From positions 9,173,001-9,237,000 of the forward strand of contig OX387197.1 in NCBI GenBank assembly GCA_947561715.1: a stretch of 64,000 bases of DNA, read 5' to 3'. Below, piece after piece: positions 1-64,000 of the stretch; position 1 is the first letter of the stretch, and every line of letters starts with the position of its first letter. Source of the DNA: Ascidia mentula (lineage: Eukaryota; Chordata; Ascidiacea; Phlebobranchia; Ascidiidae). The notes under the pieces were generated by a model. It saw only the letters and a list, made by a program, of their open reading frames with translations. It did not search any database and had not been told where the DNA came from. A program made the translations under genes and the position numbers.

Positions 1-3000
1 GCGATTGATCTTTTATTGGACATAGTCAGACGTGAGAAAACAACCTCACGGCATTCTGGAAATTTTTCCCGCTTGATATCCACGATATCGCCAGTTCGAG
101 GCGTTTTACTACAGTGCGATGTCTCGCGTCACGCCAATGACAGCAAGTGCGGCCTTGGCAACGGCTAATTTTATAATTATGAGGCGTGGTCTCGACGTGG
201 CAATATCATAAAGTGGTAGCGCCAGTACCACGCGTCTGTGATACAAATATCGCGACAGCGGGGTGTGATAATTTCCCACGCCTAACGCTATACCGGCATT
301 TTGGGTACTGACATAGCATCTCACACTTCACGCAGCCGTACCCTGTACAGGTGGCTTTGTCGAGATTCGCACGCGATTTCGGGCGCGTCGCAGATGTGAG
401 TTATCCTGCAACTGGTTTCTTCCACAAACACGGTGCGTTGAGTTTTAAAGTGACCGACGGAAGGGTAAACGAAATGTTAGCACTGCTTTTCCACGAAGTT
501 ATGTTGTTGTGATGTGACGAGAGCTGAAAGACATTTTATCCGCCTGCGCGTCGCCCGCACTTCGCCTCGCAACTCACCCGCGTCGCTTTTATCTGGATCG
601 CATCTTGACGATTAGCCTGTGCCCATATTAGTCAACGACGTGTTGCCGTTTCGCGGAGCTGCTGTACACCGTGACGTCATCGGCTAGGGCCATGTGTTTG
701 AAAACAAACGGTTCATGCGGTTTGTTATCGAGCGATATAGCTCAAACCCGCGGATTTGCGTCAGAAACGTCGTCGGTTGGGATTTTACACCTTGATTCGG
801 ATGCGATTCCAACCTCACGCGTTGATCACGACTTAACGAGCGACTCGCGTGCTTTATTCTGCGGAATCGATGTGAAACTGAGGTTCAACCTGTCGATCGG
901 TGTTGAACGTTTCCCGCTGTGCGTGCTTGTGGGCTTGCCTCAGACCCCAATGCTATTTTCGTCTGTTTGCGCGGGTGTCGTCCTAATACCCACACTACTT
1001 ACTTTTCCTCACAGGCGCAAAGTTCTCGGCACCGATGTGTTTTCCACGGTATGTAAGGACAAAAGGACAGACGTCGTGTGACGTATGTTCTCGTATTTGC
1101 GTTACGGCGAGCGGACCCGCCTCCAGAATACGTTATACATCATCAGGCTCCTATTGTGTCTTGACCCCGTAAAGAGAAATTGTCCTTGTACCAACAGCTG
1201 AACTTGTATGGGTGGCGGCTTATGTCAGGAATCGCGTTTATTCCGCCTGGCGCGAATCCGACTTTGTCCTTTGATTGGAGCGAAGCCTAATGAGACGGAA
1301 ACCGTGAAAAATTCGTTCGCCAAAGACGGTCAAAGGGGGGTCGCGAATCAGGAGCCGAAGCGACAATGATCAATTACTCGCAGCCGCAGTGACAGATGTT
1401 GGGCGTTTATTTACAAACATTTTGGCGAACTGCGTCCCCTGGAGAGTTCCTGGCGCCGTTTTCAAGGAAACTTGACGTTTTGGTAAACTTGAAATAACCT
1501 CTGGCGGCGGCAACGCGCGTAAACAATGACCACCCGTGTTTATTCGTTTGGTAAACGGCAACCCGGCAACGCGACAGAAAGCCGCTTGTGGTGGAGTTTT
1601 AAACGGAATTCCAACACGGGTTCTAACTGTGGGATTTTGACTGATGATGTACCAAGTATTTTTTCTCTTTAAATGTAGGCCGATCCTCGCACTGCCCCCT
1701 TAAACAACTGTGTCAGTTATAATACGAGAAGCATCTCGCCAATTAATCTTATTTCCAAATGCGAAAAAGGGTGTGTTTTGTATGTAGCACTAAAACGGTC
1801 TGTCCATGTATAAGTTGACAAATCGCCTGTCAGTGAATAGAAAACCAGGGCCCTGTTAATCAAACAGCCCGCAGCTTGTAACACAGGCGCCAATTGTGCT
1901 TTTGATTTTGCACAAGAAAGCCCTGTCCGACAGGGGACGGGTGGCGACTAACAGCGCAGTAGAGCACAAGCCACAATTTAATGCATTACGGCTAAACAAC
2001 AAACCTTATCGTCGGATTCAACCAAGCTGTTAACTTCGTTCAAAACCGAACGCGTCAAACGGGGTCGCAAGCTTTTTGTGAAGCGCCGAATTATACGAGT
2101 CGCATCGATTCGAAGATCGTGTCTCGCTACTCGTTGACCCGCGCCCGACGCGCGCCCACCAACGTAAATCCTGGCCCATTGTGGGGAGTCAACAAAAACG
2201 TCCAAGTACCGTTAGTTTGCGCCTCCCGGGCGCTGCACAAAGCGACGTCGCAATGGGCGACACAAACCGGCCGAGCACCCTCAACAGAAACTCGATTAAC
2301 AGGAGTTGAAACCCTGTTGATTCGAGACGCGGCGGCGACTTCAAAGAGTCCGTCTCGTGTTTAACAGTTTACCCCCAGCGCAGGAGAAACTTATGGAACA
2401 CGTGTTATAGAGGATGCCTGTAGGAACCGAACGTGTTTAACGGGAGCCACCGCCGGGCATACTGTGTTTCTAAATGCTGAGGAGTCAAGTAAATCGATGA
2501 TGTAATTTATTGCGCTTGTTTGAGTTGCCAAGCTCTTGTCACGGAATGACAAATGCTAACTGATCAAAGATTTCCAAGTAACGGGAAAATGAATGCAAGT
2601 TAAAGCTTGTCAAATATTACTCTGCTTCCCACGCTGCGTTGGACAGTCCCCAAAGCGATACTCGCGTGATAGTGTGTGGGAGAGCAATCGCATAATCCTC
2701 GATAATTGCAGGCCGCCGTGAGTTAATCGGCGCATGCACAAAACCGGTGATAGCCATGTTGGCAAACACCGTATAAGGACTACAGCAAAGGTAGTCCATA
2801 GAATCTCTTCATATGTTGGGTTTGTGCAAGCGCCGACACAACTTATTGCTGGTTTCTATGGTGAGAAGGTGCGTTTCCCGCCGATTTTAACCAGTCATCG
2901 TCTGTCAGTCGAAACTTGGGAACGGGGCGGGTGGCTTTGCGATGTCCCACTCAATTACAGACAAGCACGTGGAAGTACAGAGGGAGGACACTTAAAATCC

Positions 3001-3397
3001 ATGCGTAGCGGCCGATCAAAGGAACCTGAAGCTCTTTTGTTTCGTTACACGGGACCATAGTTTATTTGTTTTGGTTCCCGGAGGCCGCGCTGTTAAAACC
3101 CGTTCAAAGAGCAACGGGCTCTCACTTAATATAAGTGCTAAGCTTGGCAAGGTCCCGGCATATAAAACTTCCATGGGTACCATGCTTACTAGTAAATTTT
3201 ATGCGCAAGGATTTTAGCTTTCACTTCGGAAAACAAGTCTCAATCCCAACTGCAATCAAATCTCCATTATAATTGACGTGCGCAACCTGACTTGGCCTTT
3301 GGTCAACTTTGGTTTATGTCGTGAGCTCCGCATTCTTGCCAAGCGGCCTGGTGGTTTTTTTTTACACCACATCGGTGTCCGTTTCTGAAGCGCGGAA
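1..3397. other. Intergenic, no gene recognised
   Basis: No reading frame here can be joined into a convincing gene. Several open frames, for example around 671-1081 and 2119-2364, have no recognisable domain, no good Kozak start and no partner exons. The stretch alternates between GC-richer, CpG-containing blocks and AT-rich blocks. A TATAAAA at 3161-3167 stands alone. It may hold the promoter and 5' UTR of the gene that starts at 3398, but I cannot place a transcription start. Confidence 0.5.
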
Positions 3398-4857
3398 ATG
3401 GAGGGTCCCAAAAACTTAACTTCGACACGTAATTGCTCCCAGACGCACAGTGAAATCGAGCTGTTTATTTTGCTTCAGTCCATTTGGGGCGTTTGGTCTT
3501 TTCGTGATCGGTGGCGCGACCACCATTGTGTGGCAGAAATTGACGCTGCGTATGATAATCATGTTCATCAGCGGCCGTCACGTACAATCAAACTGGGCGA
3601 TGGAATGTGATTGTGACCTTAAGTGGTTTAGGACAGATAAACAAACAATATACCGGTTTCCTGCGTCGTAAACCGCAAGCATTTGTTATAACACTCTGCA
3701 AGTCAAAACAATAGTGCGTATGATTATGCCGACTAATGTGTGCAATAAGCAATTGTGGCTAATGTAGTTGACCGTGTAATTTGATTATCGCAGGTCATTT
3801 CCTCGGCAATGGTTCGGTGCTTGACTTCCTTCGCAAGGACGGTTTCGAGATCGAGCATTCGGACGGAGTTGAAAGGTGAGTTAAACCGGTCTGTTGATTT
3901 CGGGCGACTTCAAAGCCTTTGCGGGTTTGCCACCACTACCGCCCAAATGCAATTAGATTATCCTGTTGTTTTTAATTCCGCCCGTCGATCTTTGTTACGG
4001 GTAGCTGGCCTGCCAAACGCTCGACCGCTACACTATCTACAAACGATAAGGTCCCGTTTTTGTTTTTCCAGCGATGCCGACGACTCCTTGCCGGTTTCAA
4101 CCGACTTGAACCAGTTCACTAAAGGAGGAAGAAACCGTAATCCTAGTTCAAACTCTAGGTAAGGCTGCACTTTGACTTACCCAGCCCCTTTTTTTCACTT
4201 TTTCTGAGACTTTACAACTTTTAAAACAACGCATTTTCTAGGAGGGCTGCTCGGGCGCAGAGACGCAGGAGTAAACAGCGTAGACGCAAGTCGGAGAGAA
4301 ACGGTCGTAGAAAGAAGAACGAACGAAAGGGCAGTCGAACGTCAACAGAACGGTAAGTGTTTAATGTACAATTCATAACACAATGATCCCTTTCCAAATT
4401 TTATTCCAACAAACTGACAAATAATTGTCGTTGCCGCAGATCTTCAAGGAAATACGACGAAATTTCAAGCTACGAAATTCGTGATGGGGTTTATCAACAT
4501 GACCTCTCCCAGATTCGCATCGTTAACCGATACCCGACGGCGAGCCCCGCTCTCCACGATATCTGGCGTAACGAAGGAACGTCGCGTCAACTCCACCAAT
4601 ATCTGAACAGTCGGGCGCGATCGAGCTACTCTTCGCACCAAACCAATGATAAAAAACATTACCGGGAAACATGGGACCGATTGAATACCCCGGTCGCCAA
4701 AGCTCAGTCCTTCAGCATTAAGGAACTGGCGAAACGGTATAATGAAATGCTAAGAGCTCAGAATGCCGGCGAAAGTCTAGACTACAATCATCTCCTTGTT
4801 GGGACACTCACACTCGCGTCTGCGACTGTGTCTCTGTTGTTCGGTGCATTCTATTGA
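3398..4857 (+). CDS. Unrecognised five-exon gene; basic protein with hydrophobic C-terminal tail
   Basis: I do not recognise the family. Exons 3398-3581, 3794-3875, 4072-4158, 4242-4352 and 4440-4857 join in phase (1, 2, 2, 2) into one 293-codon frame with GT-AG introns. The ATG at 3398 (MEGPKNL) is the first that keeps exon 1 open. Exon 1 has a Trp/Arg/His-rich patch (WSFRDRWRDHH). Exon 3 is acidic and then Ser/Asn-rich. Exon 4 is almost pure Arg/Lys (RRRSKQRRRKSERNGRRKK), which could be a nuclear or nucleolar localisation or nucleic-acid-binding stretch. The last exon is mixed and ends in a hydrophobic run (LLVGTLTLASATVSLLFGAFY minus its first residue) right before the stop, as in tail-anchored membrane proteins. 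No signal peptide is evident. The open frame and matched phases make it real; the function is unknown. Confidence 0.6.
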
Positions 4858-4889
4858 ACATTGGTGGCCATTTGCCATTCCATTGTACA

Positions 4890-5623
4890 TGAGCGATGGC
4901 GACCGACAGAAAGGCGGGGAATCGTTCCTGTTCTTCGACGCGTACTATATGTGGGATGATACTGTGAAGAAACAGAGGAAGATAGAACCAGGGATACTTG
5001 AATGCAACGGAAAAAATGACTATATTAAATGGAAAGCAAATGAACGCAACCAGGTAAAAACTAAATATTCCTTTGCATATTCCAGTATATTATAATATCC
5101 CTAAACATTATAATATTTCTAACGTACAAACTTTGTTTTTAGATGCCGAAGAAGCTCAATCAGCCATTGAGAAATCAGACGAAAAATTATCCGTAGAAAC
5201 TGTTGCATCACATCACCGCTTTCTGTTGTTCGTAAGGTAAGAAATGGTTGGTGCAAGTGTTGCATGCTGTAACAACATACCTAAATGCAATACGTGTGTT
5301 AACTGGGTTATATCACGAGGGATATTTATTGGAATTAAAACAAATCAACATGCATCAATTCTTTTTGCAGTGATATCGTGGGCTGGTTTCCCAACGATCT
5401 CTCCAGAGGAAAGTTTTCTTATAAGACGTACTCAAAAAGACACACCCACATTTTGCACTTGTTTGGAATTTACGTGTTCTTAATGCAGTATATCGCCATG
5501 TTCCGATTGCGTATAGAGTTTCGCTCGATCGAACAAAACTTGCGAGATGCAAATAAACACGAGAGCCTACGCAACAACACTGTGGTGATGAGAGACAGAT
5601 GGAAGAAAGTGATTAAACAGTAG
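4890..5623 (+). CDS. Unresolved coding exons downstream of the basic-protein gene
   Basis: Three open segments are bounded by splice-like sites: 4890-5053 (starts MSDGDRQKGG, donor GTAAAA), 5143-5236 (acceptor TTTTTAG, frame DAEEAQSAIEK) and 5371-5623 (acceptor TTTTTGCAG, stop TAG at 5621). The last two join in phase and read a charged segment, then GWFPNDLSRGKF, a hydrophobic stretch (FGIYVFLMQYIAMF) and a basic end. The first segment does not join the second in phase. A weak donor inside the preceding gene (TTCG|GTGCAT, near its stop) would join in phase and give an alternative C-terminus. So these may be alternative 3' exons of the upstream gene, a separate small gene, or a decayed copy. 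No family is recognised. Confidence 0.3.
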
Positions 5624-8600
5624 ATAGTCGCAGGTGGCGGCTTTGCTGGATTTCACGGGTGATTTATCAGTTCGGCATTCCCGGCCTTAGCCGCAACTAA
5701 ACCATGCCCTGCGTACAAGTTACTTGACAGGGAAACTTTTCACTTCGGGGACTTCAAGAACGCTGCGCTGTTTAAATACGCGATTAACGTCATTTCTTCG
5801 TCACTACTTGCACAGGTGGATATGGAGGGCAATCCCTGCACGCTGGTCGTTTCATGTCGGTCTCAACTCCTCGGCAGAAGGGGGATTTGCATGAACACTG
5901 GGGCGAAGCGAGATAGAGGGTGTTGAAAGGCATGTGTGCTACCACTGAAGAAAGGATTTGGTTTTCTTCAAAAAAAAACTCGCGTGCAACCAATTCACAC
6001 CCAATCCTTTTTTTTAATTTTATTAACTCGTTCGCTTCACATCCAACAACTTGAAAAATTCTTCACGTGATACAAACAGTTCACAAAATATCGGCTTGTG
6101 ACGACCTCGCGTACATTTGTGGTTCACCGAAAAGTTGAAAAATATAAATGTCGGATTAAAGTTAGATCGCTTGCACGAAGCCACATTTTATCGCGCGGTT
6201 GCTGAAATGGCGGGCGGAGAAAAGAACACACCACGCATACTTGTCAACTGAATACGTTTGCACTGGTCCCCAACCAAACCGCAAACCACTGGTTAAACAT
6301 GGACTTAAAGTGCTGCCGGCCTTTTTATTTCAACCTCAAACATTTGCGGCAAGTGGTTGGCGAGGGCGCGTTTTCAAAACATACCAGGCAACGCCCTGTC
6401 GTGTAAAGGTTTGCGGCCGACCAGGAGGGCAAGGCGTCAGAGCCCGTCGTCTTGTTTTGAAAATTGCGTTTAAAATCGTGTCCGCCTGTCTGTCTGTCGA
6501 TCCGGGATCTCGGGTTTAATCTAATACACAAAAAACTGATCGCATATTAGAAAACTCAGCACTGCGCGTAAGGTACAATCGTCAGGAAGGCAGAGGAGTC
6601 AGACTCATAAAATTCGACAGCCAATTGTACTCACGCAAATGAAAACATCAATGCATTATCGCGGCGCCGCGTTGGTAAAAACAACTGTTTTCACATTTCC
6701 GCAAACCTATTTGGAAAGTGCTGAAAGCGAACAATCCAATACAGTACATAGTGTGTCTGCGAGGCCATCAAACCTTTTTGAAGTTGATCCAAGATTTGGG
6801 GATTTGCTCGAGTTGCTCGAGTTGCTGTTGATTGACAGGAACTCTCCCCAAAGTGGCGAATTTCCAAACTAAATACGATGCCCGAGATAAGCTACGCAGT
6901 GGTTTTGAGCGGCCGTGGCACTTTTTAAGTTGAAAACAGGCGTCGTTCAATAGCTCCTTTGTTAAGCAAACGAGTGGCGTAATAAGAGTGCGAACGGTGT
7001 AAACATAGATTAACATAAAAATGCTATAATCGCGAGATGCTGGGGTATACGCACGGGAACGAATCATAAAAATTAACATATTCTGTAAACTCCACTTTCG
7101 GGTCGCCAACATATTTAGGGTGGTTTGCGAAAATAGCAATGTTAATGTTTTTACACAATCCTTGCAAAAACTTTTATGAGGTTTATGAATTCGCAATATT
7201 TGGCATGGAAACTCTCTTGTCACATGCTGTTTGCTAAACTCCATAACGTTGATTGTTTCCAATCCAATTTATCCTCCAGTAGGAAACAGCCAATTCTCTC
7301 TTACTGTTTATTTAAGGGCATTTACAGCCGTTTTCAATTGCAGCAACGAAGCGAAACACGCCCGTGTACATATCGTAAAGTGCGTTTCGGAAATTCCTTT
7401 TCCGTTTTTGTCCTCCAGCATTATGTGGTCATGCTTGTGGTAACTGTAGCTCTGAAATCTTCATCATCAAACGAAGCTCGCTTGCACGCGATTATGAGCT
7501 TGCAAGAAGTCGGTTGAGGTAAACTGTCACGCAAGCGGCGTTCCACATTTTGAATGCGACCTAACGTGCCCTAGTCGCGACGTCGCTCTAACCCAGGATG
7601 GACTAGCGCCGTGAACGGCCTCTTTAACTTTCAAGCAGCTTGTAATGTCCTGGCGGGCATTCGTTTGTCCTTTGCAGGTAAAGTTTCGGACGTCGCGACG
7701 CCAGACGGAAGTTTGTAATTTCAAGGACAATTTTCCCTTAGAGGCCGTCGCTATTGTTTTTATCCTATGGCAAACACCTAAATGTCAGTCGATGACGAAA
7801 TGAAAACAACCATCAGAGAGGATTAATAAAGTCTCCCAGGAATTACAGCGCGTTCTGTTATTGAACCAACTGTATGAAGAGCGTGAAGGAGGCGTTACAT
7901 AAACACAAGAAGTTGAACAAAGAACTCACAGTTTTTATTAAATGGCAAATATAAGGCTTTCAGAACCGATTTTTTTTTAGTAAATACGACCCCACAACAC
8001 GATTTTCAGCTTTCCTCAGTGGCACGCGCCGCACGATGTTTGGGAGGCCTTTCGCCGCGGGCGCGGCCCTTTTACGGAGCCTAGGCCAACCGTGTCAAAA
8101 CAAAATCGGGTCGGGAATAATCGCGCGAAAAATTAGTCATGAAGCAGTTTCCGTTGGCGACGAGACGCACCCATTATTTTGTTAGCGATTCGCCACGAAA
8201 ACGTTTTACGCGCAAGACATAAAAGAATGCGTGGCTCCAAACGATTGATTATTACATCGATCAACTACAATATAGAAATATCGATTTTTAAAACACACAA
8301 AATGTGTTGTTTACCAATTTCAGTGTAATCCAGGACAGTTAGTTCCCGAGATTGCCAATTTGACGTAACAAGGTCCATCTGTAATGGGTGGCATGTTGCT
8401 CAGTGGTGCTTGTGGGGGCTTGAACAAAACCTGGTTGGCTCTTCGCGCGGTCTCGATTACACATAAGCACGTTTAAGGACAGCACTCCACAAACGCCCGG
8501 CAACACATCAAAGCTACCGAGCGTTTATGGTCGTATCTGATTACCACAAGTTGAGCGCTGTCATTGGAAAGCCAAACGAAAAGTGCGCGGCCTTTCCACA

Positions 8601-9417
8601 AGCATGGTAACAAGACCACAACGAGAGAAGCAAATCACATTCAGATCGGAAGGTGCGGTCGGGTCGTCGCTGGCTGATGTGTTGCATCTTTCGATAAGAC
8701 GCGCATTTCCTATCTCGCGCGCCATCGACCTCGAAGACGGTGGACGTTCGGGCAGGACAGGCGGATCAAACGGAAAGTGAGATGTTTTACGTGCGGCCAA
8801 AGTCATCCCATCCCGAGATGCCGAATTAGATTTTGCGGTTATCTGTTTCGCTGACCCAGCGGTGACACGTGACCAAATACGGTGTGGAGACTTTCGCGGC
8901 GTCGGAATGTCAACAATGCAGGGCTTAATATAGATCGCCCCCCACCCCCAGATCTGAATATTTTTTTGAATGTTCACGTTTTTCCGAAAACTCACGCAGG
9001 TTGTAATAACTTTTTTTAAACGATAAAGTCGCATTGATTTTATTTTGAAATTGGTAATTCAATTTGTTGTATTTGACCGACTAGTAACAAACTGTTGTAT
9101 TTAAATGCCAAAGTTACCGCTGTCTATCACGCACTTGTCAATGGGGTCCCTTGGCATGTATAAAGTGGCGTGGCAGGTGACATCGACTAGATCTAATGCA
9201 AATGACCTTTACGGGAATGTGGCGCTTTACGCCATACAGCGTCAAAGCTCCCAAGGTGCGACTCGGGTCTAATGCATCTGTTTGGGTGTAAGCCTATACC
9301 TAAAAAAAATAATAACAAAATTTCAGCATCATTTTACGTTTAGTACAATACACAGAACGACACGTGGCGAAAGTTTAACATCGGACACTTTCACAAGAAA
9401 TACGACGCACTCAATAA
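5624..9417. other. Intergenic, no gene recognised
   Basis: There is no supported gene. Open frames at 6199-6519, 6768-7262 (minus), 7176-7517 and 8561-9034 (minus) lack recognisable domains and compatible splice partners. A short direct repeat of TTGCTCGAG units lies at 6804-6830. A C-rich run is at about 8938-8950. Confidence 0.5.
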
Positions 9418-11358
9418 TCACCCCAAACACACAGTAAAGACTTTGAAGCCCATCATCAGGGTTGCAAGGCTGAGTATAATACCCGTTACCACGATGTTCT
9501 TGCTTTTCGCGTGAAAACGCACCAGATTTACCAACAAGCATGCCGCCGCAAACATGAACACGGGATAGATGGTGAAAAGGTACCGACAATATTCTTTGAA
9601 GAATCGCATTTCCGAGATGAACCATATCACCATGACGACGAGAAAAACACAAAGGGCCAACATAGATGCGTCTTCATTCGACAGAAGCCCTGTGGTAGAC
9701 CGCAAGGTGAATACGAGAAAATGCAAGCTGGCAGAATCAGCCGTGCTTCTGTACAATCTCCATCCCACAGTTAAGTATTTACAAATCCGCGAATTTTGGA
9801 TATTTTTACGTTATTCACTGTTATTCCCTGTGTTTTTAAGCATACCTAAAGTTACGTGTATGGCATAATTACGATCACTACAAGGCAGAGAAAACGTGTA
9901 ATGTTGTGTCCTGTCCAACTTGCCCCTAAGTTTGACTTCCTTTCCCTCAGTTACGGACTTGTAAATCACCACCTCCACAAAATTGAGGGTTGTTGCGACG
10001 GTGAGATTAGCGGCGTACAATGCGAGGCCGTTCTGCACCATCACCACATAGCACCAGAAAAGTTCTGCAATAAATTATCATGTTGCGCGATTAAGGCCAT
10101 GCGAGTTCAAAATCTAATAGCAGGTTATGGAACATACCTATACGTATCTTGTACAGTTGACTACGTACAGGTAATTTACGTTTCCCAAATTTAGTGAAAG
10201 GCAAGCATGTTTTATATTTGAGTTATTACATGTTGCAATGACGTTACAGCAACATCCGACAAGAAATGTGAAATACTGTGTTTACCCGAACTTATTTTAC
10301 ATTTTTTTACATGATTTTTTTACAACAGAAGTTTATTTTTATATCCTCAAAAATAATTTACTTGTGCTAATTTTATGTGTCTTTGGGATTGTTCAAAAAA
10401 ATATATCGAAAACAAACTTGGGTTGTTTTGCTTCAGGTCTTGTTTGACAGCGTGTAGCTTGTAACAGGAGAAGCCGGCTGCGATGTAGGTGCAGAGAGTG
10501 GCGAGCATGATGAGCAATAGACACATGTCCAAATTCTCTCGGTCGAACGAAATCTCCCACGGCATCACGAGTCCGAAGGCGAGAATATGAAAAACAACAA
10601 AGAGCTACACGAGGACTTTAGACAGCTCAGATGGTTTTATCAAGAGAAAAATATATTTCGCCTAAAACGGCATCGTTTATCGAAAGATTGCTTTGTTGGG
10701 ATTTTAATATATAATTATTGATACGGTGTGCGATCGACAGCCTGCCAGGGGCTTTTGGTTTTTTGATCCAGTTTTTATTTATTAATCACACAGCTACACG
10801 AGGATTAGTAAAAATCGCGCAACATGAAGTAAACAAAGTAACATTTATATCTTCATATGTCTGTTAAATACTAAAAGCTTTTGTACCTGGGGGACGACGG
10901 ATGGTTGAGTATTGAGCGGACTGTTGCGAAGAAATGCCAAAACCAGCATATAAGTTATCCCGATAAAGTTCCAAAGAAACACGATTGGCCATGATATCCA
11001 GAAATACGCGCTATGTGGCATAAGCTGATGTCCGTACTTTAGACTAAGCGATCGCTTTGTGGTTTGATATAACACTAAAATAAGAGGTTAGGTAATAATT
11101 TGAGAGGTTAACCTCAGCAATATTTAAATTATACTTTTTTGTTTATGAAAGATAATGTAATAGAAGCGCAATCTATCTTTGTTTTCGACAAATGTCATTT
11201 AACCGAACGCATTTTTGGTCTATATTTTTTTTAAACTGAAGTAACACAGCACTTGCACCGGTACCTTCCATGTCTTGCTTTCGCAGATAGCACATTACAA
11301 TAGTTCCAGCGTTCACCCACCAAGCAAACACAAGCAACACACTTTTTAGCTTGTCCAT
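9418..11358 (-). CDS. TspO/MBR-like polytopic membrane protein, copy A (most divergent)
   Basis: Five exons (5' to 3': 11265-11358, 10887-11074, 10418-10604, 9924-10064, 9418-9689) give 293 residues starting MDKLKSVLLV. The exon plan and phases match the other six copies, but the residues are the most diverged. The motif SWPIVFLWNF replaces the usual IWPIIYLWNL; the GWLFAFDRE motif reads MPWEISFDRE; the exon 4 motif keeps VQNGL and LTVATTLNF but loses its Trp; exon 5 keeps EYCRYLFTIYPV. Several hydrophobic segments are predicted. Intron 4 uses a GC donor (GCAAGT) and the intron 3 donor (GTTTGT) is weak, so the exon 3 end is less certain. It sits 3.2 kb from copy B at the downstream end of the array. 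Family knowledge: TspO/MBR proteins bind porphyrin and sterol-like ligands; no such role is shown here. Confidence 0.72.
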
Positions 11359-14300
11359 GATATCGGTAATATCTGTTCTAAGACACACCTGCTTGAAAAC
11401 CCTTACAACGTGCCTTTTATTCAGGTTTTCTTTGAAGCGAATTTTGGTTTAACTGGGAGGCGCTTATCAAGCCTGCTTTAGGACCGTGACCACAACAGAC
11501 GTAAATGGATTAACGCTGGTGTTGCCAAATTAGAATGGGCAAAAGATACATCTCCTGTTACCCTACGTTGCCATCAGCCAGCCTGGAGGTACGGATCGAT
11601 AATAATGTATTAGCATGGTCCGCTGGGACTCGAATTAGTTTTTGGATTTACGTTGATAACGTTATCGTTTGACGGTCGGTGCGAGATCCAGGACAGCACG
11701 CGGAGTGATGTAACAAAAAGTTTGTATATACCTACATCTCAAAATTTCAGGAAAAATCAATAATGACTCCAAACATGAACCAGACGTTCTTTGATTTGAA
11801 CCTCATGTGTAATCAATTATGAGTTTTATAATCCGACCGCGGCGTTACCAGCAGAAGTGCAAATGCACGCTCCTTTGTAAAAACATGACACAGCACCAAG
11901 GCGAATGGCATGGCACGCCTCCGGGACGGGAAAGCAAGGCGAGAACAAACAAGTGGTGACAGACAGAAGAAAGGACATCCCACACCCGTGGCCGTTTCAC
12001 TGAAAGCTGCAATTCGCTCTCGGATATCCAGCAAGACGCCCCGGACCTTGGCACAAAGGACCAGACTTTGGTTTCGCGGACGGTGTCGTCTATTTCGGGT
12101 TTGACCCTCGCGACACGTAAGGCCATGGACCGCGACAGGTTCCGTGTGGCTCCGTGAGGAATCTGTGGCACGCTCCCCAAAAGTGGGGTAAGTTCTCGGA
12201 CACCTGTTCTTCCTCTTAGACACCCCTCTCCAACTTGGACGGCCACGGTTCGCCGTTTGACAACCTGAAACCGAGCGATGCAAATGCAGCGTGATGAATG
12301 CTGTCTACTGACAGTGCCGGGCGGGAGATGTAAGTGCCCACAAGTGTACCCGGTGTTCATTTACTGCATCCCTGTTTGTTCTCACTGAAATAATTGGGTG
12401 TGCATCTTGTGCGAAGTTAAATAATTCGGCAGTTACAACCAATGATTATACGACACAAGGTTTTTACCCCCAAATTAAACCAAATATCGTATTGCCATTG
12501 TACACAAACATAATTTTTTATGAGCACAGTTTTTTATTTGCGTAGGTTACCTTTGTAGTTTACCCGTGATATAGAAGAAAATAGTTTTAATATGTTACCT
12601 ATGTTTTTAAAAATTTAAATAAAACGAAAGTCTTCCTTCCCAACAATTAAAAATGCCCCAAAACAATGTTGTCAGTTAGTCAACTTTCACCCAAACTTCG
12701 GTTTATGGCGGAGTCTTTATAGCTTCTTCAATTTTACAGCTTTTACACAGACAAGGAGCGATCTATCTCTTATACTTCTCCGCCTAATCCTCGTATGGAG
12801 GTGCGAGGATTTAGGAACATTTTTCTGTCGATCCGGTGGAGTCGAGCGGATAATGCGGACCAGAGGAACTGTAGTGACGTTAAGCTCCTTGGTAAATTTA
12901 ACTTGTCCGACGAATGCAGCAAAAGTCAGCGGGTCTCTGCAGGAATGACTCGTGACTCACAATTTCATGCACTTGATGTTTCAGGCGGCCATAACCTTTC
13001 CCGCCGAGGTTCGTAGATGACGAGGAGACTTGAACAAATTAAGTTACCAACAATTGTTTTTGTGTCAAAGGGGTGAAGTTTGTGTGAAGTTGTTTGTGAA
13101 CCGCCTTCCATGTCTTATATTTTTAAAGCGCGTTAAGAGCCTTCAACCAACATAATTTCCTCTCTTCAGCAACACTGAATATAGTTCTGATAAACGGTAA
13201 AAAAATCCGTTTGTTCCACAACCGTACGTGTTGGGATATTTGGATTTACCAAATGTGTGTGTAAACCGTGCGCGACATTTTTAACGTTGTAACAGTACGT
13301 TTATGCGCATTATATAAAACGGCAGTGTATAATGCAACTTTTTTTTATTAGTTTTATCACTTGGCGTTAACTGGACAACCGTACATCAGCTGGAGTGAGT
13401 ACATCAGTACGTGGCATTAGGGTCGTCTAGACAACGACGTGTGGGGGTCGATATCTTTTGAGCCTTTTTACTCATCCGTCAATTCGACTCCCCCTAAGCA
13501 AACTTTTTCGCCTAATGACCCAAAGCTTGTTGTTTTTAAGCTGTATGCGGGTAAATCTAAGCCTGGGGTGGAAAGATTGATGACGAAGCTGTCGTATGAC
13601 GCTTCTTGACATTTCAATGCTAACATCTTAATACCGGTTTAAATTCGGATGTATTATTATAGCAACGCACCAATAGGTGCAGTTAAATAAGACGTTTGTG
13701 ACGAGTGTGATCATCTGTGCATTTTAAGGTTAAAAAGGCGTTGCTCTCTTTTTTACGATCGCAATTTTTCACATACGACATTTTGGATGGGAGGGGGGAA
13801 TTTCGTAACCAACAATTTAAAATTATATTTAAACGTATTTACTAACAGAAAGATGCAAAAAAGGTCATTGTTTCGATACATCACTCGTTGATGATTTTTT
13901 TTCATAAGGAGCACGAATAACCGACCGAGTAAATAGTTTGGTTTTAAAAATAAATTACACAACAATGGCACATTTTCTGTTAAGTTGAACTGCGAAAATA
14001 TAACGTATTTGAATAATTTTCATACCTTAGGACACGAAAAAGTTTTTACCCAAAGCAGCAATGACAATAAATTGATTCGAAAATATATTGTTGAATGTTT
14101 GGTAAAAGAAACACTTTTCTTTCCATTAGAATAAAAACTGTACATGATGAGCCCAGGGGGCTGATGAATATCTATATTCTACTGCCACCAAGCGGAAAAA
14201 AGATCCATGACTTAATGAAAAATTCTGTTCAGCTCAATTTCGTTTGCGTTTACAAATATTTCCTTTTGCGCCTTACACATGTCAAGAGCAAATAAAAACA

Positions 14301-14601
14301 AACTTGCTTAATGAAAAAAGTTTATTATCCGGAAATTTGAACTTTTTACAAATGCACACGCATTGTACGTGTTTCCGCAATGAGGTAAGAAAAACAGAAT
14401 AGCGTATACGTCACACACAAATGTGACGAAAAAAACACTCTACGGCAAAATATAATAAAGCTTGACTCTACCTACAACAGGTTGGCTATGTCACTCTATC
14501 AAACAATGCATATATACGTTAATAATAAGACATAGGTAAGACACGATGCAAATTTGTTTACACTGTAATGTGCATACTTATGTAATGTATTGTAATGTTT
14601 G
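11359..14601. other. Long spacer between copies A and B
   Basis: No gene can be supported. A GC-richer island at about 11880-12350 holds two overlapping antisense open frames (Arg/Ser-rich translations, no domain), probably chance products of base composition. The rest is AT-rich. TTTATT near 14321, read on the minus strand as AATAAA, is a candidate poly(A) signal for copy B. Confidence 0.5.
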
Positions 14602-15990
14602 CTAAGCTGCTACGGAATAGGCTTTATTTCTTCTATACACAGCTAGAAAAATGCGTGCAATCAGTGCCATAAGAACGAGACCTAGATCAACGGAAGCAAT
14701 AATCAGATTCTGATTTCCATCTGGCAAAGGTCTCAGTTTGTCGATCAAAGCCGAAAGAGCGAGGATCAACACAGGGTAGATGGTGTAGGTGTAACGACAA
14801 TATTTTTCAAGGACAAAGTTTTCAAGAATGAACCACACGATGATAATTGCCATCAAAAGAACAAGAGACACGGTTGAACCGTTGACAACCGATATATTTC
14901 CTGTGAACAAACTTCAAATTATACTCTTTCAAGCTTTGGTCTTTAGAAAACTTGCTATCATTAGAGCATACCAGATTTTGAAATATCATAAACGTAAAAC
15001 TTAGACATGCCAAAAATGAATTTATCATTAAATTTTGACCTCGCAAAACAGCAGGTGTTACTCCAAAGCTGTCTTCATATATAATGATCTCAGCCAGATT
15101 TAAGAGGGTTGCAATGGTAAGCCAGGTTGCTAACGTGCAGAGCCCATTTTGTATCAATATCCTGACCAGCCACAGAATAACTTCAAAATCGGACAAAAGG
15201 TCAAGTTTTCATTTTTAATACACGTGTATAAGTAAAATTGCAGAGAGAATTTTAATGCCACATCTCTACTTTAAGCAAAATGCCAGTTGCATTCATACCC
15301 TTGTGATCAGCTTTGAGTGCGGGCGTATTGTCAACAGAAGCCTTGTAAGAAGTTCCAATCGCCGCATAAGCAGACAGTATGGATAGAATAAGAAGCGCTA
15401 AGGAAAGTCCTAATATTTCGCGATCAAATGCGAACAACCATCCAACCGTTGATGCAAATACAAGACCGTAAGCAAGTAGAAATGTCTGCAAACAAAACAA
15501 CCCATCATATGTGAACACACAACAAAAAATATGCGTCTGCAGGAAGCTATTGGTATTCGAGTCAACAATAGTTGATAAAAATGTACTGTATAATACTGTA
15601 GCTTAAACTGAACATGTCATTTACCTTGGGTATAAGCGTTGGAGTAAGTTTAACTGGGCTTCTGTCGACTGGAATGAAACACGAAACAAGTATGTAAACG
15701 ATTCCTACCAAATTCCACAAGTATATTATCGGCCAAACAATAGAAAATGCCACAGGCTTTGGGGATACTTGTTGATAATATTTGTTATCAACGTCGCTGT
15801 TTGAGCTTTGGTACAACCCTATTTACAAAAAATATATTCGTGAGTAACTAATACCTACAGATCAGACAACACAAGCTGGATTTATACTAAACTTACCTCC
15901 GATTTTGGCGGTATTTAAATAGGCAAAAACCAACGACAAAACGTAAGTGACAAATACAAACACTATTAATAAAATCTGTACTTTTTCCAT
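14602..15990 (-). CDS. TspO/MBR-like polytopic membrane protein, copy B
   Basis: Five exons (15897-15990, 15625-15818, 15299-15485, 15040-15180, 14602-14900) give 304 residues from ATG 15990 (MEKVQILLIV). Exon 1 is a hydrophobic segment ending AYLNTAKIGG. Exon 2 carries NKYYQQVSPK then IVWPIIYLWNLVGIVYIL. Exon 3 has GWLFAFDREILGLSLALL and exon 4 has QNGLCTLATWLTIATLLNL. Exon 5 has ENFVLEKYCRYTYTIYPV, DGNQNLIIASVDLGL and a basic tail. About seven or eight membrane segments are predicted, so an integral membrane protein is certain by inspection. The match to large bacterial tryptophan-rich sensory proteins rests on order and motif pattern. Exon 5 is nearly identical in DNA to that of copy E, unlike the other exons. 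Confidence 0.82.
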
Positions 15991-16107
15991 ATTTCAGCAA
16001 CTATTTCTGCCTATTGAGTATTAACACGGCCTGCTGTTGTTGTTGGCTAGGCGTGACTGGACGTTTGTGGCAAAAACAACGACGCCCCTAACCAGTCAAC
16101 CGAAACT

Positions 16108-16117
16108 GTTATATAAC
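16108..16117 (-). promoter_or_regulatory. TATA-like box of copy B
   Basis: On the minus strand the sequence reads GTTATATAAC, about 118 nt upstream of the copy B start codon. Similar TATATAA sites lie about 100 nt upstream of copies E and F, which supports a promoter role. Confidence 0.45.
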
Positions 16118-16157
16118 TTGCGACGCAGCGAGGTATGACGACGAAAACACACTAGAA

Positions 16158-16570
16158 CAGTGGTTCTCAAACTGTGGTACGCGTACCACTAGTGGTACGC
16201 GAGAGCTTTTCAAGTGGTACGCGATATAGTCTACTCTATACAATTTGCCGCACTTTGCAGAAGCCAAAACCGCTGCAAATACATGTTGTCGGTTTTCTTT
16301 ATTGTGCATTTGGGACGCAATAGTATCAACGTGAAATTGTTGCACTGTTGAAGTAATTCTGACATCGTGTATTCAACTGTGCAACAATTTCACGTTGATA
16401 CTATTGTGTCACAACTGCACAATAAAGAAATCCAAGCAACTGGTGATATTGGCTAAATTGTTATTGATTGGTGTTATGTCATAACAGTTATGGTATAGTA
16501 ATACGGTGGTACGCAGTGTATTAAAAAACAAATGAGCGGTACGTGATTGGAAAAAGTTTGAGAAACACTG
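16158..16570. mobile_element. Non-autonomous hAT-type MITE with 8-bp target duplication
   Basis: The 413-bp element begins CAGTGGTTCTCAAACT and ends in the inverted form of CAGTGTTTCTCAAACT, a 16-bp terminal inverted repeat with one mismatch. It is flanked by a perfect 8-bp duplication, CACTAGAA, at 16150-16157 and 16571-16578. An 8-bp duplication and the CAGTG...TCTCAAACT termini are typical of hAT transposons. The interior has GGTACGCG repeats near the left end. It also has a long internal hairpin, with arms at about 16318-16346 and 16380-16408 containing TATCAACGTGAAATTGTTGC and its complement. There is no transposase frame, so it is a passive derivative. Confidence 0.88.
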
Positions 16571-16958
16571 CACTAGAAGGAATTCGATTTTAGGAAAAAT
16601 AGTGGTTTAGGCACGATATTCACATTAGGCACAATATTTTACTAAGTTCTTGAATAAAATTCTTATACCTCGCTCTGCATGTCAACAAACTCTTTATTAG
16701 AAGTATTTAATTGTGCTCTCTGTAAATTGCATACGGACAAATATGACAAAACAACAAAACCTAAACAGAAAAAAAATGATGTGATTTTACTAATCACATC
16801 AGAAAAAAAATGTTTGGAAGAAAACACAAGTTTGATAATACTTGAATAGATACAGATCTAAACACAAAAAATATTTGTTTTGTTTGTACATCAACAACTA
16901 TATTGTTCCAATAAAAAAATGATGCTATCTTTTGAGTGATTGGGTATTGGTTACTAGT

Positions 16959-18382
16959 TTAATTGGATTTTTTCTGTAAAGAGTCAGATTTTTGCACAGA
17001 TTGGTTTTGGCGGTAACCAACTGCCATTGTCACTCGTGCAACAAGAGCCATAAGTGCTACTCCCAGGTTAATAGAAGCACAAATAAGATTTTGTTTGGCA
17101 TCAGGCAAATTATACAATTTGTAGGTTAGCCAAAAAAGACCATGAATAAGCACAGGGTATATGGTATATGTATATCGACAATATTTTTCAAAAATCAAAT
17201 TTTCCAAAATAAACCATCCCATCATAATTGCCATAAGCATGATAAGAACAACTGTTGATCCACTTTCTATCGAGAAACTTCCTGCAACAATATGCTCAGT
17301 TGGCAAACAAGGCAACTAAGTTATAAAAGATTTCAATTTTAATACAGAGGATTTAAAATTTGTTTATAAAAATATATTTGTCTGTTATTTTGTTTCAAGT
17401 TTAAACAAATGCTGTAACTTTGGTTTATTTGGGATTAATAGTGTTTCACAAAATACAAATTAGTAAAGTATTATTAAAAAAGTTTGTCACATTGTTACCT
17501 CGTAAGATGGCAGCAGAATCACCAAAACTGTCATCATATATAAGTAGATAAGCAAAGTTTAATAAAGTTGCAATAGTAAGCCATGCAGCAAAAGTGCAAA
17601 GGCCATTTTGCACCAAAATCCTCATACACCAAATACCAGCTGTTAAAAAAACATGATATTGAGATTGTACAAACAGTTTTTCATGCATGTCTGATACTAA
17701 AATGTCATTATTACCTTTGTGTTCAGATTGAGTTGATGTTATATGGTCATTGACTGTTTTATAGGATATACCAATTGCAGAATATACAAACAATATTGCA
17801 AGAACTAGCAGTAGAAAAGATAACCTCAAGAGTTCACGGCAATATGCAAAGAGCCATCCAACGGTTAACAAAAAAGATAAACCATAGCATAATAAAAATG
17901 TCTGTGAAATATACAATAATGGTTACAATTTAGCATTTATCAACCTTGGCTAAGTTAATGTCATTCATGTGTGTGTTAGAAATATTTTCCTTTTATAACA
18001 ATCTTAAATGATCTCCTAAGAATATACATTGAATTGCTACCCACATTAGGTACAAGCACTTGGCTTTTTCCACAGCATGCAATGATAATGTACAAAATCC
18101 CAACCAAATTCCATGAATATATAATTGGCCAAATAATACCAAAAGCAATGGGCTCTGGTGATGCTTGAAGAAAGTATTTATTGTCAATGTCTCCATTGGA
18201 GCTATAGAAGAGACCTGCTCAAAAATACATCATTAAAGAACCACAACTAATTGAGAAGTGATACGTCAGCATGAAAGCAACTTACTTTTCACACCGAAAG
18301 TATTTAAATACGCAAAAGCAAAAGAAGCCAAATAACTAGACAAGGCAAAAACTAGCAATAAACCCTTTACTTTATCCATCAT
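16959..18382 (-). CDS. TspO/MBR-like polytopic membrane protein, copy C
   Basis: Five exons (18286-18379, 18045-18214, 17715-17901, 17499-17639, 16959-17281) give 304 residues from ATG 18379; a second ATG directly before it (18382) would add one Met. Motifs match the family: NKYFLQASPEPIAFGIIWPI, GWLFAYCRELLRLS, QNGLCTFAAWLTIATLLNF and EKYCRYTYTIYPV. Exon 2 is 170 bp instead of 194, so the loop between the second and third hydrophobic segments is eight residues shorter. The usual SPVK...PTLVPK linker is reduced to GKSQVLVPN, followed by a GTGGGT donor. The C-terminal tail is longer and charged (QKSDSLQKKSN). The flanking DNA is more AT-rich than around B, D or E. Confidence 0.78.
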
Positions 18383-19249
18383 TTCCACAGGTTTTGAACT
18401 TGCAGAGCTGGTCAAGAACCAAAACACACCAAACACGCACAGGCAAGTTTTTCTAAAGGGGAATTTATACACTGTAGGCGCAACCAAGCGTCGCAAACAT
18501 AAAAATATAAACAAAAGCTGAAGTGGTTCTTACCAAATATTTGATTTTTATGAACAATTTAGCAATTTATTGTTTTGATGAAGTATGCGTAGTTCTCCTG
18601 ATTACGTGTTTTGATTGATTATTTCTGAAAAGATGTCAGCTCTGTTGCGTTAGCCTAGCACAATGCTATCACATCAATTTTCACAACTGCAATGCCTACA
18701 AATAATCTGATAGATTTTGGGGGTATTGTAAATGAACTTAGTGACAACGTGTAAAACATTCACCGAAAACGAAAACCAAACCATACTATTCCAGTTTTTG
18801 CTGATAACCACTGTGTTGTGCGTTTGTCTTGGGTCTCTTTCACATGTTTGATGTTTGGGTTGGTTACCTACTTTGCCGTGCTGCTTGACATTAGAATTCA
18901 TTTCTCAGTCTGCCTAACTTATACTTCAAACTTTTTTACTTTTAGCTTATCCTATGCAACGGTTTTGATTATCCTGTGTTATAGTTTACTTGATGCTTGC
19001 GTTGAACCGAATTACAATACCAGTGTTTTTTTTTGCTGAATTATGAAACCAAACAAGCAAGGTGCAGAGAAAGGGGTATGTTTATTGCAAGATAGTAAAG
19101 TTAGTTACTAATACATAGAAGACCATTGGTCTGAACGATGTTCTATTGCAAAAATACATAGCTGAAAATCGGATCCCAGTGTGACATGTTGTAAGATTAT
19201 ACGATAAACTCTAACCAAACTTAACCCGGTTCACGGGAAAGAAAAACGT
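18383..19249. other. Spacer between copies C and D
   Basis: No gene is seen. An open plus-strand frame at 18818-19039 has no recognisable domain or partner exons. TTTATT near 19080, read on the minus strand, is a possible poly(A) signal for copy D. Confidence 0.5.
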
Positions 19250-20570
19250 TTAATTTAATTCAAAATCGTGTTTGGCCACTAACTCGGACTTGCTGTATTT
19301 ACCAACTGCCAAAGCAATACGCGATATTAAAGCGAGAAGAACCAAGCCTAGATCTACGGATGCAATGATGAGATTCTGATTTCCATCGGGCAACCCCCTC
19401 AGCTTGTCAATCAAGGTTGAAAGCGCAAGAATCAACACGGGATAAATGGTGTATGTATATCTACAGTATTTCTCAAAGACAAAATTCTCGATGATAAACC
19501 ACGTGATGATGATGGCCATCAGGACAACAATTCCCACTGTTGAGCCGTTGATTGCTGATAAATTTCCTGTAGAAACAAAAATAATAGTTTGTAAGCACTT
19601 ACGTGAGACGAAAAGTAAATAACAGCATTTAATTCGATGGGGACGACCTCAATTGATATCTACGTGGAGATTGCAAGCCACAATCCTATACTTGCATGCT
19701 TCTAATTGCCAGTAAGGGGGAACTGGATTATAAATAACAGAACGTATATAGACAATTATTTGCTACTATACCTCGCAAAACAGCTGTCGTCACTTCAAAA
19801 CTGTCAACGTAAACAATAACATCGACCAAATTTATGAGCGTTGCAACCGTGAGCCAAGTAGCCAGAGTGCAAAGTCCATTTTGCACCAATATTCTCATCA
19901 ACCATAAAACAACTGCAAATATCACACTGTTTTCGACATTACTGTTTCGAACTGAGAGTTATGTTGAAAAAAACCTTTATTGTTCGTTTCGAGCGATGCA
20001 GAATTGTCCGTCACAGCTTTGTAAGAAATTCCAATTGCGACATAAACCGACAACATGGCTACAATAAGAAGCGCCAAAGATAATCCCAAAATTTCGCGAT
20101 CAAATGCAAATAGCCAACCGATGGTTGCCAGGAATGAAAGACTGTAAGGCACCAAGAACATCTACAAACAGAAAACAATGTTGTCCAAAACATTTCTTCA
20201 TAAACAATACCATATATACGAACCTTAGGTACGAGCGTGGGTGTCATTTTCACTGGACTTTTCTTCACAGGAAGACAGCAAGATACAAGAATGTAAATTA
20301 TACCCGCCAGATTCCATATGTATATTATCGGCCAAATTATTCCAAACGCAATACTTTTCGGTGATATTTGCTGGAAGTACTTTCTGTCGATGTCACCGAT
20401 CCCGCTGTTGCTGTACAATCCTATTCACGTGAAATTTAGGTTAATTTTAATTTTTTTATCTTGCCGAACAATTTACCTTCGAGGCCGAGTGAATTTAAAT
20501 TAGCAATGACTAACGACGAAATGTAAGATAGAAATGCGATCAATATCAAAATAAACTGCACTGTGTCCAT
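19250..20570 (-). CDS. TspO/MBR-like polytopic membrane protein, copy D
   Basis: Five exons (20477-20570, 20224-20420, 19975-20161, 19772-19912, 19250-19566) give 311 residues from ATG 20570 (MDTVQFILIL). Exon 2 is one codon longer than the standard (GLYSNSGIGDIDRKYF), with SPKSIAFGIIWPI and YIWNLAGIIYIL. Exon 3 has GWLFAFDREILGLSLALL and exon 4 has QNGLCTLATWLTVATLINL. Exon 5 has ENFVFEKYCRYTYTIYPV and DGNQNLIIASVDLGLVL, then a charged tail ending HDFELN, like copy E. The exon 5 protein is almost the same as in B and E although the DNA differs at many third positions, a sign of selection on the protein. The intron 3 donor (GTTTTT) is weak. Confidence 0.82.
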
Positions 20571-21529
20571 CTTGTCTGACCTGTTTTTGTTCAGCGTTAG
20601 TTATATTGTCTGCATCGCACCAGGGACCTTCCTTTTTATACACAGCACCACGTCATGGACGCAACTCGTCGGCATGAGTGATGTAATCGCTGGTAAAAAG
20701 ACAAAGCGACAAGGCAAGATTTTAGGATGCATCAAAACTACATTTTTTCTCCAAATTTCTCAAATGTCATCAAACTTTCAAACGCACGACAACGTTTAAA
20801 AACCGTATAACACCACAATGGACGAACAGGTCATTCTTGATTGCAAATTTACGTATGACGAAAAATCTCAACTATCAAACGACTTTGCCACACACTAATA
20901 TATTAAGCAACAAACATGGATTGATTTGTTTTTCGGGGTGCAAACGATCGTCGTGACACGTTTCAGTTATGTAACGCGCTCGTGTCGAAGGCAACTTGCC
21001 AAAATCGTTTTAATCGATAATTGTTTTAACGTTATGCAATACTGCAAAACGGGAGGCATGCTGATAAAAGTCATTTCCTCCACAAATACTATATATGGGA
21101 TACAATGACATTATTAGTTTTGTGATGCAAACCCACAAACCATTAATACTATTTTTTTTCTTTGTGAAGACAAACAAATAAAAAATGTGGTCGTTAAATA
21201 CAGCGTTCGACTGAACAAATTTCCATTTGGCTTTAGCTGATGCAAACATACATACAATATTACATAGAAAAGTATTCTACAATCAAAATGTATCCAATTC
21301 GACTGCAAGCTAAACAAATTTTCACAAAAAAGACTGCATTTTGAAAAGGCTTTTATTATTATTGTGAAGTTTTGTTCAAAAAAATTAATTGTACATCATC
21401 GTGAAACCATGCGTGTAAAACATCGTCACTAATCCTCTACGTGGGCAACAATTGTTGAGTCATCACAATTAAAGATAAAACAATTTAGCGATTGTAATTT
21501 GCATTTGAATGTAATCGACAAAACAAAAA
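20571..21529. other. Spacer between copies D and E
   Basis: It holds the copy D promoter side (20631-20657) and otherwise AT-rich DNA with no gene. TTTTATTATTATT near 21345, read on the minus strand, offers poly(A) signals for copy E. Confidence 0.5.
20631..20657 (-). promoter_or_regulatory. Copy D promoter: CATGACGTGG plus TATA
   Basis: On the minus strand CATGACGTGG is followed after 7 nt by TATAAAAAGG, about 61 nt upstream of the start codon. The same CATGACGTGG with a TATAAC 6 nt later lies upstream of copy F, and a CCACGTGATG with TACATAAC upstream of copy G. TGACGTGG is also the core of unfolded-protein-response and CRE-like elements; that reading is only a suggestion. Confidence 0.5.
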
Positions 21530-22938
21530 TCATTTGAGTTCCATATCGTGCACTGGACTTGACGATTTCTTTTTCCTGCACACTGCCAATACAATGCGTG
21601 CAATAAGTGCCACAAGAACGAGACCTAGATCAACGGAGGCAATAATCAGATTCTGATTTCCATCTGGCAAAGGTCTCAGTTTGTCGATCAAAGCCGAAAG
21701 AGCGAGGATCAACACAGGGTAGATGGTGAAGGTGTAACGACAATATTTTTCAAAGACAAAGTTTTCAAGAATGAACCACACGATGATAATTGCCATCAAA
21801 AGAACAAGAGAGACGGTTGAACCGTTGACAATTGAAATTATTCCTGCAAACAAATGAGAGCAAGGATTTACATTCGATATAATTTCGTACACTAATTGTT
21901 TTCTAAATACGCACTGTAATTGCTGGGAACAGCGGTACGTAATGTCAAACAAATCAAACTGTTTTTACGCAAACACACATGCGCTGTTAAATAATTTAAA
22001 TCACTGCCGCAGTAATCATCTGTTCAATAGTTACCTCTCTGAACAGGAGGCTCTACTCCAAAGCTATCCTCGTAGATGATAACATCGGCAAGATTCAAAA
22101 GTGTTGCCACTGTAAGCCATGTCGCAAACGTACAAAGCCCATTTTGAACCAATATCCTGGTTAACCACATCACAACTGCGCAAATGTGTCATTACTTTTT
22201 AAATTTGGTGGTTACGGTTTCCTATATTCCTTACCTTTGCAGTCGGTCTCGAGGGAGGCTACATTGTCAGCCACAACCTTGTAAGAAGTACCGATAGCAA
22301 CATAGACTGAGAGTATGGCTAATATAAGAAGAGCCAACGACAGGCCAAGGATTTCGCGATCAAATGCAAACAGCCAGCCGACGGTCGATGAAAACGCCAA
22401 ACAGTACGCGACCAGGAATATCTGCACATGAATGCAATATTGAAGCCAGCAGAATGTTTTTGTTGCCATACACACGCGTACACAGCGGAAATTGCCACTT
22501 TAGCCTATTCATCCGAAAGGCCTGCTTTGCAAAAGCTCAATGGTGGCACTGAACAGTAGTTTGTAAACATACACAATACAAACCTTGGGTACAAGCGTTG
22601 GCACCATCTTGACTGGGCTCTTCTTTTCAGAAAGACAACATGATACAAGAATATAAACGATACCAGCCAGGTTCCATAAGTAAATAATGGGCCAAACAAT
22701 GGCAAACGCAATGCCTTTTGGTGAAGCTTGTTGATAATATTTATTGTCAACGTATCCATTGTCGCTGTAGTACAAGCCTGCAGTATGGATAAACCAGTTA
22801 AAAGGTGTCGTTGTTCGACAAACGAATATTAAATAAGTACTGACCTTTAACCTCAAATGTGTTCAGATATGCAAAAATAAAAGAAGCAAGGTAGCATACA
22901 AATGCTACAACTATCAAAACTAACTGCACCTTGTCCAT
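21530..22938 (-). CDS. TspO/MBR-like polytopic membrane protein, copy E
   Basis: Five exons (22845-22938, 22584-22777, 22235-22421, 22035-22175, 21530-21843) give 309 residues from ATG 22938 (MDKVQLVLIV). Predicted membrane segments lie at about residues 5-26, 50-74, 97-117, 122-141, 160-195 (one long or two short), and three more in exon 5. Hallmarks are NKYYQQASPK, IVWPIIYLWNLAGIVYIL, GWLFAFDREILGLSLALL, QNGLCTFATWLTVATLLNL and EKYCRYTFTIYPV. A loop of extra-membrane residues (SEKKSPVKMVPTLVPK) precedes exon 3. Bacterial relatives show the same order: a short first segment, a Pro/Tyr spacer, F-x-IWxxIY, a W-rich segment, then W-ITVATIAN. The tail ends in KKKSSSPVHDMELK. No localisation signal can be read. 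Confidence 0.83.
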
Positions 22939-23038
22939 TTCGCACCGTGTCTTTCTCTGCAATGTTTCAGTAGCTCTGCGTAATTCCACTGGTCGTCGTA
23001 CGCGTACAGAATCTCTCACGGTCGGTGTAGCGTTGCGG

Positions 23039-23046
23039 TTATATAA
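23039..23046 (-). promoter_or_regulatory. TATA box of copy E
   Basis: The minus strand reads TTATATAA about 100 nt upstream of the start codon of copy E, within a locally GC-rich stretch. Confidence 0.5.
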
Positions 23047-23465
23047 GCGCCGGCGTCGACAATGCCTAATCTACTTTATCGCGTAGTTTTACAGTTATGC
23101 AACATGATGTTTGCTGTACTCAAAGAGAAAAAACGCTTTATGACGCAACAGGAGAAACAAACCACCTTGTCCGAAGACAGAAGTATTCGATAAATAACAA
23201 CTAACAACTAAATATACTGAAAAATAGGCTTAACGACAAAAACAAACCGTGTTTGCCTGTTTTCCCCAGTGTACCGACACTTGCTAGGCAATTCTGCGCT
23301 GGCACCTCATGCACTCTAAAAACAATGATAAACCATGGTATCTGATAATTGTAGTGCAGATGTGCTAGCCCCGCCTTACATTTCTTCTTTTTTGACGGTT
23401 GCGTTCTCTTTCAGTTTGTGCGCTTCAAAATTGTCCACGTTGTGTTATTTACATTTCTCTACATC

Positions 23466-23499
23466 CTGATGAAGGCTGCTGCATGGTTGCCGAAACGTG
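23466..23499 (+). repeat. CTGATGA...GAAAC short repeat, divergent copy
   Basis: The segment starts CTGATGAAGGCTGC and ends CCGAAACGTG. It resembles the two longer, better matched copies at 25949-26008 and 44967-45015, which start CTGATGAG and contain GGTCGAAACAGT. The similarity is partial. Confidence 0.35.
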
Positions 23500-24114
23500 A
23501 ATGTAATAAAATTAGTGCAACAATAAAACATGCATGACAGCATCAGTAGAAATTTAATAAAAATATGCTTTTGTAATCCATTGGCCCCATTGAGAAACTA
23601 AGCTTTTATCGCACTAAACTTCGTTAGGGTCATATTACACCGCATGCTGTACTACAACATGATGTAACAGCGCAAACATTGTTCCTTACGTAACTTAAGC
23701 TTATTTAAGGATAAACCAATAAAGTTTGAAATCCGCCCTCAATCAAAACCTTTATCATGCTGCGTGCTGACTCACTGCTTGAACCCATTTTAACCGTATG
23801 TGTTACGTAAGTACTTGTATTGCCACTTTGTAAGGCCGTTGTTGTATTGGCGTAGTTGTAGCAATGCGAAATATTGCATGACACAGAATTTTCATTTGGA
23901 AAACAATGCATAATAGGTATGATGACGACATATATCTACTCTACTACTTCTATTCTTCACTTGAAGCAAATGTCAATGGTAAAATGTACAAAAATACAAT
24001 GAAATGTGACGTTACTTATCAGCAGACTGATAAGATAGCAATACGTGGAAAAGCAAACAGGTAAACAAGATTAAATCTTATAGTAAGCGACAAAACGATG
24101 ACTTCATCTCAAAA

Positions 24115-25405
24115 TTAAACCAAAAACGATGCGTTTTTGTTTCTGCACAGAGCCAGTGTTATTCGTGCAATAAGAGCCAACAGCACCAAACCCAAATTGA
24201 CGGAAGCAATGATCAGGTTTTGGTATGAGTCTTTTTTTTCACTCAGCTTATCAATTATCCCCGATAGAGCAAGAATAAGCACTGGGTAGACAGTGTAGGT
24301 GTATCTGCAATACTTCTCAAAAACAAAGTTTTCTGTTACAAACCATGCAATGACATACACCATCAAAATAACCAGAGGAATGGTTGAACCGTTGATCACC
24401 GAGATAGTGCCTGAAAAACCAGAAAGGTATAATAGCTAATATATGCTGATCGGTATGCTTGCTATAATCCCACCTCGCCAAGTCACTGGCGTTTTACCGA
24501 AGCTGTCTTCATATAATATTACGTCGGTTAAGTTCAATAAAGTTGCTACAGTGAGCCAAGTTGCCAATAAGCACAATCCGTTTTGTATAAGTATCCTCAT
24601 CATCCAAAGCATAACTGCAATATATATAAACCCGGTTTGTAAAAACGATAAATAATGTTAATATTTATACCTTTGTGGTCGGCTTCAAGCTTTGTCGCGT
24701 TGGAGGTGACAACCTTGTAAGACGTACCCACGGCAAAGTAAACAGAAAGTTGAAAAATAATAAGCAACGCAAGGGCCAGGCCCAGTATTTCACGTTCATA
24801 AGCAAAAAGCCAACCAGTACCCGCAGCGAAAGCCAAAATGTGACCAACTAAGAAACTCTAAAGGAATATGCACGTAAGTGTGTTTGTATATAGTTTTTAC
24901 ATCAGGTACAAACCTTTGGTATCAAAGTCGGACGGAAATTCACGGGACTTTTTTCCTGTGGAAGAAAGCACGAAACTACAATGTAAACAATTCCCACCAG
25001 ATTCCACAAATATATGATTGGCCAAATAATAATAAATGCGAGAGGTCTGGGTGTTGCTTCGTCGTAATAACGGGCAGCAGCTCTTCCAATCGAACTGTTG
25101 TTGGGGTCTGAAGACATTTACATCATTATTTTAGTAACCGGTGCACCTTTTGTGTTTTGTTTGCACGAAAACGAATTTGGATAACCATTAGGATTTAAAA
25201 CGCACTTTTTGAAGTGCACAAATAACTGCACTTTGCGCTCGCTTTTCAACAATTCACACATTATTTTCATTGTATTGCAAAATCATCGAAACAAAGTTAC
25301 ACCTTCATCGCTCCCGGGTTGGTTGAAGTACGAACAAATCACTGCTGTAATATAAACAAAGAAAGCTACTACGACCAACACAAGCTGCACAACGTCCCTT
25401 TGCAT
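24115..25405 (-). CDS. TspO/MBR-like polytopic membrane protein, copy F
   Basis: Five exons (25303-25405, 24914-25107, 24671-24857, 24474-24614, 24115-24410) give 306 residues. The start chosen is ATG 25405 (MQRDVVQLVLVV); exon 1 is 103 bp, three codons longer than in most copies. Exon 2 has RYYDEATPRPLAFIIIWPI and YLWNLVGIVYIV. Exon 3 has GTGWLFAYEREILGLALALL and exon 4 has QNGLCLLATWLTVATLLNL. Exon 5 has ENFVFEKYCRYTYTVYPV, then DKLSEKKDSYQNLIIASVNL, where B, D and E have RxLPDGNQN. An ATG in intron 1 sequence just before the exon 2 acceptor (25117) could look like a start, but the in-phase exon 1 is preferred. Confidence 0.8.
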
Positions 25406-25481
25406 TTCTGCCTTTGTCTCGACGCACTGAGCAAATGTTTGCACGCCCTACAGCGAACTACAGAATGCGTCACGATTCCCT

Positions 25482-25516
25482 GTTATACAACAGCCACGTC
25501 ATGACCTCTTATATAA
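25482..25516 (-). promoter_or_regulatory. Copy F promoter: CATGACGTGG plus TATA
   Basis: On the minus strand the order is TTATATAA (25509-25516), CATGACGTGG (25494-25503) and TATAAC (25482-25487), the last about 77 nt upstream of the start codon. The CATGACGTGG to TATA spacing is 6 nt here and 7 nt in copy D. Confidence 0.5.
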
Positions 25517-25948
25517 TTTCGTGCACGGTCGGGTGACTGGACGTTTTTCGCATGATTCACGTGACCAACAAGACTTTGCAGTTGTTTTGGTCTTGCTGCA
25601 GATTTGGCTTGTTTGCTCTATATAGCATTAGTTTTAAATGGGATATAACAAAAACAAGTTTCCAGTTTCCAGAATATTAACCTCATGCATAATCGAAACA
25701 CACAGTTTTTTTCACATCGCAATGTTCTACATTCTGGATAGACTACATACACTTCACGAATTTGTCCGATTTAATTTGTACAAATAGTACTTATACAAAC
25801 TCGTGTACTTCTAGGTGTTTCTACAAGCTTCCAGTACATTACGAGCAAAAAAAAAGCCGCACTTCAAAAACGACATTATATCTTAACAAAAACTTTCGAA
25901 AACCACGTTTTCCTGTTAGTCTACCAGCTAGCACAGTGCCACATCAAC

Positions 25949-26008
25949 AGCTGCACTGATGAGACCTTACAGGTCGAAACAGTGCGTGTATACACCCTGT
26001 CTGCAGCT
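25949..26008 (+). repeat. CTGATGAG...GGTCGAAACAGT...CCCTGTCTGCAG repeat
   Basis: About 60 bp aligns with the reverse complement of 44967-45015. Both carry AGCTGCACTGATGAG, AGGTCGAAACAGT and CCCTGTCTGCAG in the same order; this copy has about 11 extra bases in the middle. It abuts the broken end of the family remnant at 26011, as if it had inserted there. The family is not identified. Confidence 0.55.
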
Positions 26009-26010
26009 CT

Positions 26011-26200
26011 CACGTTTTCCTGATATACAAGCCTCGTGATGACAATAACCAACGAAAGAATAAAGGTATCCGGAAAGCAATTTTCCATTGATATTAGATC
26101 AAACAACTTGCTTGAAAGCTTGACTCGTAAATTTGGATACCTCATAACATTGCTGGGGAGGGACCCCGAAACTGTCCATGTAGCACATCACAATCACCAA
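26011..26200 (-). pseudogene. Remnant of an eighth TspO/MBR-like copy (parts of exons 4 and 5)
   Basis: On the minus strand, about 26200-26147 reads VIVMCYMDSFGVPPQQCYE followed by GTATCC. It matches the end of exon 4 (DVIIYEDSFGVxPAVLRG plus donor). About 40 nt later, 26112-26020 reads LISMENCFPDTFILSLVIVIT then YQENV, matching the start of exon 5 of copy G (LISMVNGSS...MIVITWFIIENFV). The order and spacing fit one exon-intron-exon piece. Exons 1-3 and the start of exon 4 are not found, and exon 5 stops where the repeat at 25949-26008 begins. The conserved Gly after VN and the KYCRYTY motif are gone, so it cannot encode a normal protein. Confidence 0.6.
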
Positions 26201-26591
26201 ACTATTCTATTTCAATATATGCCATTTATTTCTTTGCCGGAAAACTACCTTTTGCACTTTTTTGCCATTTGTCCAAGATTTTTTATTGCCACTTGGCAGG
26301 GAACTTACCTGTTGAATAACAAAGACAGCAACAAAAACATGCTTGACGAGTTTTTACAAACAAGAAGTTCAAAATCGAGGTGAAAATCAGTCTCACAGCC
26401 AGTTTTTATTGAAGACACGTGTACGTCACGACAAAATAATGACATGAAGGAAGAATGTGCGATCACTATCTACAAATGTGCATACATCGCACTGTGACAC
26501 TTGCAGAGGAGAATGCTGTGTACACACAGGTAATACTCGCACAAAATGAAAGCATAAATCGTTGCCAACACTCCAAGAAAAGGCAAATCGA

Positions 26592-28397
26592 CTAAGCGCT
26601 TTTGTAACCAGCGTTTCTTGATGCTTCAAGTGCAATACGCGCAATAAACGCCACGAGAACTACGGTGAGATCGATGGAGGAAATAATAAGGTTCTGATTG
26701 GCGTTGGGAAGCTCTCTTAACTTGGAAATCAACGCCGAAAGTCCAAGCACCAACACAGGGTAGATGGTGTAAATGTAGCGACAATACTTCTCCAGGACGA
26801 AGTTTTCAATAATGAACCACGTAATAACAATCATCAACAAGAGAATGAGGGAAACTGAAGAACCGTTTACCATCGATATCAGACCTGCAAGAACAGTTTG
26901 CAAATTCAAAATAGTCGTCATAAGCATCGTACGGCACAGTATAATTAGGCCTACCTCGTAAAACGGCAGATGCTTTACCAAAGCTGTCTTTGTAAATGAG
27001 CACATCAGCCAAGTTGATCAGAGTTGCAACCGTGAGCCATGTTGCCAAAGTGCTGAGACCATTATGTATCAAAATTCTCATCAACCAAAGGACAGCTACA
27101 ACGAAAAATAAACATATGCGTAATAATTGTTTATCAAGAACGTATTTTATTTTTGTAAATGATTTATGACAAAAATATCCGGTCATTTTAAACTTTTGGA
27201 ACTACTGCCAGTCAGAGTTTAGTTTTAGGTCGTCCTTTACGCTTTATTATTTTAGGCTGTGAGTTGGGAGATGTAACGATTGCCTTTTATTCACAAAAAA
27301 AGATTTTTAAGATTTCGACCGTTTACTCGAAATAAAAAAACGAAAAAAATTGCAGTGTTACAAAAAGATGTGACTACATCAGTATACGCTTTACGAACTT
27401 TAAGTGATAATTCACATCCGTTGCGAATCATCGACTACCGAGGCCTCGATACCAATGCGCCGCGAATCATTATACCACCGCCTGAAGCATTGCAATGAGT
27501 AATTGCGCGCCGCCCGATAAGATGCATTACACGCTTATCTTTTACCCGCTTGCCAGAAACGGCTTGCATTTTTTCTGACACCTCTCAGTGAAATGACACA
27601 AAAACAACAGACCATTAGTCTCCCAAACTTCTTTGTCCTTCATACCTTTGTTCTGTTTCTCCAGAGATGCACTGTTATCAGTTACAACTTTGCATGAGAT
27701 GCCAATGGTGAAGTATCCAGCCAGTATTGAAACAAAGAGACAAGCAAATGCCAACCCAAGCATTTCCCGATCAAAGGCAAAAAGCCATCCCACAGTAGCT
27801 ACAAATGTTAAACTGTATCCAATCAGAAAACTCTAAAAAACAATATATTTAAAGTTATTTACAAAAGTTTGTGTCAAAAGACAAATAAGTAGAACAACAT
27901 ATTAAGGTATTGATGAATAAGTCGTTATAGACCTAAATCCAAAAATTGTTGTTGTTTTTACCTGAGGAACCAAGGTTGGTGTCATATGCACTGGACTGTT
28001 GTTTGCAGGCAGAAAACAGGACACAACAATATACAAAATTCCGGCTAAATTCCAAGTGTAAATGATCGGCCATATTATGCCAAATGCAATTCCTTTTGGG
28101 GACACTTGCTGGGAGTATTTTTGGTCAAGATCTGCAATATTGTTGTAGAACAATCCTGCAAAACACAATAAATGTATCAGCGAGGGTTAAAGTTTCAAAA
28201 ACACTACAATATGAATGCTTATTTTATCAAACTTTTATCAGCTAGCTGAAGGTGACAAATTTTCCGTAAACACGACAGCACTCAATATTACAGAATATCA
28301 TACCTTTTATTCCTGCAGAGTCTAGATAGGCAAACACTAAACCGGACACATAACTTAAAAATGCAAGTGCAACCAACGCTAACTGAGCTACATCCAT
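26592..28397 (-). CDS. TspO/MBR-like polytopic membrane protein, copy G
   Basis: Five exons (28304-28397, 27962-28155, 27646-27832, 26955-27095, 26592-26884) give 302 residues from ATG 28397 (MDVAQLALVALAF). Motifs are QKYSQQVSPKGIAFGIIWPI, YTWNLAGILYIV, GWLFAFDREMLGLAFACLF, HNGLSTLATWLTVATLINL and ENFVLEKYCRYIYTIYPV. Asn replaces Gln in the QNGL motif region (IHNGL), and Cys replaces Tyr in the usual SYK (SCK). Intron 3 (27096-27645) is the longest of this gene. It is the first gene of the array and diverges from RPF1, with 512 bp between the two start codons. Confidence 0.8.
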
Positions 28398-28909
28398 TTC
28401 CAATTTTCTGCGCAACACTATACAACTAACAAGACCTCTCTTTCTATCTGCACGAGTGCATTCGCTTGTTATGTAACAATCGCATCACGTGGTTACAATT
28501 ATGTAATCAGTCAACTGAAACAAAATAATATATTTTTTGCACAAATCTTTAATTTGTAAACTTGTTGATCAAAATTATTTAACAAGACAAATAATAAAAG
28601 CAACTAAAGCCCTTTTTTTTACAAATTTAAGCGAATTAGTAATAAATTAAAAAAACATTAGTTCTCTATACGATTTCTGTGTGCACACATGTGATGATGG
28701 CAAAATTTTCCAAGAAAGGTGTTCCACTTGGTTTCGCCAATTTGTAGTTTATAATTGATCGACAGAAATGAAAAAGGATTTTAGTTATTTTTTGTGAATA
28801 CTCTGTGCCTTGCACACTCGTCAAACAAGTTGTTCACTTTGTTAAAATCACAATATTTGTTAAAATTGTGTTTCAAATTACGTGTGGTTTTGTGATGAAG
28901 GTAAACACC
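28398..28909. other. Divergent promoter region between copy G and RPF1
   Basis: About 512 bp separates the two start codons. Near copy G, the minus strand carries CCACGTGATG and TACATAAC (28471-28494). The RPF1 side is AT-rich with no TATA box that I can place. Confidence 0.45.
28471..28494 (-). promoter_or_regulatory. Copy G promoter: CCACGTGATG plus TACATAAC
   Basis: The layout resembles copies D and F: an ACGTG-type motif followed after about 8 nt by a TATA-like TACATAAC, about 74 nt upstream of the start codon. The motif here contains a CACGTG E-box instead of TGACGTGG. Confidence 0.35.
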
Positions 28910-30823
28910 ATGGAAAACATTTTAAATATAGACGAAGATCAGCAAAGTATTTGCTCTGCTGGGGTGTTTAGTGACGTTGCATCTATTAGTGAATTGAACA
29001 GTGTCCTAGATGATAATGGAAGCACAAACAACGCACAAGCTTCAAGAAATATTTCTCAAATACGAAACAAACAAAAGCGGGCTCAGGCATATATTAAATT
29101 ACGCAAGGAGCAGAGAAAAGTAAGTATTTTGGACAATGTGGAGATATAAACAAATTGTGTTTAATGCAAAAGCTATTGATTATTAGGAAAGAATTAAATT
29201 GAGAAAACAAAGGCAGAAAATGAGGGAAGAGCTTGGTAAGAATGCTCCACCAGTTGCACCACCAAAGACACTTGACAATCGCAGGGAAAAAGAAGACACA
29301 ATTGTGCAAAAAGAAGATAGAGAAGTTATGCTTGATATTGAAAGCGATGAAATGGCATCATATTTCCAAAGAAATCAAAGTCCTAAAATTCTTCTGACCA
29401 CTTCGGACCGCCCTCGATCGGTAATGACGTTTGTTGCAGATAATTGATTCAAACTTTGCTTAGTATTCAACTTTAGCTAAACAGTGCTTTGCCTTTACTT
29501 ACTATGACAATAAAATGATAAAAATATATTTCTTATTAAACCTGCTGCTGCAGCACAGGGTTTCCCAGCTTGTTTTGTTCTGTTTAAAATCCCCAGTTTA
29601 AAAAAAAATTATATGTGTAACCAACACAACAGATAGTGTGTAAACAACTGACAGTGTGAAATAGGGGATTGTGTGGTTACAATTTGTTCTGTGGCCCCTA
29701 GTTTGAGAATCCCTGCTCTATTGCTTGCTTGTTTAATCTAAACGCATGTTTTATCAGAGAACAACAAGATTTATCAAAGAGTTACGTGAGGGAATTCCCA
29801 ATTCCTTTGTATTCTACCGTCGTGCTTTGGACATAAAGAAAATAATTCCACAATGCATGTCAAAAGGATACACAGACATAATAGTTGTTAATGAGGATCG
29901 CAAAAATCCAAGTAGGAAAGTTTTATATATACCCAACTGCTATATCCAATGTTCATGTGCTCTTAGATGGCATTTTGCTTTGTCACTTGCCTGATGGGCC
30001 AACAGCACATTTTAAAGTAAGCAATGTCAAGCTTAGAAAAGACATAAAACACAGCACAACTCCATCTGAACATCAGCCAGAGGTAACTCTAATTTATTTT
30101 GTTAATTTTTGGAATGTGATTGTTGATTTCATTTATAGGTGATTTTGAACAACTTTGGAACACGTCTTGGTCATTCGGTTGGAAGGATGTTTGCTGCTCT
30201 TTTCCCCCATGACCCAGAGTTCAAAGGTCGCCAAGTTGTCACTTTTCACAATCAGAGGGATTTTATATTCTACCGACACCACAGGTTGGTACCAGAAATG
30301 CACTGGTTGTAATCTTGCCTGGTCACACAATGGAGTTGTATTGGTAACCAGCTGTGCCTGGTGCTTTTCCTGTGCTAACTGGTTTTACACCACTTTTCTG
30401 CACCAAAGGTAAAGTCGTGGTCAGCAGAATTTTGTGTTATTGCATTTAGTGTCCTTTATAAAAAGGAAAGATGGTGTGCTTTTTGTGCAATCATGTACCA
30501 AGTTATTGTGAGATTTCCTGGTTACTTCATGCCTGTGGCCTCTCAGGTATATATTCCGAAACGAAAAGCGTGTTGGATTACAAGAAATTGGACCAAGATT
30601 TACTCTGAAACTACGATCTCTCCAAAAAGGACTGTTTGATTCAAAGTTTGGTGAATATGAGTGGATTCATAAGGTGGGATTTTTGTGTTGTGATAAACAT
30701 AGTGTCTCATAACACGGTTATAAATGGTTGTTCACATACAAATACTGTTATTCTCTTACCATACTGTTCGTTTGCATTCAGCGTCATGAAATGGATACAA
30801 GTAGAAGGAAATTCCATCTTTAA
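28910..30823 (+). CDS. RPF1: Ribosome production factor 1 (Brix-domain protein)
   Basis: RPF1 is a nucleolar Brix-domain protein needed for 60S subunit assembly. Seven exons (28910-29119, 29187-29420, 29758-29911, 29967-30082, 30139-30284, 30547-30673, 30782-30823) give 342 residues, close to the roughly 349 of the human protein. The N-terminus is acidic and then basic with Lys/Arg-rich helices ([18 protein letters not shown]). The conserved body follows: [95 protein letters not shown] and the C-terminal [12 protein letters not shown] 28910 is preferred over the in-frame ATG 28895 because the latter would add only MKVNT; either is possible. Intron 3 is only 55 bp. Confidence 0.95.
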
Positions 30824-31694
30824 TCACGTCACAAGTTCCACTTCAGACCTTGCAAATAAAAGAAAATAAGAGCAACAGGACTGTGTTTTTTTTACCAAGA
30901 TAAAGAGAGGGATCACGTTAGGCAAAAACAAAACGAATATGTTGAATTGATCGCAGGGAAAAAGTTCCTCCAAGTTCAAGTGGTGCGCGCACGCATCTGC
31001 GTAAACGATACAAGTACTTTGTAACAGAATGATGAAAATTTACACTTGGGGCTAAAGTTAAATGGAGGGAGATTTTGCACACAACTCATTTCTGTTCACG
31101 TAAAAATGATTTTCTGGAGGCTGAAAATTAGATTATTTGTTCTTGGAATTTCGATGACATCCGCCATCTAGTTGTTTGACAAGCTTGTTTCACAACGAGC
31201 GCTGCATAGATTATAATGACACACTCACCATTTTAGATATGTTTAATTGTTTTGAAAGTAAACAAAATGATCGTAACAAATAATTTCACATTATAGACTC
31301 TTGCATATAGCACACTGATAGTGAGAGAACGGGATGGCAAAATGTTTGAATCCCCACTGAATATGGGCCAAATTAATTAAATTGGGAAGCATAATAATAC
31401 AATGGATTAGCATGACCAAACACCACATATCTATGCAAGGTGAACAGTCAAATTAAACCATGCCAGCCGTACTGTCATATAGAACCAATTTAATGTGACA
31501 CAGTCACTAACGGCAACAATAGTTGAGCACTCTCACTCTTGAAACACGCTTTCCTGCGTCACGATCGATAAAAGGTCCTTAAAAGTGCTTTAGTTTCTGT
31601 AGTTATAAGGACCAAAATCCACTCTCGAATCATATAACGTGTCAAAAAATTGGCAAATACTTTTGAGGCCTGGAAAACTGAGTTGGGTCATGCC
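30824..31694. other. 3' flank of RPF1 and 5' flank of the acid phosphatase gene
   Basis: AATAAA at 30855-30860 is 32 nt after the RPF1 stop. A weak RNA-polymerase-III B-box-like string (GTTTGAATCCCC) near 31350 does not form a tRNA. No gene is seen. Confidence 0.5.
30855..30860 (+). terminator. RPF1 poly(A) signal
   Basis: AATAAA 32 nt downstream of the RPF1 stop codon; the short 3' UTR fits a compact genome. Confidence 0.6.
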
Positions 31695-34600
31695 ATGCAG
31701 CGCATGCTATTTGGTTACGGAACGCTCCGCGGCACAGCGATTAAGTACAAGAAGCTGCTAGGCGGGTTAGGTGGCTGCTTTTTGGTGTTTGTTTTGGCTT
31801 ACACGTACGTACATGATGGCAGGCCGGGCAAAGTGCGGTCTTCCAATCTTGACCACAATGGTCCGGATCCATTTGCTTTCCTGCAAAGCCTGGATCCAAA
31901 GGAATTGAAGAAGCTTGCAATCGGTGAGACGGAAATAAATCCTCTACATGCAAGCAAACTCGTAGATAACCTGCTTGATTTGAGTAAAGAGTCATTGGTG
32001 CAATCGGACAGCAATGTGTCGGTGGTAACGAAAAAGCTAAGTACGTAGCATAGGATTTGTGTCAAAGGATAGGCCTACAATGTAAATGATTACAATACAA
32101 GTAATGTTTTCTTGTGATATTTGTTTACTAAGATCTGCTGGCACCGGGTCGCTTTCTTTCTGCTAAGATAACTTCTGAAAAAGTTGATTTAACTTGTGGT
32201 GAAGAGATTGCAGTTATTTTGCTTTGGCCTGCACACTGTGTGACCGTATATTTATGACCGTTTCAATATAAACCCTATCCGTACGATATACATTTTACTT
32301 TAATAATTACGAACTTTTTGTATACAGTATATGACAAAGACGGCCAGGAAATTGGACTCCGTTTTCTTGTATTAAGTGATTGGGGCGGTGAATCGAAAGC
32401 CCCCTACATTACACACACACAAATGAACGTAGGCCGATCTTTGGCTCACTTTGCCGCTAAATTCGATTGCTCTTTCGTACTTTCTCTCGGTGACAATTTT
32501 TGCGAGGAAGGTGTCAAGGATGTCCACGATATGAGGTTTGAGGTAAGTGAGATATAAGTGCAAGCAGTTAAGCTAATATCAGTTTCAACAGGCCTTTAGT
32601 TGGCACAATATTCCAACCAAGTGATCATGATTCCAAATCACAGTATGCTTGTAATCCTTAGTTTTTTTTAACTCAAATTAACTTTTCAATTTAAAAAATT
32701 GAGTTTTTGGAAATCAGAAGAAATTTCTGCCGTTTGCAATGCATCACTTCGTGGCACAAAATACACAATCTGTGGCCACCTTCCGAATGAACGAATGTAT
32801 TAAATATCCGCAAGGGTGCGTGAAAGAGCAATTGGAATATTTTATTGCAATGGTCTGATGATGAAAAGGTGGCTCCCTCTTCCTACGTGATTTTCACATT
32901 ATGAGGAAATGCCGTCGAACCCAAACTGAAGACCGGTTGCTCAGTCCATCAACTCTCTCGCCGTAAAATTATAAAGTGCCCCCTTCAACCAGAGCCTCTT
33001 TACTAGATAGGAACTTTGGTGCCGACAATAAAAGTAAATGTAAGTGTTTTTACATTTACTTTCCAGGACACATTTGAAGACGTGTTTACGCATCCTTCGC
33101 TGCAGAGACCCTGGTATATTGTGGCTGGAGACAGGGATTACAAGGGGAACGTTTCCGCTTTAATTGCCTACACCAGCATATCAAGGTACTACATTCATTT
33201 TGCAAAGTTAATTACACAGCGGGACGTTTTATTTTAACCATTCTCTTTTTTCAGAATTAAAAATTAGAAATATTGAAAAATATTCCGAACGGCGATAATA
33301 AGAAAAAGGAAGTAGAACAATTTAAGTTATTCAGTTCAGATACTTCAATGTTAAAGAAGACAACCCAAGTAGATACAACACACTGATATTAATTTAGACC
33401 CTATGGTAGTCTGTCTAACAATGTCAGGTGAAACACAAATACAAGTGGCACAACTTAAGTTGAAATGAAACTTACATTGTTTTAATCGTTGCTGGCTAAT
33501 TTTTCTCGCTTTAACAAATCATTTGGTCATTTTGTCTCGTGAACAGGTAGTTAATGATCAAAACGACAATTGTTTTTTTTTCACATAACTTGTAGAAAAA
33601 GATCAGATACCAAGTCTTGGTTGTCCATAAGACTGTTTAGTGAATCTGATACTTTATCATAGAGGTTTTTATGAACTTTTCTATAAGATATAAAGTTTTT
33701 AATTTCCAAGGGTAAAGTATGCATAGATTGCTTTGGATCGGCAGACCTGATTTAGTCGCCATTTACACACGAGATAACAAATCACCATTTAGTTTTTCTA
33801 CAAATTTACAGCTGAATAATTTTAGGCAATTATAAACTAATACATACTAAACACGAAAACATTCCATCGCTGTCAGAAAACATGGAACACAATGTTGCAA
33901 AAAATATTTTCCGGTTCTAGAAATGCCGATACCGTGACACACCCCTTGGCAGGGTCGTACTTGATTCTCGAAATGTCGTAAATAACCCTCATTACGTAAG
34001 CATTACCAATTAAAGCACAACGACATTTGGACTCTGGGGTACAGGTGGTGCTTTGTCACACAATGAAAAACTTCCACAACGATTACGATTGCGACGCCGT
34101 GGGCTAATTGCATGTTTGCGCAATGCAAGTTACCGCGTGACCAGCAATAAGCAACATAAGTTTTATGGTTGATCACGTTCAGCTTTGTCGACGCGACGGA
34201 GTTTGTACCCAAGTATTATTTGCACTCAATGCCGCTGTGTTGATTTTCGAATCGCAATGTGATTGCTCGCCACCGAACTTTGCCCCGGAGGAGTGGAATT
34301 CGGATTGCTCAAGCCCGGTTCAGGCGTCGGCTAGCTGTTGTTTATCACCCGCCAGCTGCTCTTGCAAAATCACTTGCGTCGTCAATTTTTGTTCGGTGTT
34401 AGCTATCAGCGCCTCCGGGTATGAAGTGCTACGCGTTTAATTGACAGGAGATGGAACTTCGAAAGCAGGTATTACAAGATGTCGGCGACACTCCCCACTT
34501 TCCGCAATGTTTCCGTCGACTTTGTTGTGATCGACACCGTCCAGCTCTGCGGTCAATTGCCCACTGGAGGCGGTAGACAACCCAGAGGACCAGAGAACAT

Positions 34601-35837
34601 CACGCTGGCCGAGAAACAGTGGAACTGGATTGACCACACTCTTAAATTTTCGGGGTTAAGAAATTTACATGTGTTTAAATGTTGTTGTAAATTGAGTCAA
34701 TCTGGTATGGTAAACGGAAACCCACACACTGTCAATTTATTTGCGAAAACAGTTTTAACATTTTGTTTAGAATTTCTTTATCAAAATAACAACATTGAAA
34801 GTCCAATCGCACACTGTTTTTGTGGTTTTAACAAATCAAGATAGCCATCAGCAATAAAAACCTCGCTTCAAGCATAAACTACTTAACTTTCTTGTAGTGC
34901 GGAATATGTTGTGGTTGCTGGTCATTATCCTGTGTACTCTGGTGGAAGACATGGATCAACGCATTGTCTTGTCAACCGCCTCAAGCCTATGTTAGAGCGT
35001 CACCGCGTGTCAGCTTATTTTGGTGGGCACGACCACAGTGTACAGGTGGGGTTTCTCATATACAATTGTGTGTATGCTTGTTCTATTTTGAGGAAATTGC
35101 AACTACGAGTGTATTTGATTCCTTACCAGTTTCTTTTATGTTGATCTTGATACGATAGCTGTGATCGCCAAGTAAGGACCTGCGCAGAGGGGCGACTCTG
35201 TCAATCATGCCATAGCATGAAACATTACTGCGTTGTTTTTTTTTTTATTGTTTTTAATATGCTGGGCAACTGCCCTTTCTACCTTGTCCCACACCAAAAT
35301 CCAATACACATGCATTAATACGTCACCATGCAGCACATCAAGTCGCAACACGACGGTGGAGTTCATTATTTCGTTGCTGGTGCATCAAGTCCACAAGACG
35401 ACCACCCCGAACACCTTGACGGGGTTGTTTCCACTACACGATACTACTGGACCAACCACTTGAACACGGATGAGGGCGCTTTTCTATATTGCGATGTGCG
35501 CAAGGATGAGATGCTCGTTTCCTTCGTAAAAAGCGACAACGTGATCTTGTACGTGGGTAAGATCCTACCTCGGAATCATCCGGCCAATTTGCATCCAGTT
35601 ATAGACGTAAGAACTCCCTATAAGAGTGATAAAAGGACTGTCGCTATACCTGTTCTCCAACGCCACCCGCCAGTTCCAATGGGAATGCCGAAATACAAAC
35701 AGCAGCAACGTCAACAGCAGCAGCAACAGCAGCCTAAGTGGGCTCACCAGCAGAGGGCGCAGAGCAACGTGCACCACCAACAGGGTCAACGCAACCCCAG
35801 CAATCAGAAACCTTACCGCTTTGTGCGGCCTTTATAG
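31695..35837 (+). CDS. Purple acid phosphatase type 5 (ACP5-like) with altered metal-site motifs
   Basis: It is a tartrate-resistant acid phosphatase of the metallophosphoesterase fold. Six exons (31695-32040, 32328-32542, 33067-33185, 34448-34654, 34898-35045, 35334-35837) give 512 residues. ATG 31695 is the first in-frame Met after a stop at 31635. Residues 21-38 are hydrophobic after a basic N-terminus, so a signal anchor or signal peptide is likely. Family motifs are LSDWGG (D133), LGDNF (D171), [28 protein letters not shown] (H305), RHGSTHC (H314) and GGHDH (H340, H342). Two conserved sites differ. The Tyr after GDNF is C174, and GNHD reads GDRD (D209, R210). In characterised enzymes the Tyr binds Fe(III) and gives the purple colour, the Asn binds the second metal and the His aids catalysis. 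The C-terminus is a long Gln-rich extension. Activity is therefore uncertain. Confidence 0.92.
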
Positions 35838-36115
35838 TTTACTTGTACTACTGGTGTTCGGGAAATGACGGAAATTGTGTGTAAAGCTTTGGGCAAAGTA
35901 TTTTTTGTTGTGTTGTGCATGTACAGTTCGTATCAACTTCTTTTGTCATTGGTCCTGATGGTAATGTTCGACCGAACTTGATGCTTGTGTTGGCTGCTGT
36001 AAAATAACCCACTCGCGTAACTATACGATACGGTTACAAAACGCACAAAAAGTGTAGCCACGTTTCATTGATACAAAAGTGTTCGTGTGTATTGAAAAGG
36101 AAACCAATGTATGGC

Positions 36116-36121
36116 AATAAA
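36116..36121 (+). terminator. Acid phosphatase poly(A) signal
   Basis: AATAAA about 280 nt after the stop codon; the first canonical signal downstream of the gene. Confidence 0.5.
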
Positions 36122-39054
36122 TGAAAAACTGCCATTCATGTTTTAAGATTAATAACTACAGTTGGTTGGAACACACAAAAAATGGAATCAACGATATCGT
36201 ATAATATCTGAAATATAACTGTAGTGTGGTCCAATATAAGTAAATCGGTTTTCGATAACCCGCCAGCGCCGTTCAGGCCGAAGTCCAACCCATCGGCTTA
36301 TATTTACGCACGTCGTAAAGAATACTGTACTTTCCTAAACGGTCGGAATTATTTCCCAATTGCAACAGAAGTCATGTGCCTAGTCTGCGTGGGCGTAACA
36401 TGGCAGTCGCGTTGGAGACCGAAGCAGGTCTTCTTTCTGTAATTAAACCTGATTATCAAAGCGTGACGGATGTATTTACACAACTAGACCCATGGTCTCA
36501 TTTTTGTGGGTCTTTAAAAATGGCCGGTCGCATTCAATTTCCAACTTATTCGTTATAAAGTTGAAAAGTTTAGCAGACATTATGACGTGTTATGTTCCAT
36601 CTGATATAATGTACTTTGATTAGGTACTTGAAAAACAAAACTCGTTTCGCCAATATTGCACCCTGTCCCTTCGTGAAGCTCAAGTACCAGCACATGTAAA
36701 CATCACCGTCATATTATTGCAACCGCAGCGCAAAGGTCTTGTTGACAAACACACACTTTTAACAGCCAATGCAACTTGTTGCATGCATTTTGTGTGCTCG
36801 TGCGTGCGAATGTTTCTCAAACTGTACTTGCTTGGTTAAGCCACAGAGCACACGTGATTTCAAGTAGCAGTTTCTCCAAAGCGAACTTCCTCCCTGCAAA
36901 GTTGCTTTTTGACCCCGCTGCCGAGGCTGCGCGGCCGCCGAGGTAAACACATTCGAGCGCTGGTTTTGCTGCGCGCACAGCTTCGGTGATGACAACTTCA
37001 GAGCGAAGTACAGCGTTCCCAACGGACGTACAGCTCCGAGGTGCGTTAATAAGTTACCAGACCACTGAGATTGTTGATGATGAATTTTTGTGCGTCGGCC
37101 TAACGCTGGGGGGCTATTTTGCAACATGCCGGAATCTGTTCTGATCAAAACAACCATGTTGCGAAAGACAAATGGTTGCAATGAGGAGAATTGTGGTTGC
37201 TATAAGAGTGACAAATACGAGTTGATTTAACCAGCGGAACCACACAGTTTCGAAAGTGTTTCGCAATGTGAACTTTGGCCGCTGCCTCCATCTTGTTGTA
37301 AAGATTTACGACGCAACCCCCACGATTTAACTAATTAAAAAAACCTTTCAACAATACACAAAAATGTGATGCATCTTGCATCAATGTATAGTTAGCAACA
37401 CATTTAGGTGTCCTTGGCATCGGTAGATGTCTAAAAAACGACTACAGGTTAACGAACGAACTTGCATGACTGCGTGGGAATGACATCATGGCTGTAACAG
37501 ACTATAAACCAGCGACGATTCGCCTGCGTTTCGGAAAAAAAACACCGAAGCCCACGGACAGCACATTCGGTCACGTGCCGTGTTTATTGGAGCGGAAAGG
37601 TGAAAACATGTTTGCCTGCATGTGTTGTTGGGCTCAGCTAAGGCAAGTGATTCACCTTAAATTCTGGCTCGGCTAAACCTTTCGATTCCCTGTATTTTAA
37701 CAACCGTTGTTTTGGGAAACTAGTCAATAATTTTGAATTTTTTTGAAACGAAACTTGATAAACTACGAATGTGCTCAAGCAAAAACATATTACTACAATT
37801 TCAATACACAAAAAGCGAAAAGCAGTCTGCGGAAGCATGGTATTGTTGGTTTTCTTTTGGTTTCTTGGAGTTTTTCGCGTTGTTTTCAAAGCTCATATAT
37901 GTGAAAGGCATTTTGGCAGTCTTTTTTGTACTAGTTGTGCGCTGGCGCACCAGTGTACCTTGACCAAATCTCGCTCAGACTTTTAAAGAAAAAGTGACTT
38001 ATCCAGCTATACATTTACTTTAAATGTAAGTTATTCCGTTTTCTTTCCCGTGAAATAAAATGTTTGCAACCAATGTATGGTTATAGTTGTAAAACAATGC
38101 TTTTATCTATCCATCTACTAAAAAACAGCAAATAAACCAACTTTTGGGGTCATACCGAAGATAATGCGTTACCAGGAATATCTTGGTTGCCGCTTTGCAA
38201 CAGGGCAGTGGAAAGCTTTGTGACTCGGTAAGAATAAAGAGAGTGAAAATAGAGAACTCACCAAAAAGGAACTTTGTTCGCACTTCAGCGCGTAGCGAAC
38301 TTTAGACTTCGGGTAGCTGTTCCGACACCCTTGTCAATCCTATCTGCAGCAAAGGAAATTAGGTCAGCATCGCGTCCCCAAGTCAACGTCATATCCACCG
38401 GTTGCAAATTCTTGGTTGCAGGAAACGCAATTCGTTATCACGATTGCAAAATGGAAATATTAATCGTTTTTTTTAATCGAAGTACAATTTTGCCTGCATG
38501 GCAATTCTTCAAACAAAAAACAATTCAATTTGAAACGTATTTCTGAAACACAAAATCTACAAAGACATATAAGGGAATAATTGTTTTGTGATTTAACATG
38601 CGTATTAGCTGTTGTGATATTCTAAAGTTGTCTGAAAATACCGTTTCTCATATACGCTAATTAAACTTTATATTTCGTGAACTACAGTCCGCCACATTTA
38701 TCTGTCCACTCGTTTCGCACCGAGATAATGGTTTTATAATGGTTTTTGTGAAATTTCGGGATAACCGAGGAATATGATCAGGATTCCTATACAACCTGTA
38801 ACATGACAACCATATGAACATGATTCCGCGTCGCCCTGTTCGAGTTGTTTCGTGTAACTTTTGGCTCAATACCGCCTCGTCGGTCCATAAGCAGCTTAAG
38901 TTATTTGAAGTTAGGTCAATCTCTGCATCGTCAGCCAATAACCAAACATACACTGGCTGGGTTTGTTGCGCCACTGCGATGAAGCGACGCCATTGCACAA
39001 TTCGATCTTTAACCTCGAGCAAACCTTCTTTCCCCAGCTCGATCGCGGCCCCCG

Positions 39055-39061
39055 TATAAAA
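39055..39061 (+). promoter_or_regulatory. TATA box of the lipid transfer gene
   Basis: TATAAAA in a GC-rich context (CCCGTATAAAACACCGCG) lies 69 nt upstream of the start codon. This is a strong core promoter candidate and fits a highly expressed, tissue-specific secreted protein. Confidence 0.65.
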
Positions 39062-39129
39062 CACCGCGCTGCCAGCCTCCTGTATTCGATCCGTTAGTAA
39101 GAAGAAAGTTAGTAAGAAGTCAGAAGAGG

Positions 39130-42100
39130 ATGGAGTTCCAAGCCTTTATCTTGAGTCTCTTACTTCTGACAATTGTGTCCCAGACCGACTCCAGTAAGTT
39201 ATTCTGACTGTGTATTTAAAATTTGACGCTACATGATACATAAGTAGCTTGTTGCAGTATTAACTACGTTTTTGCTGATACATAAGAAGCGTGTTGCAGT
39301 ATTAACTACGTTTTTGCAGTATGGCTACATATTGTTTTAATCAACGTCACGTTAAAACCAACATGCAGACAGTGATGTGCGATAAAGAATATTTAAACAA
39401 AAGGTGTATATTTGTTGTTTTTCACTAAAAGAACGTCAGATTCATATTTCAAAGAATATTTAAATATGTACAGTCCTCAAATAATAAGGCGGGCGCTAGC
39501 TCCCGAAGGCGAACGGAAATTTTTTTTGTACTTCAGTCGTTGGCAAGGGCGATATTGTTTCCGGCTTCAAGTGTCGCACGTCAAACCGTTGCAGCAAAGG
39601 CCAATTTGCAAATTCCGAGGACCCAATAAAATTCCCACTGTTTTGATCGACAAAGCACCCACCGCCGCCGACATTCTCGCTAAAAAGGGGGTCAAATGAG
39701 GGCGCGATTAACCCACTTTGCTGCATTGAAGTAGTTAAAACAAGGACAAGTGGCTCTGGTCAACACAAGTCGTCTTGCGCAACAACACAGATAGGGAGAC
39801 GTCTTGTTTACTCGAAGTTGTTATCGCTGGAGAGCAACACTTAAATGCCGCGCGGCCAAGTTTTACTTGTCTTGCTCCAGCGCGCTGGTCCCACGTGATT
39901 TCTTTGTTGTCGAGGTTTCAGCTGACTGCAGCGATGCGTGACGCGCCGAGCTTCTTTTTGTCTTAATTTCGACCAATCCAACGGCGTTTTGCAGTCGGGT
40001 TTTGTTAAAAAATCGATGAACACCCCGAGTGTGTGTTTGTCCACATAACGCAGGGCGTGGGTGGCATTTTATGTTTACCTGATATTTTCCATAGATGTTT
40101 ACGTTAACATCAATCAAGGTTTTCGTGTGTGTTAACTGTGTCCTACATATATTTGTTTTTCGAAAACAAGTTATTCGTACCACCGAGCTCAATTGTACAT
40201 GTCCACAAATTAGGTAATAACCGCTTGCCAGCAGCTCTTTAAGCAATACGGTCTGAACTTTGGACTGGGCTGGACGCCGGGACAGTTCGTTTGTTTTTTT
40301 TTTTTAAGGTGCAGACACGATCGTTGCGCGCTCCAGTTACTTTCTGCGAAACCAGGTCTCTCTTCGTATTTCTTCGTTTAAAACGTCGCAATTCAAACCG
40401 GAGCGAAATCTGACAAAATAAAGCACTCGCTCTGGCTGGACTTTGACCGCGTTGAGACAAAAAGGAAAAAAGGGTTGGCTGAGATGTTATTCGTCAGCTC
40501 GTTCCGAAGGAAAAGGCTGTTCTCGTCACTGGTTTTACTCCCCATTGTAGCCAATTAAAAGCATCTCATGTACTTGCAAAATTGTAGAGGGTTTTCAAGC
40601 TAAACCTCTGTTGTTTCCATTTCAGGGTCTTTGGATACACCAGTGCAATGTGCAACTACATGCACAGGTACGTTTAAGCAGCATATTTATGTAATATATA
40701 AAAATAAAATATTATTCCAACAGCTTTTTCTGTCCCAATACGAACTTACATGCCACAGTAACATTATATAAACTATTATTGTTTCATGCACCCTGTTGTT
40801 TCATGCAGAATCGAACACATACAGGGAAGGTTATACATACACCTTCCAGTATGAGGCAAACGTTGCCTCTTTCGTTGACCAGGTCGACGGTCCGTACAGT
40901 ACTCAGGTTCTCATACGTGCGGACACACAAGTATCGGTACTATCCCCCTGTGAGATGGTGCTCAAGGTAAACAGAGGTTTTCTTAAAAAAAATTACAACT
41001 TGCCGATTTGGCAAAAGTGCACAAATAAAAAATCCAACAAATTTTCCATTATCTTGTGCTTATTTTCAAAGTTAAATAGTGCTTGGCGATTAAAGGTTTT
41101 ATTCTTAGAGTTTTGGGCAAAATACTGTCGGAAAAATAACAATATTTTTCAAAAAGCTCAAAATTAACTTATCCAAAGGTTTTTGCACACATTGCGATAC
41201 AAATCACGGTAAAATTAAATCGTAGGTGGCGGACGCTTCTATAAGCGACCCGACGAGAACCATGGACACCACGGACTGGATTGATCACATGACCCGAAAC
41301 CCGTTGCACTTCAGTTGGCAGGATGGACGTATCCCAGACGTTTGCGCATCGAACGACGACCCCACGTGGGTTGTGAATTTGAAGCGCGCTATGTTGTCCA
41401 CCATGCTGTTCCCAGGAGACGTACAAGCCGGATCGGAGCCCGTAACAGTGTCGATGGTAAGAAATAGGCATGTTTGTGCTGATTTAATGGTTGTGACAAA
41501 CTTGACGTTCGTGCAGACTGACGTCACCGGGGAATGCGAGTGGGAGTATGACGTCACCGAAACTGAGGGTGTTACCACTAGCCACGCCACCAAGGACTAC
41601 AGAAAATGCCAAGGAAGAAACCAACAACTGCTTCTTTCACACTTCAACAAATACTACAGCGATTCGGTAAATATATTTGTCTAATTAAAAAAAAACAGGT
41701 TTTCAACAACTTCGCTTTAAAACTGTGCATTGTGCTGACAGGAACAGCAGAGCTTCATCAAGAGCAGCCAGGTATGCGAACAAACTATCTACGAGGGTAG
41801 AGTTAAGCGCACAAACTGCCAGGAGGAACACGTTTTCGTGCCCTTCAGCAAAGAGGATAGTGGCGTGAAAACCAAAATTACTCAGTCGTCTTCCGAAGTC
41901 TCCATGTACCGCTCCAGAAATGTAGACACCCGTACGTGTTTTTATATTGTGGTTTGATTTTGCTTTCATTGGACTAACGTGAAAAAATTATATGCAGTGC
42001 TTGATGGCGATTCTCAGCGGACGTCGATTGTTTTCGAGAAAGAGGAGGATAGATTTTCGTCAAGCGACATCAGCGAAGTTCAGAGCGTCGTTCAGAATTT

Positions 42101-45100
42101 GTGCGCAATCATGGAAACCGAACATTACAGCAAGGTGAAGCAAAATCTTCTTATCTATTTATAGTTATAAAATGTTTTTACTTCATGAAATCTACCTAAC
42201 CAGCAGCACTTCTTTCACGTGACACAAGTTAACCATCAATTCAATTTTAAATGTTACTAGAACAACTTTGTGTCCACGCTTCTGGTTTTAGAAAACATGT
42301 TTCGCTTTTTATTAAAGCATCTTCAGTTCTACAAACAAAATTCTATTTATAGTTAATTAAGAGATTATTAAAATAACGGGCTTTTACCATTCCAGGTTGG
42401 CGAGGACTTCATCAAGATGGTTTTCCTGCTTCGCCGTCTGGACGCATCCGCACTCGGACAAGTTTACAGTTCGCTGGATGGCGCCTGCCCCCGCTTCGAG
42501 GACGAAATAAAGTAAGACTTCGTGCACTTTGGACCTAATAAATAAATACATTTGTGCACTCCATACACTTCTTCTGTGAACTTTCGAACCTAATCGGATT
42601 CCCCTTCAAGCGCCCTTTGTCTTTCCAGGGCAATGTTCCAAGACGCTTTGCAGTGGTGTGGGAGTGAAGGATGTGTGGTGTACGCAGCTCAGAAGATCGA
42701 AAGTGGCGCATTTACCGACGCTACGGCCACCAGATGGCTCACTTCCATGAGTCTGATCGCCGAACCTACGATCCCAATGCTTCGAGCTCTTTCCGTAAGT
42801 TAGGCCCAAAAAGTGCCATTGGGATTCTTTTAAACACAAACAATGCAATTCCGGGAGATAATTTTTGAGAAATCTTCAAATCCTAGGAATAACAAATACG
42901 ATTTTCTAAATCAAGGCTGTTGTTCGTTCTGGACGCTTGTCGGAGAAATCGTACCTTACCATGGGTACCATGATCCACCGCCTCACCTCCACTGTGGAGA
43001 ACTGCATGTCGGACCCTGACGTGGTTATCGCACTGGAGATACTTGAACAAAAACTGGGCGTAAACTGCCGTACTTCAAACCCCGAAGCCAAGCAAGACGT
43101 AAGCCAGTTTAATTTATTTGTTTTTTGGAGACATCTTACATCTTAAATTTCCTTGCTTTAGATTCTTTTGGTTCTTCGCGCCATAGGTAACGCTGGAGGT
43201 TTCACCGCCCCGAGCATCCTCGCTGAATGCGCACGCGAAAGCGACAACGACATGGAAACCAGAATCGCTGCGATTCAAGCCTTCCGCAGAATGCCTTGCA
43301 ACACCGACGTAAGGAAATTAGTGCACATTTTGCGTTTTTGCGAAAACCTTTGTTTTTTTCACTTTTCAACGCCTTATTTATTAAAATTCTAAAATCAAAT
43401 TTTTCAGAGGTCGGTTGTCTCCCGCATTCTCTTTGACTCCAGCGAAGATGCAGAATTGAGAATTGGTGCTTACATGGCCCTCATGCAATGCCCTACCCCA
43501 ACTCTTATCAAACAGGTCATACAGATGATGGACAACGAACCAATCCAACAGGGTTAGTTTTCAAACCGTTCTTAATTTAATATCCTCGTAGCGTCCGTCA
43601 TAGTTTGTTTTATTGCTTCTGACAGTTGCAAGTTTCATTTCGACCCACCTGCAACAGCTTCAAGAATCGGCTGACCCGCTCAAAGGGTACATCAAGCCAC
43701 TGTTGGTTGAGGCTGAATTCGCCAAGAAATATAATCTCGACCCAAGAAAGTTTTCTCGATTCTATGAGGCAACGCTCTTTTCTGGTAAGTCCAAAAGCGC
43801 AGCAAGGGCAGCTTCTCCAAACTGATCTTTATCGTTTAACAATTTGTAATTTTTTTGCAGTTTATACATATACAACAAGTTGAAGTTTATTCTTTATTAT
43901 AATCAACATTCCAATGTTTACAGACACTTTGAACGCCGGTGCCACTGTGGAAAGCAGCGTGGTTTGGTCACCCAAGTCTTTCATGCCCCGTAGTGGATCT
44001 GTTGACTTGACACTCGACGTGTTCGGACAAGCCGTTAATCTGTTTGAGGCATGTTTAAAGTATTAATAATTGTTGGTAGTCAGTATATCACTCATATCCT
44101 TGAAAAAACTATGTAGTTAAGTAACATTTTTGGTTCTACTTAGGGCGTCAGCAAAGCGAAATAGCTCTTTCAACTTTTTGGTTTCTACAGATTGGAGGCC
44201 GTGTTGAAGGTGTGGAGACTCTCATTCAGTCCTTCATTGGTCCGAAAGGCTACCTCAAGAACAATCGATTCAGCGACCTCTTTACCAACGACCAACCTGA
44301 AGACGAAGACGAAGAAGAGGACGAAGATGAGGACGCTGAGGTTGAGGAAGAACCAGTTGTTGCAAGAACAACAAGATCTTCAAGTGATGCACGCTTGAGA
44401 GAAATTAAGCAACAGGTATCTTTTCCATTATCTAATGCCAATGTTTGTGTCCAGAGCTAAATTATTGCACTTATATATTTGCCATTTGCTTCCTCCATAC
44501 AGTGTGTTGGTGTTTTTTTTTCAGCATGAGTCAAGAGTTCCAACCGAGAACAAGCCTAGCGCCAGCTGGTATCTCCGCCTCTTCGGAAACGAAATGTACT
44601 ACAAGAATACCGACGGCATGCCCGCTTTGTCAGCAGAAAGTGAATCCATCAACGTCGCACCCTTCCTCACTCGTCTCGCTCAGGTCAGTTGGTTGTTTCT
44701 CTCCGTCTAACTTAGTTAACAAAATCTTGCTACACAGGGAAGCCAATATCAGTACCACGACGATATGATGCTGATGAACAGTGCTTTCGTGATTCCGACC
44801 ATCGCCGGTCTTCCACTCACTTTGGCATTCAACGGCACGGCAAGCATTGACGTCACCGCTAGCGGCCGCCTTGACATGACAGAACTTTTCACATCTAACC
44901 CAACTCTCAACGTACTTGGTTCCATTCAGCCAAGGTAAATGGGAAATGGTTTATATTTATAGTTATCTGCAGACAGGGCAACTGTTTCGACCTAATAAGC
45001 CTCATCAGTGCAGCTATGGTGTGACTTTTAATCTCACTATAAAAAGCATTGTTGGCTCTATTGCTTATACATGGTTAATTTTTTTATTTTTGTTTATCTA

Positions 45101-48100
45101 ATACTCACATTTCTGTATGTTTTGGACAGAGGGGTTGTTCTTGTCACCGGTTCGATGAGTGTAGATGCCCACGTGACACGCACTGGTATCGCAACCGAGT
45201 CAACAGCTGTAACTTCCTGGACACTTGGTGGCAAACTGTCCATAGAGAACGGTCGTACGTTCACGGTAAAAGTCGACACGCCGAACCAGCGCAATACCCT
45301 TTTCAGCTTCAAGTACGTTTGCTTTGCTGCAATCTTATACTTGTTCTGCTGGATCTATGCACTTCAATTTAATGCTGTCGAATAGATGCAAATTCATATT
45401 AAATGGATTTTTTTATTTATTCTTAATCATTAGACTAAATGACCATTTCTGTTTCACAGACACAAACTGCTGAAGATTGTTGATGATGAAAAAGTTGATG
45501 CAAGAAGCGGACTTCTCGGCTTGGCGAGAGTCGAAAGTGACTGCCAACAAGAGTTCGCTGGACAACGCATTTGTATGTCCAACTCCATGACTCGCTACCC
45601 AGCCGTAAGGATATTTTGTATTTAAGTTTTAATAATAGGCCCACACTTACAATATTGCAACGTCGTGTTCCCATCAGGAAGAGGTTGGCAGCTACGTCCT
45701 TCCTACAACTGGACCAGTGAATATCGACATCTACATGGAGAAAACCGACAGCGGATTTGACCACTACCTTTTTGAAGCCAATTACCGAACGGAATATTCT
45801 CAGGTAAATTATGGTAAATCTATATGTGGAATATTTTTAACATGACTTGACCTGTTTGCAGACAAGTGACATTCCAACTTTGATGGAAGCAAGCATGGTT
45901 ATGGACACGCCGGGATCAGCCACCAACCGCCGCACCACGCTCGACGTCAGCTACAACATGGACGAAATGACTTTCGATGCGCAATTTGCGCAACCTGAGA
46001 ATAGTGTGACACTTCAAGGTGGGTTGCTAAACCGTGATAACAATCAGGGGTTTCCGATACAGTAATCAGTCTGTTAACCTCTATGTCTCAGTTACCAAAA
46101 ATTTTAAGTGCATTTTTCTTCCGCAGGAAACATGGAAAATGGTCTGAGTCGGAAATCCGCCACCTTGCGTTACGTCCGCAACGGCGATGAAACCAGTTTT
46201 GCTGTGAGTAAACTTTTCGCAACTGAATTTTTTACTTGTTTTTATAAATATTTTTTTCGATATAGGCTACTTACGAGAAGCAAATTGAAGCAAGGGAAAC
46301 CCGATGGGAGTTGACCACGGAAGTTATAACACCAACCAAAACAGTGAACGGGCGTGCATTCATGTCTTTTGACCCTACCAGACACGCCGTCGTTAACGTT
46401 TCAATCGCCAACCTGACACCCGAACCTATTGCCGTCAACCGTACGTAACTTGTTGCAACGTTCTGAAAAGTGAAATGCCAAAAAAGAGATGCATACCGAC
46501 TGGTGAAATATTTTATATCAGCCAATCTAAAGTGAATCACGTTTGTTCTTCTTTGCAGTCGCCCTTAAAGACAACAGCGACACCAATCGCAACAAACTGA
46601 TCTACAAAGGAAATGGTTTGCTGAAAATTCCCGGAATCGTTAACAATGGCGTGAGCTTCGACATGAAAATTAAACCTAAGTCCGATGCTTTCAAGTTCAG
46701 CCTTGATTACGAGTTTCGTGGGCAAGAGCCAGAGAGGTATGCTGAGACCTCGTTAACACAAGGGTGTACTTTTTTTCATTTGCCTTCCATGAATTGATCC
46801 AGGCCTACACACAAAAACAAAGATTTTAAGGCTACTTTATTTTCTAACAGGATCGTTTTCCTTAACAAACGTCGCAACCGTTCAACTGCCACTAGGATCG
46901 AGTGGGATGCGGAGCAGAAGTTCTACAGCTCGCAGTTTTCACTTGTCAACCACAACATCATGTGCAATTACACCAACGGGCCCGGGGAAGTCGGCTCTTA
47001 CGTGAAAGTCGGATATGGCGCGCATGCTGGGCACGAGGACAACAACAGGTACCTTTCCTTGAGCCAGAAATTCGCGAAAACTGAGAGCGTCGACCGCAAC
47101 TCACTTTCTGGTTCCGTCGCTTTGAAGATGCCTTCCTACAATATGGACTATAGCGCCGGAATAGAGCATTTCGGCACCCAACATTCGTTCAACACCACAA
47201 TCAACTTTGCCAGTTATTTAATAAAGATGTTCGCGGAGAATAACGCCCACAACTCGGGTTTGTTGGACATGAGGATGCAGACCCAATTCCCGACTCCGTG
47301 GGGACAGATTCACGTCACTGAAAACTTGCGCGAGACCCAGGCGAAAATGTACCACCTCTCAACACAACTGAGCGTTGGGAAATCCGGAGGTCTTTCATTC
47401 ACTGGTAATGTCTACTTTAACAACCTGGCAGAAGGCAAGCGGCTTGAAACGATTGTTCGAGGCGCAAACGGTGAGAATTTACTTCATCAGGTTTCCATCT
47501 TCAACTTTTTGACGCCATCCGGATTCCACACTCAGCACAGTGTCGTGTCGCGATATAACCATCTTGTCAACATTACGATTCGCCACGAAGGACAGGAAGG
47601 AACAAGTTTCGAAACCAACGTCATCGCCGTGTACGGAACAAGCGCGTTTGCTCACCTCAAACTGGACTTCGACGATGAACCTACTCATTCAACTCAATTA
47701 TTGCGCATTGAATACTTGGACGACGTCGAAATCCAGCGATTTGTTGAACTTTCCACCAACAGAACATTAGTTGACATCGATGGACATTATTCTGGCAGCC
47801 TTAGATTCACTAACAATGTTCCTGACATTAAAGTAAAAAGCGTGATAATTCAAACTTCCCTCGAATTGTCCATGGATTCCAAAAACGCGAACGGTAATCT
47901 GGTAGTGGATGGATCTGAGCTTTTCGGTGCTGAGGCATCCCACAGCTACAATGTTGCTGACGATGCCTCTGGTCTTAGTACAGTCGGTCTTACCGTGAGG
48001 CAAACACTTTCCAAAGTGTCACCGAACAAGATGGCAGTCACGGCATCGATGCGGAGTACTCTTAATAACGAATGCACTGTCACCTTCAACTACCACCAGG

Positions 48101-51100
48101 ATGACATTGAAAAGCTTGCAACAAGTTTTCTGGTTGCCCACGAAAGTAAGACCGTGACCGGCCAAGCCACCCAACACTTCAGCGAAAGCTTTCCTACAGT
48201 AACAAGTTATTCCATGCAAGTTATAGACAACGGCGTGGACATGAGAATGGAAGTTGATGGAAGAACCGCAACACTGCAAGCTACCAAGCCAGGCGAAAGC
48301 TCATTATTGCTCACGTGGGACCAGAACATCTCATTCCTTACAGTTATGGAAGTCCCCACTTCGATTGAATCTACCGTGGGTTGGGGCGAGGAACCTAGAA
48401 GCAGATCAACTGGTGCTTGGCTGACAGCTACTGTAAACCAAATGCAGTTTGTTAAAGTGAACGCACTTTACAGTTCCGAGAACCAACGTGTCACCTTTTC
48501 CGTTAGGCACGACGTTCCCGTGCTATATAGGTTTGTGCCACAGATTCAAGCCACCGCCAGCCAGCAGATCGCAGCAGAAACCGGATTCATTACCGGCAGC
48601 ATTCGTGTCAACTCGACTGAAATCCTAATGAAAGAACTTAACTGGTCCCCAACCCAAATCCAATTGCGCGCTCACCACGCCTTGCCAATGTTGAGTGCCT
48701 ATAGCATTCCAGGGTTAATGGAAGTGCTTGTGGCCAAATCTGGAAGCATGGAAGACGGCTCCGCTAGAATTGTGACTGACGTTGATCAAGTCCACTCCGA
48801 GCTCGAACTTACGTCAAACCAAACTGTGGCCATGATCAGTTACAACTCAAATTGCCCAGTGATAGGCGGCGAAGCAGAACTTGCTATTCAGAAGCAAACC
48901 ACCGACGGCAGCTTCACCATCAGTTACACCAGGAATGGCGTAGAGAAGACCGCCACCGTTCATGCGGACTTCGACGAGTCTCACAACCAAGTGAGTGTCA
49001 ACTGGGACCAGAACATCTACTTGAATGAAAACTACCCGCATATTCCGCAACGCGGGTCGTTATCCTTTACATACGGCTTGAGCGATGATACATTCGTGGT
49101 AGAAACTACGGGAACTTACAATGACTATAGGACGCATTTTCGTTTCGACCTTTCTTATCCCATCAACAAAAAGAAGGCCGTGATCGCGATTGAAAGTGAA
49201 GTCGCGCAGAACATTTTTCCTCTGTTTGCCGACTTTAACACAATCATAGTTGCAAAGACCGATTACACAACCAATGCTTTCGGCAGCGTTAAGTACACGA
49301 TTAACGAGGAACCCGAACGAGTGGTCAAACTACAACTTGACATGAACGACGTCGTCGACAATGGCAACGACATTAAGGTTTTCGCAGCTCGTTTCACCCA
49401 CAACCAACCAACGAAGATCGTGCCCCGGAAACTCATCACAGAGATTACAATTACGCCACAAGGATCCAGTTATGAAGTTGCAGTGAGCGTCACCACCAAC
49501 AACCATGTGAATCGAGTTACCTTGATTGGTGGGTTTAACCCTGAGAACAACACTGTTACCGTCGGATACACGCAGGACATTCCACAACTTCACAAATGGG
49601 GAGTTTACCGAAACGTAACATTTACAGCCAACGGCAACTTGTACCAAACTGATGCTGGGCATTCGATTACCGGAGAAGCCAGTGTGCAAATAAATAATGA
49701 CGTTTACAGTTTGGGCGGAACGGGAGGTTACGAGTCAGAAGACGATGTCATAACGGTAACAACTGATGTGCATCACCACATTGAGCCACTTTTAAAATTT
49801 AAAGTTCCTAAACGCGTACGCAAAGTTTCCACCATTAACTACGGCATGTTGGACAAACAGACCGTCGCTTTTCAACTTAGAAGCAAAGTCAACAGTACAT
49901 TCCATGATATTGAAACAGGTACGGACATACAGCTTCAAAACGAAGTCAGCGCCGGGGTGAATGTTAAGATTTTAAACTATCAAGTGAGCTTCTCAGGCAG
50001 TCACGACTTCGATCTTTCCGGCCTTCCACACAATATTCAGTACGATATCTCGGCTTCCTGGTCTACCGATGACGTTGTTCTCCACAAGTCACTAAAAACG
50101 TCTCTTACCCTTGACGGCGTGAAACAGACCGCCTCGGTGACATTGAACCAAAACCTTGTTCTCGAGAGATTTTTCTTTGCAACCAAACACAACGTTACAG
50201 CAATTTTAGCTTACGGAGTTCCTGGCAACATGTCCATTAACTTCGAACGTCACGGCAACTACGATGCCGATCTCAAGGTAGTGTATGACACCGCAAAGAA
50301 AAGTGTTGGCTTCAAGCTTGATTACGACAGAACCCTAAAAAAACTCATTTTCTACTTCCATCATAACTTCGATGTCTTGAAGCAGCAGCTCAAGATCCCA
50401 AAAACCATTGGATTCGAGTCACAGTGCTTGATTAAAGCTAAAAACATGCAGTCAATGGTTAAGTATGTATGGGCCGACGTTATTGCCCAGGCCGATTTGA
50501 ATTCCCAGTGGCACGCTTCGTGGGACTCGCCTAGAGTTACCATCAGCATGACACAGAACATAACCAGAGACGAAGTCTTCCCCATCAGCATATCTCTTGT
50601 CGGCTCTACTCAGTTCAACAATCGGGGATTCACTGCCAATCTGGACTCAAGCCGTGGATACTCGATGCTGACGTGCAATAAGCACCAGATGGGGGCAACT
50701 TCCACCGACGTCACTTGCTCATTGCGTCAGAACTTTGATAGGGAAATCGTACCCGCTTTGTCGGAGTTTCAAGTGCGTTATGCCACCGAAGAAGACATGG
50801 CCAACATTGAACTCACTCTTTCCTGTGACCACGATCGGAAAATTCATACTGTAACCACAGCACATTGGAATTTGGAAGAATGGACAGCATCTGTCACCAT
50901 GTCCAACGAACAAGCACTCGTCGAAAACGCCGTGTTTCCCACAACGTATAACTTCTACACGAACGGAAGCGTTAGCATTCCCCGCGTGACAACCTTCACA
51001 TCACTTTCTCGCAGCAACGGGTCTCCGCTCCAACTTGCGGTGGACGCTGGTATGGACATTGAAGGAAACTCGGCTCACCTACAGATCAAACACAATCAGA

Positions 51101-54100
51101 ATCCGTGGGAGGCTTACATTCCCAAGAACTTCCGCGTTGATGGAAGTTACTCGGGCAACAGCGAAGGCCTCTTCGTGGAAGTCGATGTCAAAAGAAACAG
51201 GGTGTTGAACAGAATAACTGGCGGTTACGCATACTCATTAACTGACACGGTTTACGGCAGAGTTAGTTACAGCCACAACTTCGACGAATACCAAGCATTA
51301 ATCCCAATGCACGGAATGGTTAAAACTTTGCTTGGAAAGACACCCACCTCAGTGTTTGGTCAATTTAACGTGACTGTTGATGACCTTACTATGACCCACG
51401 CGGCGCAAGCGTCCTACTCCAATACTACAAATGAGATGACTGGCATGTTCGAGGTCCTCATCAACAATCCCTATCTCCAGAATATGGACGTCCCAGACAC
51501 ATTATCAGCAGCGATTGCCGCAAACTGGGCCGACGGCATCAGCACATCCGCATCCGTGCAGTATGGAGACCAGACCTTCAGAATGATGCTGGAAAGCGAC
51601 GAGGAAACTTCGGCCGTTCTTCATTTGCGCCAAACTTTTGATTTCGAGCCCAATGACTTGCGCGTTTCGGTAACCGGATCAAAGACCAACGGACAAGCCA
51701 CAATGGAAGTAAGCATCGACGGGGTCACGCAAGATATTGTCCTTTCCGGTGAGATGCAAACAGGGCGGGGACTGGTACATCTTGTTCACGGATTCAAAAA
51801 CATTCCGATTCCCCGGGATATTTCCCTCAGCGGAAGTTACAGGTTTACCCCCGACATTCACGTAGCTGCAGGCGCGATGGTGGATGGTACGCAGTACAGT
51901 GTTTCCGGTGGATTCGAAAAGCTCCCCAACGGCTTCCGCGTGACGTCTTCCCTGCTGGACGGTGTTATCAGGTCCGCAACTTTTGTGCAGGACATTACAC
52001 CTGGCAGCATCTCGTTTCAGCTTGATCACAACATCCCCGAGTTGTCCTTTGTGCCACAGTCCCTTGGCGTTTCCGCAAGTGCCCGTCTGGAGCCAAGGCC
52101 AAATGTCACCGCATCGATCCGCCACGAAGACGTCACACAGAGATTTACAACCGAGGCAGACATGAGAGCTTTGGAATTTGCTTTGAGTCACGACTTTGGA
52201 TTTTTGCCTCTTCCTACATCCCTGGCTGTAAAACTTTCTGGCTCCATGAATCCACCCCAAGGATCGATCAAGATTGACATGAACGGACGGAGCCGCACTG
52301 CTACAGCAACAATAGATCCAGAAAGCATGCTTGGCAGTTTGGTCCACAATTTTCCTGAAATTCCTTTGCCCGAATCCCTGAGTGTAAACATTGGTGGATC
52401 CATGAGTCCACTTAGTGGCAGAGTGAGTGTTGCAATCAACGGTGTAAACCAGGAACTCTCTGCTACTGTAGACACATCGCAAATGCGTGCCATAACTCGT
52501 CACAATTCCCAAATACTCGATGGTTTCCTTGTTCCACGGGACATAGCATTTGGTTTTAACGGAGATGCAGAATCAATGAGCGGAGAACTTTATCTTTCAA
52601 TTGACGGCAATTTCAGAAACATCGGTGGATCAATAAACAGACCGCAGGGAATATTGACATGGTTCCACAATACACCTGAATTGTACCTCCCCAGGAATGT
52701 CACTTTAAGAGTTATCGGAGGAATGGAACCTATCCAAGGATCAATCACTCTCACCATAGACAACGTGGAAAGACAAGTGGCTGGGGATATCGATGTAAGA
52801 AGCCTCGCAATGCTTTTATCTCACTCCGTCCCTGAGGTTGAAGCATATCTCCCAACCAACATGCGCGCTTCCCTTGATTTCACTGCCAGTTCCGCCCAGG
52901 TATTGTTAAGTTACACCAAGTCGGGAACCGAAAAATCTGCGTCAGGTGCTGTGAATTTCTCACCGAATCATATCACAATTCAAGCAGCGCAAACCATCTT
53001 CGAGGGCAAATACACTCCAGCCCGGGTCACTCTGGACGTTGCAGGCAGCCTCGAGTACAAGAACTTCACTGTGATGACCGAGTTTGATGATACCTATTTT
53101 AACATGAATGGAAACTTCTTCGATGGAACTTCCAGTGACGGGTGGTATGGAATCACTACAAGCGCACAACACAACGTGCGCATGTTGCGCAAGAAACTGA
53201 TGTTCCCAAGGAACATGCAAGTCGAGTTTAAGGGACGCAAGAGTGACGAAACCTATGAGGGTTCCATTATTTTAGACATAATAAAGGCGCACGACTACCG
53301 AGGCTACGCTTCCATTACTCCAAGACTTACTGAAAATACTTTCACCTTGAATACCGAATATAATCACCAATACGTCGACATCCGAAGATCAGTTTCCGGA
53401 TCACTAACTGCATCTAACGCCAACGGTTATACCCTGTCACTTGTGGGATCACAAACCATTCCTGAAACAGTCAACCTTCGACTTGATCTCTCCGCTGATG
53501 TCACTGTGGCCGAGAGTGTCCGCGGTTATTTCCACTTCTCCGGGCGACAAAACATCCCAGAGCTGTCTGGAACTGCACTTCCTAACTCGATCCAAGACGG
53601 ATCCGTGACGTTTGACCTGGGAACTCTAATGGGTAACATGGCGTTCGTAATGAACATGGACGGATCAATGTACGACATTAGAACTGAATACAACCAAGAA
53701 ATGCTCGAAGATTCTATCACGCAGCGCCTGCACACGGCCGTTGTCATCCCAGGCTACAACTCGGACCAAACGCAAATCTTCACAATGGGCAAGGCCGCAG
53801 ACATGTCGTCGATCAATGTCAGGTTTGAGGACACGAGGGGAGACAGAGCCGACGATATTTCCCTTACTCTAAACATTAATAAGCTTAACCCGAGCATCAT
53901 TTTGAAGCTGAAGCAGAGGGAACTTAATACAATGAATGTGCCTGTCATGAACGAACTATCCTACCTGATAAGGGAAGTTGGCAGAGATCAAATCGACTGG
54001 TCTCTCAAATTCACCAGCGACGGTTCGTGGGCTATGGTCGGTCTGAAGGCCGCGAAGAGACAAGGACATCTGAAATGGAACTTCTACTTTGACAACAACA

Positions 54101-57100
54101 TTCCTATGCTGGTATACGTTGACGTACCCACACACATGGCAAACAAGCTTGAAACAAATTATAGTAGGAGTGAAACACTTTCTACACTTAATCTAAACTT
54201 CGGAACCGAGTACAATTCCTATGCTGTCTGGTACAACATAACCGAAGAGTTTGGCGAAGCGCGTGGCTCCGTAACACATGGTTATTCACACAACATTCCG
54301 TCGATTGAAAAATACTTGAAGTACAGAAAATATCAGGAGACGTACCGGTATGCCGTTGCTAGCAACGTGCTTACAGGAAATGGGCTCATAATGCAAGACG
54401 GCAATCAAGTCTCTGACTACACTTTAACTTACGACTACCACACAGGAGATATTCAATACAGCCAAATCTACGACAATGGTAAGGACGACGCTGTTTACCG
54501 CCTCATTTCCAACGAGGACCAGGTTGAGTTGTTGGTAAGCTTCAACAGAACTGGACAGAACATATTCAAGATCTTCTACTCAAACCAAGAGTCAGTGATC
54601 CAGGGCGAATATCATAACATCATCGTCGGTCCTGAAATGAACAGCAATTTCATAGTTCACAAACAGGAAGGCATGCCATCGCTTAACGCTACGACATCCA
54701 TTACAATCGGTGATCTAGCCTATTCCGTGGAATTCGGCTGTGTTCCAGTTGCTTCGGAAGGAATGAGGGGCCTTTACATGTCAACCGTGTACAGCGTGAG
54801 CGACGGTTCCAGCTTGAGCATCAATCTTATGGATAAGTACGGCGACCAATTAAATGGAAACATGACTTTTAACATGGTAAACAACAATGTGGTTGAAGGA
54901 TTGGCCAGCCGAACTAAAGTCGTAGGTTCATACGCTATAACTGGATACAATTTGGCTTTTAAAAGCGGCCGAATGAGAATCGAAAGCGACCTAGGATACA
55001 CCATACCAGAAGGCGCTTTTAACTTGGAATGGAACTTCTTTCAGAACGTCAAGCGCACTTACCCGCGTGACTTCACAGCCACCATTGACATTACCAATGA
55101 TCACTGGAGGGCGAACGTGAACGTGGATCAAATTGATTTGTTCTCCGCTCAAATGCTGAACCAGGAAATTAACACCGAGATTAGAACGCTTGCAGGCGAA
55201 AGTGTGTTCTCATTGACAGGAAACTACAGTCATTCAGAAAACACTTACCACCACGACCTTCAGGTGCAATGGAACGAAAATCAAATTGCTGCGGTTGGAA
55301 GATACTCTCCAGAAACCTTTAATTTGCGCGTCAGTCAACCTTGGACCGAAACCGCCAGCACGGTTATCTTGTCTGGATCCAACCGCATCGTTGCCTCTGG
55401 CGAAGCGTCCAAGTCAATGAAGGTGCAATGGGGAGGCGAGGATGACTCGTTCGGCGTGACGGTGAGCAGAAGAAGGCAACGGTTGCAAGATTCCGTGTCG
55501 GTAACTCTTGACCAGCCATCTGACTGCCTTGGATTTCACAACTGGGAAGGCACATGGAGCGTCGACCAATCGAAACAAAATATATTCAACATGGACTTCA
55601 AATCGGAATTAGACGGGACACCAACTGCCTTTGCAATCCACTACCAAGGTGATCTGCCACAGCCTCTTGGCCACCATGAGCTTACCGTAAATGTTACACA
55701 ACCTTTCTTTGAGAGCATTCCCAACACGTTCGTCACCACTGGTAACATGACCATATCTGCAACTGGCTTGTACGAGAGCAGCTGGCACATTACATCTAAG
55801 GGTGAGCAACTGGTGACATTGGTGAAAAACTACCGACCAAACGCGAATGGGTACAGCTTTGATTTCTTGTGGAGACAGTCGTGCGTTACCATGCCTGCGA
55901 GATACATATTCTTTAAAAGCTCAAATGTCACGTCAGGAAACAGCATCACCACCTCGGCCAGTTTGCAAGTGGACGACATGCCAATCATGTCCGGTAAACT
56001 GACGCACGGATCTGTCCAGGAAGAAAACGGGCAAAACTCCACGATGAGACTATCTATGGAAACAGGTCCTTTGGCCGAGTATCTTGGCATTCGTGATCTT
56101 GACGTAACAACCTGGTACAAATACGAACAGCAAAGGAGCCGAGAGATGCCTGCCTTTAGCATAACTGTGGGCGTTGATGGCCTCGAGTACCATTTCGACG
56201 GAAGCTACAACTGCAAGAGCAATAAGGGCAGCGTTGTGCAATTCTTAGGTGATCTAACCATCCAGCATCCACATGATGTCCAATTGTTAGGACTAACGTT
56301 GCCTAAATCCAACACCGGTAACTTCAAGCTCGACGTGAAACCAAAGGGCATTCGTGTCATGTTTAACTACGATAACGAACTCATGGACAACGAGTTCCAG
56401 GTGGTTAAAAAGTTCCGCATGAAAAACGGTGACCGCATCTTGGACTACTCAGCAACGATTAAATACAGTGGGGAAGGTGAACCCAATGACATCGAATACG
56501 GTATCCAAGTTGTCAGCAACGAAAATAACTTCGACCGCTCCGCGACCATTAGCCTCGCCTATCCTGCGGGGAATATTGACAGTGAACTTATCTTAAGCGG
56601 TTTGAATTCGGACAGTAACTTTAAAACAGAAATGGTGTTTAAGAACTACGATAATACGGAACTCAAGCTTTGGAAGTGTGCTTTGTCGTATGGAAAGACC
56701 AGCAACATCATTCAATTGACAATTAAATCACCAGACATTGACGAGGCTACCCTTCGTGGAGACCTCAGTCAAGTTATCCGACAGGCAGGTCATCTGATTC
56801 AGACCTTGGCATCCGAGTCAACCAGCACCGGTTTGCAGTTTTTGAAAGGCATGAAACAAACCGACGACGGCTATAATATGTACATCGGCTTCGAGTACAA
56901 CGACGAACCGACCCACACCATGCACCTCATTGTCGGCCTCAACTCCGAAAGTGCCTACGCCTTGCTTGAAGCCAAACGCGACTTTGAGTCTGTAGCAAAA
57001 CTCGGAAAGGTTTCAGTCAACCTCGTCGACGGAAGACTGGTTCAAGTGGAAACAAAAACCTTCCCAGTGGTGACCGACTTCCTGCACCAACTCTTCTCCA

Positions 57101-60100
57101 CATGCGACAACGAGGTTGCTCGCAAGATCAATTGGTTCGCCGATCAGTTGGAAGACTTCCTCTTGTCCTGTAAGACGGCTGTCGGAGGCAGTGAGGCTGT
57201 TCAGAGAAAGAGCAACCACTACATTGATATGGCTATCTCGAAAATCAATGAAATCCGCAGCATCATGATAGACCGAATGACCTCCGCATTTAATGGAGCG
57301 TCAGGAGGCTTCGATTCACAGTACACAGTGATCCAGGAACTTCTGCGACAAGCCATTCTTACCACCGAAAAGGCAATCACCGACCTTCGTAATATTGTTG
57401 CCGGTCCGTTTGCCGACCTTGTCGACCAGCACTACGGCACATTCCTCCGTCGCATTGGAACAGCACTCAAGTTGAAATTGAGAATCGTCGAGGAACTGCT
57501 GGCCAAGGTCAACGCAGACCAAGTCTTCAAGGAACTGATCGACGAGGCCATTCAGAAGATTTCATCATTTGTGCTCACTAACGGCGAGGTTCTCTTTGGG
57601 GCATCAAGGCGGCCACTTTCAGAACTTATTGCCGTCACTGATTCTGAAGTGATTATCAACATACCTCTCGAATTCGAAGTAAGTTTACCAATTAGCTTAA
57701 TTGTTTAAGTTATCTCTCATCACTCTTTTATATCTTCTCAATTGATTGTTATTTCTAAAACAATTAGTTTAACATTTGCTTTTCACAGCTTGAACACTTT
57801 GTGCCACTTCCCACCCTTGACGAAATCAAGACCTGGGCTGCGCAAACCGCTCTTGCTCTGAAGGTCGACGAGTGCGTCAAACAGCTCTACTCGTACGTCG
57901 ACAAATACTACCAAGTGCGCGCTGTTATCTACATGCCACATGATGAGCGACTTCCACCATTCAAGGTAAAAACCATGTTAATTGCAACTGTTTTATTACG
58001 TGTTCAAATGGATATGAGTTACGAGAACGTCGTTTTTTTTCGATGTAGGGGCACGCATTCGTGTCCGGCTTCCGTCACTTCAGCACTTTCGACAAACGTC
58101 ACATCGACTTTACAAGCATGTGCCCAACCACCCACGTCCTGGCTACCGACATGCGAAACGACAACTTCACCATTACTCTGTCTTACGGCGACTCTTCGTC
58201 TGACATCAACCCGTCTATCGAGATGATCGTTGAAAATCGCCGTGTCATCTTGAGCGACAAAAGTGTCCAGATCAACGGGCGCGTTAAGGACCTGCCACTT
58301 GTCCATGGAAAGGTGAGGCCCTCATAAACAGAATATCACACCTGTAGTTTAGGACCAAAAAGCTCATGGTCAATTATTTTACTTGCAGATTGCAGCTACC
58401 CTTGAAGGAAAGGTTTTCCACTTACGTCACATTAATGGAGATGTTGATGTTGGCTGCGATTTCAACACCAACCTTTGTACGGTCGATGTCTCGCCCTACT
58501 ACTTCGGTGCGACTGGCGGCATGGCAGGAATATACAACAATGAACCTTCTGATGATATGACGAGCCCAGTCCTCACACAGTCCCCAGACGTCGCCACTTT
58601 GGCCTCTGAATGGGAGGTGGGTATTAGCAAAAGAAGTCGTTTGCTTTATTTTGGGTATTTAATACTTGGGTCTTTGTAGGCTTCCGACACCAACTGTGCA
58701 AACGGCAACGCTTACAGGTCGTGCGCGAGCAATTCGATTCCGACCAAATGCCGAGAACTCTTCGAAAGCACCAACTCTCCGTTCCGTTCATGCTTCCCAT
58801 TGGTCGACCCCAAATCATTCATGCAGATGTGTGTTGACGATCTGTGCGAGAACAACGACGTAGTAAGCACACACAAAACCCTGATTCAATGAAAATGCCA
58901 CAAAAAAACTTGATTCGTAACTCATAAACCTCATCTTTTAATAGGCAAAATCTTGCTCTGCCTCTGCCGCGTATGCGTACAGATGTAAACTCGCCGGAGC
59001 TCCGCTCATTATACCTGATGATGCCAACTGTGCCTGGTGCCAAGATGTCCACGGGCACAACTTCAGCGTCTCCAGCTCCAGGAGCACCGAAATTTCTGGT
59101 GTTCATCTCATTTTTGTCGTACAGGAAAGCGCCTGCATGAAGTAAGTACAAGAAAATTTGGTCGAAAAAGCAATGCGATATTACCAGTTACATTACCAAT
59201 GGAAACATTTATTTCTCCCTCATTCAGGCGTTCCTCCAGGAAAATGCGAAAATTCATCAAGGGCCTGTATTCACACCTCAACAACGAAGGTATCAGCCAC
59301 TCTTTCTCCTCCGTTGTCGGGTATGGTGGAATCGACGGCAGCGTTGCCCCACACACGTACACCTTCGATACCAATACTGTCACCAGTAGATGGGTACTGT
59401 TTTGTATCTCAGTTATCTTTAAAATTCACCACTGTTGTTTGTAATACGTCCCACTTACCCTTGCAGAGATCCCTGCACAGGACTTTAAATCGTATGCAAC
59501 TCTCCGAAGCCGGAACCGGATCCGATGCATTGGAGGCCATTTCATACGCTTCCAAACTTCCATTCATCGCCGGAACCAAACCTATCATTGTGCTCCTCTC
59601 GTGTGACGGCTGCAGCTCCCAAACAGCGGTAAGTCCTCATTCTGTATGTTGAAAACTTTTGGATCGCAGTTTATTTGACAGTTTATTTGTGTAGGTGTCA
59701 TACGGTGATGTCGAGTCGCAGCTGAAAAAACAAAGCATCGGATTCTTGCATCTTTCGCATCAGCCTATCACCACCGGATCAAAATCGGTAAGTAGAAAAA
59801 AGATACGCATTGGTCTTTCTAATCGAATCGAATTCCGATTTAAAATTTGTAAATTTTCGAAATACAGGTGTACGGTTACGACAGCAGGACTGCCTTTGCA
59901 AAACGCAACTTGGACAGCTCGGTTGTGAAGCCCATTAAATCGGACAGCTGCGTGCCTCTCGCCACGGTGTCAGGCGGCTCAGTGTGGGACGCCACACAGA
60001 TGGTAAGTCCTTAGCAGAGTTTTTTTTAACAGAGTTTGTTTATCTAACATGGTTATGAAAACATAATATGAAACATAAATATGAAAACATAACATTATAA

Positions 60101-60342
60101 TTTATAATAGAATGAAAAAAGAAAATTGGTAAACCCGGGATTGAACTTTATGTGTCCACACGTTTCAGGAAAATAGGTTGAACCGGCAAAGACTTGAATA
60201 CTGTTTTTTTTTTCAGAGGGACTCAAAATTCCAGTCGAAACTCATTACTTACCTCACCCAGAGCGCCGGATTCGGATCCACTGTCACATGCACTTGCCAA
60301 ATAAACGAGGCTGGTTTCGGCACATCCGTTTGTGTACCGTAG
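39130..60342 (+). CDS. Large lipid transfer protein (apolipophorin/apoB/vitellogenin-like) with vWFD and vWA-like C-terminus
   Basis: The encoded protein of about 5,376 residues should be secreted and carry lipid in circulating lipoprotein particles. 35 exons join in phase. Exon 1 (39130-39193) gives a signal peptide (MEFQAFILSLLLLTIVSQ). Exons 3-24 (40809-46736) form the vitellogenin N-terminal lipid-binding module: YTYTFQYEANV, VVNLKRAMLSTM, TDVTGECEWEYDV, a helical-repeat region, and IAGLPLTLAFNGTASIDV. Exon 15 has an acidic run (EDEEEDEDEDAEVEEE). Exon 25 (46851-57678) alone is 10.8 kb and encodes residues 1192-4800. That part is beta-rich with repeats of the pattern HN-x-PE...LP-x4-LSGSM, then helical near its end. 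Exons 27-29 (58049-58862) encode a von Willebrand D domain plus Cys-rich part (FDKRHIDFTSMC, HVLATD). Exons 30-35 (58945-60342) look like a degenerate vWA domain (IFVVQESACM, KPIIVLLSCDGC). Intron 14 has a GC donor. Confidence 0.93.
39234..39317 (+). repeat. Two tandem 42-bp units
   Basis: Units 39234-39275 and 39276-39317 each start TGATACATAAG and end CTACGTTTTTGC, with two differences between them. They lie in intron 1 of the lipid transfer gene. Confidence 0.85.
44967..45015 (-). repeat. CTGATGAG...GGTCGAAACAGT repeat in intron 17 of the lipid transfer gene
   Basis: Read on the minus strand, it matches the repeat at 25949-26008 (AGCTGCACTGATGAG, AGGTCGAAACAGT, CCCTGTCTGCAG), which shows a dispersed family. 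No coding capacity. Confidence 0.55.
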
Positions 60343-61401
60343 GCCCAGAGCCTGCTTAACACCATTGACGAGCCCACCTATGTACAGTACAACTACCGGA
60401 TCTGTCCTACTTACTTAGACATACATTTTTAGTTTTAATTTAGGCCTTCTATTCCTCGGTTTCTGTATAATTTAGTGCCTTTCTGTCAAAATACTGTCTC
60501 TCGTTCTTTTGTGTCCTGTATGTTCTGTGCCACGTCCTTGTCCAATTGGTTTTCTACATGTTTGTCCTTGTGCTCTGTCTTCACTGTTTAATTTCTTGCA
60601 ATTTTGTATGTTGCTTACTGCTAGTCAAGGGCAGGGCCCAATTCCCTAATTAATGCAGTTAAACTGTCAATTTTCTGCAGTTCTCACATGAGCCAGTTAC
60701 ACTTGATACCGGATAGATTCGAAATGCAGTAAACGAAAACATGAACCTATTATCTAAACATACAAAGTTACACCTTTTATGCAATTGAAGCAATTGAACA
60801 GTCCTTTACGTCAAAGTCACCGTCACTTTTGTGTCGTTATCTCGTTTCTCTTTCTGTTTTTGCTTGCCTGTGATGTTGAAATAATGATCGAAAACCAATC
60901 AACTCTTGTTCTGTTTAAGATCCAGGTCACAGACTGGAGATAGTTTTCGAAGAGGGGTTTCTTCGGAAGGTAGTTACACAAAATAATCATTTAGACCCAA
61001 TAAAACGAGTTAGATGGAATCGTACAAGAGACTGACAAAATTTACATTAGGTAAAACCGGAATAAATATGTATGTCAGTCCACATCGCAAATAATTTTAA
61101 ATTTCATATTAGATTGAATTTGGAAGTAGTTAAAATTTCGCTACTGGTTTTGCATTCATACCTGATTTTGCTTGTACCGTTGTTTCTGTCGTTTTCTGCA
61201 TCTAATGCTTTGACATGAGCTTTCGTATCAAACTAGTGTTAACTGTTACAATCTATATGGAATTTACGATTCCGTTTCTAAATCTACAAAGATTCTATGT
61301 AACTTGGCGCAATATCACCCACAAAGCGCAAGTTTTCGTATAACCTAAACTCCTAAATCATATCTTGTAATATCACAAATCTCTACATCATCAACAGAAA
61401 T
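60343..61401. other. Convergent 3' region between the lipid transfer and carboxylesterase genes
   Basis: It holds the 3' UTR of the lipid transfer gene. Candidate poly(A) signals on the plus strand are AATAAA at 60999-61004 and 61061-61066. No further gene is seen. Confidence 0.55.
60999..61066 (+). terminator. Lipid transfer gene poly(A) signals
   Basis: Two AATAAA hexamers, at 60999-61004 and 61061-61066, about 660 and 720 nt after the stop codon. Confidence 0.45.

Positions 61402-64000
<2,599 letters not shown>

Follow-up and report, generated by a model that had tools for sequence, protein, structure and literature searches.

A tandem array of seven genes for putative eight-helix relatives of TspO in the ascidian Ascidia mentula

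Proteins of the TspO/TSPO type bind porphyrin, haem or cholesterol and, in animals, are found in the mitochondrial outer membrane, with vertebrates possessing one or two five-helix TSPO genes. TSPO is a much studied drug and imaging target, the function of which is disputed. A review (PMC8243069) proposes that TspO binds haem and porphyrin and that some members carry out light-induced degradation of porphyrin, and in vitro degradation of protoporphyrin IX is cited in a 2026 paper on B. cereus (PMC13185565). Residues Y32, P42, W51, N87, W138, A142, and L145 of BcTspO are described in PMC7956637 as crucial for PK11195 binding and as kept in RsTspO. A longer, eight-helix bacterial family, of which WP_273769954.1 (Nostoc) and WP_011174490.1 (Thermus) are examples by their annotation labels, proved to be the nearest system to the locus described here, which lies in a window of 64,000 nucleotides of contig OX387197.1 of Ascidia mentula.

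The locus comprises seven intact five-exon genes that follow one another in head-to-tail order along the minus strand (28397..9418), as established by splicing and translation, and named A to G from high to low coordinate (Table 1). Gene models were based on the splice structure common to the seven paralogues and one unlinked relative on contig C70. All seven genes translate from ATG to stop once spliced with no internal stop, and share intron phases 1-0-1-1, an exon 3 of 187 bases and an exon 4 of 141 bases; exon 1 is 94 bases long in six genes and 103 in gene B. Donor sites are GT in 27 of the 28 introns, the sole exception being a GC in intron 4 of gene G (donor 9923-9922, minus strand). 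In a scan with the exons of gene A, all five exons were matched in all seven genes; the match to exon 1 of gene G was at noise level (E 11), and this exon was placed by position, length, and phase. Fifty-five residues are invariant in the alignment of all seven proteins; in gene E, the loop after helix 2 is shorter by eight residues. Because exon lengths are fixed and so many residues are invariant, these are real paralogous genes and chance is not an issue. The initial annotation, which had proposed seven complete genes of five exons in one orientation encoding about 293-311 residues, is thus borne out; the motifs it named are present with variation, and its count of some eight hydrophobic segments is fair, given that a plain hydropathy scan, with overlapping peaks combined by eye, separates approximately seven to eight clusters in each protein.

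Table 1. Positions of the array genes, their unlinked relatives, and other features of the window
Feature	Position	Strand	Exons or description	Basis
Gene A, 302 aa	26592..28397	-	28397-28304, 28155-27962, 27832-27646, 27095-26955, 26884-26592	spliced open frame
Gene B, 306 aa	24115..25405	-	25405-25303, 25107-24914, 24857-24671, 24614-24474, 24410-24115	spliced open frame
Gene C, 309 aa	21530..22938	-	22938-22845, 22777-22584, 22421-22235, 22175-22035, 21843-21530	spliced open frame
Gene D, 311 aa	19250..20570	-	20570-20477, 20420-20224, 20161-19975, 19912-19772, 19566-19250	spliced open frame
Gene E, 304 aa	16959..18379	-	18379-18286, 18214-18045, 17901-17715, 17639-17499, 17281-16959	spliced open frame
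Gene F, 304 aa	14602..15990	-	15990-15897, 15818-15625, 15485-15299, 15180-15040, 14900-14602	spliced open frame
Gene G, 293 aa, divergent	9418..11358	-	11358-11265, 11074-10887, 10604-10418, 10064-9924, 9689-9418	spliced open frame
C70 relative	contig C70, about 15,024,246-15,028,504		complete single five-exon gene	
C72 relative	contig C72, about 11,790,500-11,792,100		single gene, partial model	
Vitellogenin_N	41226-41678	+		Pfam match
LOC400499 family	within 46798-54700	+		Pfam match
VWD	58353-58673	+		Pfam match
Carboxylesterase exon (PF00135)	63362-63697	-		61.7 bits vs cut-off 27

The claim that no unrelated gene separates the copies is partly supported: ten open frames were scanned, eight of which come from four of the six intergenic gaps of the array, and none reached a Pfam cut-off. 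In a genome search the 2.2 kb searched between genes G and F returned that sequence alone. The sole non-array feature found in the array is a dispersed repeat of approximately 100 bases between genes A and B (25912-26012, plus strand). This repeat occurs in at least 66 further genomic places (best 40 scored of 1,580 candidates), mostly at 93-100% identity over about 100 bases and often with two or three copies within approximately 200-400 bases in either orientation. Reading by eye reveals a core resembling that of a hammerhead, CTGATGAG...CGAAAC...GTC, whose helix I is AGCTGCA/TGCAGCT. Rfam hammerhead models scored below their cut-offs on it (29.1 of 56.3 bits and 24.8 of 48.5 bits), and plain folding did not favour a hammerhead (z -0.50). 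The repeat may represent a retrozyme-like type I hammerhead, such as is described for animals in PMC7229834.

Elsewhere in the window, matches of lipid-transfer-protein type span 41226-58676 on the plus strand and look like one large gene (unspliced), with a single stop-free frame of 3,636 codons at 46798-57705 (plus strand). Exons at 32258-35834 (plus strand) read by eye like purple acid phosphatase; two frames scanned there gave no such Pfam match.

Family members are also present outside the array. Protein searches of the genome (195.8 Mb in 79 contigs) with genes C, G, and the C70 relative recovered the array and two unlinked relatives, on contigs C70 and C72, together with one more weak line at C1:25,554,215 (E 1.5, one internal stop). 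The C70 relative has five exons with the identical four intron phases and is 39% identical to gene C. The one on C72 has the IW, DRE, and YP motifs in common with the array and is far more divergent, with a seemingly different exon arrangement. The array therefore holds seven of at least nine family genes, the searches scoring only their best candidates, and as far as this genome goes the initial description of a large expansion is right. Mouse TSPO residues were used to look for an ordinary five-helix TSPO; this search came back empty but is uninformative, as introns split the gene and there was no positive control. A search of the genome with PF03073 was likewise empty, and is weak when made exon by exon. 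No report of the family in tunicates or other animals was met among the top entries in the open-licence literature. In the mitochondrial COX1 on contig C79, 13 of 15 AGA/AGG codons fall at glycine columns and all four TGA codons at tryptophan; AGA and AGG encode glycine in the ascidian mitochondrial code (NCBI table 13).

Curated libraries offer little to place these proteins. PF03073 matched none of the seven at E<=10 and likewise failed to match the C70 protein. No Pfam match exceeded its cut-off for the array (the best line, DUF1056 for a single member, had 0.0086 and fell short of its cut-off), NCBIfam gave nothing above cut-off for the array (best E 0.073, one member) and only 8.2 bits, where 150 are required, for the C70 protein, and PDB sequences were not matched by individual proteins or by the profile. 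When the array profile was first run against prokaryote contigs, it produced 45 pattern matches and zero relatives, and the C70 protein found no match among plasmids. Relatives emerged from a composite bait, which led to plasmid genes (40 records, 28 from Thermus) whose annotation is mostly either ‘tryptophan-rich sensory protein’ or simply hypothetical protein. An alignment of seven diverse bacterial proteins, from which an eighth lacking annotation was left out, scored 95.1% (E 3.1e-8) against the array by hhalign. A contig scan, in which 584 of 592 pattern matches were confirmed, contributed a further 80 prokaryote loci, these being the best 80, mainly from Cyanobacteria and Chloroflexota and with one labelled archaeon. 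With 87 bacterial proteins set against eight animal ones, the comparison reached 97.0% (E 1.1e-10) over 215 columns; taken together, such comparisons gave 97.0-97.1% (E about 1e-10) over 190-215 columns. The bacterial eight-helix family is in turn linked to PF03073 by a Pfam match. Weak PDB hits of the bacterial profiles to TACAN/TMEM120, with a best E of 0.028 and confined to helices 5-7, were set aside. Judged by these comparisons, the array is an animal branch, with introns and expanded in tandem, of an eight-helix TspO relative of prokaryote type. The label TspO/MBR-like given to it initially is therefore apt in a distant sense, via the bacterial family, but does not extend to direct membership: besides the missing PF03073 matches, direct profile comparison with five-helix TspO (eight proteins, 136-165 residues) was not significant, and at about 300 residues the array proteins are twice the length of TspO.

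The nature of the relationship was explored by structure prediction from an alignment of one bacterial relative (L101) and 46 other contig-derived rows. In the resulting model, helices 1-5 superpose on TspO crystal structures, so that a TspO-type fold is predicted for one bacterial member. Profile alignment of gene C to this model maps helices 2-7, with none of helix 1 and one residue of helix 8. When the PK11195-site residues were transferred by profile alignments from BcTspO through L101 to gene C, P42, W51, and A142 (P51, W60, and A182 in gene C numbering) were found in all seven array proteins and the C70 protein, W138 (W178) in six of seven and the C70 protein, with asparagine in gene G, and L145 as leucine in five of seven and the C70 protein, with isoleucine in A and D. 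The position of N87 holds threonine in five array proteins, glycine in B, and valine in G, hence asparagine in none, and Y32 is kept in none of the seven. At the position of BcTspO F90 all seven array proteins and the C70 protein have a tryptophan (W112), as do 46 of the 47 bacterial members. As a set, the proline and tryptophan of helix 2, the tryptophan of helix 3, and the tryptophan and alanine of helix 5 are all present in six of the seven array proteins and the C70 protein; among the 47 bacterial members, the four residues of helices 2 and 5 are invariant and the helix-3 tryptophan occurs in 46.

These residues bear directly on the strongest alternative, namely that the array is homologous to TspO in fold only, its eight-helix form serving as a transporter, channel, or assembly factor in which the pocket residues are structural. 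The loss of two TspO site residues, N87 and Y32, fits such a role, as do the invariant R-E pair after helix 3 and extra helices bearing array-invariant E232, YCRY 239-242, and YPV 247-249 (gene C numbering), which are partly changed in the C70 protein. Against it, the pocket proline, tryptophan, and alanine (and the second tryptophan in six of seven) are retained in the array and in every one of the 47 bacterial members, and no transporter family is matched above the Pfam cut-off. This alternative is possible but, on present evidence, doubtful.

That the proteins might instead belong to an unrelated polytopic family, matching the bacterial one by shared membrane composition, is suggested by their hydrophobic sequence, the absence of a curated family match, and the low identity in profile alignments (21-23%). 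The composition itself can be controlled for, and a reversed bacterial profile gave 0.3% and five shuffled profiles of the same composition 0.1-0.2%, against 97% for the true one; the motifs, moreover, are colinear across the aligned columns. An unrelated origin is accordingly highly unlikely.

The history of the copies can be read from their divergence. Proteins A to F are 47-76% identical among themselves and G is 31-34% identical to the others. Synonymous differences (NG86) are saturated in 12 of the 21 gene pairs, and the other nine have dS of 1.0-2.6 and dN/dS of 0.08-0.33, the least diverged pair being C and F (dS 1.0). In an eight-protein tree the branch to gene G is long (1.82 changes per column) and all five inner branches are open, the branching order inside the array being not resolved. 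Since synonymous sites are mostly saturated while the proteins are conserved, the copies are old, have not been homogenised, and are kept under purifying selection. The initial annotation had suggested dosage, among other roles. Recent copy-number gain for dosage with copies kept alike by gene conversion, to which a tandem array of one orientation and similar spacing would conform, is rejected as barely credible in view of this protein and synonymous divergence and of the intron lengths, which vary from gene to gene.

The reading preferred here is thus of an old tandem family with TspO-like helices 1-5, a C-terminal extension, a ligand pocket, and work divided among the copies, to which as a whole a probability of about 0.6 is assigned. 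Each protein would be seated in the membrane, with a TspO-like five-helix domain formed by helices 1-5 (exons 1-4) and a three-helix carboxy-terminal extension encoded by exon 5. A hydrophobic or amphipathic ligand, of porphyrin/haem or sterol/lipid type, would be held in a pocket between helices 1-5 lined with two or three tryptophans, where it might be sequestered, handed over, or photo-degraded, and the copies may share this work among ligands, tissues, or developmental stages. Specialisation by ligand or tissue, the other suggestion of the initial annotation, is a possible, putative outcome. Because of its long branch and missing pocket tryptophan, gene G has probably changed its ligand or activity. 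A bolder version, in which the seven eight-helix proteins form a set peculiar to tunicates, with TspO-type pockets that differ in the tetrapyrrole, sterol, or secondary metabolite for which each is adapted, is unlikely; if true, a chordate would possess several genes for ligand handling where vertebrates have one or two five-helix TSPO genes. A family met in this analysis only in prokaryote records is here encountered in an animal, where its genes have introns and have multiplied in tandem. Seven old and conserved paralogues, one of which lacks a pocket tryptophan, provide a natural comparison of which residues and extra helices matter, and if expression proves to differ between tissues, the copies could help to show what purpose the pocket serves.

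Compared with known systems, the array stands at some distance from TspO/TSPO (PF03073; BcTspO 4RYI, RsTspO 4UC1), whose five-helix fold is likened to helices 1-5 through the bacterial family; TspO has only these five helices, and the array proteins are longer and lack a PF03073 match. The bacterial eight-helix family is closer. It has in common with the array the colinear P..F.IW..IY motif, the tryptophan of helix 3, the W..VAT..N of helix 5, and an apparently similar helix count, and its members are mostly 250-270 residues long (range 238-335), against 293-311 in the array. Features that set the array apart from its bacterial counterparts are the R-E pair after helix 3, an NGL motif before helix 5, the YCRY..YPV stretch near helix 7, and the four introns carried by each gene.
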